A stretch of 64,000 nucleotides of DNA. Source: Gemmatimonadetes bacterium 2013_60CM_65_52. GTDB lineage: Bacteria; Gemmatimonadota; Gemmatimonadetes; Gemmatimonadales; Gemmatimonadaceae. Below the pieces are notes generated by a model. It was given only the letters and a program-made list of their open reading frames with translations, was not told where the DNA came from and made no database searches. The position numbers and the translations under genes are program-made. Shown here one piece after another: positions 1 to 64,000 of the stretch (the stretch's first letter is position 1; every line of letters starts with the position of its first letter). The DNA is taken from the NCBI GenBank assembly GCA_002215645.1, contig NGFI01000012.1:115258-179257 (forward strand). The letters are read 5' to 3'.

Positions 1-1
1 C

Positions 2-544
2 GTCATGCTCCGTGACATCGCGCTGGCGAGATCGCTCGACGTGGACGGTGTCGTGTTCGGCGCGCTGACCGCCGGTGGCGACATCGACGTCGGCACCGTG
101 TCGCAGCTCGTTGACGCAGCCGGCCCGCTCGAGGTGACCTTTCATCGCGCGTTCGATTTCGTGCGCGATCAGAACGTAGCCCTTCAGGCCCTCATCGAGC
201 TCGGCGTGGATCGCGTGCTGACGTCGGGCGGTGCGGCCACGGCGCTCGAGGGTGCCGGGCAGCTTGCCCGGCTCGTCGAGCAGGCGAGCGGAGAGATTCG
301 CATCGTTGCCGGAGGCTCGATCACCGCGGACAACGTGAGCGAGGTCGTGCAGAGGTCGGGCGTGCACGAGGTGCACGTCCGCGGCGCGGCGCGCGTGGAG
401 AGCGAGATGTCGTATCGCGTCAACTGCGTGACACTCGCTCGTCCACACACTGCGGCCGATTACGATCGCATGGTGACGCGCGCCGACGAGATCAGCCGCA
501 TCGCACGCGCCGTGGGCGCCGTCGAGAGCGCCCTGCCAGCTTGA
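2..544 (+). CDS. cutC: CutC-family copper homeostasis protein, 5' end cut by the window
   Basis: This is the C-terminal part of a CutC TIM-barrel protein; the reading frame is open to the left edge, so the true start lies outside. Family signatures are visible: DGVVFGALT, the TFHRAFD motif, and DRVLTSGG followed by a glycine-rich AGGSIT and a final HVRG. CutC proteins are cytoplasmic and were linked genetically to copper tolerance, but their biochemical role is unsettled. It ends convergent with the MFS permease gene, with only four bases between the stop codons. Family assignment is firm; function is known only by family. Confidence 0.88.
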   Translation, partial: VMLRDIALARSLDVDGVVFGALTAGGDIDVGTVSQLVDAAGPLEVTFHRAFDFVRDQNVALQALIELGVDRVLTSGGAATALEGAGQLARLVEQASGEIRIVAGGSITADNVSEVVQRSGVHEVHVRGAARVESEMSYRVNCVTLARPHTAADYDRMVTRADEISRIARAVGAVESALPA

Positions 545-548
545 TCGC

Positions 549-1772
549 CTAGATCGGCGTCTCCGCGGCGGCGGCCTCCGTGCGCGGTCTGAAGATCAGC
601 GCGAACACCACGAGAATTGCGGCGGCACCAACGGCCGGCACCATCCAGATGGCCGGCCAATTGTGCACTGTCACGCCTCCGGCCCCCGGAGACGCGTAGC
701 GGCTCACCACCATGCCGGACACCGACGCGCCGACGAGGTAACCGACTCCGTTGGTCACGAAGTTGATGAACCCCTGTGCGGCCGCGCGAATTTTCGGACC
801 GGCCCGCTGATCCGTGTAGATCTGGCCAGCGACGAAGAAGAAGTCGTAGCACACGCCGTGCAGCAGAATGCCGATGTAGATCAACCACATTCCCGACCCG
901 CTGTTGCCGTGCGCGAACGCGAAGTAGCGGAGCGACCACGCGAGCATGCCGGCGAGCATGATGTACTTGATGCCCGCGCGCCGTAAGGCGAACGGAAGCA
1001 GCAGCATGAAGCCGATCTCCGACATCTGTCCGAACGTTTGAATGAACGCCGGCTCGGGCGCGCTGATCTCGTTGAGGAACGGGTTGGTGAAGGCGTAGTA
1101 GAACTGCAGCGGAATGCACAGCAGGAACGATCCGATCACGAAGATCAGGAAGTCCGAGCTCTTGAGAAGCTGAAGCGCATCGAGACCGAGGGCGTCCTTC
1201 ACGCTGAATGAGGCGCCGGCGCCCTTGGGCGGCGTGTGCGGCAGCAGTAGCGAGAAGGCACCCAGAACGATCGAGGCCAGCGCGGCAAGTCGCATCGGAG
1301 TCGCGAGCGCGTCCGCGTGCAGCACCTTCCCGACGATGATTCCCGCCACGATCCATCCGATGGTGCCGAGCACGCGGATGATGGGGAAGTCGCGCGCCGC
1401 GTCGGTGACGTTGTGAAACGAGATGGAGTTCGTGAGCGACAACGTCGGCATGTAGCACAGCGCGTACAGCAGCAGTAGCGGGTAGAACGAGCTCCATTCC
1501 GTCTGCTGCGAGACGAAGTACATCACCACGCCCCCGGCAATGTGCAGGATCGCCAGCAGCTTCTCGCTCGCAAAGAACCGGTCGGCCACGATCCCCATGA
1601 AGAACGGAGAGATGATGGCCGCGATGGCCATGGCGCCGTACGCGCTGCCGATCTGCGTGTCGCTGAAGTGCAGCGTCCGGCTGAGATACGTGCCCATCGT
1701 CACGAACCACGATCCCCACACGAAGTACTGCAGGAACATCATCGTCGAGAGACGCGTGCGAGTGGAGTTCAT
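549..1772 (-). CDS. MFS permease, nucleoside:H+ symporter-like
   Basis: A 407-residue integral membrane protein with about twelve hydrophobic segments, beginning [20 protein letters not shown]. The N-terminal [18 protein letters not shown] stretch and the overall length fit the NupG/XapB nucleoside symporter group of the major facilitator superfamily. The chosen ATG overlaps the stop of the upstream DUF1080 gene by four bases (ATGA), so the two are translationally coupled. The next genes upstream form a purine-degradation locus, so a nucleoside substrate is attractive. The direct partner, however, is a DUF1080 sugar-hydrolase-like protein, so a sugar or glycoside substrate is an alternative. 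Confidence 0.8.
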
Positions 1773-2482
1773 GGGAGGTTCCGGACCTTGATGTTGCGAA
1801 GCATGAGCGTCCCGTCGTGGTCGCCCTGGATGCCGATGTACCCACGCGTAGCGCGTCCATAGTGGGGCCACTCGCCGAACTTGCTGTTCTTCACCTTGGC
1901 CTCCCAGTCGGGGCTGCCGTAGTCGTATTCAACGACCTTCTGTCCGTTCAGCCAGTGCTCGACGTGCGTTCCGCGCACCACGATGCGCGTGGAATTCCAC
2001 TCGCCCGCGGCGTGCACGACGCCAGCCGGCGGGGCGTACAGGCCGTATGCGGCGGCGGCCGAGGTGAGCCGGTTACGGCCATCGGGGTGCCGGGCGTCAT
2101 CGAGTAGTTGATACTCGGTTCCGCTCCAGTAAATCTTCTCGTATTCCTCGGTGGCGCGGTAAAAGATGCCGGCGTTGCCACCGGGGCTGAGCTTCCAGTC
2201 GAGCGACAGCTCGAAGTCGCCGTACTGGTCGCGCGACACGAGATCCTCGACCGACGCGCTCTTGCTGATGACGCCGCCCGTCTCGCTCCAGCCCGCGGGG
2301 AGCTGCGGTTCCTTATAACCGCGCCAGGCGCTGAGCGATGAGAGATCGCGCCAACCATCGGGTCCGGCCGGTGTCACACTCGCCGACGGAGACGGGGACA
2401 TCGTAGGACGCTGACTGTGGCTACAGGCGGCCGTGAGCGCGAGTGCGGCGACGGCGACGCCGAGCATTGCTGGTCGGAGCAT
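1769..2482 (-). CDS. DUF1080 (3-keto-disaccharide hydrolase-like) lipoprotein
   Basis: A 237-residue secreted protein. It starts with a hydrophobic signal and a lipobox ending LTAAC, so it is probably lipidated and membrane-anchored. A Ser/Pro-rich linker follows, then a concanavalin-like beta-sandwich of the DUF1080 family, with typical segments [28 protein letters not shown] and GYIGIQGD. Members have been tied to 3-keto-glycoside hydrolysis or glycan binding. An upstream in-frame extension exists, but only this ATG gives a sensible signal peptide. It overlaps the following permease start (ATGA), so the pair may import and process a glycoside or nucleoside; the substrate is unknown. Confidence 0.85.
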
Positions 2483-2576
2483 TTCCACCTCGAATGGGTT
2501 CGACAATTGTGCCGCAACGCGGCATCCAATAAGAGGGCGCGGCGGCGGGATTCTCACAAGAGGCGCGAGGCGTCGA

Positions 2577-3923
2577 TCACCCGCGCACCTCTCCGGCCCC
2601 CTGGTGGCCGTCACGCATGCCGCGATTTCGCAGAATCGTCATGAAGGAACGGCCCCGCAGCTCCTCCACGGCCAGCCCCGTCATGGCGACGGCATCCGCT
2701 TCCGTGATCGCCCCGGAATTCACGCCGCGCAGAAAGAAGTTCAGCAGCCCCTGCCCGGTGGCCGCATCGTCGAACACGTCGCCGACGAGCGTGGCCTGCG
2801 CCGCCTTGCCGACGAAGTTGGACAGCCGCGCCGCCGCCGCATCGATGCCGTCCAGGAAGAAGGCGTAGAGGGCGGCATACCGCGTCACGAGCTGCGCGGG
2901 ATGGAGGTCCCATCCCTGATAGAAGCCACCGACGAGCGAGTGCGTCACGTCGTCGAAATGCCGCTTCCACGCACCATGAACGCTCGCTCGATTCGCGGCG
3001 ATCTGGGCGGCCGTCAGCCCATCGCCGCGATGGATCGCCACGGGCATCACGGTGGTGGATCCGTCCGACAACCATACACCCGTTCCGGCGAATGCCACCT
3101 GCATCACATGCTTCGCATAGTCGCAGGCGGAGTGCCGCATGTGCTGATGCGCAGCGGTGATGTTGACGCCGGCCGTGTAGTCGTACGTTCCGAAGTGCGC
3201 GCCAACCAACCTGCCGCCTGAGACGTCCGGGATGCGCGGCAGCAGCGACCGGCCGTCGCTCCCAAGCACAATCTGCGGGGTCTCGACCATGATCTCGAAC
3301 CGAAGCGTGCCGGCCGGCAGCAGGAGCACGGTCTCCAGGCGCTCGAGCTCCGCGACGATGTGCTCCACCTGCTCGATGATGACGATCTTGGGCACCGTGA
3401 CGACGAACTGCTCCGGCAGCCGTCCGGCCTGGCGGACGACGTCCGTCACCAGGATCTCGAGCGTGCGCGTGGCGCGAGCACGGAGCTCTTCGTTGAGCGG
3501 TTTGATGCGCACGCCCACGAAGGGCGGTAGTGTGCCGTCCCGCATGCCTGCGGCGAGCGACTCGGCCACAGCGCGTGCGTGCCGGTCCTCCTCCGCGTCG
3601 GGACGATTGCCGTATCCGTCCTCGAAATCCACACGGAAATCTTCCACCGGCTCGCGGAGCAGCTTGCTCCGCACGCGGTCGTAGATGGTCGCCAGCGCCG
3701 GATGATTCGCGATGCCGAGGGCATCGCCGAGTACGGTAGCGTCGGGTGCATACTCGTCGAGCGCACGAAGCGCGACGTCACCCAGCCTGCGCGCGGCGTC
3801 CGGGCGAAAGAGCTGCGCGCCGCCATACACCGTGTGCACCGGCTGCCGCGTGCCCGACTCACCAGGGTAGCGGACGGCAAAAGCGAGATTTGCCGCGCGA
3901 AGGGCGTCGTGAGTCGTCGTCAT
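2577..3923 (-). CDS. DUF6986 aldolase/citrate-lyase-like protein
   Basis: A 448-residue protein resembling the HpcH/HpaI aldolase-citrate lyase (TIM-barrel) superfamily. Segments include DFRVDFEDGYG, FVGVRIKPLNEE, FVVTVPKI, RFEIMVETPQIVLG and AHFGTYDYTAGVNI. The acidic VDFEDGYG and IMVETPQ strands are where this fold binds metal and substrate. Its ATG overlaps the stop of the guanine-deaminase gene by four bases, putting it in the purine-catabolism locus. A role in handling a small oxo-acid derived from that pathway is plausible but unproven. A longer in-frame extension into the deaminase gene was rejected because it is antisense-like in composition. Confidence 0.75.
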   Translation of the reverse strand: MTTTHDALRAANLAFAVRYPGESGTRQPVHTVYGGAQLFRPDAARRLGDVALRALDEYAPDATVLGDALGIANHPALATIYDRVRSKLLREPVEDFRVDFEDGYGNRPDAEEDRHARAVAESLAAGMRDGTLPPFVGVRIKPLNEELRARATRTLEILVTDVVRQAGRLPEQFVVTVPKIVIIEQVEHIVAELERLETVLLLPAGTLRFEIMVETPQIVLGSDGRSLLPRIPDVSGGRLVGAHFGTYDYTAGVNITAAHQHMRHSACDYAKHVMQVAFAGTGVWLSDGSTTVMPVAIHRGDGLTAAQIAANRASVHGAWKRHFDDVTHSLVGGFYQGWDLHPAQLVTRYAALYAFFLDGIDAAAARLSNFVGKAAQATLVGDVFDDAATGQGLLNFFLRGVNSGAITEADAVAMTGLAVEELRGRSFMTILRNRGMRDGHQGAGEVRG

Positions 3924-4489
3924 CCGTTGTAGATCCGTCCGCCCTTCGCATGGTAGTGCTCGAGGACGGCCTGCGCATCTGCACGGAGTACGTTGCGCAC
4001 GACGCCGATACCCCGCTCCTCGAGATACTGGTACGACTCGGGAAACACCGGGCCCTCCTCGAAGTGGAGCTTCGACGCATCGTCGCGGCTCGCACCGCAC
4101 ACGATGCGCTTGACCCCGCTCCACAGCGTGGCGCCCAGGCACATCGCACACGGCTCACACGACGTGAAGAGCTCGTGCGCGGACAGGCCAGGCGCCGCCA
4201 GCGTGAACGAGCCGAGGCGCCGCTGGGCCATCATGAACGCCACGATCTCGCCGTGCAGCACGCTGTTGTTGAGCCGAACGACGCTGTTCATGCCGACGGC
4301 GACGAGGCGCCCCGACACCGATTCGAAGATGGCCGCCCCGAACGGGCCCCCGGTATCGCGCTCGACGTTCTCGTGCGCCACGGCGATGGCCAGGCGCATC
4401 CGCTCCTCATCGGAGCCAAAGCGCCGATCCCAATCGACCATCTCGTCCACCCAATCCGGGTAGCCGATGCGGACGTCGAATTGCGGCAT
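3920..4489 (-). CDS. Nucleoside/guanine deaminase (CDA fold)
   Basis: A 189-residue cytidine-deaminase-fold enzyme. The zinc site is complete: HGE (near residue 79) supplies the His ligand and catalytic Glu, and SCEPCAMC supplies the two Cys ligands. Length and the FGAAIFESVSG region fit the GuaD-type guanine deaminases, which convert guanine to xanthine and ammonia. That fits the divergent xanthine dehydrogenase genes 94 bases away. The short intergenic region should hold promoters for both arms. A broader nucleoside or cytosine deaminase specificity cannot be excluded from sequence alone. Confidence 0.85.
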   Translation of the reverse strand: MPQFDVRIGYPDWVDEMVDWDRRFGSDEERMRLAIAVAHENVERDTGGPFGAAIFESVSGRLVAVGMNSVVRLNNSVLHGEIVAFMMAQRRLGSFTLAAPGLSAHELFTSCEPCAMCLGATLWSGVKRIVCGASRDDASKLHFEEGPVFPESYQYLEERGIGVVRNVLRADAQAVLEHYHAKGGRIYNG

Positions 4490-4583
4490 GCGCGGAAGCT
4501 ATGCGCAGCGGCGCGGGGCGCCACGTGGTTGACTGGGCTCCGGCCGGCGAGCAACTTCGCGCATCGCCGCAGGAGATTCCTGC

Positions 4584-6692
4584 ATGTCGGTCGTCGGCAC
4601 CAGCGTCGCGCGGAAGGACGGGATCGGCAAGGCCACCGGCGCCGCGAAGTATGCCGATGACCTGTCGATCCCCGGCATGCTCTTCGGACGCACCGTTCGT
4701 TCGACGATTCCGTGCGGACGCGTCAAGCGCATCCGATACGACTTCGACACGACCGGATTCACGATCGTCGACCGTCGGGACATCCCGCTGGATGGGCGCA
4801 ACGTCGTTGCACTCATCGAGGACGACCAGCCCTTCCTCGTCGAGCGCGACGTGCGCCATGTCGCCGAGCCGATCGTGCTGCTCGCACACGCGGACCGCGA
4901 GAAGCTGCTCGCGGCGGACGTGATCATCGAGTACGAGGTCGAGCCGCCTGTCTTCGATCCGGAAGCATCGACCGAGTCCCTCAAGACGCTCACCATCGAC
5001 AAGGGACACCTCGACGCCGGCTTTGCCCAGGCTGACGTCATCGTGGAAGGCACCTACCGCACGGGCCACCAGGAGCATGTTTACATCGAGCCGAACGGAG
5101 TCATCGCCGTGCCGGAAGACGGAGGCATTGCCATCTTCGGCTCGATTCAATGCCCATTTTACGTGGTCAAAGCGCTGAAATCGCTACTCGGGCCGAAAGC
5201 ACATGTCCGCGTCGTGCAAACAGAGACGGGAGGCGGATTCGGCGGCAAGGAGGAATACCCCTCCATGATCGCGGGGCACGCCACGCTCCTGGCGCTCAAA
5301 GCGGGCCTTCCGGTGAAGATCGTGTACGATCGAACGGAAGACATGATCGCGACGACCAAGCGTCATCCGTCGATCGTGCGGCATCGCACCGGCGTGAAGC
5401 GCGACGGAACGCTCGTCGCGATGGACGTCGAGGTCATTCTCGACGGCGGAGCGTACATCACACTCAGTCCCGTTGTTCTCTCACGCGGCTGCATTCACGC
5501 CGCGGGACCATACCGTTGCGACAACGTCCGCATCCGCGGCCGTGCGATGCTCACGAATACACCGCCCAACGGCGCGTTTCGCGGCTTCGGTGCGCCGCAG
5601 ACGATCTTCGCCATCGAAGCACACATGGATCGCATCGCCGAAGCACTCGGCGTCGACCCCGTGACCATTCGCGAGCGAAACGCACTCGTGCCGGGCGACA
5701 CGACGGCCACGGGACAGCGACTCACGGCCGACTGCAGCGCGCTCCCGGTGTTGCGCGAGGCCGTCGAACGGACCGACTTTCGCCGCAAGCGTGAGGCGTT
5801 ACGCGGCACCAACCGTGGCATCGGTCTGTCGCTCTTCTACCATGGCTCAGGCTTCACCGGCAGTGGCGAGCTCCGTCTGGCGTCCAAGGCGGCGCTCGAG
5901 CTCACCGACCACGGCGTGCGCATTCTGGTGAGCAGCACGGAGATCGGGCAGGGCACGCGCACGATGCACGCACAGATCGTCGCGGAGACGCTGGGCATCC
6001 CCTACGAGGACGTCGACGTCGCCCAGCCGGACACGACGCTCGTGCCCGACAGCGGCCCGACCGTGGCGTCGCGCACCTGCATGGTTGTGGGCCGCATCCT
6101 TCAGCGATGCGCGGAAGACCTGAAACGCCGGCTTGGCGACCTCACACCGGCGGAGTATTACCGGGCGCATGGCCCCTTCACGATCGTGCGCGAGCACGAG
6201 CCTCCAGGCTGGATTCAGTGGGACGACGAGACCTACACCGGAGACGCATACGCGACGTACGCCTGGGGATGCGACGTCGTCGAGGTGGAGCTGGACGCGG
6301 ACACATGCGAAGTCCGTCCACTCCATCTCACCGCGGTGCAGGAGGTCGGCAAGGCAATTCACCCCGCGCTCGCCCGGGGACAAATCGAGGGCGGGAGTGC
6401 GCAGGGCATCGGATACGCAATCGTCGAGCACGTGGCGATGCGCGACGGCGTGATGGCCAACGCGTCATTGACGAACTACACCATTCCGACGACGCTCGAC
6501 ACACCCGCGATGGACATCGTGCTTCTCGAGAACCCCTATGAGGACGGACCCTTTGGCGCAAAAGGGCTGGGTGAGCTGCCGATGGATGGTCCGGCACCGG
6601 CGGTCATCAACGCGCTGCGTCACCTTGGCGTCGACCTGTCTGAAATCCCCGCGACACCCGAACGTGTGATGAGCGCATGCGGCTCACGCTGA
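4584..6692 (+). CDS. xdhA: Xanthine dehydrogenase, molybdopterin-binding subunit
   Basis: A 702-residue molybdenum hydroxylase large subunit that oxidises hypoxanthine and xanthine to urate. Recognisable parts are the N-terminal a/b hammerhead domain (GKATGAAKYADDL), the cofactor loop GGGFGGKEE, GAFRGFGAPQ, and the C-terminal GAKGLGELP carrying the catalytic Glu. An AGGAG ribosome-binding site lies eight bases before the ATG. The stop overlaps the start of the iron-sulfur subunit by about 16 bases, so the three subunits are coupled in the order large, Fe-S, FAD, followed by ureide-pathway genes. That context supports xanthine rather than another aldehyde or aromatic substrate. Confidence 0.92.
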   Translation: MSVVGTSVARKDGIGKATGAAKYADDLSIPGMLFGRTVRSTIPCGRVKRIRYDFDTTGFTIVDRRDIPLDGRNVVALIEDDQPFLVERDVRHVAEPIVLLAHADREKLLAADVIIEYEVEPPVFDPEASTESLKTLTIDKGHLDAGFAQADVIVEGTYRTGHQEHVYIEPNGVIAVPEDGGIAIFGSIQCPFYVVKALKSLLGPKAHVRVVQTETGGGFGGKEEYPSMIAGHATLLALKAGLPVKIVYDRTEDMIATTKRHPSIVRHRTGVKRDGTLVAMDVEVILDGGAYITLSPVVLSRGCIHAAGPYRCDNVRIRGRAMLTNTPPNGAFRGFGAPQTIFAIEAHMDRIAEALGVDPVTIRERNALVPGDTTATGQRLTADCSALPVLREAVERTDFRRKREALRGTNRGIGLSLFYHGSGFTGSGELRLASKAALELTDHGVRILVSSTEIGQGTRTMHAQIVAETLGIPYEDVDVAQPDTTLVPDSGPTVASRTCMVVGRILQRCAEDLKRRLGDLTPAEYYRAHGPFTIVREHEPPGWIQWDDETYTGDAYATYAWGCDVVEVELDADTCEVRPLHLTAVQEVGKAIHPALARGQIEGGSAQGIGYAIVEHVAMRDGVMANASLTNYTIPTTLDTPAMDIVLLENPYEDGPFGAKGLGELPMDGPAPAVINALRHLGVDLSEIPATPERVMSACGSR

Positions 6693-7114
6693 ACGGAGCG
6701 GTAACGGATGTGGAGGCTGCGCCGGGAAGGCGACTCCTCGACGTTCTCCGCGAGGAATGCGGCCTGACCGGTACCAAGGAAGGATGTGGCGAGGGCGAGT
6801 GCGGTGCCTGCACGGTGCTCATGAACGGCCAGCTCGTCGTCTCGTGTCTCGTACCGTTCGCGCAGGCGGAGGGCGCCGAGATCCGCACCATCGAGGGGGT
6901 CGGTGATCATGCGCTACAGCAACACTTCATGAGCGAGGCTGGCGCACAGTGCGGCATCTGCACACCAGGCATGGTGATGACCGCGTCCACACTGTCACGC
7001 GATGCAACGCTCGAAGACATTCGCATCGCGCTCGCGGGCAATCTGTGCCGCTGTACGGGGTATGAAGCGATCTATCGCGCCATCCAGCGCGCGCGTGCGG
7101 CTACATCCGCGTGA
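6677..7114 (+). CDS. xdhC: Xanthine dehydrogenase, [2Fe-2S] subunit
   Basis: A 145-residue two-cluster ferredoxin-like subunit. The plant-type cluster motif reads GCGEGECGACTV, and the second cluster is bound by QCGICTPGM and LCRCTGY. It passes electrons from the molybdenum centre to the FAD subunit. It begins inside the 3' end of the large-subunit gene and its stop overlaps the GTG start of the FAD subunit (GTGA), giving tight stoichiometric coupling. Length is slightly short of typical Fe-S subunits (about 160) but all eight cluster cysteines are present. Naming of xdhB and xdhC differs between organisms. Confidence 0.93.
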   Translation: MRLTLNGAVTDVEAAPGRRLLDVLREECGLTGTKEGCGEGECGACTVLMNGQLVVSCLVPFAQAEGAEIRTIEGVGDHALQQHFMSEAGAQCGICTPGMVMTASTLSRDATLEDIRIALAGNLCRCTGYEAIYRAIQRARAATSA

Positions 7115-7923
7115 AGTCCGCCCTCTCACAACTTTCGTTCGCGCGTCCGCGCACGCTGGAAGAGGCGCTGACGCTGCTGCGCGATGAACCGCTCGTTCCC
7201 ATTGCGGGCGCGACGGATCTTTACGTTGGGCTCAATTTCGGTACGCTCAAGGCGCAGCGCTTCCTCGACATCACCAGGCTCGAGGAGCTGCGCGGCATCA
7301 GTGTCACCGGCGATCGACTCGTCATCGGCGCGGGCACCACATACACCACGATCATGCATTCCGCGTCCGTTCGTGCGCACTGGCCGATACTGGCCGACGC
7401 CGCATCACAGGTCGGTGGCGTTCAGATTCAGAATCGCGGTACGCTGGGTGGCAACGTCGCGAACGCGTCGCCGGCGGGAGACACACTTCCCGTTCTCGCG
7501 GTTGCGGATGCGATTCTCCAGCTTCGCAGCGCGCAGAGCCAGCGCGCGGTGCCGTTCAATTCCTTCTACACCGGCTACCGGCAAACCGTATTGCGGCCCG
7601 ACGAGCTCATCGTGTCGATCGAGCTGCCGATGGTGGAGGGAAAGCAGTGGTTCCGGAAGGTCGGCACGCGTGCAGCGCAGGCGATCTCGAAGCTCGTCAT
7701 GGCCGCCGTGAGAACAGAAGCACCGCGAATCGCGCTCGGCAGCGTCGCTCCGACGCCACTCAGACTGCGCCGCACTGAGGCGGCGCTCGCCGGCGGAAGC
7801 TCCATCGAGGACGCGATCGGCGTCTTACAGACCGAGATCACGCCAATCGATGACTTGCGCTCGAGCGAAGCGTATCGGCGGGCCGTGGCGGGCAACCTCC
7901 TGCGTCGCTTCTGGGCCTCGTGA
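7111..7923 (+). CDS. xdhB: Xanthine dehydrogenase, FAD-binding subunit
   Basis: A 270-residue FAD-binding subunit of a molybdenum hydroxylase, starting with GTG. The two flavin motifs are clear: PIAGATDLYVGL near residue 30 and RGTLGGNVANASPAGDTLP near residue 110. It takes electrons from the [2Fe-2S] subunit and passes them to NAD+ or another acceptor. It overlaps its neighbours by four bases on each side: the Fe-S subunit upstream and allantoinase downstream. No unusual substitutions were seen. Confidence 0.92.
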   Translation: MKSALSQLSFARPRTLEEALTLLRDEPLVPIAGATDLYVGLNFGTLKAQRFLDITRLEELRGISVTGDRLVIGAGTTYTTIMHSASVRAHWPILADAASQVGGVQIQNRGTLGGNVANASPAGDTLPVLAVADAILQLRSAQSQRAVPFNSFYTGYRQTVLRPDELIVSIELPMVEGKQWFRKVGTRAAQAISKLVMAAVRTEAPRIALGSVAPTPLRLRRTEAALAGGSSIEDAIGVLQTEITPIDDLRSSEAYRRAVAGNLLRRFWAS

Positions 7924-9233
7924 TCATCCGCGGCACACGTGTGTTGGCAAATGGCCGGCTTGGCCCTTCAGCCATCCACGTACTCTACGGTGTGATTTCC
8001 GCCGTGACGGAATTCGGTGAGACGCGAGGCGACGACGACATCATCGAAGCGGGTGACGACGTTGTAATGCCAGGGCTCGTCGACACCCACGTGCACGTGA
8101 ACGAGCCGGGACGCACGGAGTGGGAAGGATTCACGAGCGCCACGCATGCAGCAGCGGCCGGCGGCATCACGACCATTTACGACATGCCGCTGAACAGCAT
8201 TCCTGCGACAACCAGCGTCCGGGCGCTGGCCGCCAAACGGGATGCCGCGGCCGGAAATTGCATCATCGACGTCGGCTTCATTGGCGGTGTGGTGCCGGGA
8301 AATGCCAACGAGCTCGAGGGACTCCACGCGCAAGGCATCCGTCTCTTCAAATGTTTTCTCGTGCCGTCGGGCGTCGAAGAGTTTCCTGCCGTAACGGAGA
8401 CGGACCTGCGAATCGCCATGCCTGTACTCAGGCGGCTGGACGCAACGCTGATGGTCCACGCCGAGCTGCCGGGGCACATCAACGCCGCTTTGCACGGCGA
8501 CCCGCGCAGATACCGGACATATCTCGCGTCACGGCCCGCGTCGGCGGAAACGGAGGCAATCGCGCTGATCATTCGCCTCGCGGCGGAACTGGGCACACGC
8601 GTCCACATCGTGCACGTGTCTTCAGCCGCCTCGCTGCCGCAGATTCGCGAGGCACGTCAGCGAGGCATTCGCATCACATGTGAAACATGCCCGCATTACC
8701 TGACGTTTGCGGCCGAGGAGATTCCGGACGGCGCGACGCAGTTCAAGTGTGCGCCGCCGATTCGATCGCGCGCCGACCGCGAGCTGCTCTGGGATGCGGT
8801 CCTGACCGGCGACATCGACATGATCGCCAGTGATCATTCACCCTGTCCGCCCGGCATGAAATTGCGTGAGACCGGTGATTTCCTTCACGCATGGGGCGGC
8901 ATTGCATCCCTCCAGGTGAGCCTGCCGTCCGTATGGCACGAGGGTCGAAAGCGGGGCCTGACCGTCGACCGCCTCGCGCGGCTGATGTGCGAAGCACCGG
9001 CGCAACTCGCCGGTGTGAGCGAGCGTAAAGGGCGCCTTGCGCAGGGCTTCGACGCGGACCTCTTCATCTGGCAACCGGACGCCCCAGTCGCGGTTAACGC
9101 TGCAACGCTGTATCATCGGCATGCGGTTAGCCCGTATGATGGCCTGACGCTCACCGGGAGCGTAACGGCGACATTCGCACGAGGAAACGCGGTGTTCCAC
9201 GACGGACGTATCACTGCTTCGATTCGCGCATGA
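7920..9233 (+). CDS. allB: Allantoinase
   Basis: A 437-residue cyclic amidohydrolase that opens the hydantoin ring of allantoin to give allantoate. It starts with a GTG overlapping the FAD-subunit stop. The binuclear metal site is visible: DTHVHVNEPGRTEWEGF, FKCFLVPSG with the lysine expected to be carbamylated, HAELPG, HIVHVSS, and SDHSPCPP. The sequence TCETCPHYL is also typical of allantoinase rather than dihydropyrimidinase. It is followed immediately by allantoicase, giving consecutive pathway steps in consecutive genes. Confidence 0.93.
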   Translation: MIIRGTRVLANGRLGPSAIHVLYGVISAVTEFGETRGDDDIIEAGDDVVMPGLVDTHVHVNEPGRTEWEGFTSATHAAAAGGITTIYDMPLNSIPATTSVRALAAKRDAAAGNCIIDVGFIGGVVPGNANELEGLHAQGIRLFKCFLVPSGVEEFPAVTETDLRIAMPVLRRLDATLMVHAELPGHINAALHGDPRRYRTYLASRPASAETEAIALIIRLAAELGTRVHIVHVSSAASLPQIREARQRGIRITCETCPHYLTFAAEEIPDGATQFKCAPPIRSRADRELLWDAVLTGDIDMIASDHSPCPPGMKLRETGDFLHAWGGIASLQVSLPSVWHEGRKRGLTVDRLARLMCEAPAQLAGVSERKGRLAQGFDADLFIWQPDAPVAVNAATLYHRHAVSPYDGLTLTGSVTATFARGNAVFHDGRITASIRA

Positions 9234-10219
9234 CTGATTTTACGGAACTCATAGATCTTGCGTCCCAGGCACTTGGCGGAACCGTCATCTCCGCCAACGA
9301 CGAGTTCTTCGCGCCCAAGGAAGGGCTGTTGAAGCCGACGCCAGCAGAATGGCGGGAAGGGGCGTACACGGAGCGCGGCAAATGGATGGACGGATGGGAA
9401 ACCCGCCGCCGCCGAACGCCGGGCCACGACTGGGCAATCATCCACCTTGGCGCACGCGGCGTCGTGCGCGGCGTCGTAATCGACACGAGCTTCTTTCGCG
9501 GCAACTACCCCGAGCGCGCCAGCATCGAAGGGTGTGATCTCGCCGGGACGCCGTCGGCCGCGCAACTCGAGCAGCCGGGCGTGGCCTGGCGCGTCCTGCT
9601 GGGCGAATCGTCGCTGTCGGGCGACGCGCTGAACAAATTCGTCGTCGAGGAAGCACCACCGGTCACGCATCTGAGACTGAACATCTTTCCCGATGGCGGC
9701 GTCGCACGGCTGCGCGTTCACGGCGACGTCAGCCTGTCGCTCGAAGGTCGAACGGGTCTCGTGGATCTCGCCGCCGTGGAGAACGGCGGCTACAGCGTGG
9801 TCTGCAGCGACATGTTCTACGGGCATCGGCAAAACCTCATCATGCCCGGGCGATCCACGTTCATGGGCGACGGCTGGGAGACGAAGCGCCGCCGCGGACC
9901 CGGACATGACTGGACCATCATCAGATTGGGGCACCCTGGCGCGATCGAGCAGATCGAAGTCGATACCGATCACTTCAAGGGCAATGCGCCGGATTCCTGC
10001 ATGATCGAAAGCGCGCATGCACCGGGCGCATCGGCCGAGTCGCTCATCGACGCGAAACGGCCGTGGACGCAGATTCTCCCTTCGACGAAGCTGCAGCCAC
10101 ACGCCCGTCACGCATTCTCGGCCGCTGCGTCTCCGCTCTCGACGCATGCCCGCTTGAACATCTATCCGGATGGCGGCATTGCACGACTGCGTCTCTTCGG
10201 CCGCCTGCCGGCGACATGA
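9230..10219 (+). CDS. alc: Allantoicase
   Basis: A 329-residue protein with two repeated jelly-roll halves, as in known allantoicases. The repeat is easy to see: GWETRRRRTPGHDWAIIHLG in the first half matches GWETKRRRGPGHDWTIIRLG in the second, and each half closes with a RLNIxPDGGxARLR motif. The enzyme hydrolyses allantoate to ureidoglycolate and urea. It overlaps allantoinase by four bases and the OHCU decarboxylase gene by four bases. Its presence shows that this organism uses the urea-releasing branch rather than allantoate amidohydrolase. Confidence 0.94.
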   Translation: MTDFTELIDLASQALGGTVISANDEFFAPKEGLLKPTPAEWREGAYTERGKWMDGWETRRRRTPGHDWAIIHLGARGVVRGVVIDTSFFRGNYPERASIEGCDLAGTPSAAQLEQPGVAWRVLLGESSLSGDALNKFVVEEAPPVTHLRLNIFPDGGVARLRVHGDVSLSLEGRTGLVDLAAVENGGYSVVCSDMFYGHRQNLIMPGRSTFMGDGWETKRRRGPGHDWTIIRLGHPGAIEQIEVDTDHFKGNAPDSCMIESAHAPGASAESLIDAKRPWTQILPSTKLQPHARHAFSAAASPLSTHARLNIYPDGGIARLRLFGRLPAT

Positions 10220-10740
10220 GCGTCACCGTGGCGCAGCTCGACGACTTTCCGGAGACACAGGCGGCATTTCTGCTGGCGGCGTGCTGCGGATCCTCCCGCT
10301 GGGTGGCGAGCATGGTAGCGCGTCGCCCATTCCGTACGCGAGCCGCTGTGCTCGCGGCAGCGGATCAAATGGCGCGGGAGCTTCAGCCGGCCGACTGGAT
10401 CGAGGCGTTCTCGCATCATCCGCGCATTGGCGAACGACAGTCCTCCGTGGCCGTCTCGACGATGGCAAGGGATTGGTCGGCGGATGAGCAGCGCGTCGCG
10501 TCCGACACGGACGACCGAACGCGCCTCGAGCTGGCCGACAGCAGTGCGAAGTACGAGCAGCGCTTCGGTTTTCCATTCATTGTGTGCGCGAGCGGGCGAA
10601 GTGCCGAGGAGCTGCTGGCCGTCCTCGAGGAGCGCCTCGGAAGCAGTTCCGATGCCGAGCTTGCCATTGCTGCAAAGGAGCAGCAACTCATCACGCGACA
10701 GCGGCTCGCTCGGTTGGTACGCGGAACGGAGGAACGGTGA
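10216..10740 (+). CDS. uraD: OHCU decarboxylase
   Basis: A 174-residue enzyme that decarboxylates 2-oxo-4-hydroxy-4-carboxy-5-ureidoimidazoline to (S)-allantoin. The catalytic motif SHHPRIGE sits near residue 75, and the FGFPFIVCASGRSAEELL stretch is typical of the family. The ATG was chosen because it gives the usual length and overlaps the allantoicase stop (ATGA); a longer in-frame extension lies entirely within allantoicase. Its stop overlaps the GTG of the HIU hydrolase gene. UraD and UraH are separate proteins here, whereas some species fuse them. Confidence 0.93.
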   Translation: MSVTVAQLDDFPETQAAFLLAACCGSSRWVASMVARRPFRTRAAVLAAADQMARELQPADWIEAFSHHPRIGERQSSVAVSTMARDWSADEQRVASDTDDRTRLELADSSAKYEQRFGFPFIVCASGRSAEELLAVLEERLGSSSDAELAIAAKEQQLITRQRLARLVRGTEER

Positions 10741-11090
10741 ACGATCGCACCACGATCAGCACGCACGTGCTCGACACAGCGCTCGGCCAGGCGGCACCAG
10801 GAATTTCGGTGATGCTGGAGCGCATCGAGACAGATGGAACGCATCGTCACGTTTCGAGCGGCGTCACCGACGCTGATGGGCGGATCGTCGGTCTCGCGTC
10901 TGCCCATGCAAATCTGCCGGGTGGCAGCTATCGTCTTACCTTCGACATCGAGCCGTATTTTCGCGCGATGCAGCGCGCGACATTCTACACGCGCGTGCAG
11001 GTGGACTTCAGGATCGCCGGCGAACCGCAACATTACCACGTGCCGTTGCTGCTGAGCCCATTTGGCTACTCCACGTACCGCGGCACCTGA
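10737..11090 (+). CDS. uraH: 5-hydroxyisourate hydrolase (transthyretin-like)
   Basis: A 117-residue transthyretin-related protein that hydrolyses 5-hydroxyisourate to OHCU. The N-terminal STHVLDTALGQAAPGI motif and the C-terminal YSTYRGT signature match the family; the usual ending is YRGS, so the last residue is a conservative Ser to Thr change. It starts with a GTG overlapping the OHCU decarboxylase stop. The 28 bases separating it from urate oxidase are the largest gap in this operon. Confidence 0.93.
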   Translation: MNDRTTISTHVLDTALGQAAPGISVMLERIETDGTHRHVSSGVTDADGRIVGLASAHANLPGGSYRLTFDIEPYFRAMQRATFYTRVQVDFRIAGEPQHYHVPLLLSPFGYSTYRGT

Positions 11091-11118
11091 CTAGCGGCCA
11101 ATCCTCGCGAGGGCGGTC

Positions 11119-11958
11119 ATGCTCGGTCACAACAGCTATGGCAAGTCGGGCGTTCGCCTTCTCAAGGTCGAGCGCGCGCATTCGCACCACACCATCCGCG
11201 ATCTCACCGTGGATCTCGCGCTCGAGGGTGATTTTGTTGCCACGCACGTGAAGGGTGACAACACTGCCGTGCTGCCGACAGATACGATGAAGAACGTCGT
11301 CTATGCCAAGGCGCGGGAGCTGACCATTGGCGAGCCAGAAGACTTCGCCGCCGCGTTGGCGACTCACCTGCTCGGCTCGAACACAACCGCCACTGTCGCG
11401 CGAGTGACAGTAGCCGAACACACCTGGCGAAGGCTCGATCTGGCGGGAACGTCGCACGATCACGCGTTCGAGGGAGGAAGCACCGAGCTCCGGATCGCGC
11501 GCGCTCGGGCGGCCAAGGGAGAAGAGTTGGCCCTTTCCGGGGGTATCGATCGGCTGCGCGTCCTCAAGTCGGCGCAATCCGCATTTTCGGGATTTCCCCG
11601 GGACCGGTATACGACACTTCGTGAAACCGAGGATCGCATCCTCGCGACGTCCGTGACCGCCGAGTGGACCTACGCGACGAACACCACGGATTTCGGCGGC
11701 CACTTTCGCGATGTACGTGGTGCGCTGCTCGAGACGTTCGCGCAGCATGACAGCAGATCCGTGCAGCACACGCTCTATGCGATGGGAGAGGCGGCGCTCG
11801 CGCGCTGTGGCGCAATCAGCGAGATCCACATCACCATGCCGAACGCGCACCATCTGCTCGTGGACCTGTCGCCGTTCGCGCTGGAGAATCCGAACGAGAT
11901 CTTCGTGCCGACTTCGGAGCCCTACGGTCTCATTTCCGCGACGATTCGCCGCGGTTGA
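11119..11958 (+). CDS. uox: Urate oxidase (uricase)
   Basis: A 279-residue cofactor-independent urate oxidase that converts urate and O2 to 5-hydroxyisourate and peroxide. It has the YGKSGVRLLKVER N-terminal motif with the catalytic lysine, the LPTDTMKNVVY segment with the catalytic threonine, and the HITMPNAHHLLVDL motif near the C-terminus that supplies the active-site histidine and neighbours. It is the last gene of the rightward purine operon. With the UraH and UraD genes just upstream, the three-step conversion of urate to S-allantoin is complete. Confidence 0.93.
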   Translation: MLGHNSYGKSGVRLLKVERAHSHHTIRDLTVDLALEGDFVATHVKGDNTAVLPTDTMKNVVYAKARELTIGEPEDFAAALATHLLGSNTTATVARVTVAEHTWRRLDLAGTSHDHAFEGGSTELRIARARAAKGEELALSGGIDRLRVLKSAQSAFSGFPRDRYTTLRETEDRILATSVTAEWTYATNTTDFGGHFRDVRGALLETFAQHDSRSVQHTLYAMGEAALARCGAISEIHITMPNAHHLLVDLSPFALENPNEIFVPTSEPYGLISATIRRG

Positions 11959-12085
11959 GTGCGGGCGCGGTGGCTCGACACTTACTCAGGGCGTCACACG
12001 TACGGTATTGTTAGCGGCCGTGCATCCGGCCGGTGTACCCAGCCCTCATGGATCGTGCGCGCCTTCGGGCGCGGCGTCTCTTCAT

Positions 12086-12466
12086 ATGACTTCGCTCAAG
12101 CGTTCGTCCGCAGTTCCCCTCGCGCTCGTTCCCGCGCTTTCCTCGGTGGTCGCGTGTGGGCCGTCTCAACCACAGATGGTGTCCGGCGTCGATCCCTGCC
12201 TGCCGCAGGTGTACAACGAGGTCGCCTGTCAGTACGCCACGCAGCATCAGGGCTATTACTACGGCGGCATGTGGTATCACCACGTCTACGCCATGCCGTT
12301 CATCTACTATCACAACGGCTATTCGGGCTACGTCGGCGGAGGCGGGCGCGTTCGCTCGCTGGGGGCAGGCGCATACGAGCCCCATATCGGTTCAGGCGCC
12401 CGCACGACCGTAGTTCGGGGCGGATTCGGCGGAATAGGCGGCGCGCGCGGCTTCAGCGGAAGCTGA
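12086..12466 (+). CDS. YgiB/DUF1190-like small secreted protein
   Basis: A 126-residue protein with an N-terminal hydrophobic signal ending LSSVVACGPS, probably a lipoprotein. A tyrosine- and glycine-rich middle follows (QHQGYYYGGMWYHH), and the C-terminus contains TTVVRGGFGG. That ending resembles the TTVTRGGFG tail of Escherichia coli YgiB, and the next gene, one base downstream, is a YgiC-like ATP-grasp ligase. The YgiB-YgiC gene order is therefore conserved although the body of the protein has diverged. The function of YgiB proteins is not established. The assignment rests on the tail motif plus context, so it is moderate. Confidence 0.65.
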   Translation: MTSLKRSSAVPLALVPALSSVVACGPSQPQMVSGVDPCLPQVYNEVACQYATQHQGYYYGGMWYHHVYAMPFIYYHNGYSGYVGGGGRVRSLGAGAYEPHIGSGARTTVVRGGFGGIGGARGFSGS

Positions 12467-12467
12467 C

Positions 12468-13607
12468 ATGCAGCGCATCGCAAGCACGCCACGTCCCGAT
12501 TGGCAGCACGTCGTCGAGACGCGGGGGCTGAAGTGGCATACCGGCCAGACGCCGTACTGGTCCGAGGAAGCCTACTATCAGTTTTCCACGGAGCAGATCG
12601 AGACCATCGAGCGTGCCACCAACGAGCTGCACGCGCGCTGCCTGGATGCCGTCCAGCACGTCATCGACGAAAAACGGTATGCGGAGCTCCGCATTCCAGA
12701 CCACGCCGTCCCTCTCATCACGAAGAGCTGGGAGGCAGAACCGCCGTCCGTGTACGGCCGTTTCGATCTCGCCTACGATGGTACGTCGCCGCCGAAGATG
12801 CTCGAGTACAACGCGGACACGCCGACCTCACTGCTCGAGGCATCCGTCATTCAGTGGGACTGGCTCCAGGCACAACATCCGGGCGCCGACCAGTTCAATT
12901 CCATGCACGAAAAACTGGTCGCCTACTGGCAGTCCGTCGCCGACGATCTCGAGCGCATCGGAGCGCTAGGTCCCCTCGTGCACTTTGCGTCCATCGACGA
13001 CCTCGAGGACGGCATGACTGCCGCGTATCTCGCGGAGACAGCGGGCCAGGCTGGCTTGCAGGTGAAACTGCTGGCGATGGAGGACGTCGGCTGGGATCCG
13101 CAAGCGCGCGAATTCTGCGACCGGGAGGACGCAAGCGTCGCCACGCTGTTCAAGCTCTATCCCTGGGAGTGGCTCATGCACGAGCCCTTTGCCGAGCACA
13201 TCAAGGTGGCGGACACCGTGATGATCGAGCCGGCGTGGAAGATGGTCCTCTCGAACAAGGGGATACTTCCGATTCTCTGGGAGCTGTTTCCCGGCCACGG
13301 CAATCTGCTGGCCGCATACTTCGACGAGCCGCATGGCATGTTCGAGTACGCCAGAAAGCCGCTGCTCTCGCGCGAGGGCGCGAACGTCACCGTGCACACG
13401 ATGAAGGAGCACGTGGAGTCCACGGGCGAATATGGCGCCGAAGGATACGTGTTCCAGGAACTCGCGCCGATTCCGGACATCGACGGCAAACGCCCGATCA
13501 TCGGCAGTTGGATGATCGGCCAGGAGGCGGCTGGCATGGGGATTCGTGAGGGGGACGGCTGGGTCACGGGCAACACGTCTCGTTTCGTACCCCATCTGTT
13601 TCGCTAA
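12468..13607 (+). CDS. Glutathionylspermidine synthase-family ATP-grasp ligase (YgiC-like)
   Basis: A 379-residue protein matching the C-terminal synthetase domain of glutathionylspermidine synthase, as in stand-alone YgiC and YjfC. Characteristic segments are WHTGQTPYWSEEAYYQF, KMLEYNADTPTSLLEA, LFKLYPWEWL, EPAWKMVLSNKGILPILWE and GYVFQELAPIP. The ATP-grasp residues lie in the second half. Stand-alone members do not necessarily make glutathionylspermidine; their substrate is unknown, so this should not be read as evidence for that metabolite. It is translationally adjacent to the YgiB-like gene. Confidence 0.88.
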   Translation: MQRIASTPRPDWQHVVETRGLKWHTGQTPYWSEEAYYQFSTEQIETIERATNELHARCLDAVQHVIDEKRYAELRIPDHAVPLITKSWEAEPPSVYGRFDLAYDGTSPPKMLEYNADTPTSLLEASVIQWDWLQAQHPGADQFNSMHEKLVAYWQSVADDLERIGALGPLVHFASIDDLEDGMTAAYLAETAGQAGLQVKLLAMEDVGWDPQAREFCDREDASVATLFKLYPWEWLMHEPFAEHIKVADTVMIEPAWKMVLSNKGILPILWELFPGHGNLLAAYFDEPHGMFEYARKPLLSREGANVTVHTMKEHVESTGEYGAEGYVFQELAPIPDIDGKRPIIGSWMIGQEAAGMGIREGDGWVTGNTSRFVPHLFR

Positions 13608-13666
13608 GGCCGAAAGCATGCATCGGGCTCAACGGTCACTGGTGTAAGGGCCGTTTACCGGGTATC

Positions 13667-14017
13667 ATGCGCATCGTGACCCGTCCTTTCGTCCTCCGGC
13701 TCGGCTACCTGCTCGCCGCAGTGCTGCAATTTGCGCTGCCGGCGGTCGCGTCCATTGCGGACGCAGTCGAGGAGACAGAAGGGCGTGCGGTTCGGTGCCA
13801 TGTGGAGGCATATGGCAGCCAAGCGCACCGCGTGCATCCGGAAGACTGCGTACTGTGCGGCGCTTTGTCGCATGGCGCGTCTCCAAGCACGCAGGTCGCG
13901 CTCCGCGCGCCCATCGTGCGGGCGATTCAGGCCCGTGTTGCCGCAGCGACTCGCTCGCACCATGGCGCGCGTTTGGCCGGCGACCCCCTGCAGCGTGCGC
14001 CACCGACTCTGAGCTGA
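13667..14017 (+). CDS. Small secreted/membrane protein with an HPEDCVLC motif
   Basis: A 116-residue protein with one N-terminal hydrophobic segment (LGYLLAAVLQFALPAVASI), a likely signal or anchor. A short conserved-looking stretch follows, with a histidine (CHVEAYG) and HPEDCVLCGAL. The paired cysteines with a nearby histidine suggest metal binding, but no named family is recognised. The C-terminal third is low in complexity and may be disordered. It lies just upstream of a TonB-dependent receptor on the same strand, so it may act with that receptor, for example in metal handling; this is inference. Confidence 0.55.
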   Translation: MRIVTRPFVLRLGYLLAAVLQFALPAVASIADAVEETEGRAVRCHVEAYGSQAHRVHPEDCVLCGALSHGASPSTQVALRAPIVRAIQARVAAATRSHHGARLAGDPLQRAPPTLS

Positions 14018-14021
14018 GTCC

Positions 14022-14080
14022 GGCGCCCTTGGGCGCCCGAACAACTCAATTCGAGGGGCGGAGGCACGATTCCTCCGCCC
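14022..14080 (+). terminator. Two adjacent GC-rich hairpins
   Basis: Two perfect inverted repeats lie between the small secreted protein gene and the receptor gene. The first is GGCGCCC-TT-GGGCGCC at 14022-14037. The second is GGGCGGAGG-loop-CCTCCGCCC, with arms at 14056-14064 and 14072-14080. No clear T tract follows either stem, so they could be a weak terminator for the upstream gene or a leader structure of the receptor mRNA. Confidence 0.5.
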
Positions 14081-14137
14081 GCGCATGCCGGTGAACCGTC
14101 CCGCGTGTGCTCACCGCACATTCAGCTCATGGCGTTC

Positions 14138-16525
14138 ATGTCACAGCTCATTTCGATGTTCTCGCGCACCACGCTTCGATTGGTTGCGCTTCTTCTCTGT
14201 CTTACCGCCTCGCGAGCGTTTGCACTTTCCGCCACGGCGGAGCCGCCTCCCGCGACCGATCTGTTCGGTGCGGTCACCGACAGCCTGACCGGCCGTCCCA
14301 TCGGCAGCGCGCAAGTGTCCGTCATGCAAGGCACACGGATCGTCGTGAATACCACCACGGACGATTTTGGCCGGTATCGTGTCCACAACCTCGACGCCGG
14401 CTCATACACGGTGAGCGTCCACGCACTCGGCTTCCGGGCGCAAGGGCGTAACGTCACCATCACCGGCACTGCCGGCTCGACGCAGGTGAATTTCACGCTC
14501 GGCACCGTGGTGCTGAATCTCGAGGCGGTCGAGGTACACGCGACGACGCCCATCGCGGTGAACACGCGGACCGGCGATCAGGTATTCAATCAGAACGAGT
14601 ATCACGGCGCCCCGACGGCGACGACGTCACAGATCCTTCAGCAGTCCATCGCGGGTGCCGTGCGCGCTCCGACCGGTGAGGTCCACATCCGGGGGCAGCA
14701 CGCTGAGTACACCTATTATGTCGACGGCATTCCCGTGCCGGCCGGCATCTCCGGCAGCCTCAACGAGCTCTTCGATCCGCAGGTCGTGAATCAGATCAGC
14801 TTCCAGACCGGAGGCTGGGACGCGGAGTACGGCAACAAGAACACCGCGGTCGTCAACGTGTCGACCAAGATTCCCGCCGGCGGATTCCACGCGGATGCGT
14901 CCGCATTCGGCGGAAGCTTTGGCACGCAGGGCCAGGCGCTCAGCTTGAGCACCAATGAAGGGCGTCTCGGTCTCTTCGGGTCGTTCTCCCGGCAAGTCAC
15001 CGACATGCGGCGCGAGCCGGTCGCGTTCGATACCACCACGTTCGTGGCGAACAACTTCCACAACCACGGCGAGGATCTCTTCGGGTTTGGCAAGGCGTCG
15101 TACTCGCTCAGCACCACGGACGTCTTCAACGTCGACGCCAACTGGTCGCGCACGACCTTCCAGGTGCCGTTCGATCCATTGGTCGTCGCACAGTCGGACG
15201 ACAGCCAGCAGGACATCAATGCATTTCTGAACTTTGGTTGGCGTCACCAGTTCGGGGGCATCGTGGCGCCCACGAAGTCGGCTGACACCGAGATGGCACA
15301 GCCCTCGGAGCTCTTTACGGGTCTGTTCTACCGGCACGGAAGCCTCAACTACACGCCGGGTGCGCAGGACGAGCCGCAGTTCTTCTTCTTCCCCGACACC
15401 ACCAACCCGTACAACGTGCGGGAGGCGCGCAGTTTCAACATCCTTGGCGCAAAGGTGGACTACCTCTACAACTTCGCGTCGGAGCTGCAGTTCAAGACCG
15501 GCGTGCTCGTTCAGCACACCAGCGGCACCGAGAACTTCACGACGGTCGATGCGTCAGGACGGGCGGGCCCGGCGTCGCAGTCGACGCTCAACGGCAGCGA
15601 TGTCGGTGGCTACGCGCAGATCGCCTATGCGCCCTTCGAGAAAATCGAAATTCGTGCTGGCGCGCGCTACGACGCGCACACGGCTCCGTTTGCCGGAACG
15701 CAGTCGCAGCTCAGCCCGCGCATTCGCCTCAACTTCTATCCGGGCGCCGCGACGACGCTGTACGCGTACTACGGCCGCCTGTTCATGCCCACCAACGTCG
15801 AAGAGCTGCGCACGATCACCAATTCGACGCAAGGCACAGCTGCCGAGCCGACGCTTCCGGAGCGCGACCACTTTCTCGAGGGCGGCATCATCCACCGGTT
15901 CCCCGTGGCGGGCATCGTCGCCAAGCTGTCGGGTTATTACAAGCAGAGCGAGCCTGGCGTGGACGACGGGACCATTCCCGGCACGGCCATCGTCACGGCG
16001 GTCAACATTCACAGAGTGTACGTCAACGGGCTCGAGGGCGTGCTCGAGGTTCGTCCCAATGGTCCCTTCTCCGGGTATGTGAACGTCGCACTCTCACATG
16101 CGTACGGGCACGGTCCCGTCACAGGCGGCTTCTTCCCAGCCGCCGACCCCGTCGGCTATTTCGATCTCGACCACGACCAGCGTCTCTCCATCGTTGGCAG
16201 TGGCACCTACACCGTCAGCCAGTTCTTCCTCAACGCGACGGCGATCTACGGATCGGGGCTGACGAACGGCAAGACGCTCGACGACGTTGGCCACCCCTTC
16301 GGAACGGGCTTCCTCGATTTCAACAAGGAGTTCAAGGTCGATCCGTCCACCATCGTGAATGCCAGTGCGGGATACACGTTCGTTGCCGGACAAACGCTGG
16401 TACGTCCGCAGATATACGTAGACAACCTGTTCGACAGGCACTACCTGCTGAAGGGTGCGTTCTTCAGCGCCGCACAGGTGGGCAGGCCGAGAAGCGTGCA
16501 GGTACGCCTGAGTTTGAGCATCTGA
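14138..16525 (+). CDS. TonB-dependent receptor with N-terminal carboxypeptidase-regulatory-like domain
   Basis: An outer-membrane receptor of about 795 residues. After the signal peptide (LRLVALLLCLTASRAFA) comes a CarboxypepD-reg-like domain (LFGAVTDSLTGRPIGSAQVS). Next is a plug domain with VHIRGQHAEYTYYVDGIPVP and EYGNKNTAVVNV, and a long beta-barrel ending in an aromatic-rich strand with IYVDNLFDRHYL. Such receptors import siderophores, metals, vitamins or glycans using TonB energy; this one has no diagnostic substrate signature. No SusD-like partner is adjacent. ATGs at 14129 and 14156 are also possible starts because no strong ribosome-binding site decides between them. Confidence 0.85.
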   Translation: MSQLISMFSRTTLRLVALLLCLTASRAFALSATAEPPPATDLFGAVTDSLTGRPIGSAQVSVMQGTRIVVNTTTDDFGRYRVHNLDAGSYTVSVHALGFRAQGRNVTITGTAGSTQVNFTLGTVVLNLEAVEVHATTPIAVNTRTGDQVFNQNEYHGAPTATTSQILQQSIAGAVRAPTGEVHIRGQHAEYTYYVDGIPVPAGISGSLNELFDPQVVNQISFQTGGWDAEYGNKNTAVVNVSTKIPAGGFHADASAFGGSFGTQGQALSLSTNEGRLGLFGSFSRQVTDMRREPVAFDTTTFVANNFHNHGEDLFGFGKASYSLSTTDVFNVDANWSRTTFQVPFDPLVVAQSDDSQQDINAFLNFGWRHQFGGIVAPTKSADTEMAQPSELFTGLFYRHGSLNYTPGAQDEPQFFFFPDTTNPYNVREARSFNILGAKVDYLYNFASELQFKTGVLVQHTSGTENFTTVDASGRAGPASQSTLNGSDVGGYAQIAYAPFEKIEIRAGARYDAHTAPFAGTQSQLSPRIRLNFYPGAATTLYAYYGRLFMPTNVEELRTITNSTQGTAAEPTLPERDHFLEGGIIHRFPVAGIVAKLSGYYKQSEPGVDDGTIPGTAIVTAVNIHRVYVNGLEGVLEVRPNGPFSGYVNVALSHAYGHGPVTGGFFPAADPVGYFDLDHDQRLSIVGSGTYTVSQFFLNATAIYGSGLTNGKTLDDVGHPFGTGFLDFNKEFKVDPSTIVNASAGYTFVAGQTLVRPQIYVDNLFDRHYLLKGAFFSAAQVGRPRSVQVRLSLSI

Positions 16526-16587
16526 CGTCGAGCGTTTCCAGAACAGGCTGACGGAGATTCAGCCAGAATAGAACCAATCGGGCGATC

Positions 16588-16636
16588 GGGGAGTATTGAA
16601 TGTGCAGGCTGTTGCCGCGCACATTCGATACTCCCC
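16588..16636. terminator. 18-bp inverted repeat between receptor gene and msrA
   Basis: Arms at 16588-16605 (GGGGAGTATTGAATGTGC) and 16619-16636 match at 17 of 18 positions around a 13-base spacer. The mismatch is G:T compatible, so the RNA stem would be almost perfect. No T run follows. It may terminate the receptor transcript, or its DNA dyad may be an operator close to the msrA start 16 bases downstream. Confidence 0.6.
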
Positions 16637-16651
16637 GTTCCGCTTCCGACC

Positions 16652-17287
16652 ATGATCAAGCGTCTCCTCAGCGCATTGGCACTGTTGCCCCTCGTCGCCG
16701 CACCTGGCAGGGCTGCGCCCGTGCCTCGGCCTTCTCCACTCGATACGGTTGTGTTCGCCGGAGGCTGCTTCTGGGGCGTGCAAGCGGTTTTCCAGCACGT
16801 CAACGGCGTCGTGGCTGCCACATCCGGCTATGCGGGCGGCGCCACCGTGAAGCCGAACTACGAGGACGTCAGCACCGGCAGCACCGGGCATGCGGAGTCC
16901 GTGCGTGTGGTCTACGATCCGGCCAAGGTGTCGTTCGACAAGCTGCTCGAGGTGTTCTTCACCGTCGCGCACGACCCCACGCAGCTCAATCGCCAGGGCC
17001 CGGACCATGGCACCCAGTATCGTTCCGCGCTCTTCTACACGAGTGACGCGCAGCGGGCGGCGACGCAGGCGTACATCGCCGAGCTCCAGAAGACCGGCGC
17101 GGTTCGAGGTGCGGTCGTCACGCAGGTCGCGCCTCTCCGGGGATTCTTCGTTGCGGAGGCCTATCACCAGGACTATGCCACGCTGCACCCCGATCAGCCG
17201 TACATCGTCTATAACGACGCGCCGAAGATCGCAGCCCTGAAGAAGCACTATACGTCACTCTGGACGGACAAGCTCGCCGCGCACTGA
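16652..17287 (+). CDS. msrA: Secreted peptide-methionine (S)-S-oxide reductase
   Basis: A 211-residue MsrA carrying an N-terminal signal peptide (MIKRLLSALALLPLVAAPGRA), so it acts outside the cytoplasm. The catalytic GGCFWG motif is at about residue 37, followed by the typical VVAATSGYAGG, GHAESVRVVYDP, GPDHGTQYRSALFY and EAYHQDY segments. MsrA reduces methionine sulfoxide in oxidised proteins. An exported copy implies a periplasmic repair role, and it would need an electron donor system not seen in this window. It is close to the usual size for a single-domain MsrA; no MsrB is fused. Confidence 0.93.
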   Translation: MIKRLLSALALLPLVAAPGRAAPVPRPSPLDTVVFAGGCFWGVQAVFQHVNGVVAATSGYAGGATVKPNYEDVSTGSTGHAESVRVVYDPAKVSFDKLLEVFFTVAHDPTQLNRQGPDHGTQYRSALFYTSDAQRAATQAYIAELQKTGAVRGAVVTQVAPLRGFFVAEAYHQDYATLHPDQPYIVYNDAPKIAALKKHYTSLWTDKLAAH

Positions 17288-17305
17288 GGCGAGCTGGCTT
17301 CTCGG

Positions 17306-17566
17306 TTACAGGCTGCTGGGACCGAGCTCCCCGCCGAGCAGTGTGATGACGTCAACCGGCACGCCCGAGAGGCGGCTGTGCTCCCACACCGCCTCCTCGT
17401 TCGGCGCATCGTACTCGCAGAAGGAGTGGCGCCCGTCGGCGGTGAGATGGCTTCGCACCCAGGTGATTCCCAACTGATTGCACACCTTGGTGCTCGTCAC
17501 CCGCACGCCCTCGAGCTGCTCGGGCGTAAGGGGCGGCAACGTGCGCGTAATCATGTAGCGTGGCAT
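17306..17566 (-). CDS. DUF4242 small protein
   Basis: An 86-residue cytoplasmic protein of the DUF4242 type: it starts MPRYMITRTLPPLTPEQL and continues GITWVRSHLTADGRHSFCEYDAPNEEAVWEHSR, with the family's conserved Trp, His, Cys and Glu positions. The fold is a small ferredoxin-like domain, and some relatives are annotated as nickel-responsive, but no function is established. It lies 31 bases downstream of the kinase gene in the same direction and could be the last member of that operon. Confidence 0.78.
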   Translation of the reverse strand: MPRYMITRTLPPLTPEQLEGVRVTSTKVCNQLGITWVRSHLTADGRHSFCEYDAPNEEAVWEHSRLSGVPVDVITLLGGELGPSSL

Positions 17567-17597
17567 GCCATGAGCATGCGCTGATCAAGGTGCTTTG

Positions 17598-20500
17598 TCA
17601 AATGGCGGCCGTGACATAACGCACGGCCGCATCCATCGACATCGCCAATCCCTCGCGCCACGCGTCATCGCTCTTCGCCGTACCGAGCTGTGCAATGGCT
17701 GGGGCCACGCGACGCTCCAGGCGGCCACGATCGGCCTCCGACAACGGCGCGCCCAGCCGTTCACGAAGACCAGCCACCGCGCCGGCAAGCCGAATCGCGC
17801 GCTCGCCGTCATTGCCCGCTGCGGCCGCACCTGCCAGCACCTCGAATACTCGCAGCATGGCACGCTGGTCGCCCATGTCCGCTGCGTGGACGAGCGCTTC
17901 CTCGAGCAGCGCGCGCGCGTCGAGCAGATTGCCGTCTGCGAGCGACAGGTCACCGAGATCTGTCAGCGCGGAGGCCATGCCGCGCTTGTGTTGAATCTCG
18001 ACGAAGGTCGCCAGGCTCTCGCGATAACGGCTGCGCGCCTCTGCAAGTGACCCCTCGTCTCGTGCGACGTCGCCGAGGTGTCCCATCGTCCACCCGATGT
18101 TCGCGAAGTCGCCGGCACTCTGAAACAACGCCAACGCCTCCGCATATCGGGCGCGGGCATCAGCAAAATGTCCGCGCTGGCGCTCCGCATTTCCCAGATT
18201 GCCGGTTCCGATTGCCGCGCCGCGAGGGTCGACGTCACGCAATGCCTCGATGGCCGCCTCGAAGAGTGGTATCGCGCGATCGATCTCGCCTTGCCGCATG
18301 TGAATCACCGCGAGATTGTTGCACGCCACCGACGTTGCTCGCGGATTGTTCAACTCCTGCGTGAGCTCGAGGTGCTGCTCGAACAACTGCTGCCCGAGCG
18401 CATATTCGCCACAACTGTCAGCCAGCGCGCCCGCCCCATACAGCGCAGCGAGTCGCGTCTTGAGCGGGCTCTCCGTTTCGGCACGTGCAATGATGTCGCG
18501 CAATCGACCCAGGCCTTCGCGTGCATATCCTCGTGCGTCCCAATAGCGCCACAGCGACACGGCCATCTGCAGCGCGTCCAGCGGGTCGCCGGACTGCGCG
18601 ACATGATCGAGTGCCGCACGAAGGTTGTCGTGCTCGGCCTCGAGCCGGTCGAGACAGGTGTCGTCGCCAGCCATGACACCAGGCTCCACGTCCAAAGCCA
18701 GTAGGCGGAAATACTCCGCGTGACGCTGGGCCATCTCCTCCCGCTCCCCCGACGCATCGAGCATCTCGTCCGCGAATGCCTGAATGGGGCGCAGCATCAG
18801 GAAGCGGGAATTGCCCAACGCATCCACTTGCTGGCGGAGCAGGCTGTGGTCCACGAGCGAGGTCAACAATTCTTCAGCATTCTCGGTCTCCGTTTCGCCG
18901 AGCGTGACGATGGCAGCCGTGTTCGCGATGGCACCGCCGAAGAACACGGCGAGCCGGCGAAACATCGTCTGCTCTTCGGGCCGGAGCAGATCGTGCGTGC
19001 ATGCGATGGCGCCGCGCATGGTCCGCTGGCGCAGCGGAAGGTCACGTGCACCGCTCGCCAACAGATCGAGCCGCTGCGCGAGCTTGGCAAGCAAGGCACT
19101 CGGCGTCATCGTGCGCGTTCGCGCGGCCGCCAGCTCGATTGCCAGCGGGACGCCGTCGAGCCGCGCGCAGATCTCGACCACGGAGTGTACGTTGGCGTCG
19201 TCGAGGCGGAAATCCGATCTGGCGGCGGCAGCCCGCTCCGCAAACAGCTTCACGGCAGGCGACGTCTCCGCCATGGTTGCCGTCAACCGCACGTGCGGAT
19301 CGGGCACGGCAAGCGGCTCCACGGAGAGCTCGTGCTCTCCGTAGATCCGAAGCAGGACCTGGCTCGTGAGCAGTATCTTCACGCCCGGGCAGTCGGTGAG
19401 GATCGCGCTCACTTCGCCCGCGGCGTCGAGCAGTTGCTCGAAGTTGTCGAGCACGAGAAGCGCCTGCCGTTCCCGCAGGTGATCGCGGGGATCGCCGCGG
19501 GCGCCGATTCCCTGTGCGATTCGCGCTCGCATGGCGCTCGCATCTCGCACTTCGGCCAGGGGGATGAAGTAGGCCCCGTCGCGAAAGAGCTCGGATGCGC
19601 GCGCACCAACGTCGAGGGCCAGACGGGTCTTTCCGATGCCGCCCGGGCCGTGCATCGTGAGCAAGCGCACGCTGGCGCGCTGCAACAACGCAAGCACGGC
19701 TCGTGTATCCTGCTCTCTGCCTATCAGCGGCGTGAGCGGCGCGGGAATGCGCGACGCGCGCTGGGCAATGCCGCCTGTAGGAAGACGAAGGGGACCGACC
19801 GCCTCGTCCGGCGCCGCTGCGAATGCTTCGGCGAAGTCGGCAACCGTCGGAAAGCGGCTGTCCGGATCCTTGGCCAGTGCGCGAAGCACGGCTCGCTCCG
19901 CGGCGTCGCTGACGGTCTCCGTGCCGCGAAGCGCGGCCGGCGATGCCGACAGATGCTGCGCGAGCAGCGCGACAGCGGACTTGCCGGTGAAAGGAGGCCG
20001 GCCCGTGAGCAACTCGTATGCGACGCACGCCAGACTGTACTGGTCGCAGCGCCCATCGAGCTGTGTTCCGTCGCCCGCCTGCTCGGGGCTCAGATACGCC
20101 GGCGTTCCAACGACGACTCCCGTTTCGGTGAGCGCGATGCTGCTCGTGGCCGACAGGACGGCGCGTGCGATGCCGAAGTCGCTGACGACGGCGTGGCCTT
20201 CTGATACGAGAATGTTTTCCGGCTTGATGTCCCGATGGACGACGCCCTGCCGGTGGGCATAGTCGAGGGCGCTCGCCACCTCGCGCAGCAGCCGCGCCAC
20301 CTCTGCCTGCGGCATCGTTCCCGATCGCGCGAGTCGTTCACGCAGCGTCTCGCCGGCGATGAAAGGCATCACGTAAAACAGCAGCGGTGGCCCGTCTTCT
20401 CGACGCGCCTCGCCGGAGTCGAAGAGCGGCACGATGTGCGGATGCGCGAGCCGCGCGGCGATCTCGATCTCGCGGAGGAAACGATCCGCGCCAATCGCGC

Positions 20501-20663
20501 CGACCACCGTGGCGTCCATGACCTTGAGCGCCACGGACCGCCCATGGCGCAGGTCCTTCGCGAAATACACCGTCGCCATGCCGCCGCGAGCCAGCTCGCG
20601 CTCGACGCCATAGCGGTCACCGACCGCCCGCTGCACACGCTCGAGTGCGTCAGGCTGCGGCAT
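17598..20663 (-). CDS. Ser/Thr protein kinase fused to AAA/NB-ARC-type ATPase and TPR domain
   Basis: A 1021-residue cytoplasmic multidomain regulator. Residues 20-285 are a Hanks-type kinase with all key residues: RGGMATVY glycine loop, VALK lysine 47, HRDIKPEN at 143-150, DFG at 162-164. Residues 312-560 form a STAND-type ATPase with Walker A GPGGIGKT at 339-346 and LLVLDNFEQLL as Walker B. The remainder is TPR-like (ERQRGHFADARARYAEALALF). No transmembrane segment or DNA-binding domain was seen. It starts directly after the thioesterase stop. It probably integrates a signal with phosphorylation, but the targets cannot be predicted. Confidence 0.9.
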   Translation of the reverse strand: MPQPDALERVQRAVGDRYGVERELARGGMATVYFAKDLRHGRSVALKVMDATVVGAIGADRFLREIEIAARLAHPHIVPLFDSGEARREDGPPLLFYVMPFIAGETLRERLARSGTMPQAEVARLLREVASALDYAHRQGVVHRDIKPENILVSEGHAVVSDFGIARAVLSATSSIALTETGVVVGTPAYLSPEQAGDGTQLDGRCDQYSLACVAYELLTGRPPFTGKSAVALLAQHLSASPAALRGTETVSDAAERAVLRALAKDPDSRFPTVADFAEAFAAAPDEAVGPLRLPTGGIAQRASRIPAPLTPLIGREQDTRAVLALLQRASVRLLTMHGPGGIGKTRLALDVGARASELFRDGAYFIPLAEVRDASAMRARIAQGIGARGDPRDHLRERQALLVLDNFEQLLDAAGEVSAILTDCPGVKILLTSQVLLRIYGEHELSVEPLAVPDPHVRLTATMAETSPAVKLFAERAAAARSDFRLDDANVHSVVEICARLDGVPLAIELAAARTRTMTPSALLAKLAQRLDLLASGARDLPLRQRTMRGAIACTHDLLRPEEQTMFRRLAVFFGGAIANTAAIVTLGETETENAEELLTSLVDHSLLRQQVDALGNSRFLMLRPIQAFADEMLDASGEREEMAQRHAEYFRLLALDVEPGVMAGDDTCLDRLEAEHDNLRAALDHVAQSGDPLDALQMAVSLWRYWDARGYAREGLGRLRDIIARAETESPLKTRLAALYGAGALADSCGEYALGQQLFEQHLELTQELNNPRATSVACNNLAVIHMRQGEIDRAIPLFEAAIEALRDVDPRGAAIGTGNLGNAERQRGHFADARARYAEALALFQSAGDFANIGWTMGHLGDVARDEGSLAEARSRYRESLATFVEIQHKRGMASALTDLGDLSLADGNLLDARALLEEALVHAADMGDQRAMLRVFEVLAGAAAAGNDGERAIRLAGAVAGLRERLGAPLSEADRGRLERRVAPAIAQLGTAKSDDAWREGLAMSMDAAVRYVTAAI

Positions 20664-21104
20664 TCAGTCCTCGAGGCCTGGCCGATCCCGCACCGCCATC
20701 ATCGTGCCCTGTAGCATCGCGATGAGCGTGTCACCCGCACGCAACTCGCCGGCGCACACGGTCAACGTTCGCCCCGCGCGAACCACGCGGCCGATGGCGA
20801 GAAACTCGCTCCCCGCCGCGGGAGCGAGAAGATTCACCTTGAATTCCACCGCAAGCACCGCGGCGCCCGGCTCCATCAACGAGAGCGCCGCATAGCCGCA
20901 CGCACTGTCCACGACGGACGTCACGGCGCCGGCGTGCAGAAAGCCGTGCTGCTGCACGAGGTCGTCGCGATGCGCCAGGGCGATCCGCACTTCGCCCGGC
21001 GCGACATGCACGAGCCGCGCACCAAGCGTCGTCATGAACGCCTGTCGGGCGAAGCTGGCCCGGATCCTCTGCTCGAAATTCGGGTCGCGCGGCGTGAATG
21101 TCAT
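20664..21104 (-). CDS. PaaI-family hotdog thioesterase
   Basis: A 146-residue hotdog-fold protein with the PaaI signature QQHGFLHAGAVTSVVDSACG, in which His-Gly and the later Asp are the expected catalytic positions. Such enzymes hydrolyse acyl-CoA thioesters, often phenylacetyl-CoA-type aromatic substrates. The ATG overlaps the stop of the alpha/beta hydrolase gene (ATGA), and the stop directly abuts the kinase start. The physical coupling to a regulatory kinase is unexplained; the substrate is unknown. Confidence 0.88.
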   Translation of the reverse strand: MTFTPRDPNFEQRIRASFARQAFMTTLGARLVHVAPGEVRIALAHRDDLVQQHGFLHAGAVTSVVDSACGYAALSLMEPGAAVLAVEFKVNLLAPAAGSEFLAIGRVVRAGRTLTVCAGELRAGDTLIAMLQGTMMAVRDRPGLED

Positions 21105-22027
21105 TGGCCGGTATGTACGCGCGGCTGCGCTGTCTGCTCCGTAAGAGCACGAACGGCGTGAAGCACCACGGGCCATGCGTCGGAGCGCGGCGCAATGAGG
21201 TCGAAGTGGCCGGCGCCAAGCACCACGTCGAGCTCTGTAATACCTCCCGTGGCACGGTTGCGCGCGAGAAGCTCGCGGCTTTGCGCCAGCGGAACGATCG
21301 GATCCAGCTCGCCGTGCACGATCCGCACGGCAGGCCGGATGGGCACGCGTTCGATGGGACTCACGGCGTGATAGCGCTGAGGTTGTTCCGTAGCAGTGCC
21401 GCCGAGCAGCGGCGTCACGCTCGCATTACAGCTTCCCGCAGCGGAGCCGTACGCAGCCAGATCCGCGATACCGGCGAGACTCACCACTCCGGAGATCGGA
21501 AGCGGCGCTTCGCTGGAGACGAACAGGCCCGTGATCTCTGCCTGACGGCGTGTTGCTGCCCATAGCGCGAGCTGCCCGCCGGCGGAGTGCCCCATGAGCA
21601 CGACACGCGTCGTGTCGATTCGGGGGTGCTGCCGGGCCAACACTCGCACGAAATCCACGGCGTGCGCCACGTCGTCGAACGTCCCGGGCCACCCGCCGCC
21701 GGTATCGCCCAGACGACGATATTCGGGCGTCCACGTGGCGAAGCCTGCCTCCGTGAGCGCATGCGCCGCACCGCGAACGTGTTGCAGGTCGTACTCTGCT
21801 CGCCAGCATCCACCATGTAGCAGCACCACGAGCGGCACGCGGTCGCGCCCTCCGGGCAGGCGCAGCTCACCGTGTTGCAGTGGCTCGGCGCCATACGCGA
21901 CGACGGCATCTGGCGCGGGAACGGCCTGCGTCGTGAGATCGGAGTAGGGAATCATGCGTCTTGCCACACCATTGCCGGCGCACGCACACGTCGCGAGCGC
22001 CAACGGCAGGCCGACTCGTAGATGCAT
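21101..22027 (-). CDS. Secreted alpha/beta hydrolase (BD-FAE/esterase-like)
   Basis: A 308-residue alpha/beta-hydrolase with an N-terminal hydrophobic signal and a Cys (LALATCACAGN), so probably exported, possibly lipidated. The active site is complete: oxyanion LLHGGCW, nucleophile elbow GHSAGGQ, acid HGELDPIVP, and GAGHFDL for the histidine. The layout resembles esterases and kynurenine formamidase/BD-FAE relatives. The chosen ATG gives a sensible signal and begins one base before the serine hydrolase stop, so the genes are in one operon. Confidence 0.85.
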   Translation of the reverse strand: MHLRVGLPLALATCACAGNGVARRMIPYSDLTTQAVPAPDAVVAYGAEPLQHGELRLPGGRDRVPLVVLLHGGCWRAEYDLQHVRGAAHALTEAGFATWTPEYRRLGDTGGGWPGTFDDVAHAVDFVRVLARQHPRIDTTRVVLMGHSAGGQLALWAATRRQAEITGLFVSSEAPLPISGVVSLAGIADLAAYGSAAGSCNASVTPLLGGTATEQPQRYHAVSPIERVPIRPAVRIVHGELDPIVPLAQSRELLARNRATGGITELDVVLGAGHFDLIAPRSDAWPVVLHAVRALTEQTAQPRVHTGQ

Positions 22028-22028
22028 G

Positions 22029-23297
22029 CTATCGTTGCGCCACGGTACCACTCCGAGGCGACACCAACGCCTGGTACACGAGCGTCGGAAACTTCGACGG
22101 AACGTCGGACCGCATCGGCATCTGGTTGATCATGAACACCATCACGAGCCCCTCTGCCGGATCGACCTTGTACTGCGTGGCGTACGCGCCCGACCAGCTG
22201 AACGTGCCGACCGACGCCATGCCGTCCGCACCGTACTTCTCGACGGTCTGAAAGCCGAGCCCGAAGCCCATGCCGGGAGAGCGATAGAGCGTGCCGCTCT
22301 GATTGGTCGTCATGAGATCCACGGTATGCGGCGCGAGATAGCGCACGCCGTCCATCTGGCCGTGGTTCAGCAACATTTGCAGGAAGCGCGCGTAGTCGTG
22401 TGAGGTGGAGAGGAGACCCGCACCGCCGGCGAAGCTGACGCGCGGGCCGTCGACATAGTCGCCCTGTCCGCGCGGGCCGACCGGCGCCCGGACAACGTGG
22501 CTCGTCGAGTCGCTCATGTACACGGCAACCAGACGGTCGCGCTTTGCGGGCGGCAGAAAGAAATATGTGTCCTTCATGCCGAGCGGTTCGGTGATGCGCG
22601 TGCGAACGAACTGATCAAGCGGCATGCCCGACGCACGCTCGACGACGCAGCCAAGAATGTCGGTATTGTAGCCGTACACCCACGACGTGCCGGGCTGCGC
22701 GACGAACGGCAGAGTGGCGAGCCGCTCCATGGTGGTGCATACGGGCTCGTTCTTGTCGGCGGTGTACCAGCCGAATCCGGCGACTGGGCCGAGTCCCTTG
22801 GCGGCGTACTGTTGTGCGACGATCGCGTCGGTTCCGTACGAGATGCCGGCGGTGTGCGTGAGCAGATCCTTGATCGTGATCTGCCGCGTGGCAGCAACGG
22901 GGGAATGTCCGGAGTCGGACACCAGCGCCACAGCGGTGTGCGCGTAGGCCGGAATGAAGCGGCTCACAGGATCGCCAATCGCGAGCTTGCCTTCTTCCAT
23001 CAGCATCAGGATGGCGACGCTCGTGACCGCCTTCGACTGGGAGGCAATTCGGAAGATGGCGTCGGGCGTCATCCGCCTTCCGCTTTCCTTGTCGGCCCAC
23101 CCCGCGCTGGTTTCGTAGACTGGCTTGCCGTCGCGCAGCACGAGGGCGGTGGCGCCGGCAATGCGGTTCGAGTCCACGGCGCCCTGGAGGTATTGCTCCA
23201 GGCGCGCGAGTCGTGTGAGGTCGAATCCGCCGCGGGTATTCTGAGCGACAAGGGAAGTCGGAAGCGCTAGAAGGAGGAGGGCGCCGCGGAGCGTCAT
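22029..23297 (-). CDS. Class C beta-lactamase-family serine hydrolase
   Basis: A 422-residue exported protein of the beta-lactamase/DD-peptidase (PF00144-type) family. It has a signal peptide (MTLRGALLLLALPTSLVAQN), the SxxK motif in RIASQSKAVTS, a YxN-like YGYNTDI, and a glycine-rich C-terminal motif region. Members include beta-lactamases, DD-peptidases and esterases, so resistance cannot be inferred. It is the first gene of a four- or five-gene leftward operon and is divergent from a BlaI repressor gene, the arrangement seen in classic bla loci. That context suggests BlaI-controlled expression (inference). Confidence 0.87.
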   Translation of the reverse strand: MTLRGALLLLALPTSLVAQNTRGGFDLTRLARLEQYLQGAVDSNRIAGATALVLRDGKPVYETSAGWADKESGRRMTPDAIFRIASQSKAVTSVAILMLMEEGKLAIGDPVSRFIPAYAHTAVALVSDSGHSPVAATRQITIKDLLTHTAGISYGTDAIVAQQYAAKGLGPVAGFGWYTADKNEPVCTTMERLATLPFVAQPGTSWVYGYNTDILGCVVERASGMPLDQFVRTRITEPLGMKDTYFFLPPAKRDRLVAVYMSDSTSHVVRAPVGPRGQGDYVDGPRVSFAGGAGLLSTSHDYARFLQMLLNHGQMDGVRYLAPHTVDLMTTNQSGTLYRSPGMGFGLGFQTVEKYGADGMASVGTFSWSGAYATQYKVDPAEGLVMVFMINQMPMRSDVPSKFPTLVYQALVSPRSGTVAQR

Positions 23298-23306
23298 GGG
23301 GAGACC

Positions 23307-23390
23307 GGTAGGACGGTAGGACAGTAGGCCAATTAGGACAGCAAACCAAAGCCAAAGCGGCTCGCTGTCCCACTGTCCTACCGCCCTACC
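23307..23390. repeat. Inverted repeat with GGTAGGAC units
   Basis: Arms at 23307-23325 (GGTAGGACGGTAGGACAGT) and 23372-23390 are reverse complements at 18 of 19 positions, separated by 46 bases. Each arm is itself a tandem of a GGTAGGAC-like octamer, and partial copies (TAGGACAG) occur in the spacer. It sits in the divergent intergenic region. It resembles a dispersed short repeat or a structured leader rather than a protein gene. Confidence 0.7.
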
Positions 23391-23412
23391 GTCCTTCAGG
23401 CAACTGCCCCAC

Positions 23413-23446
23413 TTGACAATCCGCTCGTCTTGTTGAAATATCAACA
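23413..23446 (+). promoter_or_regulatory. Probable blaI promoter with overlapping palindromic operator
   Basis: TTGACA at 23413-23418 is followed after 17 bases by AAATAT at 23436-23441, a good sigma-70-type spacing. A palindrome TGTTGA-AATA-TCAACA spans 23431-23446 and covers the -10 element. It lies 38 bases before the blaI ATG, where an autoregulatory operator is expected. The sequence differs from the TACA-TGTA core of known BlaI/MecI operators, so recognition by this BlaI is inference. Confidence 0.6.
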
Positions 23447-23483
23447 CAGCTGAATTTTCAGCAGCCCCCAGGACCCCTCCCCA

Positions 23484-23891
23484 ATGTCAACAGCGGTCAT
23501 GACCGACAAACCCGACGCAACCGGCCTCTCACGCAGAGAGCGCCAGGTCATGGACATCCTGCACCGGCGCGCCGAGGCAACGGTCGCGGAGATCATGGCC
23601 GAGCTGCCCGATCCACCCACGTACTCGGCCGTGCGGTCGGTGCTGCGGATTCTCGGTGAGAAAAAGCTCATTCACCACAAGGAAGACGGTCCGCGGTACG
23701 TCTACTTCCCGGCGCAGGACACCGAAGAAGCACGGGAGGACGTGCTCGCCCATGTGGTGAAGACGTACTTCGCCGGCTCACCCGAGCAGGCGGTCACGGC
23801 GCTATTGCGGATGTCCGACGTCGACATGAAGGACGACGAGATCGAGCGCCTCCGCGCTACCATCCGCCGCGCGCGGCAGAACGGGAGATAA
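23484..23891 (+). CDS. blaI: BlaI/MecI/CopY-family transcriptional repressor
   Basis: A 135-residue winged-helix regulator. The DNA-binding part is clear (LSRREREQVMDILHRRAEATVAE region, with PTYSAVRSVLRIL as the recognition helix and KKLIHHKEDGPRYVYFP as the wing), followed by a short dimerisation helix. BlaI-type repressors are inactivated by cleavage through an M56 metalloprotease, and exactly such a gene follows two bases downstream. It is divergent from a class C beta-lactamase-family gene. The inducing signal is probably not a beta-lactam, because the partner lacks a penicillin-binding sensor domain. Confidence 0.9.
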   Translation: MSTAVMTDKPDATGLSRRERQVMDILHRRAEATVAEIMAELPDPPTYSAVRSVLRILGEKKLIHHKEDGPRYVYFPAQDTEEAREDVLAHVVKTYFAGSPEQAVTALLRMSDVDMKDDEIERLRATIRRARQNGR

Positions 23892-23893
23892 CC

Positions 23894-25999
23894 ATGCTCA
23901 ACTCCATTCTGAATGGCTTCACGGCAATGACTGGCTGGAACGCCGCCCTTCCACTGCTCCTCGTGAAGGCGACGCTCATTCTCTTTGCGGCGCTTGGCAT
24001 CACGCTCACCATGCAGCGCGCGTCGGCGACGGCGCGCCATCTGGTCTGGCTGGTGACGCTGGGTGTTCTGTTGCTCGTTCCCGCGCTCACCGCGTGGGGC
24101 CCACTGCGGATCGCGATTCTTCCCGCGCCTTTGGCTCGTGCGAACAAGGCCCCGCTGCCTGCTGCGTCCGATGAGCGTGTCGCCATTGGGCCGAACCTGT
24201 CCGCTACTCTCGACGCGCGTGCGGAGATCTCTGAATCGTCCGCCGCACCGACGACCGACGGCTCCGCCACGCCGCGTCCACTCACGCTACTGCTCGCAGC
24301 GTGGGCAATGGTCGTTACATTGATCTTTGCTTCACTCGCGCGCGCGGCGTTTGCCGTCCGTCGCATCGTGCGGAGCTCGCGGCCCCTCGACAGCGAGGAC
24401 TGGCAGACACCGCTGCTCGAGATCTCCGACCGCCTCGGCCTCGATGAGCCGCCACGTCTGCGGCAGAGCGCAGATTCGAAGATGCCGTTCGCGTGCGGCG
24501 TGCTTGCTCCCACCATCGTGCTGCCGGCGGACTCCGAGAGCTGGACGCGAGAGCGCCGGAGCGCCGTGCTGCTCCATGAGCTGGCGCACGTGCGCCGCCA
24601 CGATCTGTTCGGTCACGCACTCGGCCGCTTCGCCTGCGCGGTGTACTGGTTCCACCCGCTCGTCTGGACGGCGGCCAAGCGTCTGCGCTCGGAGAGCGAA
24701 CGCGCCTGTGACGACCTTGCCCTGTCGTGCGGCACGCGCGCCACCGACTATGCCGAGCATCTGCTGGACATCGTCACTCGCGTTAGAAGTGATTCCACCC
24801 CACTCGTCGCTCTGGCCATGGCGCGGCGTAAAGAGTTCGAGGGGCGCATGCTGGCCATCCTCGATCCCGATCTGCGCCGCGTTGGCCCAACCCGCCGGCA
24901 GTCGGCGTCGCTCATCGCGGTGCTGGCGCTCGTGTCGCTCACGATCGGCGCCACCGCTCCGGTTGCGCGTCGGGCGGAGGCAGTACCGGCAGCGGCATAC
25001 AACACCTCACCCATTACGATGGTCGTGTCGCGGGAGCCCGCGAAGTCCTGGTCGAGCACCGTGCCGCAGAAGCCGGCGTCGCTTTCACACGAGATGCCGC
25101 TGCTGGTGCCGCCTCCCGCCGCACCACCAGCCGTAGCTGCTTCTCCTTCCGTCTCGTCGTCGTCGAATGCGACACACGCGCTGGAGGTCATCAGCAGCGA
25201 GGGCGCGCGGTTCGGCATGAGCGTCGCGCAGAACCTTCTGCGCGGCTACGGGGACAAGGCCGACCCAAACGCGCGAAACGCAGACGACCGGCCGGCGCTG
25301 CTGGCGAAAGTGCTTCGCACGGATACGAGCGCCATCATCCGGCGCGTGGCGGCGTGGGGACTTCAGGAGTACGCGGACCAGCAGGTCGCCGCGGACGCCC
25401 TGACGAACGCATTGCGTCACGATCCCGACGCACGCGTACGTGAGATGGCGGCGTGGTCACTCGCAGAGTCGAGCGACCGGACCGCGGGTGCGTCGGACGC
25501 ATTGGTCGACGCGCTCAAGAAGGACGCAAGCGACAGAGTGCGCACGACTGCCGCCTGGGCCCTTGGGCAACGCGGCGATCACGCGGCAGAAGACGTGTTG
25601 ACGACGTCGCTCGCCGACGCGAGCCCTGAGGTTCGGCAGCGCGCTGCGTGGGCCCTTGGCGAGATCGGAGCGAAGCAGGCGCCAAAACCGCTCATCGCAT
25701 TGCTGACGGACAAGGATCCGCGCGTTCGCATGCTGGCCGCGTGGGCTCTGTACAACATTCAGGATCCATCCACCGCGTCCGCGCTCGAATCGGCCATGAA
25801 GATCGAACAGAACACCGACGCGCAGATGGCGGACTTGCGCGCGCTCGCCGCACTCGGCGAGAAGTCAGTCGACGCGATCAAGGGACTGCTCGAGTCGAAG
25901 GATCCAAACGTGAAGCAGATGGCGGTGCGCGCGCTCGCGGGTGGCCATGCGACAGGGCCGTGGCCCTGGCCGTGGCCCGATCCGCGGCCGCAACCCTGA
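23894..25999 (+). CDS. M56 (BlaR1-type) membrane metallopeptidase with HEAT-repeat C-terminus
   Basis: A 701-residue protein. Residues 1-340 are the BlaR1/MecR1-like membrane part: several hydrophobic segments and the zinc site HELAH at 228-232, with EHxxD-like residues (RACDDLALSCG) further on. Residues from about 400 consist of HEAT repeats, each with RxxAAWALG- or RxMAAWSLA-like helices, and the tail ends PWPWPWPDPRPQP. The penicillin-sensor domain of BlaR1 is absent; HEAT repeats take its place, suggesting a protein-protein interaction or stress sensor. It follows blaI by two bases and presumably cleaves that repressor. Confidence 0.88.
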   Translation: MLNSILNGFTAMTGWNAALPLLLVKATLILFAALGITLTMQRASATARHLVWLVTLGVLLLVPALTAWGPLRIAILPAPLARANKAPLPAASDERVAIGPNLSATLDARAEISESSAAPTTDGSATPRPLTLLLAAWAMVVTLIFASLARAAFAVRRIVRSSRPLDSEDWQTPLLEISDRLGLDEPPRLRQSADSKMPFACGVLAPTIVLPADSESWTRERRSAVLLHELAHVRRHDLFGHALGRFACAVYWFHPLVWTAAKRLRSESERACDDLALSCGTRATDYAEHLLDIVTRVRSDSTPLVALAMARRKEFEGRMLAILDPDLRRVGPTRRQSASLIAVLALVSLTIGATAPVARRAEAVPAAAYNTSPITMVVSREPAKSWSSTVPQKPASLSHEMPLLVPPPAAPPAVAASPSVSSSSNATHALEVISSEGARFGMSVAQNLLRGYGDKADPNARNADDRPALLAKVLRTDTSAIIRRVAAWGLQEYADQQVAADALTNALRHDPDARVREMAAWSLAESSDRTAGASDALVDALKKDASDRVRTTAAWALGQRGDHAAEDVLTTSLADASPEVRQRAAWALGEIGAKQAPKPLIALLTDKDPRVRMLAAWALYNIQDPSTASALESAMKIEQNTDAQMADLRALAALGEKSVDAIKGLLESKDPNVKQMAVRALAGGHATGPWPWPWPDPRPQP

Positions 26000-26011
26000 G
26001 CACCTGAGGGC

Positions 26012-26027
26012 GGGCGCATTTGCGCCC
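26012..26027. terminator. Short perfect hairpin between the two HEAT genes
   Basis: GGGCGCA-TT-TGCGCCC forms a 7-bp stem with a 2-base loop 12 bases after the M56 gene stop. It has no strong T tract. It may reduce read-through or protect mRNA ends between the two HEAT-repeat genes. Confidence 0.45.
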
Positions 26028-26077
26028 ATTCTCTTCGCATCGAGTGCTGATTTTTCAACTATGAATCGAGGATGACG

Positions 26078-27451
26078 ATGATTCGAATGTTTGGAACCCT
26101 GGCAGCTGCCATGCTCACGTGCATGAGTGGCTCGGTCGGAGCAATCGGAGGAGCGCATGAAGGAATCGACGACGCGGGCATGTCGCTCGACGTCGCCGCG
26201 CTTCTGACCGCGGCGCACGGCGCACCACCTCTGATCTGCAGTCTCGCGGCCAGCTCCATCCGCGGCTGGGGCTGGGGTGGGCGAGATGCGCCTGCGACTC
26301 CGCTCTCTGCCGTGGTCACGCCTGTGCGCGGCCGCGACGTGGAATCCCGCGCACTGCCCGTGGGGGACATCGAGCGTCTCGTGGCTGCACTCGACTCCGC
26401 CGATCCGTGCGTCCGCGAGCTCTCGGTACGCATCCTCGGCGGCCAGGAAAGGAATCAGACAGTCGTCACCGCACTGCTGACTCGGCTGTCATCGAGCGAC
26501 GCGACCATTCGCGAAGTGGCCGCATTCGGGCTCGGCCTGATGCAACCGCCGTCCGCCGTCGACCCGCTCATCGGCGCGCTTCGCGACGTCGCGGCCGGCG
26601 TTCGCGCCGATGCTGCGTGGGCACTTGGCCGCCATGAGAACGGACGCGCGCTTGCAGCGCTCGTTGGTCTCTTCAACGACGCGTCCGACACCGTTCGCGA
26701 AGCGGCGGTCGTCGCCGCCGGACGCATCGACTCGAACAGTACGGTCGCCGCGCTGCTCCGTGTGCTTCAGAACGATTCGTCGCCCAACGTGCGGCGTGTG
26801 GCCGCATGGGCACTTGGTCAGCACGAAGCGCGCGAGGCAAACGACGCGATGGCGCGTCAACTCGACAAGGAGCCTGACGCATCGGTACGCGAAATGATCG
26901 TCTGGGCGCTTGGAAACACCGGGGCGCGCGGCAGCGTCTCGGTCATCGCCAACGCGATGAAGCACGATTCCAACGACGCCGTTCGCGAAACCGCAACCTG
27001 GGCCCTCGCCGAAATCGGCGAGCGCTCGGCCGTGACGGCGCTGGCCGACGTGCTCTCCACCGATGCGAGCACTCGCGTGCGCGGCACCGCGGCGTGGGCC
27101 GTGGGGCAGTTGCGCGACCGTGGACATGAAGCGCCGAGTGCCCTCGTGCGCGTGCTGAAGGACGACAGCGAGGATGTGCGGCTCAAGGCGGCATGGGCGC
27201 TTGGTCAGATCGGTGACGCTGCGACGATGGGAGGCATCCGCGATGCGTTGCGCGTCGAGCGGAGCCCACAGGTGCGTAAGGCGTTGATCCGCGCGCTCGT
27301 GCGAACCGGTGGACGCTCGGAGGAAGCACTTACGGAACTGCTCAACTCGAGTGATGCGACAGTGCGTGAAGCGGCGGTTCGGGGGCTCGCCGGCGCTCAC
27401 TCATTCGACCCCTGGCCCTGGCCGTGGCCGAGGCCGCGCCCCTTCCCATGA
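26078..27451 (+). CDS. Secreted HEAT-repeat protein
   Basis: A 457-residue protein made of an N-terminal signal (MIRMFGTLAAAMLTCMSGSVG) and then roughly ten HEAT repeats with the recurring pattern VRxxAAWALGQ, for example DVRLKAAWALGQIGDA. The final residues are PWPWPWPRPRPFP, almost the same tail as in the upstream M56-HEAT protein. A GAGG ribosome-binding site six bases before this ATG favours it over the ATG two codons upstream. It may be a periplasmic partner or decoy of the M56 sensor's HEAT part (inference). Its stop overlaps the TPR gene start (ATGA). Confidence 0.85.
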   Translation: MIRMFGTLAAAMLTCMSGSVGAIGGAHEGIDDAGMSLDVAALLTAAHGAPPLICSLAASSIRGWGWGGRDAPATPLSAVVTPVRGRDVESRALPVGDIERLVAALDSADPCVRELSVRILGGQERNQTVVTALLTRLSSSDATIREVAAFGLGLMQPPSAVDPLIGALRDVAAGVRADAAWALGRHENGRALAALVGLFNDASDTVREAAVVAAGRIDSNSTVAALLRVLQNDSSPNVRRVAAWALGQHEAREANDAMARQLDKEPDASVREMIVWALGNTGARGSVSVIANAMKHDSNDAVRETATWALAEIGERSAVTALADVLSTDASTRVRGTAAWAVGQLRDRGHEAPSALVRVLKDDSEDVRLKAAWALGQIGDAATMGGIRDALRVERSPQVRKALIRALVRTGGRSEEALTELLNSSDATVREAAVRGLAGAHSFDPWPWPWPRPRPFP

Positions 27452-28116
27452 GCATCGCACGTGGCGTGCTGTTGGCGGCGCTGCTGTGCGCGGCGTCGCC
27501 GGTGAGAGCGCAGGACTCGCTGGAGCCTGGCGTAGTTCCCGCCGACTGGCGCAGGCGCGGGGAGCTGCTCGTCCAGGCCAATCGGCATCGCGAGGCAATT
27601 GCCGCCTTCGAGCGCGCGTTGCAGCTCGACGCCTCACGCTCAGGCGACACGTCACTCAGCATCGCCATCGCCTACGCCCGACTTGGCAATCGGAAGCAGG
27701 CGATGCGATGGCTGCAGCGGGCGATCGACGCCGGGCTCTCCGACTGCGAGCGCAGGCGTCGTGCGTTCTTAGAACACCACTTTCGGCTCGACGGCGATGA
27801 GCTTCAGGCCCTTCGACTGCAGGACGCCGTTGAACGCCTTGAGATCATCAGCCAAAAGGCGGTCGAGCGTGGCGCGGGTGTCGCGGACACCATTGCCAAG
27901 CACCACCGTGACTTCCTTCTGTTGCGCGGTGGGCGGGAAGTCGGATGCGCCGACCCCGCCCGCCAGATAGCTGACCTGCTGCGCGATGCGCGCGGGCCAA
28001 CGCACTTCGTCCTGGCCGCGCCCAGTGAGACGCAGGTCGAACAGACGTCCTTCGACATCCATGAACTTCTGCCCGAGCGCATCGGCCGCGGCGCGAATGT
28101 CGGCGGCACCGAGTGA
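27448..28116 (+). CDS. Secreted TPR protein, 3' end overlapping the convergent gene (possible frameshift)
   Basis: Begins MSIARGVLLAALLCAASPVRAQ, a signal peptide, then two or three TPR-like helices (REAIAAFERALQLDASRS, SIAIAYARLGNRKQAMRWL). The credible homologous part ends near 27768. The remaining 115 or so codons are antisense to the end of the sortilin-like gene and look non-protein-like. A single +1 shift near the end would instead stop at TAG 27770-27772, right at the convergent stop codon. So either the gene truly overlaps by about 350 bases or it carries a frameshift. It is the last gene of the blaI-M56-HEAT group. Confidence 0.6.
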   Translation: MSIARGVLLAALLCAASPVRAQDSLEPGVVPADWRRRGELLVQANRHREAIAAFERALQLDASRSGDTSLSIAIAYARLGNRKQAMRWLQRAIDAGLSDCERRRRAFLEHHFRLDGDELQALRLQDAVERLEIISQKAVERGAGVADTIAKHHRDFLLLRGGREVGCADPARQIADLLRDARGPTHFVLAAPSETQVEQTSFDIHELLPERIGRGANVGGTE

Positions 28117-31038
28117 CTGGAGCTGTGAGCGCACGCTCTCGATCTGGTTGATCATCTCGCCGGTTGCGTTGAGCTGCCGCTGGAGCTCGAGCTTTGCAGC
28201 AGACGACGCCTTGATGTCCGCCACGGATTCGCGCTGATTGGGATCACGCAACACGTCGAGCGGCTGCGTGAAGGTTTTGCCATTTGCCACGAGTGTCACC
28301 GTGTAGCGTCCTGGCGGCATGAGTACGGAAATCGTTCCAAAGCCGGGGGTATCGCGCGTTCCGTCCTTGGCCATCGTGAATTCCGCGTTGTACGACGGCT
28401 TGGTCTTGAGCTTGGGCGCCTTGGTGGGCTCGTTGCGGAGGTCCCAGTAGGTGCGGTTGAGTCCAACGTGCGTCGTGGAGTCCGTAATCACGCGAATCGT
28501 CTTGCCGGCCGCATCCTTCACGGTGAGCGTGGCGCGCGTGGGCGACTTCAACCAATAGTTGATCGACGCGCCGTACGTCGGATTCGCGCCGGCCGTCTGA
28601 TCATCGTTCGGCGCATAGTTGCCGGTGATTTCGGTGAACCTGTATGCGGCGCGTGGCGCGAACAGATAGGCGTCCGATGCCACGATGTCCGGCGTGATCG
28701 TCTGGAGCGGGCGCAGGTCGTCCAGAATGTAGAATCCGCGTCCATACGTTCCGACGACGAGATCGTTGAAGTGCGGCTGGATGATCATTCCGTACACGGG
28801 CGCGGGCGGCAGGCCGTTCTTGAATGGCTGCCAGTGATCTCCGTCATCGAACGAGACGTAGAGTGCGTTCTCGGTACCGAGGTAGAGCAGGCCGCGCCGC
28901 ACGGGATCTTCGCGGATGATGTGTGCGTAGCTGAGCTGCGACTTCGGAACGCCGTTCACGATGAGCGTCCACGTGCGCCCGAAGTCCTTCGTGCGATAGA
29001 CCCACGGGTCGCGATTGTTCTCCTGGTGACCGTCCACGATGAGGTACGCCGCGGCCACGTCGTAGTGCGACGGTTCCACGTGACGAACGGCTCCCCAGGT
29101 AGGGATGCCAGGGATGTTGCTCGTGACGTTGGTCCATGTGGCGCCGCCATCGCGTGTCACGTGCACGAGTCCATCGTTGCTGCCCGTCCAGATCACGCCC
29201 GCCTTCACGGGCGATTCGGCCAGCCCGTACACGACGTCGGCGTACTCCACGCCGATGTTGTCGGGGGTGAGTCCACCCGAAATGCCCTGCTTCGACTTGT
29301 CGTTGCGCGTGAGATCGGGGCTGATCACGCGCCAGCTCTTGCCGCCGTCCGTCGTCACGTGCACGAACTGGCTGGCGGTGTAGATGCGATTGTGGTCGTG
29401 CGGAGAGATCGCGAACGGCGCGTCCCACACAAAGCGATACTTCACTTCCCCGGCGCTGTGGCCGCCCGTGCTCAGCGGGTAGACCTCCACGTTCTGTCCC
29501 TGGCGCGCGCGCAGATCATACCGTACGACGATGCCGCCACGCGCTCCGGAGCCGGAGGCGGTGGACCAGATCAGATTGGTGTCCACAGGGTCAGGTGTGG
29601 CCCAGCCACTTTCGCCTCCCTCGACACCGTGCCATTCGCTGCGAGAGATCTGCGCTCCATTGCGGCTATTGCTGGGCCCCCGGTATGACGGGCCGTCCTG
29701 TTTGTTGCCGTACACGAAGTAGGGCACGCGGGTGTCCGTCGTGACGTGGTACATCTGTGCAATGGGCAACTGTTGCCGCAGCCACGTGCGTCCGCGCGTG
29801 GTGGAAATCGATACGCCGCCGTCGTTCGCAACCGCCATGCGATTGGCGTTGGAGGGATCGATCCACATGTCGTGATTGTCGCCGCCTGGCGCGCCGAGCG
29901 GATTGCGTCCCGTATCGCTCGTGGCGGCGCGAACGGCCGCACCGCCGAATAGCGCACCCGTGTTCGTCAGTCCGCCATCCAGCGAGCGGCTGAACGTCGC
30001 GCAGAGGAAGTACAGTTCGTCTGCGTTGTCGGTGGACACCACGGTCCGCGTGTAATACGGCTGGCGGCACCCGAGATTCCGGTCGTAGCTCGCCACGCGC
30101 CAGTTGGTGCCGCCGTCGTCCGAGCGCCACAGCTCGCCGTTGTCGGTGGGCTTGTCGTGAATCGGCACACCGTCGCCGGTCTCGATGAGGGCATAGACAC
30201 GATTGGGGTCGGTCTTTGCGACGGCGACGCTGATCTTCCCCACGTCGTGCGTCGGCAGACCGTTTCCACGGAGCCGCGTCCAGGTGGCTCCTTCGTCGCT
30301 GGAGACGTAGAGAGCCGAGCCCGGTCCGCCGCTCTCGCGTCCCCAGGTGTGAATCTCGAACTGCCACGTGGCGGCGAACAGCTTGCGCGGATTGGACGGA
30401 TCCATCACGACGTCGATGCCGCCGGTGTTCTCATCGACGAAGAGCACTTGCGTCCATGTGCGTCCACCGTCGGTCGTCCGGTAGATGCCGCGTTCCTTCT
30501 GCGGTCCGTAGCTGTGTCCCTGCGCCGCCACGAGCACGATGTCGGGATTCGACGGGTCGATGGCGATGCGGCCGATTCTCCCCGAGGAATCGAGTCCCAC
30601 GTGCGTCCACGTGCGTCCGGCGTCCGTCGACTTGTACACGCCGTTTCCGATCGAGATGTGACTCCGGATCCACGGCTCTCCCGTGCCCGTCCAGACGATG
30701 GACGGATTGGAGGGCGCAACGGCCAGTGCACCGATGGACGACACGTTCTTGTCGTCGAAGATGGGGCGCCAGTGAATGCCGGCGTCGACCGATTTCCAGA
30801 TGCCACCGGACGCCGCGCCGGCGTAGTAGGTATTGAAGTCGCCCGGGACGCCGGCCACCGATGCGACGCGGTTCCCGACGGGGCCGATGTATCGATAGCG
30901 CAGTGCCGACGTGTGCGCCGAATCGAGTGTGACGGGCGCAAGTGTCGTGCGCTGAGCGGACAGCGACGATGCAGGAACGAGAAGCGCACCGGCGCACAGA
31001 ATCCGGCGGGAATGAAGCAGTGTCAGCATGGTGAGCAT
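27769..31038 (-). CDS. Secreted sortilin/VPS10-like BNR beta-propeller protein (paralogue 1)
   Basis: A 1089-residue exported protein with a signal peptide (LLHSRRILCAGALLVPASSLSAQ). Two ten-bladed-type propeller regions carry many BNR/Asp-box motifs, such as KSTDAGRTWTHVG, RTTDGGRTWTQVL and SSDEGATWTRL. The last 300 residues hold a C-terminal beta-sandwich (KDAAGKTIRVI, LMPPGRYTVTL) and a helical tail. Such proteins are abundant in Gemmatimonadota and Bacteroidota and are often labelled glycosyl hydrolase or sortilin without a known activity. A clear paralogue lies at 42785-46165 on the other strand; the two share the YYAGAASGGI and WRHVGPEGN/YRYIGPVGN openings. Confidence 0.87.
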   Translation of the reverse strand: MLTMLTLLHSRRILCAGALLVPASSLSAQRTTLAPVTLDSAHTSALRYRYIGPVGNRVASVAGVPGDFNTYYAGAASGGIWKSVDAGIHWRPIFDDKNVSSIGALAVAPSNPSIVWTGTGEPWIRSHISIGNGVYKSTDAGRTWTHVGLDSSGRIGRIAIDPSNPDIVLVAAQGHSYGPQKERGIYRTTDGGRTWTQVLFVDENTGGIDVVMDPSNPRKLFAATWQFEIHTWGRESGGPGSALYVSSDEGATWTRLRGNGLPTHDVGKISVAVAKTDPNRVYALIETGDGVPIHDKPTDNGELWRSDDGGTNWRVASYDRNLGCRQPYYTRTVVSTDNADELYFLCATFSRSLDGGLTNTGALFGGAAVRAATSDTGRNPLGAPGGDNHDMWIDPSNANRMAVANDGGVSISTTRGRTWLRQQLPIAQMYHVTTDTRVPYFVYGNKQDGPSYRGPSNSRNGAQISRSEWHGVEGGESGWATPDPVDTNLIWSTASGSGARGGIVVRYDLRARQGQNVEVYPLSTGGHSAGEVKYRFVWDAPFAISPHDHNRIYTASQFVHVTTDGGKSWRVISPDLTRNDKSKQGISGGLTPDNIGVEYADVVYGLAESPVKAGVIWTGSNDGLVHVTRDGGATWTNVTSNIPGIPTWGAVRHVEPSHYDVAAAYLIVDGHQENNRDPWVYRTKDFGRTWTLIVNGVPKSQLSYAHIIREDPVRRGLLYLGTENALYVSFDDGDHWQPFKNGLPPAPVYGMIIQPHFNDLVVGTYGRGFYILDDLRPLQTITPDIVASDAYLFAPRAAYRFTEITGNYAPNDDQTAGANPTYGASINYWLKSPTRATLTVKDAAGKTIRVITDSTTHVGLNRTYWDLRNEPTKAPKLKTKPSYNAEFTMAKDGTRDTPGFGTISVLMPPGRYTVTLVANGKTFTQPLDVLRDPNQRESVADIKASSAAKLELQRQLNATGEMINQIESVRSQLQSLGAADIRAAADALGQKFMDVEGRLFDLRLTGRGQDEVRWPARIAQQVSYLAGGVGASDFPPTAQQKEVTVVLGNGVRDTRATLDRLLADDLKAFNGVLQSKGLKLIAVEPKVVF

Positions 31039-31072
31039 TGAGACGGTTGAGAGAGGTGCCTCATCATCGGCG

Positions 31073-32065
31073 TCACTTTACACCGAGGTTCTTCTTCAGG
31101 AATGCAATCGTGCGGGGCCATGCGTCCTTCGTCGCCGTGAGATTCGCACGCTCCTCGACCTCGTCGCGCTGTGCCTTCGGATCATCCTGTGCGCGCAGGA
31201 AGCCGTGTATCGCTCCCTCGTAGTTGATGCCGAGATAGTCCTTGCCGAGCGCGCGCATTACCGAATCGATCGCCGGCATCGACGCACTGATGCGCGGATC
31301 CTTCGAGCCGTTGAGCAGCATCATGGGCTTCCGGATCTTCGCCATCGAGTCCGCGATGGGCACGGCGCCGTTCATGTACGGGAATGCGCCATAGAACGCG
31401 ACGCCTCCGGAAAATCCAGTGCCGTTGTAGATCGCTGCCGCCCAAGTGGTCGAACCGCCCCAGCAATAGCCGATGACGGCGTATCTCGGCGCGGCGGATG
31501 GCTGCGACATCGCATAGTTCGCGGCCGCCGTGATCCCCTTGTTTCGCTCGGGAATGCCGACGCCGGCGATGAACTTGCGCGCGGAATCGCCGCTCAGCTC
31601 CACCGTCGACGGCCCGCCGCGAGCTCGCGACACCAGATCGGGAGCGATGGCAATGAAGCCGTCGGCGGCCACCTGATCGGCCACGCCGCGCACCCACGTC
31701 GAAAGGCCGAAAATCTCGTGCACGACGACCACCACGGGAGTCTTCGCGCTCGACGTGACTGGATACACGACCCACGCCATCAACGAGTCCGGCGACCCGG
31801 GCTCCCACGCCAGCCTGACCCACTCTGCATGCCGCGGGCTGGCCGCAAGGCGCGCGACCGCCTGGGCATTGCTCGGCGGCAGGCCCGGCGTGCCCTGCGA
31901 CTCCCTCACAGTCACCGTCGCCCGCACCGGCGCGCGAAGGTCTACGGTGGACATGTGTGCCATGTGCTCGTCCGTGCCCAGCGCGGGCGGCCTCGATTGA
32001 ATGGTGCATCCCGAGACGAGTGCGGAGACGAGCACTGCGGAGCGGAGGAAGAGGGAGCGAGTCAT
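31073..32065 (-). CDS. Dienelactone hydrolase-family lipoprotein
   Basis: A 330-residue exported alpha/beta hydrolase. The N-terminus MTRSLFLRSAVLVSALVSGC ends in a lipobox. The dienelactone hydrolase triad is seen as Cys in GYCWGGS, Asp in GSKDPRI and His in GAIHGF; VVVVHEIFGL is the usual oxyanion region. DLH-family enzymes open lactones and other esters. A substrate cannot be read from sequence. It ends 34 bases upstream of the sortilin-like gene start in the same direction, so co-transcription is possible. Confidence 0.88.
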   Translation of the reverse strand: MTRSLFLRSAVLVSALVSGCTIQSRPPALGTDEHMAHMSTVDLRAPVRATVTVRESQGTPGLPPSNAQAVARLAASPRHAEWVRLAWEPGSPDSLMAWVVYPVTSSAKTPVVVVVHEIFGLSTWVRGVADQVAADGFIAIAPDLVSRARGGPSTVELSGDSARKFIAGVGIPERNKGITAAANYAMSQPSAAPRYAVIGYCWGGSTTWAAAIYNGTGFSGGVAFYGAFPYMNGAVPIADSMAKIRKPMMLLNGSKDPRISASMPAIDSVMRALGKDYLGINYEGAIHGFLRAQDDPKAQRDEVEERANLTATKDAWPRTIAFLKKNLGVK

Positions 32066-32223
32066 CGTCGGAGCTCACTGTGGAGGTTCCCGATCGCGCG
32101 GCGAACGCGAAGCAGACGGTAAAGAGGAATCGCGGCGGCTCGTCTGTCCAGTGGCGGCGAGGTCAACATCGAGCCCCACGGCTGCGTAGTTTTCCATATC
32201 CCAGAACGGAGTAACGCGAGGTC

Positions 32224-33465
32224 ATGCGAGCGATCAGGATCATTGCCGGTGTGGGCGCGTTGATGGTCGGCGGCGTCTCGTCTCTCGTCGCACAGAATGC
32301 CGCCGTCGTCTTGCCTCCGCCGCGGCCGGACACGGCCTATGATGCTGTCCGCCTCCTCGTGGCGCGGCTGGACCTCGAGCGCTACAAGGCGACGATCAAG
32401 GGGCTCACGAAATTCGGCGACCGGCGGCAGGGCACGGACCGCAACCGCGCAGCCGCGGACTGGATCGAAGCGCAGCTCAGGAGCTATGGCTGTGCCGGCA
32501 TCGAGCGGCTCACGTACGAGTATCAGCCGCCCAGTCGCGACAGTGTCGCGCGCGCCGCGGCGGCCGCGGCGGCGCGCCTCGCCGGATTGACTGCCGCATC
32601 GCAGGGCGGCGGCCGCACCCGTGCCATTCGCACACGAACGGGTGTCAACGTCGACTCACTGGCGCAGAAGGATCCGGTGCTGCGCGCGGTGAACGCACAG
32701 CCGACCACGCCGGGCGAGCGCCAGGAGGTGTATTGCACCAAGGTAGGCAACACACATCCGGAAGAGATGTACATCGTCGGCGCACACATGGACGGGCACG
32801 GGTGGGGCGAAGCCGCGAACGACGATGGCTCAGGCACCGCGCTCGTGATGGAGCTCGCGCGCATTCTGAGCATGCCGGACGTCAGGACGGAGCGTTCCAT
32901 TCGATTCGCGCTCTGGAACAACGAGGAGACGGGGCTCAATGGCGCGCGAGCGTACGTTGCGCAGCGTCAGGCCCTGCAAGGAAAGGAAATGCCCATCGGC
33001 TCCGGCAAGTATCCCGAGCCAAGATGGCTCGGCATGATTCAGCACGACATGATGCTGTTCGATCATGGCATGCCGCGTCCCGACGGAACCATTCCACCGG
33101 AGCAGCGCCCCGAAGCGGACGTCAACATCGAATTCCAGTCACGCTCCAAGATGGCCGCCGAGTCGCAGCGCCTCGCATGGCTCTTTCAGGATGCGAACGA
33201 GAAATACGCGACGGATTACCCGGCGGCGGTGGGTCAGCACATGACCAACACGGACAGCGCGCCCTTTCAGGACATCGTCGCGGCCATCAGCCTGCGCGAG
33301 AATGAACGCGGTCCGCAGATCGGCGCGGGCTGGGATCCGACATGGCATCAGACCAGTGACGTGTACGCCACGTTCTCCGACAGGGACTTCCGACTCGGAT
33401 TGAATGCGGCGCAGACGACGCTGAGCGCCCTCGCACTGCTCGTCGGAACGTCACTCGCGCGGTAG
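32224..33465 (+). CDS. Secreted M28-family zinc aminopeptidase
   Basis: A 413-residue exported peptidase with the signal MRAIRIIAGVGALMVGGVSSL. The two-zinc site of family M28 is recognisable: VGAHMDGHGWGEAANDDGSG gives the His and bridging Asp, and LWNNEETGLNGARAY gives the catalytic Glu pair. Later metal-site residues lie around HDMMLFDHG and WHQTSDVY. It removes N-terminal residues from peptides outside the cytoplasm, consistent with the peptide-scavenging character of the wider region. A 158-base gap upstream, with no gene seen, presumably holds its promoter. Confidence 0.9.
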   Translation: MRAIRIIAGVGALMVGGVSSLVAQNAAVVLPPPRPDTAYDAVRLLVARLDLERYKATIKGLTKFGDRRQGTDRNRAAADWIEAQLRSYGCAGIERLTYEYQPPSRDSVARAAAAAAARLAGLTAASQGGGRTRAIRTRTGVNVDSLAQKDPVLRAVNAQPTTPGERQEVYCTKVGNTHPEEMYIVGAHMDGHGWGEAANDDGSGTALVMELARILSMPDVRTERSIRFALWNNEETGLNGARAYVAQRQALQGKEMPIGSGKYPEPRWLGMIQHDMMLFDHGMPRPDGTIPPEQRPEADVNIEFQSRSKMAAESQRLAWLFQDANEKYATDYPAAVGQHMTNTDSAPFQDIVAAISLRENERGPQIGAGWDPTWHQTSDVYATFSDRDFRLGLNAAQTTLSALALLVGTSLAR

Positions 33466-33484
33466 GTCTGCGCTCGCCGGCGCC

Positions 33485-33952
33485 TCAATCCATCGGCTCG
33501 AGATAGCCGATCGCCTGCTTTTCGCCGAGCTGCACCACGGCCACGTAGAACGCGTAGGAGAAATCCTCGTCGGCCTCGAGATCTTCGTCCGGCTGGAACT
33601 CCAGCCGATAGGCACTCTCGAAGTTTTCGTCGGTCAGCTCGTCCGGAATTGGATATGAGGGCGGGCCCATCACGGCGCCCAGGCCATCGCACTCGTCCAG
33701 CGACCGCGCTCCGTTCATGTCGGCGTTGTCCGCGACGGTCTCACGCATGGAGCGGGGATCGCCATATGACAGCTCCGCGGTGCTGTATTCGCTGGCGGGC
33801 GGCGCCTCGCCGCGCGATAGGCGCACGACTTCTCTGAGCCCGCCGCCAGGGAGCTCACTCCGCAGCCAGGGCGCCAACATACCCTCGGCCCGCCCGAAAT
33901 CACGGCTCAGGACGGCCTGGCAGAACGCGGCGAGGAAGGACTCCGTCGTCAT
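33485..33952 (-). CDS. Hypothetical acidic protein
   Basis: A 155-residue cytoplasmic protein, rich in Asp and Glu (FQPDEDLEADEDFSYAF), starting MTTESFLAAFCQAVLSRDFG. The opening helix with FLAAFCQAVLSRDFGRAEGMLAPWLR resembles the first helices of SnoaL/NTF2-like domains, but no family can be named. It is convergent with the M28 peptidase gene and separated from it by 19 bases. Codon usage matches its neighbours, which supports a real gene. Confidence 0.65.
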   Translation of the reverse strand: MTTESFLAAFCQAVLSRDFGRAEGMLAPWLRSELPGGGLREVVRLSRGEAPPASEYSTAELSYGDPRSMRETVADNADMNGARSLDECDGLGAVMGPPSYPIPDELTDENFESAYRLEFQPDEDLEADEDFSYAFYVAVVQLGEKQAIGYLEPMD

Positions 33953-34059
33953 GTCACGATCTCTGCGTTGAGCCGGCCGACGACCGGCAGGAACTGCACC
34001 ATGCTGTCTCCTCTACGCTGAAATGCGATTACCCGCTGTCGCCCGCACAGCCGCGCGTC

Positions 34060-35412
34060 TCAGGCGAACGCACGGACGATGATCGGATCGGCCGGCTCGC
34101 CAGCGACATCGAGCTCCACTCGGAGACCCTTTACCGAGGCCGGCTCGAAACGATCGATCCGGGCGTAGCCAATCGTCGTGCCGCGGGAGAGAAGCTTCCA
34201 GTCGCCGACGCCGCGCGCCGAGCCGTACACCGCGTAGCGCGCCACTTTCTGTCCGCGTGTGATTGCTTCCTCGAGCCGGATACTGGAGATGGTTCGCACG
34301 TGGGGGAGCTCGAGCTGTGCGGCAGCGGACCCCTTACCGGAATGCCATCGCACTGCCGCGTCACGCGCCACGTCCTCGGCAAAGCGCGCCGTTCGCCGTT
34401 CGCCGAATGATCGCAACCGTTCCACGTCCGTGGGGTGAAGCACACCGTCCCGCGTGGGAGGCACGTTCAGGAGGAGCTTGGCGTTTCGTCCGACCGACGT
34501 ATGGTACAGCTCGAGCAAGTTGTCCACGTCGCGAACCTTTGCGTCCTCGGCGGCGTGATGAAACCAGCCCGGCCTGACGGAGACGTCCACCTCCGCGGGC
34601 CGCCACACCATTCCCAGCGGCGTGCCGTGCTGCAGCATGTCGGTCACTCCCGGACCACTCTCACCCGGCACGGAAACGACGGATGGATCCACCGTGGACC
34701 AATTGGGATCGCCGGCGGTGCCACGTTCGTTGCCGCACCAGCGGACGTCAGGCCCCGCGTCTGAGAACATCACCGCGTCCGGCTGCACCTTGCGTACGAG
34801 CGCCCAGATCCGCGGCCAGTCGTAAACCTGTCTCCTGCCGTTCGGACCCTCGCCGTTCGCACCGTCGAACCACATTTCAGCGATTGGACCATACCGTGTG
34901 AGCAGCTCGGTGAGCTGGTCGCAGTAGAGATTGTTGTACCGCGGTGAATCGCCATAGGCGGGATTGTTCCGATCCCACGGCGAGAGGTACAGGCCCGGGC
35001 GCAGATCCTCGGCGTGGCATGCGTCGACGAACTCGCGGACGACGTCGCCAGTTCCATTGCGGAAGGGGCTGTGTGCGACCGAGTGCGTCGTGGTCGCGGT
35101 CGGCCAGAGACAGAAGCCGTCGTGATGCTTCGCCGTCAGGATCATCGCGCGAAATCCGGCGACGCGCGCGGCGTGCGCCCACTGCCGTGCATCGAGGCTC
35201 GTCGGGTTGAAGATCGCCGGATCTTCCCGGCCATCACCCCACTCGCGATCGGTGAACGTGTTGACGCCGAAGTGCACGAACATCGCCAGCTCATCGCTTT
35301 GCCAGGCAAGCTGCGCGCGCGAAGGACGCGGACGTCCGGCGTTGAACGCGGGACGCAGCCACCCGGCTGCCATGGCCGTTCCACCGGCGATCAGAAACTC
35401 GCGTCGGTCCAT
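34060..35412 (-). CDS. Alpha-L-fucosidase, GH29, Tat-exported
   Basis: A 450-residue glycoside hydrolase. The N-terminus MDRREFLIAGGTAMAAG carries a twin-arginine signal. The GH29 catalytic core is clear: MFVHFGVNTFTDREWGDG, MILTAKHHDGFCLWPT and the nucleophile Asp in EMWFDGANGEGP, then LLLNVPPTRDG. A C-terminal F5/8-like carbohydrate-binding region follows (residues 355-450). It removes terminal alpha-L-fucose from glycans in the periplasm or outside. It is preceded on the same strand by a DUF3224 gene 21 bases away. Confidence 0.92.
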   Translation of the reverse strand: MDRREFLIAGGTAMAAGWLRPAFNAGRPRPSRAQLAWQSDELAMFVHFGVNTFTDREWGDGREDPAIFNPTSLDARQWAHAARVAGFRAMILTAKHHDGFCLWPTATTTHSVAHSPFRNGTGDVVREFVDACHAEDLRPGLYLSPWDRNNPAYGDSPRYNNLYCDQLTELLTRYGPIAEMWFDGANGEGPNGRRQVYDWPRIWALVRKVQPDAVMFSDAGPDVRWCGNERGTAGDPNWSTVDPSVVSVPGESGPGVTDMLQHGTPLGMVWRPAEVDVSVRPGWFHHAAEDAKVRDVDNLLELYHTSVGRNAKLLLNVPPTRDGVLHPTDVERLRSFGERRTARFAEDVARDAAVRWHSGKGSAAAQLELPHVRTISSIRLEEAITRGQKVARYAVYGSARGVGDWKLLSRGTTIGYARIDRFEPASVKGLRVELDVAGEPADPIIVRAFA

Positions 35413-35433
35413 GAAGCGGGTGCGCGGTCGCGA

Positions 35434-35880
35434 TTACAGTGTGTAGTCGAGCTCGTAGCGGTGTTCCTTTCCTTCGATGAGGATCCGCAACGTGCCGGCG
35501 ATCTGCGCCAGCTCTCCGGTGCCCGAGTCCGGCACGACGAGGACGACGAGAGATTGGGCGCCGCGATTCATCGTCCCGTTGTGCTGTAGCGCAAAGGAGC
35601 CTTTGCGGCCATGCAGCGTGCCGGTGACCACTTCCATCGCCACATATCCGGCGGAGCCCTTCACCGCGGTGGAGCTCACGGCCAACATCTCGCCCTTGCT
35701 GGTTCCCTCGAGATCGCCGTAGAGCTGCTTATCGATGGACATGCGGCCGATCGGCGCATCCGTCGCCTGCGGATTTAGTTGGACGTCGAACCTTCCGGTG
35801 GCTTTCGGCACTGATGTCGTGCGCTCTGGACGTGAATCGTGAGGGTCGATTTCGGCCGCGGTCATGTGCGCGCCGCTCAA
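35434..35880 (-). CDS. DUF3224 protein
   Basis: A 148-residue protein matching the DUF3224 beta-barrel fold: GRFDVQLNPQ, SIDKQLYGDLEGTSKGEML, GYVAMEVVTGTLHGRKGSF and LQHNGTM are typical. The family is small, cytoplasmic and of unknown function, with a hydrophobic cavity in solved structures. A second ATG five codons in (MTAAEID) is an equally good start. It lies upstream of the GH29 gene, possibly in the same transcript. Confidence 0.8.
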   Translation of the reverse strand: MSGAHMTAAEIDPHDSRPERTTSVPKATGRFDVQLNPQATDAPIGRMSIDKQLYGDLEGTSKGEMLAVSSTAVKGSAGYVAMEVVTGTLHGRKGSFALQHNGTMNRGAQSLVVLVVPDSGTGELAQIAGTLRILIEGKEHRYELDYTL

Positions 35881-36011
35881 CGAGTGTGCGCCTCATCGGT
35901 CCGTGCCGCAAGTCCACGCGTGCTGCGATCGGCTGCGTCGCGGAGTTGCCACCCGCATGAGGTCCCTGCCAAGACTGGGCACCTCACGGAGGACTACCCG
36001 CGCCGTAGCGC

Positions 36012-36370
36012 TCAGGCTTCTCCGAGTGCCTCGAGATCGGCGACATCCTTCGTTCGACCGCTTGCGCGCTTGTTTCGCACGAACGCCTTCAGGCCGAGCA
36101 CCGGGACACGCACACCTTCAATTTCCCCGTTGATTCGTTCAGCCCATGCCTCGTCGAAATCCACGCCGCTGATCGACGTCATTACGTCGATGCGGTAGGG
36201 CGCCAATCCGAGTTGCGCGATCACGTCTGGCCTAACGAAATTCTCCACTGAGACGTGGAGGTCGCCGAGCGGCGCGCGGAATCCCATGAACGCTGAGCGC
36301 ATGCGCGCCGACGACCAGAAAGCGCGTCGGCGTTGACAAGCGCGCGAAGCAGGTCGCGGAAATCGTCGAT
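36012..36370 (-). pseudogene. Decayed nucleotidyltransferase (AbiEii/MNT-like)
   Basis: Three frames together give a recognisable nucleotidyltransferase. From a TTG at the upstream stop, frame one reads LIDDFRDLLRALVNADA. A shift then gives FLVVGAHALSVHGIPRA. A further jump leads into APLGDLHVSVENFVRPDV, which runs normally to the end (YRIDVMTSISGVDFDEAWAE, LKAFVRNKRASGRTKDVADL). The segment that should carry the catalytic GDLDxW acidic pair is missing between frames two and three. So it has one frameshift and one internal deletion and should be inactive. The intact partner-like gene sits just upstream. Confidence 0.75.
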
Positions 36371-36597
36371 CAACCGCTCTCCGGATTGCGGTGATCGCTC
36401 AGCCGCACGAGACGAACGGGCATTTCCGCCCTGCTATAGACGGGCAACGCGCGCCCACTCGCGAACCAGGCCATGCGAGACAGCTCGCGCAACATTGCGA
36501 GCCGCTCCTCGACAGTCGAGCCGAGGCGGGCATCCCGTGCCTCGTCGCTGTGGAGCGACACAACACGGTAGGTCATCTGTCTGGCGCGCATGGCCAA
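36370..36597 (-). CDS. Small partner protein of the nucleotidyltransferase
   Basis: A 75-residue cytoplasmic protein (MTYRVVSLHSDEARDARLG, then VEERLAMLRELSRMAWFASGR and PVYSRAEMPVRLVRL). Small proteins of this style often precede single-domain nucleotidyltransferases in bacterial genomes. Here its stop overlaps the TTG from which the decayed nucleotidyltransferase would start. It may be an antitoxin-like or substrate-presenting partner, now orphaned. The start may be the ATG seven codons in. No biochemical role can be given. Confidence 0.6.
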   Translation of the reverse strand: MAMRARQMTYRVVSLHSDEARDARLGSTVEERLAMLRELSRMAWFASGRALPVYSRAEMPVRLVRLSDHRNPESG

Positions 36598-36636
36598 ATA
36601 TGAAGGGGAAGCGAGGACGAAGCCAAATCTCGATCG

Positions 36637-37047
36637 TCAGCAGCATTCCGCCGGATTCGACTGCGTGGGTGCCGACCCACCGCCCTTGAACACCGAGAAG
36701 ATGAGTCCCCCCGAGAGCAGCAGCGCGACGAGCGCCACATACATCAGGATGCGCCGCACCTCGGGATGCAAACCGCGCGGCCGCTCCATGTCCGGGCGTC
36801 CGTCCTCCGACGTTGACGCCGAGGGTGGAGGCGCGCTCATGTTCACCTTGAACGATTGCGGCCCGCCCGTTGCACCCATCGTTGACGTGAACGGCACGCT
36901 ATGGGTGCGCTTCGGGGGCTCGGGCTCGAGCGACGGATCCGGAACGAGCGTCACGGTGCGGCCACATTTTCTGCAGCGGATCTCCCGCCCGATGTGATCC
37001 GGGCCCGGATGATATTTCTCGCCGCACTTGCATTGCACCGTCGCCAT
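36637..37047 (-). CDS. Zinc-ribbon membrane protein
   Basis: A 136-residue protein. The N-terminus holds two CxC/CxxC knuckles (VQCKCGEKYH and IRCRKCGRTVTLV), an MJ0042-type zinc ribbon. A proline/serine linker follows, then a single transmembrane helix (RILMYVALVALLLSGGLIF) and a short tail ending AECC. The orientation would leave the zinc ribbon in the cytoplasm. Function is unknown; such proteins are often small regulators or adaptors. Confidence 0.75.
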   Translation of the reverse strand: MATVQCKCGEKYHPGPDHIGREIRCRKCGRTVTLVPDPSLEPEPPKRTHSVPFTSTMGATGGPQSFKVNMSAPPPSASTSEDGRPDMERPRGLHPEVRRILMYVALVALLLSGGLIFSVFKGGGSAPTQSNPAECC

Positions 37048-37118
37048 GGGCGCGTGGCTGAGAGCCGGTCGGGGGTCTTAATGAATATGCGTGACGCCGC
37101 CGCCGCGCCACGGGACGG

Positions 37119-37928
37119 TCAGTCGCGGAACCGTTCGTTCAGGGCTGCCCCGCTTGCGGCACCTCCAAGCACGGTGAAGGTGCCATTTCGCGCGATCTCC
37201 TCGGCCGCCGCGAGAAAACCGGCCCATGCCGAGCGCGCCAGCGCGCCCCCGACGCTGATTCGGCGAACGCCAAGCGCCCTCAACTCGTCCACGCTCGTAA
37301 ATCCGCTGCTCACGAGCACGTTGATGGGCGTCGGTGCTGCGGCGTCCACCACCGCCTTGATCTGAGCGAGCTCGCGGAGGCCGGGTGCATAAACGCAATC
37401 CGCGCCTGCGCTCGCAAAGGCGCAGAGACGGCGGATGGTCTCATCCAGGTTCGGCCGATCGACGATGAATCCTTCGCTGCGGGCGGTGAGCAGTACGCCG
37501 GTTCCGGACCGGTCGATTGCTTCACGCGCGGCGCGCACGCGTTCCACCGCGAGATCGAACTCGAACAGAGGCTTCGAGGTGTCCCCGGTCGAGTCCTCGA
37601 TCGAGAAGCCCGCGATTCCGGTCCGCACCACGCGCGCGACGTTTCCGGCGACGCCGGCGGAATCCGTCGCGAAGCCGCCCTCGAAATCCGCGTTCACAGG
37701 CACCTGGACGGCGCCGCTGATCGATGCGAAATGTGTGAGCGCCTGATCCAGGGTCACTTGATTGTCCGGTCGGCCAAGCGACCACGCCAGTCCGGAGCTC
37801 GTTGTGGCGAGCGCCGCGAAGCCGAGCTGCTCGAGGACGCGCGCGCTGCCGATGTCCCATGGATTCGGGATCACGAAGCATCCACTCTCGTGCAAGCGGC
37901 GGAACGCAGTAACACGTGGATCTGTCAC
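37119..37928 (-). CDS. Isocitrate lyase/phosphoenolpyruvate mutase-family protein
   Basis: About 269 residues from a GTG start giving TDPRVTAFRRLHESGCFVIPNPWDIGSARV, typical of this family. The chain continues NADFEGGFATD (metal-binding Asp/Glu) and GFSIEDSTGD, then LTARSEGF and GADCVYAPGL. The C-C lyase loop Cys is not obvious, so it may be a 2-methylisocitrate- or oxaloacetate-type enzyme or an unassigned member. A start at ATG 37973 would leave only eight bases to the divergent amidohydrolase, so the GTG is preferred. Confidence 0.85.
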   Translation of the reverse strand: MTDPRVTAFRRLHESGCFVIPNPWDIGSARVLEQLGFAALATTSSGLAWSLGRPDNQVTLDQALTHFASISGAVQVPVNADFEGGFATDSAGVAGNVARVVRTGIAGFSIEDSTGDTSKPLFEFDLAVERVRAAREAIDRSGTGVLLTARSEGFIVDRPNLDETIRRLCAFASAGADCVYAPGLRELAQIKAVVDAAAPTPINVLVSSGFTSVDELRALGVRRISVGGALARSAWAGFLAAAEEIARNGTFTVLGGAASGAALNERFRD

Positions 37929-37981
37929 GTGAACATCGAGAGAGATAGACTTCCGGCGTCCGATCCCCTGCATTCTATCAT

Positions 37982-39694
37982 ATGAAACGCACCATCGCCG
38001 CGTTCGCTCTCGTTCTCTCGCCGGCACTTGCGCCCGCACAGGGCCAGCGCGCCACGTTGGCACTGCTCAACGGCCACGTGGTCACGATGGATTCCACGAA
38101 GCCGGAAGCGCAGGCCATCGCCATCGCCGGTGACCGCATCATCGCCGTGGGCACCAACGAGGAGATTCAACGAACGATCGGAGCCTCCACGAAGGTCGTG
38201 AACCTCGCGGGTCGTCTTGCCACACCTGGTTTCGCAGACGGCCACGGCCACTACATGGCACTCGGCGCCTCGAAGCTGCAGCTCGACCTGACGAAGGCGA
38301 AGACGTGGGAAGAGATCGTGGCCATGGTCGCAGCCGCCGTGCGAAAAGCCAAGCCCGGCGACTGGATCATCGGATTCGGATGGCACCAGGCAAAGTGGGA
38401 GCATCCGCCGGTTCCCGTTGTCGAAGGCAACCCGGTGCATGCGACGCTCAGCGCCGTATCGCCGAACAATCCGGTCGAGCTGTCACACGCCAGCGGTCAT
38501 GCATCGTTCGTCAACGCGAAGGCGATGTCGCTCGCTGGCATCACCGCGCTCACGGCGAACCCTCCGGGCGGTGAGATCGTCCACGATGCGCAGGGCAACC
38601 CCACCGGCATGCTCCGAGAAGCGGCGCAGGGACTCATGAGGACTGCACGTGACGCCAGCGATGCCTCGCTGACGCCGCGGCAACGTGAAGCGCGTGCGCG
38701 CAAGATGGTCGAGCTCGCGGGCGCCGATGCGCTCTCGAAGGGCATCACATCGTTCCACGACGCGGGATCGAACTTCGCCACCATCGATCTGTTCAGGAAG
38801 CTGGCATCGGAGGGAACACTTCCTGTCCGGCTGTACGTCATGGTGCGATTCGAGTCGAACGAGCGGTTGGATAGTCTGCTCGACCGCTACCGCATGCAGG
38901 GTTTCGGAAACGGCTATCTCACCGTGCGCTCGATCAAGCGTCAGATCGACGGCGCGCTTGGCTCAAACGGCGCGTGGCTGCTCGAGCCATATGCCGATCT
39001 TCCGCGCAGCATGGGGTTGGCGCTCGAGCAGCCGGAGAGTCTGCAACGTGTGGCCGAGCTCGCCCTGCGACACGGCTTTCAGGTAAATACACACGCTATC
39101 GGCGACCGGGCGAACCGCGAGGTGCTCAACGTCTATGAGCGCGTCTTCAAGGCGAATCCTGGCAAGAGTGATCTGCGGTGGCGTATCGAGCATGCGCAAC
39201 ACATCGAGCCGTCCGATCTCCCGCGCTTCAAGCAGCTCGGTGTCATTGCCAGCATGCAGGGCATCCACACCGTGTCCGACGCGCCATGGATTCCGTCGAA
39301 GCTCGGTGAGGAGCGTGCGCGCCGCGAATCGTATCTCTTTCGGTCGCTATGGGACCTCGGCGTCATCGTCACCAACGGCACGGACACCCCGGTCGAGGAC
39401 GTCAATCCCATTCCGTCGTACTACGGCATGGTCGCGCGCGTGACGCGGGAAGGAAAAGTCTTCGTGCCCGACCAGCGGCTCACGCGACTGGAGGCGTTAC
39501 AGGCTTACACGCTCAACAACGCCTACGCGAGCTTTCAAGAGAGAGATCTGGGGTCGCTGACGCCGGGCAAGTACGGCGACGTCACGGTGTTCTCGAAGGA
39601 CATCATGGTAATCCCGGAGCCCGAAATCCTGCGCGCGGCCGTGGATTACACGATTGTGGGTGGGAAGATCAAGTACGCGGCGAAACACAGGTGA
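37982..39694 (+). CDS. Secreted amidohydrolase (YtcJ-like, amidohydrolase_3)
   Basis: A 570-residue exported metal-dependent hydrolase with signal MKRTIAAFALVLSPALAPAQG. Metal-site motifs are GFADGHGHYMALG near the start and NTHAIGDRANREVL later, with IEHAQHIEPSD and a final NGTDTPVEDVNP Asp. The arrangement is that of the YtcJ/amidohydrolase_3 group, often annotated as amidohydrolase without defined substrate. It is divergent from the PEP-mutase-like gene. Confidence 0.88.
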   Translation: MKRTIAAFALVLSPALAPAQGQRATLALLNGHVVTMDSTKPEAQAIAIAGDRIIAVGTNEEIQRTIGASTKVVNLAGRLATPGFADGHGHYMALGASKLQLDLTKAKTWEEIVAMVAAAVRKAKPGDWIIGFGWHQAKWEHPPVPVVEGNPVHATLSAVSPNNPVELSHASGHASFVNAKAMSLAGITALTANPPGGEIVHDAQGNPTGMLREAAQGLMRTARDASDASLTPRQREARARKMVELAGADALSKGITSFHDAGSNFATIDLFRKLASEGTLPVRLYVMVRFESNERLDSLLDRYRMQGFGNGYLTVRSIKRQIDGALGSNGAWLLEPYADLPRSMGLALEQPESLQRVAELALRHGFQVNTHAIGDRANREVLNVYERVFKANPGKSDLRWRIEHAQHIEPSDLPRFKQLGVIASMQGIHTVSDAPWIPSKLGEERARRESYLFRSLWDLGVIVTNGTDTPVEDVNPIPSYYGMVARVTREGKVFVPDQRLTRLEALQAYTLNNAYASFQERDLGSLTPGKYGDVTVFSKDIMVIPEPEILRAAVDYTIVGGKIKYAAKHR

Positions 39695-39699
39695 ACGGT

Positions 39700-40878
39700 T
39701 CACCGCTTCTGTGCTACCGCAACGGCAACTCGTGAATCGGCCGTTCCATAATAAAGAAGCCAACGGCCCTTGAACGGCACGAGACCTTCCACGAATGTCG
39801 TGCCTTCGGTGTACTGCCCGGTGCGTTCATACGGCTCTGACGGACGAATGAACGGCGCATCGCTTCGGGCAAGCAGCCGGATCGGGTTGCGCGAGTCGAA
39901 GAGAGCTTGTCCGCCGGTATACACGCGCGCCGGAAGGGCGGGATCGCCGTGGGTCGAATCGTTGCCCGCATTGTAGAGCAGCACGATCCCGCGAGCCGTG
40001 AGAACAGCTGGCGGTCCTGCCTCGACGAGCCACGAATCGAAATAGCCGGGACGTGCCGACAACACTTTCAGCGGCCGACCGTCCGAATCCTCGAGTGGTG
40101 TCCAGTGAAGCAGATCGTCCGACGTCGCGATGAAGATGTCCGGGACGTTGTAGTACATCCAATACTTGCCGTTGACTCGCGCGGCTACGAGCCGGCCGTC
40201 CTTCATTTTGCAGAGGATCGCACCCGACTTCGACTCGACGTCCCGATACTTTGGCGGAAGGGCCGGCCCGTGCTTCGTCCACTGCACGAGATCGGATGAC
40301 GTCGCAACCGCGAGACGCGGGACTTTTCGATTCCACTGTGTATAGGTGAGGACGTACGTTCCGTCCTCCGTTTCTACGACGCGTGGATCCTCGACGCCAC
40401 CCGGCCACTCGTTGCCCGATTGCTCGTCCCGGTCGGGAAAGAGCACCGGAGCGTTGCGTCGTGTGAAATGCAGCCCGTCGGTGCTCCTCGCGAGTCCGAG
40501 CCGCGACGTGTGACCGCCAATCTTCGCGTCGCCGGAGGCATCTTCCGCGCGATAGAGAACGTAGACCGCACCGCCGCGCACCACGGCGGCGGGATTGAAG
40601 GTCGCATACGCCTCCCACCGTACCATGCTGTCACTCATCGCCGATCGAACGGTGCTCTCGGCGCTCGGTGCGATGATCGGATTCGCCTTGGGTGGCTTGA
40701 TGAACGGGCCTAGCATCCATGGTTGCTGCGCGAAGACGGTGTGTGCCGCGCCTCCCACGATCACTGCGGCCAGCAGTGAGTCTCTCAGCGGTCGTCGCAA
40801 GAGAGTCCGGGAGCTCACGAAGGGCCGGAGGGAGCAGACGACCGGCCTGCACGGTTCCAACACCACACCGCGGCCCAA
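39700..40878 (-). CDS. GH130-like glycosidase/phosphorylase family protein
   Basis: A 392-residue, probably exported, five-bladed propeller protein. The sequence RWEAYATFNPAAVVRGGAVYVLYRAED and NEWPGGVEDPRVVETEDGTYVLTYTQWN are characteristic of GH130 enzymes, where the EDPR Asp is the general acid. A C-terminal block (EGLVPFKGRWLLYYGTADSRVAVA) closes the propeller. GH130 includes mannoside phosphorylases and hydrolases; an exported member is more likely a hydrolase, since phosphorolysis needs cytosolic phosphate. The exact start is uncertain, with internal ATGs possible. Confidence 0.82.
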   Translation of the reverse strand: MGRGVVLEPCRPVVCSLRPFVSSRTLLRRPLRDSLLAAVIVGGAAHTVFAQQPWMLGPFIKPPKANPIIAPSAESTVRSAMSDSMVRWEAYATFNPAAVVRGGAVYVLYRAEDASGDAKIGGHTSRLGLARSTDGLHFTRRNAPVLFPDRDEQSGNEWPGGVEDPRVVETEDGTYVLTYTQWNRKVPRLAVATSSDLVQWTKHGPALPPKYRDVESKSGAILCKMKDGRLVAARVNGKYWMYYNVPDIFIATSDDLLHWTPLEDSDGRPLKVLSARPGYFDSWLVEAGPPAVLTARGIVLLYNAGNDSTHGDPALPARVYTGGQALFDSRNPIRLLARSDAPFIRPSEPYERTGQYTEGTTFVEGLVPFKGRWLLYYGTADSRVAVAVAQKR

Positions 40879-41039
40879 CCGAATGCGATGGCAATGATCG
40901 GAAACGCGACTGCACCAACATACGCGCCTTGTCCTCCCACGCGCGTGTGCTGGAGTCCCTGCGTCACGACCAGCAGTCTTACCGTATAGAAGACAAAAAA
41001 TGCGCTGACGAGAGCAAGCACCACGGAGAGCACGCGCAT
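40815..41039 (-). CDS. Small two-helix membrane protein
   Basis: A 74-residue protein starting MRVLSVVLALVSAFFVFYTV with two hydrophobic helices (the second near AFPIIAIAFGWAAVW). No family is recognised. It overlaps the 5' part of the GH130-like reading frame by about 60 bases on the same strand, which suggests that the GH130 start lies further downstream. It starts just after the GNAT gene's stop in the same orientation. Confidence 0.6.
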   Translation of the reverse strand: MRVLSVVLALVSAFFVFYTVRLLVVTQGLQHTRVGGQGAYVGAVAFPIIAIAFGWAAVWCWNRAGRSSAPSGPS

Positions 41040-41046
41040 AGCTACC

Positions 41047-41673
41047 TCACTGATCGCGCAATGGCGACGTGATTGCTCCGCGCCCACCCCGCTGCAATCT
41101 CGTCGCCAGGTGGCGCTTCACGTCCGGCCACTCGGCCGCGAGAATGCTGAACATGACACTGTCGCGCACGGTGCCATCGCGCCGTGCCGCGTGGTGGCGC
41201 AGGACGCCATCGCGTTTGGCACCGAGTGCCTCGATGGCGCGCTGCGATCGGAAGTTGAAGTTGTCGGTGCGGAGCCCGACGCACTGACACCCGACCGACT
41301 CGAAGGCGTGCGTCAGCAGGAGCAGCTTCGACGCCGTGTTCACATGGCTCCGCTGCCATCGCGAAGCATACCAGGTGTACCCGATCTCCACCCGGTCGAT
41401 TGCCGGCACGATGTCGTGGTAGCGCGTACTGCCGATGACCTCGCCGGACTTCGAGTCCACCACCGCCCACGGCAGCATGTGTCCAGCCGCCTTACCGGCC
41501 AGCGCATCGATGATGTAGCGCTCGACGTGATCGGGCTCCGGTACGGCGGTGTACCAGAGCTCCCAGAGCTTTCCGTCTGCCGCCGCCGCTCGGAGACCCG
41601 CTTCGTGCTCATGGGCGAGCGGCTCGAGGCGGACGCCATGACCTTCCAACGTGATGGGCGAGAGGGCAATCAT
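41047..41673 (-). CDS. GNAT N-acetyltransferase (RimJ/RimL type)
   Basis: A 208-residue acetyltransferase. GVRLEPLAHEHEAGL, VVDSKSGEVIGSTRYHDI, VEIGYTWYASRWQRSHVNT and NFRSQRAIEALGAKRDGVLR match the RimL-like branch of the GNAT family, with the acetyl-CoA binding loop in the WQRSHVNTASK region. RimL-like enzymes acetylate N-terminal amines of proteins or small molecules; the substrate here is not determined. A long upstream in-frame extension was rejected in favour of the ATG at 41673. Confidence 0.88.
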   Translation of the reverse strand: MIALSPITLEGHGVRLEPLAHEHEAGLRAAAADGKLWELWYTAVPEPDHVERYIIDALAGKAAGHMLPWAVVDSKSGEVIGSTRYHDIVPAIDRVEIGYTWYASRWQRSHVNTASKLLLLTHAFESVGCQCVGLRTDNFNFRSQRAIEALGAKRDGVLRHHAARRDGTVRDSVMFSILAAEWPDVKRHLATRLQRGGRGAITSPLRDQ

Positions 41674-41780
41674 GGGTCGCAAGTGTGTCGTGATCGACGA
41701 TCTGTCGTCCTTCGGCGGAATCGACCGCAAGGCTCCGGGGAAGTAAGACCATGATCGGCACCCGCGCCACCACCGTCTTC

Positions 41781-42224
41781 TTACGTCACGGTCACCGTCT
41801 GCTTGCGGACCTCTACCTCGCCCGCACCGTCCGCGTGGTAGATGTGCACCTCGTACTGACCGGGCGCGAGCGGAGCGACCGCGGCATCGTATTGCAGCGC
41901 GCGCAACTCCATGGAGCACAGCGCGGCAGCGCGCGCCGTGTATGCGACGTGCAAGGACACCACGTTGCCGGCAACGTCGACTCGGCCACTCATGGAAGTG
42001 GCGCACAAACTCCCGTAGCGTATCGCCCTCGCGGTGACCCGTCCCGCGCCGCCTTCCGCCGTCGGTGCAATCCAGAGCACGCCTGCCATGGCGGGAGAGT
42101 CAGAGACGGTCAGCGTGAGGGCGCCGTTCACGATGACCAGCGGATTCTGATCCTGAGGCGCGAGCGCGACGTCGGAAGAGCAGCCGAACGTCGCACCGAG
42201 AACGAGAACAGCGATCCATCGCAT
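41781..42224 (-). CDS. Small exported lipoprotein, Ig-like
   Basis: A 147-residue lipoprotein: MRWIAVLVLGATFGCSSD gives the signal and lipobox. The body is beta-rich (LVIVNGALTLTVSDS, VVSLHVAYTARAAALC, YEVHIYHADGAGEVEVRKQTVTVT), consistent with an Ig-like fold, and has a pair of cysteines that may form a disulfide. No named family. It is divergent from the ParB-like gene. Confidence 0.65.
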   Translation of the reverse strand: MRWIAVLVLGATFGCSSDVALAPQDQNPLVIVNGALTLTVSDSPAMAGVLWIAPTAEGGAGRVTARAIRYGSLCATSMSGRVDVAGNVVSLHVAYTARAAALCSMELRALQYDAAVAPLAPGQYEVHIYHADGAGEVEVRKQTVTVT

Positions 42225-42321
42225 GAGCCTGGTATTCCGTGCTGGGGTCAAATCGCCTAACCTGAGCGTCTGCTCCGTCGTCACAGCCATCCCACAAGAG
42301 CGTCAGCACAGCGGATTCGTC

Positions 42322-42705
42322 ATGGCCAAAAAATCAGGCAAGAAAACCCTCATCCGGTGGTTTCCCGAGCCGGAGGCGCACGACTATCCTGCTGCGGCCT
42401 CCTACCTCAAGCTCATCTTCGATGCCGTCACGGTCAACAAACGTGTGAAGCTGCTCGAGCGCGCGCCGATGACCGTATTCAAGGCAAAGGACATCTTCCG
42501 CGCCTCCGGCCTCTCGCTCCTCGGCGTGAGCAACTCGCACGTCATGAAGGACAGGAAGAAGCTGGAGGCCGGCAAGTCACTTTCCCCGTTGCTGCTCGTG
42601 CGACATTCCATGCTCGGACGGGTCATCATCGCCGATGGGTATCACCGTTTGTGCGCGGTGTACATGTTCGACGAGGACGCCATCATTCCCTGCAAGATCG
42701 TCTGA
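42322..42705 (+). CDS. ParB/Srx-fold-like small protein
   Basis: A 127-residue cytoplasmic protein. The C-terminal half (LEAGKSLSPLLLVRHSMLG then VIIADGYHRLCAVYMFDEDAIIPCKIV) resembles ParB/sulfiredoxin-fold domains, in which a IADGxHR motif binds nucleotide. Length and lack of DNA-binding domain make it unlike chromosome-segregation ParB. Function unknown. An ATG at 42322 gives the lysine-rich start MAKKSGKKTLIRWFP. Confidence 0.6.
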   Translation: MAKKSGKKTLIRWFPEPEAHDYPAAASYLKLIFDAVTVNKRVKLLERAPMTVFKAKDIFRASGLSLLGVSNSHVMKDRKKLEAGKSLSPLLLVRHSMLGRVIIADGYHRLCAVYMFDEDAIIPCKIV

Positions 42706-42784
42706 CTCCTTGCGGACGCGCGCAGCACATCCGAAGATCAGCGCCGCTTCCCGCTGCTCATACCATCACCCACCGGTGCTCGAC

Positions 42785-45700
42785 ATGTTCCGCGCATTCC
42801 GTCGGCAGTCCGTCGTCGTCGCATCATTTCTCGCGGCCCCGTTCATCCTGGCGGCTCAACGGCGCCCGAACGAAGAGATGCGGCCGTCCACGATTCCGAC
42901 GGATAGCACGGTGTACTCGCGCCTCCGCTGGCGCCACGTCGGACCGGAAGGCAACCGCGTCACCTCCGTGACGGGCGTCAGCGGCGATCCGAACGTGTAC
43001 TACGCCGGCGCGGCGTCGGGCGGAATCTTCAAGACGACCGACGGCGGCATTCACTGGAAAGCCATCGCTGACAGTTTGCCGGTCTCGTCGATCGGCTCAC
43101 TCGCCGTCGCTCCCTCCGATCCGAACGTCGTATGGGCCGGCACCGGAGAACCCTTCATCCGAAGCAACATCTCCCTTGGCTGGGGCATGTGGAAATCCAC
43201 GGACGCCGGCAAGCACTGGGAGCGCGCAGGCCTCGAGAACACGGGACGCATCTCGCGCATCGTCATTGACCCGAAAGATCCCGACCACGTTTACGTCGCG
43301 TCGCTCGGACGCGCCTACGGCCCGCAGCCCGAACGCGGCATCTTCCGAACGACCGACGGGGGCAAGACCTGGGCGAAGGTCCTGTTCGTCAACGACTCCA
43401 CGGGCGCGTCCGATCTCATCATGGATCCGTCGAATCCGCGTGTGCTCTTCGCCGGCATGTGGCAGATCGAGGTCCACACGTGGGGCCGCACGAGTGGCGG
43501 AAAGGGCAGCGGCATCTGGACGTCGCGCGACGGCGGCACCACCTGGGCTCGCATCACGGATCACGGACTGCCGAAGCTCACGATCGGCAAAGTCGGTCTT
43601 GGCATGAGCGCCGCGAATCCCAACCGCATCTATGCACTCATCGAGACCGGCGACGGTGTTCCGCGCGCAAACGGCGACTCGACATCGGCGGGACGACTCT
43701 TTCGCTCCGACGACGGTGGAATCAATTGGGCGCTCGTGAGCAGCGATCGCCAGATGGCCGGACGCACGCACTACTACAACCGGTTCGGCGTCACACCCGA
43801 CAATGCGAACGAGGCGTATTTCCTCTCGGCCGCGTGGTCCAAGACGCTCGACGGCGGCCAGACGATCATCGATCCACCCAACGCCGAGATCCCTGGCGGG
43901 GATCACCACGACATCTGGATCGATCCCGCCAATGGCAACCGGATGGCCGTCGGACACGACGGCGGCATCTCCATCACGACCAACCGCACACGCTCGTGGC
44001 TGCAGGTGCAATTGCCCGTCGCGCAAGTGTATCACGTCACGATCGACAACCGCATCCCGTACAACCTTTACGGCAATCGACAGGACGGCCCCTCGGCGAT
44101 GTGCCCGAGCAATCCACGTCAGAGCTTCATGGAGGCCTACTCGGCCAACCTGAGCCGCGGCCTGTGTCAGACCGTGGGCGGCGGCGAGAGCGGATGGGCG
44201 ACGCCCGACACCGTGGACGGCAATCTCGTCTGGTCGAGCGCATCGGGATGGGGCAGCGTGGGCGGCATCGCGACGCTGTACGACCGGCGCACCAACGTCT
44301 CGCACAATCTCGACATCTGGCCGATGTCCACCATCGGGTGGGCGGCTGAGAGCCTCAAGTACCGGTTCGTCTGGACATTTCCGCTCACGATCTCGCCGCA
44401 CGATCACAATCGCGTGTACGTCGGCAGCCAACACGTCCACGTAACCACGGACAGCGGGCGCACGTGGACAGAGCTGAGCGGCGATCTCACGCGCAACGAC
44501 AAGAGCCGGCAGAAGATGTCCGGCGGCCTCACGCCGGACAACATCGGCGTCGAGTACGCGGGCGTCGTGTTCTCCATTGCGGAATCCCCGATCCAGCGCG
44601 GATTGCTATGGGCCGGCACCAACGATGGGCTCGTGCATGTCTCGCGCGATGCGGGGCGCACGTGGGCCAACGTCACGAAGAATCTGCCAAGTCTCGTGGA
44701 CTGGGCGACGATCAGCAGCATCACGCCGTCGCGCTACGACGTGGGAACGGCCTATCTCACAGTGGACGGGCATCAGGTCGACAATCGCGATCCGTGGGTC
44801 TACAAGACCACGAATTACGGGGCTACGTGGAAGCTGATCACCGGCGGCCTGTCGAAGACGCCGCTCTCGTACGCGCATCACGTGGCGGAAGATCCCGTGC
44901 AGCGTGGCCTCCTCTATCTGGGCACGGAAGGCGGACTGTATGTGTCCTTCGACGATGGCGCGCGCTGGCAGCCGCTACAGACGAATCTGCCGCATGCTCC
45001 CGTTTATTGGATCGTCGTTCAGCCGCGATTCCATGACCTCGTGATTGCCACGTACGGAAGAGGATTCTGGATTCTCGACGACATCACGCCGCTGCGCGGG
45101 CTCGCGAGCTCCGTAACGGCGAGCCGAACGCACCTGTTTGCGCCACGCGAGACGTATCGCTTCCGCGACGCCGAAAGCCCGTTCGCCGTCGGGGACGATC
45201 CCACGAACGGACAGATTCCGCCGTATGGCGCGGCAATTACCTACTGGCTGAGATCGGGCAAGGACAGCGCCGGCGCGCGCACGGTGGCGACTCGTGCCGA
45301 CATCGGCAAGGACACCGTGATCGCAACGGTTTCTCCAGGCGCGCCGCGCGACACGACGGCGAAAGCGAAGATGCCGGCTACGCCGGCCGACAGCGTGACC
45401 ATCACCATCTCGAGCAGCGACGGCGCCGTCATTCGCACGATGAAGGGACCCGTGGAAGCCGGCCTCAATCGCGTGTGGTGGAATCTGCGCTACGACCGCA
45501 GCAAGGAAACCAAGCTGCGCACGAGCCCCGAGTATGCGGAGTGGTTTCCCGTAAAGCTCGAGGGACGCACCGCTCCCGGCGTGAGTCGCGTCGCGATCCT
45601 CGCGCCGCCAGGCACGTACTCCGTCAAGCTGTCACACGAGGGAGAGGAACAGACGCGGACGCTCGTGCTTCGCAAGGATCCGAACAGCGGAGGCAGCGAG

Positions 45701-46165
45701 GACGAGATTCGCGCGCAGACCAACGTCGTGCGCGACATTCAGCGGGACCTCGACAGCACCGTCACGCTCATCAACCGGTTGGAGGTCGTTCGCGGCCAGC
45801 TTGCCGTCCTGCGCACCGTGCTCGCCACGGACTCGACGCGCAACGACGTCCGCTCGGCGGCCGACTCCCTTGACCGCAAGCTCCTCGTACCCGAACGGCG
45901 GTTGTTTCAGACGCTGATCACGGGGCGCGGCCAGGACGACGTGCGCTGGCCCATGCGTCTCGCCGAGCAGTTGGCGTACCTCGCGGAAGAGATCGGAGGA
46001 TCCGATTTCGGGCCGACCAGCTCGCAGCGCGAAGTCGCCCGTCTTCTCCACGAGCAGCTCGGGGTCGTCGGTGCCGAGGTGTCTCAAGTGTTGCAGCGTG
46101 ATCTGGCCGCGTTCAACGAAATGCTCAGAGGCAAGAAGCTCGAAAACATCATTGCGGCGAGGTAA
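42785..46165 (+). CDS. Secreted sortilin/VPS10-like BNR beta-propeller protein (paralogue 2)
   Basis: A 1126-residue exported protein with signal MFRAFRRQSVVVASFLAAPFILAAQ. It has the same architecture as the protein at 27769-31038: repeated Asp-box motifs (KTTDGGIHWKAI, RTTDGGKTWAKVL, DAGRTWANVTKN), then a C-terminal beta-sandwich (ILAPPGTYSVKLSHEGEEQ) and a helical segment (TLINRLEVVRGQLAVL). The two probably arose by duplication. Function in the family is unknown; BNR propellers bind or cleave glycans or peptides. No partner is adjacent. Confidence 0.87.
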   Translation: MFRAFRRQSVVVASFLAAPFILAAQRRPNEEMRPSTIPTDSTVYSRLRWRHVGPEGNRVTSVTGVSGDPNVYYAGAASGGIFKTTDGGIHWKAIADSLPVSSIGSLAVAPSDPNVVWAGTGEPFIRSNISLGWGMWKSTDAGKHWERAGLENTGRISRIVIDPKDPDHVYVASLGRAYGPQPERGIFRTTDGGKTWAKVLFVNDSTGASDLIMDPSNPRVLFAGMWQIEVHTWGRTSGGKGSGIWTSRDGGTTWARITDHGLPKLTIGKVGLGMSAANPNRIYALIETGDGVPRANGDSTSAGRLFRSDDGGINWALVSSDRQMAGRTHYYNRFGVTPDNANEAYFLSAAWSKTLDGGQTIIDPPNAEIPGGDHHDIWIDPANGNRMAVGHDGGISITTNRTRSWLQVQLPVAQVYHVTIDNRIPYNLYGNRQDGPSAMCPSNPRQSFMEAYSANLSRGLCQTVGGGESGWATPDTVDGNLVWSSASGWGSVGGIATLYDRRTNVSHNLDIWPMSTIGWAAESLKYRFVWTFPLTISPHDHNRVYVGSQHVHVTTDSGRTWTELSGDLTRNDKSRQKMSGGLTPDNIGVEYAGVVFSIAESPIQRGLLWAGTNDGLVHVSRDAGRTWANVTKNLPSLVDWATISSITPSRYDVGTAYLTVDGHQVDNRDPWVYKTTNYGATWKLITGGLSKTPLSYAHHVAEDPVQRGLLYLGTEGGLYVSFDDGARWQPLQTNLPHAPVYWIVVQPRFHDLVIATYGRGFWILDDITPLRGLASSVTASRTHLFAPRETYRFRDAESPFAVGDDPTNGQIPPYGAAITYWLRSGKDSAGARTVATRADIGKDTVIATVSPGAPRDTTAKAKMPATPADSVTITISSSDGAVIRTMKGPVEAGLNRVWWNLRYDRSKETKLRTSPEYAEWFPVKLEGRTAPGVSRVAILAPPGTYSVKLSHEGEEQTRTLVLRKDPNSGGSEDEIRAQTNVVRDIQRDLDSTVTLINRLEVVRGQLAVLRTVLATDSTRNDVRSAADSLDRKLLVPERRLFQTLITGRGQDDVRWPMRLAEQLAYLAEEIGGSDFGPTSSQREVARLLHEQLGVVGAEVSQVLQRDLAAFNEMLRGKKLENIIAAR

Positions 46166-46206
46166 CGCCGGGCGTCAATGCCGTGAACGGTTCACCGTTC
46201 TCGTCG

Positions 46207-47451
46207 TCATTTCATGTGGGGCGGCGATGTATTCACCTTTCCTTCCTGGGCGTCACGGACGAACTGCACGAAGCCCAGTCCATGGGCGCCGCGACTGTCG
46301 GTCGCGAGTGCGACGAGGAGATGCGTACCCGGCGGAATGTTCGTGATCGGAATCATCGCGACCCACTGTTCCGCGGCGCCGAAATGTCCCACGGGCTCAC
46401 GCGCGAGCACGGTCGGCATACCCGCTACCGTGGCAACGACGTCGCTCACGTGTAATGCGGAGCGCACGGTGACGACGACGCGCAACGTATCGCCGAACAC
46501 CTGATTCTCCAGCGGCGATCCAAAGCTGACGACGATGGTCGGATCGATCTTCTCGGTGACGTAGATGGTCGCCGTGGCCGATTGTCCGTCGCTACTCGCC
46601 GTGATGGCGACTGTGCCCGGCGACATCGCGGTGACGAGACCGGCGGGCGACACGGTGGCCACGTTTCGGCCCGTGAGCTCCATCACGGACCAAGCGATCG
46701 CACGATCGGCGATGACGTTGCCGGCGTCGTCGCGCAGCGTTGCCGCCAGTTGCAGTTTGTCCCCGGTCGCGATCGTCCCTTCCGTGCGATTGAGAATGAC
46801 CGCAGCGACCGAGCCCACCGGCGCGGTGATGGTTAGAGTCGCCGACGCGTGAATGCCCTCGATCGCCACGGTGATGGTTGCGACGCCGGGCGCCATCGCG
46901 GTAACCACCCCATTCGATGCGACGACTGCCTTGGCGATGTCGGAGCTGCTCCACTCGACGATGCGATTTGTGAGCGGACGTCCAATGCTGTCGAGCGGCG
47001 ACGCCGATAGTTGAATCGTGGCGCCACGCGCCAGCGTGGATGTCGAGGGTGTGATGGCGATGCGCGCCACCGGCACGGAGACGACCGTCACGCTCGCCTG
47101 GCCTCGTACTCCGTTGACGAGCGCCACCACCATGGTCTGTCCGGGAGCAACGCCCATGACGATTCCGTCCACACTCACCGTGGCGATCGCCGGCAACTCC
47201 GTACCCCATGTTGGCGTTCCGATTGCGAGCGCCGCGCCATTGCGATCGAGCGCGGATGCGCGCGCCGCGGTGGTCTGTCCCACCTGAATCACCGTCGAGG
47301 CGATCGAAACGCTGAGCGCCGTTGCCGGTGCCGTAACGCCGGGTGGCGCTGTCACGCCAGTCGGCGAGCCACCGCAGGCAACGGCCAGCCATGCCATCAC
47401 CAGCAATGTGGCATGTCGACCGAAGTGATTGCCGCAGCGCGTTTGGACCAT
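46207..47451 (-). CDS. Lipoprotein with bacterial Ig-like (BIG2) domains
   Basis: A 414-residue lipoprotein, with a signal reading ATLLVMAWLAVAC as the lipobox. The body has three or more BIG2-like Ig domains in tandem, each with the LxxGxxxQLxA-xxxDxxGxxL pattern (TLARGATIQLSASPLDSIGRPL, TIATGDKLQLAATLRDDAGNVI) and a closing GxATITV-like strand. A C-terminal domain (VVTVRSALHVSDVVATV) ends the protein. Probably a cell-surface or secreted adhesin-like or structural protein. ATG starts further upstream are possible. Confidence 0.78.
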   Translation of the reverse strand: MVQTRCGNHFGRHATLLVMAWLAVACGGSPTGVTAPPGVTAPATALSVSIASTVIQVGQTTAARASALDRNGAALAIGTPTWGTELPAIATVSVDGIVMGVAPGQTMVVALVNGVRGQASVTVVSVPVARIAITPSTSTLARGATIQLSASPLDSIGRPLTNRIVEWSSSDIAKAVVASNGVVTAMAPGVATITVAIEGIHASATLTITAPVGSVAAVILNRTEGTIATGDKLQLAATLRDDAGNVIADRAIAWSVMELTGRNVATVSPAGLVTAMSPGTVAITASSDGQSATATIYVTEKIDPTIVVSFGSPLENQVFGDTLRVVVTVRSALHVSDVVATVAGMPTVLAREPVGHFGAAEQWVAMIPITNIPPGTHLLVALATDSRGAHGLGFVQFVRDAQEGKVNTSPPHMK

Positions 47452-47533
47452 CAGTTGGACTATGCCGCCGACTCCGCCCATTGACAAGAGGCCGAGTGGA
47501 TCGCTTTTCCACCGGCGCATGCTCGGGGACCGT

Positions 47534-48040
47534 CTAAGCCGTCTCGCGGTCGTAAAACAACAGGTCGAAGTTGCCGGGCGCACAGCCGAGCGTTCGTAGC
47601 AGCATGGCGACCTGACCGCGATGGTGCACCGCATGAACGACGGCATGCAGCATGAGATGCTCGAGTGACGCAGTACCCTTTTGTTCACCGAGCGTAAAGT
47701 CGACGCTGCGCATCATGTCGTTGTCCGTGAGGCCAGAGAGAAACGCGCGCACCTTCTGCTCGACATCTGTCCATGTCCGCAGAACCGAGTCCAACGTCGC
47801 GTAGTCCTCGGCCTTCAGGCGGTTACCCCGCACCGGACCACCACAGCGGTCGAGCCAGCCCCACTCGGCGCTCATGACATGGACCAGTGTGTTCCGAATG
47901 GAGCCATAGCTGCCGGCGACGGGCTGTGTGAACTGCTCGGGCGAGAGCTGCGCCACGACGTCGAGCAGTCGCCTGTTGGCCCAGTAATGGTAGTCGTACA
48001 AGCGCTCGAGATCGGCGACTCGCATCGGCGTTCCTGGCAT
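47534..48040 (-). CDS. DinB-like four-helix metalloenzyme
   Basis: A 168-residue DinB/YfiT-type four-helix bundle. The three conserved metal-ligand histidines are in RNTLVHVMSAEWGWL and HAVVHAVHHRGQV, a typical DinB pattern. The opening YDYHYWANRRLLDVVAQL is also classic. Members include thiol S-transferases (bacillithiol or mycothiol type) and other metal-dependent enzymes; the substrate here is not determined. A second ATG at residue 6 is a possible start. Confidence 0.86.
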   Translation of the reverse strand: MPGTPMRVADLERLYDYHYWANRRLLDVVAQLSPEQFTQPVAGSYGSIRNTLVHVMSAEWGWLDRCGGPVRGNRLKAEDYATLDSVLRTWTDVEQKVRAFLSGLTDNDMMRSVDFTLGEQKGTASLEHLMLHAVVHAVHHRGQVAMLLRTLGCAPGNFDLLFYDRETA

Positions 48041-48053
48041 GTGGCGACGATCC

Positions 48054-48458
48054 TCAAGCGTCCGCGTCTCGCGGCAGGCCCTTGGTGGATACGTACGTCG
48101 CGACCGCGACGACGATCACCAGTAGCAGCCACGACGCCAGCGGAGCGAGAAGGAATGCGGCCGCGGTCTTCGTTCCGGGAGGCATCGACACGACGCCTCC
48201 GTAAAGTGCCAATGAGCCGGCCGTGCTGATGAGCGTCACGACATACAGCGTCGCGCGCGTCGAAATCGTCCAGCGCGGTGACGCCTTATCGGCTAACGCC
48301 AGGCCGACGAAGGGAGAGAGCACCCAGAGTACAAACAAAAGCATCAGAATGCTCGACTGCCCGCGATTGCCCGCGCGAAGCGTCAGACCGAGAGACGCGG
48401 CCGCGCCTACCACCAACGCGACCATGGCGACTGCACGGAGAACCCTAATCTCTCTCAC
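48054..48458 (-). CDS. Small four-helix membrane protein
   Basis: A 134-residue protein with four hydrophobic segments (VAMVALVVGAAASLGL, ILMLLFVLWVLSPFVGLAL, LYVVTLISTAGSLALYG, LLAPLASWLLLVIVVAVAT) and few charged residues. No family is recognised. Its stop lies 13 bases before the DinB start on the same strand, so the two may be co-transcribed. Confidence 0.65.
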   Translation of the reverse strand: MREIRVLRAVAMVALVVGAAASLGLTLRAGNRGQSSILMLLFVLWVLSPFVGLALADKASPRWTISTRATLYVVTLISTAGSLALYGGVVSMPPGTKTAAAFLLAPLASWLLLVIVVAVATYVSTKGLPRDADA

Positions 48459-48619
48459 TCGAGGCCGTCACACCTAGGCACTCGCCTACGATACACCCAA
48501 CGTCGGGCCGACGGAACAACCACGATCTCTGGCGCTCGTCCCGGAGCAGCGCCGTGCCATTGCGCTTGCATCCCTCGACGGTACATATGAAGGCGCTCTC
48601 CTCATTCACGGAGGATACG

Positions 48620-48829
48620 ATGCGCCGCTACGAACAGGTTTCAGGAGCCTTCTTTTCACTACTTGCGGTGGTCCAACTGGCGCGGCTCGTGATGCGCTGG
48701 CCCGTTGACGTAGCGGGCGTGAGTATACCGCTCTGGGCATCGGTTGTTGCGGTCGTCATCACGACGTCATTTGCCGCGTGGGCATTTCGCACTGCGGCGG
48801 CGCCGCAAGAGGCGTCGACGCTGCACTGA
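48620..48829 (+). CDS. Small membrane protein
   Basis: A 69-residue protein starting MRRYEQVSGAFFSLLAVVQ with two hydrophobic helices (SGAFFSLLAVVQLARLV and PLWASVVAVVITTSFAAWAF). The upstream GAGGAT ribosome-binding site (six bases before the ATG) supports this start over longer in-frame options. No function known. It lies alone between two divergent gene groups. Confidence 0.6.
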   Translation: MRRYEQVSGAFFSLLAVVQLARLVMRWPVDVAGVSIPLWASVVAVVITTSFAAWAFRTAAAPQEASTLH

Positions 48830-48964
48830 CAGCGTCAAATCCTCGCCGCAAACAACCACCGACGGATGCAGCGCCGCCGCCATTCATAGGCGGTTGCACG
48901 CGCACGTTCTCGAGCGTAATACTCCACCTTAGGCACGACGCTTGGCCCGTGCCGCTCGAGAGCC

Positions 48965-50257
48965 ATGTTTGCGAGTGACACGATGATCGTCCCGCACCGC
49001 CCGTTGGCTGCTTATCGGATCGACAGCACCGCCACGAGCGCGATGCAGTCGGGATGGCTCGTGTACGCCACCGTACTGGATCAGGTGAGTGCCGCCGCAT
49101 CGGGTGACATGTCGGCGACGGAGCGCCTCGCGGACGCTTACGGCCGCCTGCTGGCTATCGCAGAGTCGTACGCGCTCCGGCAAGTCACCCGAAGCGAGGC
49201 CGTTGAATACGCCGACGCCAGCGAGCCCGTCGAGCCCGAACGGAATGGCGTCGCGGCCATCCTGTCGCTAACGCGCGAAGTGGCGCACGCCGCCGAGCGC
49301 GCTGGCGCGCTGCAGACGTCATACTCCCTCCTCGCAACGCTGGATCGCATTCCGTATCACGATGCTCCGGTGGAGTATGGCCGAGGGCTGGCGCAGCGCG
49401 CTCGAGTCGCGAGAAAGGCTGATTCGCTCGATGTCGCCGAAACACTGTATCGGCGCGTGTCCGCGATTGGCAGGGAATGCAAATCTCCCGAGCTCGAGGC
49501 ACGCGCACTGATCGGACGTGGCATCGTCGCGCAAACGCGTGGTAACCATCCGGCTGCGCATCGTCTGTTCACCATTGCCGCGCGCATGGCGGAGCGGGCC
49601 GGTCGCGTCGATCTGGTGCGTCTCGCGCATCACAGCCTCATGGTGCTCGCGGCACGGCGGGGAGAGTTCAGCGAGGCACTCGCGCTCGGGTGGCGCGCGT
49701 TCCACGACGTTACCGGCGACGCTCAGTTGGAGGCGGAGATGCTCGTGAATCTCGCCCAGCTCGCCTTCGATGTCGGTGACGCGCGAGCTGCCCTGCATGG
49801 ATTCGCGGCGGCACTCACGCGCGAGCCCGCGCTGTCACAGATGTTGCCCGCGCTTGGAGGCGCGGCGCGCGCTGCAGCCGCACTCCACGCCAGCCACCTG
49901 CTCGGCGCCTGCACCGAACGCCTGCGGCGAATCTCTCATACGACAACCGCCTTCGCGTATCCGCGCGCCTCGGCCTGGCTGGACGTCGCGCGCGCATACG
50001 CCGCCGCGGGACTCCGCGAGCGTGCAAACGATCATGCGCGCCGTGCGGAGGCGTTGGCTGTCGAACACGGATTCCATGAGATTGCGCACGAGGCCGAAGC
50101 GCTCCGCGCGGAGATCGGCCGTCCTCTCGCCCCGCACGTAGCCACGCAGCCGATGACTGCGCCCATCGAGCCGGCCACACTGAGCCTCGCCGGAAGCGCC
50201 GTGCTCGAGAAGCTCGCAGCCCTCTCGAGTCCCGAGCACGTGCTTGCACCGGCATGA
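48965..50257 (+). CDS. TPR-repeat protein
   Basis: A 430-residue, apparently cytoplasmic helical-repeat protein. TPR-like units recur through the body (SLDVAETLYRRVSAIGREC, NHPAAHRLFTIAARMAERAG, RRGEFSEALALGWRAF, DARAALHGFAAALTREP). No kinase, receiver or DNA-binding domain is present. It precedes an AraC-type regulator on the same strand, so it may assist that regulator. An ATG six codons in is an alternative start. Confidence 0.75.
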   Translation: MFASDTMIVPHRPLAAYRIDSTATSAMQSGWLVYATVLDQVSAAASGDMSATERLADAYGRLLAIAESYALRQVTRSEAVEYADASEPVEPERNGVAAILSLTREVAHAAERAGALQTSYSLLATLDRIPYHDAPVEYGRGLAQRARVARKADSLDVAETLYRRVSAIGRECKSPELEARALIGRGIVAQTRGNHPAAHRLFTIAARMAERAGRVDLVRLAHHSLMVLAARRGEFSEALALGWRAFHDVTGDAQLEAEMLVNLAQLAFDVGDARAALHGFAAALTREPALSQMLPALGGAARAAAALHASHLLGACTERLRRISHTTTAFAYPRASAWLDVARAYAAAGLRERANDHARRAEALAVEHGFHEIAHEAEALRAEIGRPLAPHVATQPMTAPIEPATLSLAGSAVLEKLAALSSPEHVLAPA

Positions 50258-50306
50258 GCCGATGGAGAAGCGTATGAGCCGGACGGCGGATGGCCGCCCG
50301 ACCGCA

Positions 50307-50510
50307 TCACGGACAGACGCGTCCTTCGGCCAGAGAGTAGCCGCTTCGGCACAGTGCCGAATCCGCCGGCGTGAGAACGTCGTGACTCGCCGACGCCGGA
50401 GCGAGGCGCCGAGCGACACTGCGCGGGCTGGTTGGATCGTTGCCGGCGCACGCGGCGACACCGAACGTGAGAAGCGCGAGAACAGCCCGGCGGAAGGCAT
50501 GGTGGAACAT
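50307..50510 (-). CDS. Small lipoprotein with CRSGYSLAEGRVC motif
   Basis: A 67-residue protein: signal AVLALLTFGVAAC as lipobox, then a basic linker and a C-terminal CRSGYSLAEGRVCP. The paired cysteines around GYSLAEGR look like a small conserved element. It is antisense-free and lies between the TPR and AraC genes on the opposite strand. Function unknown; confidence is limited by its size. Confidence 0.5.
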   Translation of the reverse strand: MFHHAFRRAVLALLTFGVAACAGNDPTSPRSVARRLAPASASHDVLTPADSALCRSGYSLAEGRVCP

Positions 50511-50618
50511 GAAGAGCTCCTGGTGGGGGGAGCTCTTCCATATGGTGGAGGCTGACCCGTGCCAGCCACGTGGCGGGCACGATCCTCATACCGTGGGCAA
50601 TGGCGTCCGGGAACTCGC

Positions 50619-51446
50619 GTGATCGCCCTCATTACGGGACGAGCCGACGCCGCGCGCATCGCGGCCGCCTTGCGGCCACTTCCTGTCCGTTTCGTCAGCA
50701 CCACCGGCGAGCTGCGCGCAGCCGTGGACGAGCTGCATCCGTCCTGCGCGGGCCTGATCCTCGAAGCCCACGACGCTCGTGGCGAGTCCACGAGTCCCTT
50801 CATCATCGCGATGATCAGAGCGGGCGCTCGCATCCCAATTCTTGGCTACACCAGTGCCGGACCGGCACACGCCGATGACATCCGCGACTTTGCCCACGCC
50901 GGCGTCCACGAGTTGGTGTTCCGCGAGGTCGACGATTCCCCCGCCCTTCTCACGGCAAAGATCAGCCGTGGCGAGGAAGCATGCGCTGCGGCCGAGGTGT
51001 TCGCGCGCATTGCCGCGCACACACCGGTTCGCCTGCGCGGCATGATCGACTACGTGCTGAACTACCCCCGGCAGGATCACTCGGTGACGTCAGTTGCATC
51101 GGCGCTCGGCATCCATCGCAGAACGCTGGTGAATTGGTGCGAGCGCGCCAAAGTGCCGCCGCCGGCCACGGTCATCACGTGGTCTCGCCTGCTCCTTGCC
51201 GCCGAGTTGTTGCAGGTGCCGGGGCGCCCTGTGGAGCGAGTTGCCAATTCGCTGGAGTTCGCGTCGGCCGCGGCGTTCCGCAACCTGTGCCAACGGTACC
51301 TGGGCCGTCGCCCATCGACGCTGCGCGAGCCGGGTGCGCTCGACGAGTCGTACGCGGCGTACGCGAACGCCATGACGTCGGCGCTCCGCGGGGGCCCACC
51401 CCAGGATGCGAGCGTCCAGCCGTTTCGGAGCGTCGGCGATCTCTGA
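50619..51446 (+). CDS. AraC-type regulator with receiver-like N-terminus
   Basis: A 275-residue DNA-binding protein from a GTG start. The C-terminal HTH pair is clear: VTSVASALGIHRRTLVNWCE and VERVANSLEFASAAAFRNLCQRYLG, two helix-turn-helix motifs of the AraC/XylS family. Residues 1-120 look like a degenerate receiver domain (ITGRADAARIAAALRPL, CAGLILEAHD, IPILGYTSAGP) without the usual full acidic pocket and phospho-Asp context. So it may respond by protein contact rather than phosphorylation. Targets are unknown; the TPR gene upstream is the nearest candidate partner. Confidence 0.8.
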   Translation: MIALITGRADAARIAAALRPLPVRFVSTTGELRAAVDELHPSCAGLILEAHDARGESTSPFIIAMIRAGARIPILGYTSAGPAHADDIRDFAHAGVHELVFREVDDSPALLTAKISRGEEACAAAEVFARIAAHTPVRLRGMIDYVLNYPRQDHSVTSVASALGIHRRTLVNWCERAKVPPPATVITWSRLLLAAELLQVPGRPVERVANSLEFASAAAFRNLCQRYLGRRPSTLREPGALDESYAAYANAMTSALRGGPPQDASVQPFRSVGDL

Positions 51447-51532
51447 GGGCGCCGTGCCATGCGGTTCCTCGGAATGCGCAAACGGAAGCGGTTGCCGCCT
51501 ACGCGGTGGAGACGAACCAACCGCGAGTGGAG

Positions 51533-51561
51533 TTGTCTTCGGCCTTTCTTCGGTATATACT
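51533..51561 (+). promoter_or_regulatory. Sigma-70-type promoter
   Basis: TTGTCT at 51533-51538, then 17 bases, then TATACT at 51556-51561. The match is one of the best in the window. The gene it serves begins 32 bases downstream, after an AAGGAG ribosome-binding site. Confidence 0.65.
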
Positions 51562-51592
51562 CCCATTGCGTCCCCATCCAAGGAGCACATCA

Positions 51593-51991
51593 ATGGCTTC
51601 TCTGGTCGCAACAATGGTTGTCACGTCGTCCCGCTCCGTGGTCGTCGAATCGCGTCGTCATCACGCGCGGTTGGTGCTGGTGCCCAACTGCGTCCGCGAG
51701 TGGCCGCTTCATTATGAGGACAACGGAACCGAGCGTCATGCATTAGGCTCGGTCGCGGTCGGCGCTAACGCATGGTGGTCGGTTGCGCTCACCGTTCCCG
51801 CTCGCGACGATCCGTCGGATGCGGCCTTCATCCGCTTGGAGCGTCACGGAGCGCGGCCCGCGAGCTATCTGGGCGACGTCGTCGAAGAGGTGTCCGTGCC
51901 TCGCTCGGAGCTCGACGCCATCGTGATGCTGCTCGCGGGGGTCGTCGATCAGGCACGTCGAGACGGCCTCCTGGCGTCGCTGCAGTCCTGA
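51593..51991 (+). CDS. Hypothetical cytoplasmic protein
   Basis: A 132-residue protein (MASLVATMVVTSSRSVVVES, then WPLHYEDNGTERHALG and DVVEEVSVPRSELDAIVMLLAG). No family is recognised. The start is well supported: AAGGAG at 51580-51585, seven bases before the ATG, under a good promoter. It lies between the AraC-type gene and the XRE gene, convergent to the latter with 22 bases between the stops. Confidence 0.65.
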   Translation: MASLVATMVVTSSRSVVVESRRHHARLVLVPNCVREWPLHYEDNGTERHALGSVAVGANAWWSVALTVPARDDPSDAAFIRLERHGARPASYLGDVVEEVSVPRSELDAIVMLLAGVVDQARRDGLLASLQS

Positions 51992-52013
51992 TGCCATGCG
52001 CGTGGGTGCGTCC

Positions 52014-52238
52014 TCAGCGCTCCAGCTCGGCCTCGGCAAACAGGCGGGAAACCGGCAGCTTCAGGACGCGCGCGATCCGCTCGATGTTGTCGAGTGAGAT
52101 GTTGGTCTCCGCTCTCTCCACTGAGCCGATATAGGTCCGGTGGAGTTGGCACGCGTCGGCAAAGCTCTCCTGGGAGTAGCCCGCCGCGCTGCGGAGGCGG
52201 CGCACGGCCAGCCCCAATTTTCTACGTAGCGTGGGCAT
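52014..52238 (-). CDS. XRE-family regulator (paralogue 1)
   Basis: A 74-residue HTH-XRE protein: LRRKLGLAVRRLRSAAGYSQ, with SQESFADACQLHRTYIGSVE as the recognition helix-turn-helix. It is a single-domain repressor-like protein with no ligand or protease domain. It is close in sequence to the XRE gene 100 bases upstream, and both are divergent from the sigma-factor gene, so it may regulate the lasso/SusCD locus. Confidence 0.85.
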   Translation of the reverse strand: MPTLRRKLGLAVRRLRSAAGYSQESFADACQLHRTYIGSVERAETNISLDNIERIARVLKLPVSRLFAEAELER

Positions 52239-52338
52239 GGCCTACGCTCGCGCTGCGACGCGCATGACTCTACAGCGTATGCGCAGACAGCCTTTACATG
52301 GCGCAGCAAAAGCGGTAAGCTCGGCTCGACGGGACTGA

Positions 52339-52572
52339 TTAGCGCTCGCGCTCGGCTTCGGCGAGCAACACGCTCGGCGTCATGCCCAGCGCGTTCGCGA
52401 TCTTCTGGATCGTCATGATGGTGGCAGAAACGCGGCCGCGCTCCACGAGCCCCATGTACGTGCGGTGAATGCCGGCGGCCGCGGCGAAGGACTCCTGCGA
52501 ATAGTCTGCCTGCGCGCGAAGCCGGCGAACGGCGCGTCCAAGCTTTTGTTGCATTGTGATCATCGCCGGCAA
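52339..52572 (-). CDS. XRE-family regulator (paralogue 2)
   Basis: A 77-residue HTH-XRE protein: LGRAVRRLRAQADYSQESFA then AAAGIHRTYMGLVERGRVSA, with a C-terminal RMLSVLLAEAERER-like end. The same SQESFA-HRTYxG core and the AExER ending occur in its neighbour, so these are tandem paralogues. Its start is 100 bases from the divergent sigma-factor gene, so it could control that promoter directly. Confidence 0.85.
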   Translation of the reverse strand: MPAMITMQQKLGRAVRRLRAQADYSQESFAAAAGIHRTYMGLVERGRVSATIMTIQKIANALGMTPSVLLAEAERER

Positions 52573-52672
52573 CGGTGGATCGCCGGTGTACCCGGTTCTA
52601 CAGCAGATATGGTGGGGGCATATATGCGTCTCTCGATCAGACTGGGCGGCTTTCGCGATTCGGGGTGGGAGC

Positions 52673-53233
52673 GTGCGTGAGGCAGGGGCAGGTGATGCGC
52701 TCTCCTTCCGCGAGCTGTTCGACGCCCACGCGGAGGCGTTGCGGCGCTATGCGCGACGGTTCGTTCGCTCGCGCGAAGTTGCCGAAGAGCTCGTGCAGGA
52801 GGTGTTTTTCCGCCTGTGGCGGGCGTGGGACACCGTGGATCGCGGGCCCAACATCCGGGCATATCTCTACGTCGCGACCCGGTCGCGCGCTCTGAACCAT
52901 CTCAAGCGGGAGCGGAGCGAAGCACGTATGCACGCACATGTGTTCCCGCGGGGAATCGACAGCGACGAGCCGGCGCTGCCGCCCGATGCCGATCGGAGTC
53001 TCGAGACGGACGACGTCGCTCGCGCGATCCAGCGTGTGCTGGACGCGATGCCGCCGCGACAGCGTGAGGTGGCGGGATTGCGACTGGGGCGGCAGCTCTC
53101 CACCGCGGCGATCGCCCGGCAGCTCGGTATCTCGCCGCGCACGGTCGAGGTGCACATCGCGCGGACGACGAAGGCGCTGCGCGAGCAGCTGCCAGCGCTG
53201 CTCGCCGATCGGAGGATTTCCCGGGGTGACTAA
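52673..53233 (+). CDS. ECF sigma factor, FecI-like
   Basis: A 186-residue extracytoplasmic-function sigma factor. Region 2 is at about residues 12-82 (FRELFDAHAEALRRYARRFV, ELVQEVFFRLWRAWDTV, NIRAYLYVATRSRALNHLKR). Region 4 is at about 115-170 (AMPPRQREVAGLRLGRQLST, AIARQLGISPRTVEVHIART). The GTG at 52673 gives normal length; a longer in-frame extension lacks support. A FecR-type anti-sigma follows 89 bases downstream, then a SusC receptor with a signalling domain, so this is the cytoplasmic end of a transport-coupled signalling chain. Confidence 0.9.
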   Translation: MREAGAGDALSFRELFDAHAEALRRYARRFVRSREVAEELVQEVFFRLWRAWDTVDRGPNIRAYLYVATRSRALNHLKRERSEARMHAHVFPRGIDSDEPALPPDADRSLETDDVARAIQRVLDAMPPRQREVAGLRLGRQLSTAAIARQLGISPRTVEVHIARTTKALREQLPALLADRRISRGD

Positions 53234-53322
53234 GTAGTTCGTCGCATGTCCGCTGTTACATGAGCGATCGGACAGCCTGATCAACCTGGCTGTCGGGGCC
53301 GACCCTTTCGCTCCGTACGCGC

Positions 53323-54300
53323 ATGTCTGACGTGGACTGGGATCTCGTGTTTCGCTACTTCGGCGATGAGTGCGGCGCCGAAGAACGTGAGGAGTTCGAG
53401 CGTTGGCTGAACGCTGATCCACGCCGGCGTGTGGTGGTGGAGGCGGCGGCAGTTGCCGCCGACCGGTCGCTCGCGGAGCTGCGTCGTGGCTCGCCGCGGC
53501 CGCGTGTGCGTGTCGCCACGCCGTGGCCTGCGAGCGATGCCTCCTGGCGGATGGGCGCGGCGGCAGCGGCGCTGCTGCTGCTCGCTGGCACTGGCGTGCT
53601 CTGGATCGAGCGGAGTGGCACGTCAGCAACCGCAGAACGCGAGGCGGCTCCGCTTCGCATGGCGCGGACGACGCGTGGCGAGCGCCGGACGTTCGATCTG
53701 AGCGATGGAACGCGGGTCGTACTCGGCGCAACCAGCACGCTACGATATCCCGCGGCGTTCGGCGCAGGTGCGCGCGAGGTGTCGCTCACGGGCGAGGGCT
53801 ACTTCGACGTGAAGCACGACTCGGCACATCCATTTCGCGTGCACGCTGGCCATGCCACGGCGGAGGACGTCGGCACGCAGTTCGGCGTCCTTGCGTATGC
53901 CGGCGACAGCGTAGTGCGCGTGGTGGTGAGAGAGGGGAGCGTCTCGCTCGGCGCAACCACGGGACCGGCGAGCCCGGGCGCGCTCGTGGTTCGCGGACAA
54001 TTGGGAACCCTGGCAAGGGGACGCGTGCTCGCGTCGGTGCACACCGTGAACGTGGATGCCTATCTCGGCTGGACCGAAGGACGGCTCGTCTTCGATGAGA
54101 CGCCGTTGTCGGAGGCGCTCACTCAGCTCGGCCGGTGGTATGGCGTGCCCTTTCGGGTAGCCGATTCGGCGCTGCTGTCACGGAGACTGACGGCGTCGTT
54201 CACGACCCAGTCATTGCCCGACGTGCTGACCGCGCTCGCTCCTGTGCTCGACGTGCGCTTCGAGTCGGTGAGCGGCGCTGTTCTCATGCATTCCCGGTGA
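53323..54300 (+). CDS. FecR-family anti-sigma regulator
   Basis: A 325-residue inner-membrane protein. Residues 1-70 are the cytoplasmic sigma-binding part (DVDWDLVFRYFGDECGAEER), 77-95 a transmembrane helix (MGAAAAALLLLAGTGVLWI), and 115-205 the periplasmic FecR domain (RRTFDLSDGTRVVLGATSTL, SLTGEGYFDVKHDSAHPFRV). The last 70 residues (FDETPLSEALTQLGRWYGV) form the DUF4974-like C-terminal domain, which contacts the receptor's signalling domain. It sits between the sigma gene and the SusC gene. Confidence 0.92.
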   Translation: MSDVDWDLVFRYFGDECGAEEREEFERWLNADPRRRVVVEAAAVAADRSLAELRRGSPRPRVRVATPWPASDASWRMGAAAAALLLLAGTGVLWIERSGTSATAEREAAPLRMARTTRGERRTFDLSDGTRVVLGATSTLRYPAAFGAGAREVSLTGEGYFDVKHDSAHPFRVHAGHATAEDVGTQFGVLAYAGDSVVRVVVREGSVSLGATTGPASPGALVVRGQLGTLARGRVLASVHTVNVDAYLGWTEGRLVFDETPLSEALTQLGRWYGVPFRVADSALLSRRLTASFTTQSLPDVLTALAPVLDVRFESVSGAVLMHSR

Positions 54301-54323
54301 CTCACCGACACAGGAGATACGTC

Positions 54324-57300
54324 GTGCTACGCTCGTTGCGTCTTGGGTGGCTCATTGGGGTGACTGCGCTGTGCGCATCGCGTTCGCTCCCGGCGTACGG
54401 ACAGGATAGTGGTGGCCAGCGCACCGCGCTGTCACCTCGGCTCGTGACGCTGGACCTGTCCGATGTTCCGTTGCGGGAGGCGCTCAAGGCGGTTTCGCGT
54501 GAGAGTGGAGTCTCACTCATCTATGCGAGCAGCACGGTGCCGTTGGAGCGGCGCGTGTCGCTGCATGTGCAGGCGGCATCGGTGGACGCTGCACTGCGGG
54601 ATGCACTGCGCGAGACGGATGCCGAGCCGCGGGAGACGGCGTCGGGGCAGGTGATGCTCGTAAAGCGGTCGGTGCGTCCGGCGTCGGAGCGATTGGAGAA
54701 GGTGTTGGTTGGCTCCATCAATGGGCGCGTAATCGACTCGGCGGGAGGAACGGCCGTCTTTCGCGCGACCGTGACCGTCGATGGTGCGCGTCGCACGACC
54801 ACCGATGACGACGGACGGTATCGGTTTGCAGATGTGCGCGCTGGCGCCCACGTGGTGGAGATTCGTCGCATCGGCTATGCGCCGATATCACGGTCGGTCA
54901 CGGTCTCGGATGGAGGTGCAAGCACTGCCGATTTCGTTCTGACGCGGGTTGCGTCGCAACTCGAAGAGGTGGTGATGACGGTGACGGGGCCGCAGCGGCG
55001 GTTGGAGGTCGGCAATGCGATCGGGCGAATCCAGGCGGACAGCGTGATGCGCGATGCGCCGGTGACGAGCCTCTCGGATCTGATCAATGCTCGCGTGCCG
55101 GGCACGCAAGTCGTGTTGAACAACGGGCTGTCCGGCGGCTCGCCACGAACGCGCATCCGTGGCCTGAACAGCATCACCGTTGCAAATGATCCGCTGCTCG
55201 TCGTCGACGGAGCGAGGGTGGAAAACAGCGCCACCGCGATCGCTGGCTATGGCCTGACCCCCGGCCGCTTCAACGATCTCAATCCGGAAGAGGTCGAGTC
55301 GGTGGAGGTGGTAAAGGGGCCGTCGGCGGCGACGCTCTACGGCACTGACGCCGCAAACGGTGTCATTGTCGTAAAGACGAAGCGCGGCCGTGCGGGACGC
55401 CCATTGTGGTCTGCGCACGGGGAGTACGGGCTCATTCAGCAGAACGCGCACCTCCTGGACAACTACTACTCGTGGGGGCACAACACGCTCACGGGCGCCA
55501 TTCAGCAGTGCACGCTGACGCTGCTCAGCGCGGGCACGTGCATCGCCGACAGCCTCACGACGTTCAATCCGCTGATGAACACCGAGACGAGTCCGATCGG
55601 AACGGGCTATCGGCAGCAGGTGGGCCTCCAGGCGTCGGGCGGCGTCGCGCAGTTCACCTACTTCCTCGGCGGCCAGTACGAGGGGGAGACAGGGTTTCTG
55701 CGCATGCCCGCGATCGATCAGAGCAGAGTGTCCCTGGAGCGAGGCGGCGCAGCGATCCCGAGTGAGCAGATCAGGCCAAATGGGCTGCACAAGGTCAGCA
55801 TGCGCGGCAACGCCGGGGCCGCGCTTGGCCCGAAAGCGGACGTGAATCTCTCCGTTGGGCTCATATCGAGTGAGACTCGCTTGCCGGGTAGCGCCGTGTT
55901 CCAGGCCGGCGGCTGGGGACTTGGGTATCGGACTGCACAGGACGGTTGGCTTCCGATTCTCTCTCGTCCTGGCGAGGGATTCGCGATCCGCAACACCGAA
56001 TCGACGACGCACAGCATGAACAGCCTGAGCAGTAATTGGCGGCCTTCCTCATGGCTGTCAGTGCGCGCCACGGGGGGCTTCGATTTCTCCAGTGCACTGC
56101 TCGACGCACTGCAACGGCGAAACGAGGGGCCGCTTGGCGTCAACAGAAATGGCCAGCGTATCAGCAGCCGCACGAACGTTGCGCTATACACGGTGGATGT
56201 GGGTGCGACTGGCACACTCATGCTCCGATCCAGCGTTACGGCTCGCACGTCGGTGGGATTGCAATACAATCGCCGGCAGCTTGGAGCCACAACGGCCACC
56301 GGGACGAACCTTGCCATCGGTTCCGAGACCCTGGCTGGTGCGGCGGTGGTATCGGGCACGGAGCAGACCGTCCAATCCGTCGTTGCCGGCGCCTACGTGG
56401 AACAGGGGCTCCGGTTCGATGATCGCCTATTTCTCTCAGGTGCGCTTCGTGCCGATGGTGGCAGTGCATTCGGGCGCAACTTCAAGACTGCGCTCTATCC
56501 GAAGCTGAGTATCTCGTGGCTCGTGAGCGATCGCCGCGAGGGGATATTGAACAGTCTTCGGCTTCGTTCAGCATTCGGCGCATCGGGTGTTCAGCCAGGA
56601 AGCACGTCCTCACTCGCGCTAATCGGCCTGGCTCCGGCGCTCGTGGACGGAGCGAACATCACGGGCGCAAGACTGAGCGCCATCGGCAATGCCTCGCTGA
56701 AGCCGGAACGGCAATCGGAGCTCGAGGCCGGTGCGGACGTGGAGCTCATGGGCGGGAGCGTACGACTCGAGGCGACGTATTACGACCGGCTCAGTCGCGA
56801 TGCCTTGATCGACCGTCCTCTTTCCTCCGAGCTTGGCATTGCCTCGCGTCAGGAAAATATCGGCTCCGTCAGAAATCGTGGCGTGGAAGGATTGCTTTCG
56901 TTGACTGCCGTTGAAAACCACAGGCTTACGTGGGACATGAGCGTGAATGGCTCGCTCAATCACAATCGTCTCGAGGAGATCGGCGCCGGCATCGCCTTCA
57001 TCGGTGGCAGTCCGAACTCGCGCAGCATGCAGGGCTATCCGCTGTTCAGCAGATTCGCGCGTCCGATTCTGGGTTTTGCGGATGCGAATCGTAACGGCAT
57101 CATCGAGGCGTCCGAGATCCAGGTCGGCGACGGCCTCGCATATGTCGGACAGTCGTTTCCGCCGAAGCAGCTCACGGTGTCGAGCAGTCTCACGCTGCTA
57201 GGCGGCGACCTCAAAATTGCCACGCAATTCGATCATCGAGGCGGAAATCGGATCGTGAACTTCAACGAGAGCAACCGGTGCAGCATCACATTCAACGACT

Positions 57301-57647
57301 GTCGGGCCGTTAATGACCCTGGCACTCCATTAGCCGATCAAGCCAATGCCGTAGCGTCGAACACCGTCGCTTTGGGTCGCACTTCCTATGGCTACTTGCA
57401 GGACGGCTCATTCACGCGGTGGAGGGAGCTCTCCGTGAGCTGGGCGCTGCCCATGAGAGCGGCTGCCGGGCTACGCGCGCAGACCGGAAGACTGACCATC
57501 ACCGGACGAAATCTGCGGCTCTTCACGGCATATCCGGGCGTCGACCCGGAGGTGAACGCATCCCCCGGATTTGGCGACGGCTACAGCGACAATCCCACCC
57601 CACCACCCGCGCGGTATTTGTTGCTGCGCATCAACCTTGGGTTCTGA
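54324..57647 (+). CDS. SusC-type TonB-dependent receptor with N-terminal STN signalling domain
   Basis: A 1107-residue outer-membrane receptor from a GTG with AGGAGA upstream. After the signal peptide (LGWLIGVTALCASRSLPAYG) comes an STN domain at about 41-96 (LVTLDLSDVPLREALKAVSR). That domain is the element which touches FecR. Then a CarboxypepD-reg-like domain (GSINGRVIDSAGGTAVFRAT), a plug (VTSLSDLINARVPGTQVVLN, TRIRGLNSI, LLVVDGARV, VEVVKGPSAATLYGTDAANG), and a large beta-barrel. Its partner SusD gene follows. It should take up a peptide or glycan; the locus suggests lasso peptide (inference). Confidence 0.92.
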   Translation: MLRSLRLGWLIGVTALCASRSLPAYGQDSGGQRTALSPRLVTLDLSDVPLREALKAVSRESGVSLIYASSTVPLERRVSLHVQAASVDAALRDALRETDAEPRETASGQVMLVKRSVRPASERLEKVLVGSINGRVIDSAGGTAVFRATVTVDGARRTTTDDDGRYRFADVRAGAHVVEIRRIGYAPISRSVTVSDGGASTADFVLTRVASQLEEVVMTVTGPQRRLEVGNAIGRIQADSVMRDAPVTSLSDLINARVPGTQVVLNNGLSGGSPRTRIRGLNSITVANDPLLVVDGARVENSATAIAGYGLTPGRFNDLNPEEVESVEVVKGPSAATLYGTDAANGVIVVKTKRGRAGRPLWSAHGEYGLIQQNAHLLDNYYSWGHNTLTGAIQQCTLTLLSAGTCIADSLTTFNPLMNTETSPIGTGYRQQVGLQASGGVAQFTYFLGGQYEGETGFLRMPAIDQSRVSLERGGAAIPSEQIRPNGLHKVSMRGNAGAALGPKADVNLSVGLISSETRLPGSAVFQAGGWGLGYRTAQDGWLPILSRPGEGFAIRNTESTTHSMNSLSSNWRPSSWLSVRATGGFDFSSALLDALQRRNEGPLGVNRNGQRISSRTNVALYTVDVGATGTLMLRSSVTARTSVGLQYNRRQLGATTATGTNLAIGSETLAGAAVVSGTEQTVQSVVAGAYVEQGLRFDDRLFLSGALRADGGSAFGRNFKTALYPKLSISWLVSDRREGILNSLRLRSAFGASGVQPGSTSSLALIGLAPALVDGANITGARLSAIGNASLKPERQSELEAGADVELMGGSVRLEATYYDRLSRDALIDRPLSSELGIASRQENIGSVRNRGVEGLLSLTAVENHRLTWDMSVNGSLNHNRLEEIGAGIAFIGGSPNSRSMQGYPLFSRFARPILGFADANRNGIIEASEIQVGDGLAYVGQSFPPKQLTVSSSLTLLGGDLKIATQFDHRGGNRIVNFNESNRCSITFNDCRAVNDPGTPLADQANAVASNTVALGRTSYGYLQDGSFTRWRELSVSWALPMRAAAGLRAQTGRLTITGRNLRLFTAYPGVDPEVNASPGFGDGYSDNPTPPPARYLLLRINLGF

Positions 57648-57731
57648 TCCGTGCGTGTGGCCTCCTCATGTATTCAGTACGAGCCGGAAACCGGCCCGAT
57701 ATGGCACCTCGTGTCTCTCCGCGAGGCGCGT

Positions 57732-59012
57732 GTGAAGCCAGTTGCGGTGAAGGCAGCGATGATGCTCTTCGCCATGGTCACTGGTGGCTGCTCGGACCTG
57801 ACGACGGTCAAGGCGCCGGACGTGCTCGAACCACCGGCGCTCGCGACGTCCGGCGGGGCGGAAGCACTTCGCGTCGGCGCGATCAACGGATTCGTGCTCG
57901 CGTTTGCCGGTGACGCACGTGGGCAGATCACCATAAGCGGCGCACTTGCCGACGAGTTCTTCAACGCTGCGGCGACGGTGATTGGGCTTGCGGAGGCAGA
58001 TCAGCGCATCATGCCGGACCCCAGTAGCGCGTATCCGTACGCCCTGGTCCATCGCGCCCGCCTGGATGCCAAGCGCGCCATCCAGGCGATGCAGGCGTAT
58101 GCGCCTGCATCGCGCTCCAAGATTGGAGAGCTGTTCGCGCTGAAGGCGTACAGCGAACTATTCCTCGCTGAGAACATGTGCTCCGGCATTCCGCTCGGAG
58201 AGCTCGTGGATGGCAATCCCGTCTATGGCCGACCGGTCCTGAGCGACGAGCTCTATGCTCAAACGCTGCTCGACTTCGACTCCGCGTCAGTTTATGCGGC
58301 GGACAGCACGAGAATTCTTTCACTCGCTCGCGTCGGGCGGGGGCGCACACTGCTTGGCGCGGGGAAGTTTGCCGCTGCGGCCGCAGCTGTTGCCGCCGTT
58401 CCGACGAGCTACTCATACGTCACCTTTCACTCCGCCGCTGCCCAGCCGAATGGTGTGTTCTCGATCATCAACAACCTCAAGTTCATCACCGTCGCCAATC
58501 GAGAAGGCGGCAACGGGCTCGATTTCCGTACGGCGCAGGATCCACGAGTACCGACGGTGCTTGTGGGAAAAGGTGTCGACGGTACGACTGACGTGTACGG
58601 GTTCGCGACGTATTCAAGCCTCGCCGCTTCCATAGTCTTGGCAAGTGGAACCGAAGCGCGTCTGATCGAGGCGGAATTGGCGTTGCGCACCGCCGATGTG
58701 AGTGGTGCGTTCGCGATACTGAATGCCTTGCGAACGACGAAAGCGGGACTCGCACCGCTGACTCCGGATTCCACCGCGTCAGGGCGTGTCGATCAGCTCT
58801 TCCGCGAAAGAGCCTTCTGGATGTTCGCGACGGGACACCGCCACGGCGACCTGCGTCGGCTCATCCGACAGTACGGCCGCACGGTAGAGTCGGTCTTCCC
58901 GAGCGGTCCGTACAAGGCCGGCCAGATGTACGGCGCAGAAGTGACGTTCGCGCCCGATGCACAGCAGCTCGCCAATCCCGGCTACATCGGGTGCACGAGC
59001 CGAGCCCCATAA
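57732..59012 (+). CDS. SusD/RagB-family surface lipoprotein
   Basis: A 426-residue lipoprotein from a GTG: MKPVAVKAAMMLFAMVTGGC with the lipobox Cys at residue 20. A GTG at 57651, just after the SusC stop, is possible but would put 27 extra residues before the signal. The SusD core shows AKRAIQAMQAYAPASRSKIG, ALKAYSELFLAENMCSGIPL and RERAFWMFATGHRHGDLRRL. SusD caps the SusC channel and holds substrate on the cell surface. It follows SusC directly. Confidence 0.9.
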   Translation: MKPVAVKAAMMLFAMVTGGCSDLTTVKAPDVLEPPALATSGGAEALRVGAINGFVLAFAGDARGQITISGALADEFFNAAATVIGLAEADQRIMPDPSSAYPYALVHRARLDAKRAIQAMQAYAPASRSKIGELFALKAYSELFLAENMCSGIPLGELVDGNPVYGRPVLSDELYAQTLLDFDSASVYAADSTRILSLARVGRGRTLLGAGKFAAAAAAVAAVPTSYSYVTFHSAAAQPNGVFSIINNLKFITVANREGGNGLDFRTAQDPRVPTVLVGKGVDGTTDVYGFATYSSLAASIVLASGTEARLIEAELALRTADVSGAFAILNALRTTKAGLAPLTPDSTASGRVDQLFRERAFWMFATGHRHGDLRRLIRQYGRTVESVFPSGPYKAGQMYGAEVTFAPDAQQLANPGYIGCTSRAP

Positions 59013-59115
59013 CGGCGCTCTCGCAGCGTCGCGAGCTGAGAGACAGCCGCTCCGCGAAGGGTCTTCTGACCAGGATGCTCCGCGGGTTCGAGCCTCATCT
59101 CCAATCCCACCAGTC

Positions 59116-61467
59116 ATGAACCGTTCAGTAGTCCTACTCCTCGGCGCGTTGGCGTGCATCGCGATTCGCGCGTCAGCGCAGAAGTCCGCGCCGCTGCCGA
59201 TTGACGTTGCCCTCGCTCAGCCGAAGTTTCCATCCTACATGCCCATAGCCTTGTCGCCCGACGGTGCGTGGGTGGCGTATACGCTGCAATACCCCGCTCG
59301 TCGTTCAGCCGGCGACCAGTCGAGCGGCTACCTCCGAAACGGCGTGTCGGGAAGCGTGGAGTCGTGCCGCCTCTGGCTCACGGACGTTCGAACCGGGCGA
59401 ACGATTGCGGTCGCTGATCAGAACGCAACGACGTGGGCGCCGGCGTGGTCGCCCGACGGCAAGTGGCTCGCCTACTACTCTGACGAAGACGGCGTGCCGC
59501 GTCTCTGGGCGCGCGAGACAGCCACGGGGCGGAGCAGGCGTGTGTCCGACGCCATTACACGATCGTTCACTTCACTTCAGGTGCCACGGTGGACGCCGGA
59601 CAGCAGGCGAATTGTCACACGCATCATCCCGTATCGATCCGAGTTGCCTGAAGCGCGAGCGACATCGGCCGCCACGGAACTGACGGCAATCGCCGATACG
59701 GCGTCCACCGTGACGGTGTGGCACACGGATCGCGCCCGGCCCTATGGCGGAGGCCAATCCCTGAAGGTTGGGGGTGGTGGGCAGAGCGGCAAGATGGTCG
59801 CCGATCTCGCCGCAATCGACCTGGCAACGGGCACGGTGAGGACGCTAGCCAGCGGCCTCACGCCGCTGGACTATCGGGTTGCACCGGACGGCCGCTTCCT
59901 CGCATTCACGACGTACCGACCGATGGAGATGACGAGCGAGCCAACCAGTATGTTCGGGTTGTTCGTCGTGCCGCTGGACGCTGCGGGATTGCAAGGGCCT
60001 CAGGCGCTCGAGACAAACGCCGCGATCGCCGACTTCGGAAGAAGCGTGGTTTGGTCTCCTGATGGAGCCACGCTACTCTACTCGGCGACCGATAGCGCCG
60101 GGTACGAGCGCCACTATGCGGTGCGACCCGGGGATTGGCATACCAAACGGATTACGCTGACAGGGTCATTCACGCTCGAGAACGAGAAACGTCCGAACAT
60201 CGGCCGGTCTCTGTGGTGGCGCGAGCGGGGCGATGAGTTTCTAGTCATGAGTTCGCACGGCCTCGCGGCCATCTCTACAGATGGTCTTGTTCACGCCTCG
60301 GTGTACGCTCCCGCCGGATATCAGCTCCTGACGCTGGTTGGTGGGGCAACGCAGGGAGCTGCGTGGACGGATGATGGCCACTCCGTCATCGCCGTCGTTC
60401 TAAACGACTCCACAAAGCGCACCGGCTTCGCGAGAATCGACGTCGATCGACAGCTATGGCAACTGATTCGCGAAGATGATCGGAGCGTGGGAACGCGAGC
60501 GTTTGTGCCGCTCGACATATCGCCCACCGGCACGCTGGTGTTCGAGAGCGAGGACGCGCAACACCCGCCAGATCTCTGGACAACGTCCGACTTCGCGATA
60601 CAGCGGAGGCTGACGAACACGATGCCGCGCATGCAGGACTACAAGCTCGGGGTGACGCGCCTCATCGAGTGGAACACGACCTCCGGCGCGTCACGACGCG
60701 GTACGCTCCTGCTGCCGAGCAACTACACGCCAGGTACACGATATCCTCTCGTTGTCTATCCTTATCCGCTGAGCTACAGATCAGAGGACCTGAACGTATT
60801 CGGCGTCAATGGCAGCGGCGTGGAGAACATGCAACTCCTGGCGACGCGCGGTTTTGCCGTGCTGGCACCCGACGTTCCGCCTATCCAGTGGACCGATCAG
60901 ATGCGCGAGCTAGCAGGCGTGATCATCCCCGGAGTCGACCGGGTGATCGAGCTCGGCATTGCCGACTCAAATCGCGTCGGCGTAATGGGCCATAGCTGGG
61001 GCGGGTACACAGTTCTAGCTCTTCTCGTGCAGACTCAACGATTCCATGCAGGACTGATGCGAGGCGGGTTCGGGGACCGACTTGCGAGCTACGGCACAGT
61101 GGAGCCATCTGGTTGGGCGCGTGGCGCGCTCGTCAGCGACTGGGAGATGGGCGGAACCGTATGGGAACAGCGGGAGCGCTTCATTCAGAATTCCCCCATT
61201 TACTTCTTTGATCGCATCCATACGCCGCTGCTCATCGTTCACGGAGAGGCCGAAACCACGGTGCCAATTTTCCTCGCCGACCAGGTGTTCGCAGGTCTCC
61301 AGCGCCTTGGAAAGGAAGTGGAATATGCGAGATACAAAGGCGAGAACCATGGTGAAACGGCGTGGAGGTATGCGAACCAGAAGGACTATGTCGCGAGAAT
61401 CATTCGATGGTTCGAAACTCGCCTTGGAATCGACGCCATCGCTCCCAAGGTTGAAGAGAAGCGCTGA
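59116..61467 (+). CDS. Secreted S9 (prolyl-oligopeptidase-like) peptidase, candidate lasso isopeptidase
   Basis: A 783-residue exported protein (signal MNRSVVLLLGALACIAIRAS). Residues about 45-500 form a beta-propeller (MPIALSPDGAWVAYTLQYP, WAPAWSPDGKWLAYYSDEDG). Residues 525-775 are an alpha/beta hydrolase with the nucleophile Ser627 in GVMGHSWGGYT and His745 in KGENHGETAW. The usual acid position reads HGEAETTVP, so Glu713 stands where S9 enzymes normally have Asp. It is last in the sigma/FecR/SusCD series and convergent with two lasso precursor genes. In Proteobacteria, isopeptidases of this fold open lasso peptides next to such genes; the assignment here is inference. Confidence 0.8.
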   Translation: MNRSVVLLLGALACIAIRASAQKSAPLPIDVALAQPKFPSYMPIALSPDGAWVAYTLQYPARRSAGDQSSGYLRNGVSGSVESCRLWLTDVRTGRTIAVADQNATTWAPAWSPDGKWLAYYSDEDGVPRLWARETATGRSRRVSDAITRSFTSLQVPRWTPDSRRIVTRIIPYRSELPEARATSAATELTAIADTASTVTVWHTDRARPYGGGQSLKVGGGGQSGKMVADLAAIDLATGTVRTLASGLTPLDYRVAPDGRFLAFTTYRPMEMTSEPTSMFGLFVVPLDAAGLQGPQALETNAAIADFGRSVVWSPDGATLLYSATDSAGYERHYAVRPGDWHTKRITLTGSFTLENEKRPNIGRSLWWRERGDEFLVMSSHGLAAISTDGLVHASVYAPAGYQLLTLVGGATQGAAWTDDGHSVIAVVLNDSTKRTGFARIDVDRQLWQLIREDDRSVGTRAFVPLDISPTGTLVFESEDAQHPPDLWTTSDFAIQRRLTNTMPRMQDYKLGVTRLIEWNTTSGASRRGTLLLPSNYTPGTRYPLVVYPYPLSYRSEDLNVFGVNGSGVENMQLLATRGFAVLAPDVPPIQWTDQMRELAGVIIPGVDRVIELGIADSNRVGVMGHSWGGYTVLALLVQTQRFHAGLMRGGFGDRLASYGTVEPSGWARGALVSDWEMGGTVWEQRERFIQNSPIYFFDRIHTPLLIVHGEAETTVPIFLADQVFAGLQRLGKEVEYARYKGENHGETAWRYANQKDYVARIIRWFETRLGIDAIAPKVEEKR

Positions 61468-61499
61468 GAATTGACCGAGAATCTGACGACTCTGTAGCA

Positions 61500-61527
61500 G
61501 CGAGTAGGAGACGCCTCTCCCACTCGC
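61500..61527. terminator. Bidirectional hairpin between S9 gene and lasso precursor A2
   Basis: GCGAGTAGGAGA-CGCC-TCTCCCACTCGC, a 12-bp stem (one G:T-type mismatch) with a 4-base loop. It lies between the convergent stops of the S9 gene (61467) and precursor A2 (61540), where a shared terminator is expected. Confidence 0.65.
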
Positions 61528-61539
61528 CACTCTGACCAC

Positions 61540-61686
61540 CTAGAGGCCGAAGCCCACCGCGCCAACCGGCCTCGCCTGCAATGCCAGCGATTCGCCGGGA
61601 TCGCCCATTCCTTCGGCCACTGCCTTCGTGATCTCCAGGACGCTGCCCTTCGCCGTGAGCTTAGGTGCTGCGTAGTTCTTCTGCAT
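61540..61686 (-). CDS. Lasso peptide precursor A2
   Basis: A 48-residue precursor. The leader starts MQKNYAAPKLTAKGSV and follows the canonical lasso pattern: Tyr5, Pro8, Leu10 and Gly14 sit at -17, -14, -12 and -8, and Thr20 at -2. Core (27 residues) starts at Ala22 (AVAEGMGD) with Asp29 at position 8, so an Ala1-Asp8 macrolactam is predicted with a 19-residue tail ending VGAVGFGL. A GAGG ribosome-binding site is eight bases before the ATG. The ATG 8 bases further upstream opens a different frame and was rejected. Confidence 0.9.
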   Translation of the reverse strand: MQKNYAAPKLTAKGSVLEITKAVAEGMGDPGESLALQARPVGAVGFGL

Positions 61687-61715
61687 GATCTCATCCTCGG
61701 TTAATGGTACGAAAT

Positions 61716-61735
61716 GCCGTCGGGAATTCGACGGC
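61716..61735. terminator. Hairpin between the two lasso precursor genes
   Basis: GCCGTCG-GGAATT-CGACGGC, a 7-bp stem with a 6-base loop, within the 89-base gap between A1 and A2. It may attenuate transcription so that A1 is made in larger amounts, or stabilise the A1 mRNA end. Confidence 0.45.
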
Positions 61736-61775
61736 GCGATGACCTGGCTGGTGGGACGGCGGTCACTGCTACTGC

Positions 61776-61916
61776 TCAGAGGCCGAAACCGACGCTTCCT
61801 GGAGTCAGCGACTGAAGCGTGTCAATCGGATCGCCGCTGCCACCGCCGGCGGCCTTCGTCGTCTGCATGACGTCGCCCTTGGCAACGAGCTTGGGTGCCG
61901 CGTAAATCTTGGACAT
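61776..61916 (-). CDS. Lasso peptide precursor A1
   Basis: A 46-residue precursor. Leader MSKIYAAPKLVAKGDV has Tyr5, Pro8, Leu10, Gly14 and Thr20, at the positions (-17, -14, -12, -8, -2) expected for recognition by the B1 and B2 proteins. Core of 25 residues starts Ala22 (AAGGGSGD); Asp29 is position 8, giving an 8-residue Ala1-Asp8 ring, and the 17-residue tail starts PIDTLQ and ends SVGFGL. AGGAGA lies about nine bases before the ATG. Ala at core position 1 is less common than Gly but known in characterised lasso peptides. Confidence 0.92.
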   Translation of the reverse strand: MSKIYAAPKLVAKGDVMQTTKAAGGGSGDPIDTLQSLTPGSVGFGL

Positions 61917-61967
61917 GGTTGGTTCTCCTGGACTTTCGTCCGATCAGAAATCAACTGCAGGGAAACT

Positions 61968-63839
61968 TCACTTCGTCGAACCTGAACTACCGATCTGCGA
62001 ACCCTTCGCCGCCCACCGGCCAGATCGTATTTGAAGCCACAGCTCTACCTCGAGCGTGCTGCCAACCCGCGACGACGAGCCTTTATGCCCGCCACGTCCC
62101 TCACGCGCTGCACAAACCGCATCGCGCAATCGCTTCGGATCCACGCACCCGAGCTGCCCGAGAATCGGATCCTCCAGCAGCCGGTCGAGGTATTGCCGTT
62201 CGTGCGTCAACGACCACACGTCGAAACCGTCCGCCTCTCCCTTGCCGACCCGCGTACGCACGAACTCCGGCAGAATGCCTCGCATCGACTCACGAAGAAT
62301 CCACTTTCGCTGCTGCGGCCGGACGACCAGCTCCGGAGGCAATCGCAGCGAAAGCTCCACGAGCGGACGGTGGAGGTACGGATGCCGCACATCCAACGCG
62401 TCCTCATGCGGCCCATCGATCAGCGTCGACGGAATGGCCGCGATCAGCGCCGCCTGCGCCTGCTCGTACTTGTGCCCAAGGCGACCGCCATACACCTGGT
62501 CGTGCGCGGTGCGGGAGACGATGTCGAACCGCTGCGTGGCCTCCGACGTCAACCACGGCGGCACATCACCCTCTCCGCCACGGGTGAGTGCGCGACGCAG
62601 ACCAGTCGGCAAGAGCGGAAGCAGCGCGTTGCGATAGGCCAGCTCCCAGAACGACACCCTGCCCAACGCCGCCCGATACGCCATTTCCGCGAGCGCATGC
62701 CCCAACTGACCGGACACCACCCAGTCTGCAAAGAAGAACATCGTGCCCAGTGCGAGGTTGTCTCCGCCAAGTCCGGTGAACAACACTCGACCTCCCGCAC
62801 TCTCGATGACACGGGCCGCCTCGCAATCGCGCGCGGCCGCCGGAAAGGACCGATTCGGTTGATCGAGTAGCGGTGGATCGATCAGCACCTCGCTGCGGCT
62901 CACGCGATGCGGCACAAGCTCGTTGCGCACGTGCCAGTGCTGCACCACCGCGTCCGAGTACTCCTTCTCGTCGGCGCCGGTTCCAAGCGAGTCGGTGAAC
63001 GTCACGGTGCCACCGAGTCCGTGCGTCGTGTCGCCGCGCGCAGCGAGCCACTGGGAGAGACTGACCACAGACGACGAATCGAGACCGCCGGACAGATGTG
63101 ACCACGTCCGCCCATCGCCAGAGAGGCGCTGGCGCACGGCGTCCATCAGCATCGTACGAAACGCATCCACGCTGTCGCTCGCCGAAAGAACAACGTGGTC
63201 GCGAGCCTGCGCCTCTTCCGCGGACCAATAGCTCGACAAGAGCGGGGTACCGTTTCGTACACGAAGGGCAGTCGCCGCGGGCACCGCTCGAACGTTCGCA
63301 TACACCGTCCGCTCCGGATCGGGAGCACAGTACGAGACGCGCTCGGCGAGATACTGCACGTCGTACGAATCTCCCGCCGCAAGCGGAGACGCGTGGGAGC
63401 AGAAGGTGATCAGTCCGTCGCGTGGCCCAGCGTAGTAGAGCTTTCGAACGCCGAACGTGTCCCGCGCGGCGAGGAGACACCCTGACGTCGGATCCCAGAC
63501 GACGAACGAGAAGTCGCCCTCCAGCCGGCCGATTCTCGCACCCTGATCCCGCGTGACGAACTGCATCACGAGTCCCAGATCGCTCACGTCGTCGTCGCGA
63601 CGAGACAACAGCCGCAGCACCTCGGCCCGATTGTCCAGCCGCGCCACGCCAATGCCGATCGCGGCTCCGAGGCGCGCCACGACGGGGCCGCCGAAATCAT
63701 CCGCAGAAGCGAGACCGAGAAATCCTCGGGCAGTATGGCTCCCCAGCTGCGTCATGGGTCGTGAGCGGGCGATCGTATCACTGAACGACGCGGGCACCGG
63801 TCCGCCGTCCATCCGCACAGCGCACGCGAAGAATCTCAT
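61968..63839 (-). CDS. Lasso cyclase (asparagine synthetase-like C protein)
   Basis: A 623-residue enzyme that adenylates the ring Asp side chain and closes the lasso macrolactam. Residues 1-200 form a degenerate glutaminase-like domain (EGDFSFVVWDPTSGCLLAARD). The PP-loop SGGLDSS is at 250-256, in a typical asparagine-synthetase setting, and the C-terminal part keeps LFTGLGGDNLALG and VRHPYLHRPLVELSLRLPPE. No catalytic Cys2 exists, as expected for a cyclase. The ATG overlaps the B2 stop by four bases (ATGA). Confidence 0.92.
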   Translation of the reverse strand: MRFFACAVRMDGGPVPASFSDTIARSRPMTQLGSHTARGFLGLASADDFGGPVVARLGAAIGIGVARLDNRAEVLRLLSRRDDDVSDLGLVMQFVTRDQGARIGRLEGDFSFVVWDPTSGCLLAARDTFGVRKLYYAGPRDGLITFCSHASPLAAGDSYDVQYLAERVSYCAPDPERTVYANVRAVPAATALRVRNGTPLLSSYWSAEEAQARDHVVLSASDSVDAFRTMLMDAVRQRLSGDGRTWSHLSGGLDSSSVVSLSQWLAARGDTTHGLGGTVTFTDSLGTGADEKEYSDAVVQHWHVRNELVPHRVSRSEVLIDPPLLDQPNRSFPAAARDCEAARVIESAGGRVLFTGLGGDNLALGTMFFFADWVVSGQLGHALAEMAYRAALGRVSFWELAYRNALLPLLPTGLRRALTRGGEGDVPPWLTSEATQRFDIVSRTAHDQVYGGRLGHKYEQAQAALIAAIPSTLIDGPHEDALDVRHPYLHRPLVELSLRLPPELVVRPQQRKWILRESMRGILPEFVRTRVGKGEADGFDVWSLTHERQYLDRLLEDPILGQLGCVDPKRLRDAVCAAREGRGGHKGSSSRVGSTLEVELWLQIRSGRWAAKGSQIGSSGSTK

Positions 63840-64000
63840 GACGCCAGGCCCTCTATAGGGCGGAAGCGTCTCACGTGCTCCGGTACGTCGTTGATGGGAT
63901 GCCCTCGATACTCGATCCAGGCGTGTGCGAGAAACGGGTACGACTGCACGCCCATGCGGTAATGCGCCACGATCCCCCGGCGGCGAAGACACCAGTAGAG
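63836..64000 (-). CDS. Lasso leader peptidase B2 (transglutaminase-like), 3' end only
   Basis: The last 54 codons of a B2 protein; the start lies beyond the window. The visible chain (LYWCLRRRGIVAHYRMGVQS, then YPFLAHAWIEYRGHPINDVP) has the AHAW-x-E motif with the catalytic His of transglutaminase-like lasso peptidases, and the following Asp. It overlaps the cyclase start. A B1 (RRE/PqqD-like) gene and an exporter should lie further upstream on this strand. Confidence 0.85.
   Translation of the reverse strand, partial: LYWCLRRRGIVAHYRMGVQSYPFLAHAWIEYRGHPINDVPEHVRRFRPIEGLAS

Follow-up and report, generated by a model that had tools for sequence, protein, structure and literature searches.

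A second S9 peptidase lineage facing lasso peptide genes in Gemmatimonadota: a candidate circuit for sensing, recapture and linearisation

Lasso peptide clusters have been described in which an isopeptidase is accompanied by a TonB receptor and a sigma/anti-sigma pair, and what the isopeptidase-linked peptides do biologically is, in the available text of that source, still enigmatic (PMC9266682). According to the same text, the rubrinodin cluster carries an ABC transporter in addition to its isopeptidase (PMC9266682). The window analysed here, that is the whole stretch of 64,000 nucleotides, ends in a locus (52014-64000) for which a preliminary description had proposed that the proteobacterial combination of isopeptidase, FecI, FecR and TonB receptor recurs in a Gemmatimonadota-like genome. 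The affiliation of the genome is supported and the layout matches that of the proteobacterial isopeptidase clusters, although the S9 peptidase is of a different lineage from AtxE2. We infer that a single peptide ties together synthesis, re-import, signalling and opening. A literature search, judged from listings and the openings of abstracts and with most subscription papers outside its scope, found no published account of this type of locus.

The locus begins with two XRE-type genes on the reverse strand, followed by ECF sigma, FecR, SusC, SusD and S9 genes on the forward strand and by lasso genes on the reverse strand, convergent with S9. The order and strands of the five forward genes are as had been claimed, but the XRE genes listed at their head are divergent and lie outside the sigma operon. 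The first encodes an XRE/Cro-type HTH regulator of 74 aa (52014..52238; Pfam HTH_3, 46.8 bits) and the second, divergent from the ECF gene, a regulator of 77 aa (52339..52572; HTH_31, 45 bits); an XRE-type match of 26 bits is found at the equivalent position, at a contig edge, in the same-genus locus L257. The ECF sigma factor (ORF 52556..53233), with its true start probably about 117 bases within the ORF, shows Sigma70_r2 and r4_2 domains (Pfam) and matches TIGR02985 at 131.2 bits over a cut-off of 126.4 (NCBIfam). The FecR-type anti-sigma factor follows at 53323..54300 (Pfam FecR 64.1 bits, over its cut-off, and FecR_C 53.2 bits). The SusC-type TonB-dependent receptor, with a putative start at 54321 (54321..57647), bears CarboxypepD_reg and Plug domains and the STN domain that had been reported for it, which is present but weak (27.1 bits, E 3.6e-6, just below the Pfam cut-off of 28.4); its match to TIGR04056 is likewise just below the cut-off (351.6 against 368.25 bits, NCBIfam). 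The ECF factor, FecR and the receptor with this sub-threshold STN thus make up the gene set of FecI/FecR/TonB-receptor surface signalling. The next gene (57651..59012) is assigned as a SusD/RagB-type surface lipoprotein by its homologues, some of which, at 60-66% identity, go under the name SusD/RagB or bear PF07980; a Pfam SusD domain was not detected in the gene itself. SusC followed by SusD is the order of a SusCD uptake pair, and the pair is conserved in L257 with matches of 1351 bits (SusC, at the equivalent position) and 434 bits (SusD). The operon ends with a secreted-type S9 prolyl-oligopeptidase-type serine peptidase (59116..61467; Pfam Peptidase_S9 88 bits, PD40), which is a predicted lasso isopeptidase.

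The facing genes had been given as a convergent precursor, cyclase and B2. They are indeed convergent with S9, but the precursor genes number two and both follow the cyclase, and B2 lies only partly in the window. Precursor A2 (61540..61686, reverse strand) has the leader motif Y..P.L, Thr at -2 and a core beginning AVAEGMGD, and precursor A1 (61776..61916, reverse strand) has a core beginning AAGGGSGD; each has TK directly ahead of the core and a predicted 8-residue ring closed at Asp8, that is, Thr at -2 and an acid within core residues 7-9. Among 18 precursors from S9-linked Gemmatimonadota loci, the spacing from the leader Tyr to the Thr is exactly 15 residues in all 18, and the ring Asp/Glu falls at core residue 8 in 17 and at residue 9 in the other. 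In the Acidobacteriota loci L143, L144 and L147, short candidate precursors inspected by eye in the same register showed no acid at core residues 7-9. The asparagine-synthetase-type cyclase C (61968..63839, reverse strand) contains Asn_synthase (116.8 bits) and GATase_7 domains (Pfam), is placed by the cyclase tree, and has as its best NCBIfam match the lasso cyclase NF033535, at 165.7 bits and below the cut-off of 525. The C-terminal end of the B2 leader peptidase (63836..64000, reverse strand) matches Transglut_core3 (45.8 bits, Pfam) and exceeds the NF033537 cut-off (65.4 over 33 bits, NCBIfam); the window breaks off within B2, at the end of the contig. Its final 82 bases recur, reverse-complemented, at the end of contig C4 (locus L004), which carries an AraC-type gene, a PqqD-type B1 (56.1 bits in Pfam, below the lasso-specific B1 cut-offs of NCBIfam) and B2 up to its residue 107. 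From this overlap and the conserved AraC-B1 order, B1 and B2 are probably joined across the two contigs, so that precursor, PqqD-type B1, transglutaminase-type B2 and asparagine-synthetase-type cyclase are all represented. A scan of the convergent gap for promoters and terminators found nothing. A second B2-like gene of the same genome (C5:108727-109113) was considered as a further lasso cluster, complete with an S9 of its own; it adjoins an aminotransferase-like gene (by eye) and no cyclase is seen beside it, hence it does not provide a replicate of the window cluster.

We consider it rather probable that the two operons form one circuit, in which one makes two lasso peptides and the facing one senses, re-imports and linearises them. 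The lasso operon would make two peptides that are presumably threaded and exported. SusCD may then bind the lasso peptides and likely re-imports them, and binding at SusC would free the ECF sigma factor via FecR, raising the expression of the operon itself. In the periplasm, the S9 peptidase likely linearises the peptide by cutting the predicted isopeptide bond that links residue 1 to Asp8/Glu8.

The facing operon could alternatively serve the protection of the producer, with SusCD and S9 removing and destroying the lasso peptide and the signalling being only substrate-induced expression. An ABC exporter was not found in the window's own lasso cluster, and no exporter or immunity gene was detected there or in L053, L068 and L069, so that S9 might take the place of an immunity function; a tandem array of three S9 genes beside two precursors (L142/L259) would suit dose or substrate range. 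However, the g23 clusters (L084, L141, L142) carry an ABC transporter together with S9, TonB receptor and FecR (and ECF where the stretch extends to it), hence S9 is not merely a substitute, and an importer is an odd route to immunity. Moreover, the known isopeptidase-linked peptides are, in the available text of PMC9266682, without antimicrobial activity except for astexin-1. Protection is hence considered improbable.

The conservation of the proposed sensing and recapture circuit was assessed in the union of 395 phylum genomes and 179 family genomes. Two S9 candidates per genome were scored in the former and five in the latter, so that further S9 copies may be missed, and an S9 of at least 315 bits was taken as close. 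B2 loci of the window's family were taken from among the matches listed (40, then 12 more, L238-L249). The linkage across Gemmatimonadota that the preliminary description had put forward for checking is borne out, as lasso genes face the close S9 in 11 of 13 genomes and are convergent each time; G362 is counted as linked by a precursor ahead of its contig end. In G107 (L069), facing lasso genes accompany a more divergent S9 (134 bits). In these 12 linked genomes, a TonB receptor precedes S9 in ten and SusD in G420, and the contig of G328 begins inside S9. The same-genus G407 repeats the full order of XRE, ECF, FecR, SusC, SusD, S9 and cyclase. Overall, the facing S9-lasso pairing occurs in two phyla (Gemmatimonadota and Acidobacteriota) and with three receptor types.

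The pairing is also visible in the cyclases. One clade of the cyclase tree (SH-aLRT 100; 15 rows) holds the 11 S9-linked cyclases of Gemmatimonadota that entered the tree and four without a visible S9, three of which are on contigs ending at or just past the cyclase. In the other large cyclase group, none of the 31 loci has an S9 of the window's family or a facing S9. Weak S9-profile matches (34-77 bits), none of them facing, occur in 12 of the 31: those of L066 and L087 are propellers (PD40) lacking a Peptidase_S9 match, those of L085 and L243 are DPP-IV-type S9s divergent from B1, and the remaining eight are, by score and length, of the L066 kind. The distances of S9 and cyclase are correlated over 15 loci (r 0.54; reached in 0 of 5000 permutations), a correlation that is partly phylum structure.

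That SusCD-S9 is an ordinary peptide-scavenging operon, brought near lasso genes by chance or shared mobility, would agree with SusCD plus ECF/FecR being a common nutrient-uptake design and with the ordinary fold of S9. An ECF-receptor-S9 arrangement without lasso genes in the stretch examined is found in L153 (a gammaproteobacterium), L168 (Sphingomonas colocasiae) and L236 (Acidobacteriota), the S9 of L236 being of the other lineage and not of the window type, and in several phyla no lasso genes were detected near members of the wider S9 clade. In L131 (G101, same family), a divergent SusC adjoins a distant S9. However, the linkage in 11 of 13 Gemmatimonadota genomes, always convergent and extending over three receptor types and two phyla, speaks against scavenging, as does its tracking of one cyclase clade. 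The two close S9s without lasso genes (G353 and G120) were also without a detected TonB receptor beside them; SusCD-S9 operons regularly lacking lasso genes, named beforehand as the observation that would count against the circuit, were not seen among the close S9s in Gemmatimonadota. Scavenging is judged slightly less probable than protection.

The predicted model of S9 (pLDDT 91.1) consists of a beta-propeller and an alpha/beta hydrolase domain, both matched by Foldseek; this fold is common to S9 peptidases at large and therefore not isopeptidase-specific. The nearest folds are ordinary bacterial S9 carboxypeptidases and peptidases of acylaminoacyl-peptidase types (8wt1, 5yzo), with SpI-IsoP at rank 24; a second structure comparison (VIA-align) has no isopeptidase among its 50 listed rows, an outcome that is neutral for the question. 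Ser626 and His744 of the catalytic motif are invariant in 58 aligned sequences, the acid being Glu or Asp. A similarly improbable explanation is that S9 serves in maturation or trimming, cutting the tail or linear forms of the lasso peptide and leaving the isopeptide bond intact, as its nearest solved folds and its distance from AtxE2 might suggest, since the gene lies in the receptor operon like AtxE2-type genes and outside the biosynthetic operon, and a signal-peptide-like N-terminus (judged by eye) suggests a periplasmic, post-synthesis role.

The opener proposed for the circuit belongs to a lineage separate from the AtxE2-type isopeptidases. Membership of the AtxE2 family by profile was considered and set aside: NF033523 is the best NCBIfam match of S9 (140 bits, short of the cut-off of 400), but in the same genome an unlinked S9 does as well (99.5 against 93.7 bits for the window S9, by stretch) and the match is therefore unused as evidence. 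In the S9 trees, of a quick kind like the cyclase tree (SH-aLRT only, some long branches), one clade for both lasso-linked S9 sets is rejected with AtxE2-type and Acidobacteriota rows (p 0.00027) and with the Acidobacteriota rows alone (p 6e-9). L069, whose branch is very long, was excluded from these tests, and in its absence the linked S9s of the window type are compatible with a single origin (p 0.12); L234 is represented by one of two tandem S9s, which the other matches at 1115 bits. In Acidobacteriota, sister cyclases face S9s of either lineage, hence members of two S9 lineages have come to occupy the position of the putative opener. The receptor position varies too, being taken by SusCD, by a plain TonB receptor or by another barrel. 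Since the arrangement has outlasted changes of both receptor and opener, it is likely what selection maintains, and the best reading is that it was assembled more than once. The fuller claim, about as likely as not, is that a circuit to send, sense, recapture and unlock arose at least twice: in Gemmatimonadota and Acidobacteriota the lasso would be opened by a second S9 lineage, and the usual TonB receptor would have given way to SusCD or to other barrels; the knot would then be a lock meant to be opened by its maker. If a second S9 lineage and several receptor types have indeed gone into the same arrangement of sensing, import and opening, the opening of the knot after recapture would be the selected function and not an accident of one family. 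The loci also provide a new set of candidates for lasso opening, SusCD receptors for which a peptide ligand is predicted, and precursors whose predicted ring begins with Gln, His, Val, Met, Leu or Ile, among others.

Its gene content, its convergent layout and the recurrence of that layout beside lasso-type biosynthesis genes in both Gemmatimonadota and Acidobacteriota set the window beside several known systems. Like the astexin/AtxE2, sphingopyxin I/SpI-IsoP and benenodin clusters, as far as the available text describes them (PMC9266682), it has S9, TonB receptor, FecR and ECF beside a lasso operon. The convergent layout is common to the window and the AtxE2-type clusters of Sphingomonas L231 and its congener L232, whereas the precursors lie downstream of the cyclase in the window and a precursor-like ORF stands before the B gene in L231 and L232. 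The window differs from the proteobacterial isopeptidase clusters in the S9 lineage, the SusC and SusD receptor and the split B1/B2, and it has XRE and AraC-type regulators in place of the GntR reported for known clusters in that text (PMC9266682). Rubrinodin, within the same account, is matched by the g23 clusters, which pair an ABC transporter with S9, but not by the window cluster, in which no ABC transporter was detected and the S9 lineage is different. Metanodin likewise comes from a lasso cluster with an isopeptidase gene and has a non-Gly first ring residue; it is of Steroidobacterales origin, its ring starts with Asn, and the word TonB is absent from the main text (PMC12670498). With its ECF factor of TIGR02985, FecR/FecR_C, SusC with weak STN, and SusD, the facing operon resembles FecI-FecR-FecA and SusCD-ECF/FecR signalling, from which it would differ in its presumed ligand, a lasso peptide produced by the neighbouring genes and not ferric citrate or a glycan.

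The S9 peptidase of the window (59116..61467, plus strand), a predicted lasso isopeptidase of the prolyl-oligopeptidase type, had been placed by the preliminary description in a sense-uptake-opening circuit facing a lasso cluster, and its linkage to lasso genes is conserved across Gemmatimonadota genomes. Facing, that is convergent, lasso genes occur in 11 of the 13 genomes with an S9 of at least 315 bits (the source genome G000, G104, G025, G199, G206, G328, G407, G420, G424, G425 and G362). The thirteen are the union of two homologue searches, one of 395 phylum genomes (102 at E<=1e-45, mostly matches to the catalytic part; two candidates scored per genome) and one of 179 family genomes (10 at E<=1e-80; five candidates per genome). 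G362 is counted through a precursor (fetched locus L158), its contig stopping 0.5 kb past S9; in G353 and G120 no cyclase, B2 leader peptidase or TonB receptor was detected in fetched stretches of about 20 kb. G107 also shows the facing layout, its S9 being more divergent (134 bits). Ten of these 12 linked genomes have a TonB receptor upstream of S9; the contig of G420 (L256) starts at an upstream SusD and that of G328 within S9.

The window itself carries an ECF sigma, FecR, SusC, SusD and S9 series on the plus strand (52.6-61.5 kb; gene calls with domain and profile searches), preceded by two divergent XRE genes. The minus strand carries two short precursor genes, the cyclase gene and the terminal part of B2, convergent with S9 across a gap of 72 bases. 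The 3' limit of the window is the exact end of contig C5 (G000:C5:115258-179257), and its final 82 bases recur, reverse-complemented, at the end of contig C4, which holds an AraC-type gene, B1 (PqqD) and B2 residues 1-107. The inferred operon order AraC-B1-B2-C-A1-A2 is supported by L053, as an AraC-type protein directly upstream of B1 there shares 40% identity over 238 residues with that of C4. Another AraC-type gene (50559-51446) lies upstream of the XRE pair, and L139 and L159 have similar AraC matches (78-82 bits) upstream of their ECF gene. In L004, a further small PqqD-like protein (15475-15798) is encoded immediately before the lasso operon's AraC-type gene. An orphan B2-like transglutaminase gene (L005 8707-9561, minus strand; G000:C5 about 108.7 kb) adjoins an aminotransferase-like gene, with no cyclase seen beside it. 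The same-genus G407 (L257) repeats the window order of XRE, ECF, FecR, SusC, SusD, S9 and facing cyclase, matching SusC at 1351 bits, SusD at 434 bits and XRE at 26 bits at a contig edge.

In both window precursors, a Y..P.L leader with terminal Thr-Lys is followed by a core that begins AAGGGSGD or AVAEGMGD. Among 18 precursors from S9-linked Gemmatimonadota loci, 12 found through leader patterns that fix neither spacing nor acid and 6 by eye, the leader Tyr-to-Thr distance is exactly 15 residues in all. When residue 1 is set two residues past the leader Thr, the predicted ring Asp/Glu is core residue 8 in 17 precursors; in the remaining one it is residue 9. Fifteen of the 18 end in (V/I/L/A)G(F/Y)xL, the exceptions being L121, L257 and one of L084 (ending SFGL). 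Core residue 1 is A, A, Q, H, V, M, L, A, I, M, S, A, T, N, Q, V, G and G, hence other than Gly/Ala/Ser/Cys/Asn in 10 of 18; PMC12670498 names Gly/Ala/Ser/Cys as observed first residues, and Asn is the first ring residue of metanodin. The second precursor of G420 (L256 3237-3377, minus strand) has Cys6 and Cys15 in its predicted core, which could possibly form a disulfide.

The S9 model, built from a 58-row alignment (pLDDT 91.1, pTM 0.92), has the bacterial S9 carboxypeptidase 8wt1 as its top match (E 4.9e-44, TM 0.66), with SpI-IsoP at rank 24 (TM 0.56). A profile of five linked S9s places 8wt1 first and AtxE2 second; AtxE2 ranks 11th in the single-sequence search. The modelled fold fits isopeptidase activity and is no proof of it. 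Signal-peptide-like N-termini were recognized by eye in the S9s of the window, L053, L084 and the AtxE2-type L231. The lasso peptide would be synthesized in the cytoplasm and exported; no ABC gene was found near the window cluster. The exported peptide would be bound by SusCD, the operon upregulated through the STN-FecR-ECF path, and the peptide imported into the periplasm by TonB, where S9 would hydrolyse the residue 1-Asp8 bond and open the knot, leading to degradation or cargo release. The data allow either a signal or a carrier role for the peptide.

The receptor before S9 changes in type and is constant in position. It is SusC with SusD in the window and G407, a plain TonB receptor in L053, L068, L069 and L084, where SusD was not detected, and an OMP_b-brl_4 barrel in Acidobacteriota L140 and L143. 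For 18 of the 34 listed metagenome S9 clusters (>=47% identity) the longest contig has, by eye, the same length as that of a listed SusD match, and therefore SusD-S9 pairing looks common among metagenome proteins. In two loci of genus g23 (L084 2987-4999 and L120), a 671-aa BNR-repeat protein occupies the SusD position between TonB receptor and S9. In G425 (L142/L259), three S9 genes in tandem separate the TonB receptor from a lasso cluster that has two or more precursors; each peptide may have an opener of its own. Exclusive pairing of S9-receptor operons with lasso genes is countered by four loci. ECF-FecR-TonB receptor-S9 operons in a gammaproteobacterium (L153 4102-11178) and Sphingomonas colocasiae (L168 4569-11370; AtxE2-type lasso clusters elsewhere in the genome), and an ECF-receptor-S9 operon with an S9 of the AtxE2-side lineage in an Acidobacteriota genome (L236 8875-16941), have no lasso genes in the fetched stretches; these are possible eavesdropping receptors. 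In L131, of the same family as the window, SusC is divergent from a distant S9.

Beyond Gemmatimonadota, among the best 80 of 374 named GTDB records, S9 also faces a lasso-type cyclase and B2 in Acidobacteriota L140, L143, L144 and L147. The last three have correctly placed short candidate precursors which, by eye, lack Asp/Glu at core residues 7-9 and may encode an atypical lasso or another product; their endings are YESDE, YEADE or ADWES. In the S9 tree (58 rows), the AtxE2-type L231 and L232 group with Acidobacteriota L233-L236 (SH-aLRT 96), separate from window-type S9s; L233 and L234 face lasso genes and L235 stops at a contig end. With L069 left out, a single clade of all lasso-linked S9s was rejected (lnL -206.7, p 0.00027), as was one of window-type with L233/L234 S9s (p 6e-9); window-type linked S9s alone were not (p 0.12). 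In the cyclase tree, the L233 and L234 enzymes are closely related to the ones from L143, L144 and L147 (SH-aLRT 99). Because these kin cyclases face S9s of different lineages, the facing S9 within one cyclase group stems from either, and the slot was, judging from these sequences, refilled.

From the lasso side, B2-type genes occur in at least 119 of the 395 phylum genomes, and a window-family S9 adjoins the cyclase in 4 of 40 fetched family B2 regions (L053, L068, L069, L084). One clade of the 55-cyclase tree (SH-aLRT 100) holds all 11 of its Gemmatimonadota S9-linked cyclases and four others: L238 and L241, whose contigs stop at the cyclase; L239, whose cyclase is faced by a TonB receptor before the contig stops; and L077, with neither S9 nor TonB receptor detected in the fetched region. 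The other large group has a window-family S9 or any facing S9 in none of 31. Two members of these 31, L085 (10498-13422) and L243 (10526-13045), which represent a different type of lasso cluster in genus g23, have a DPP-IV-type S9 adjoining B1 divergently. S9 and cyclase distances correlate (r 0.54, 0/5000 permutations, n=15), partly through phylum structure. The cyclase split, S9-linked versus not, resembles the two-clade pattern of isopeptidase-linked versus other clusters described in PMC9266682. The AtxE2-type clusters of Sphingomonas colocasiae and a congener (L231, L232; S9s of 671 and 708 bits to NF033523) are laid out like the window, S9 facing the cyclase and B genes.
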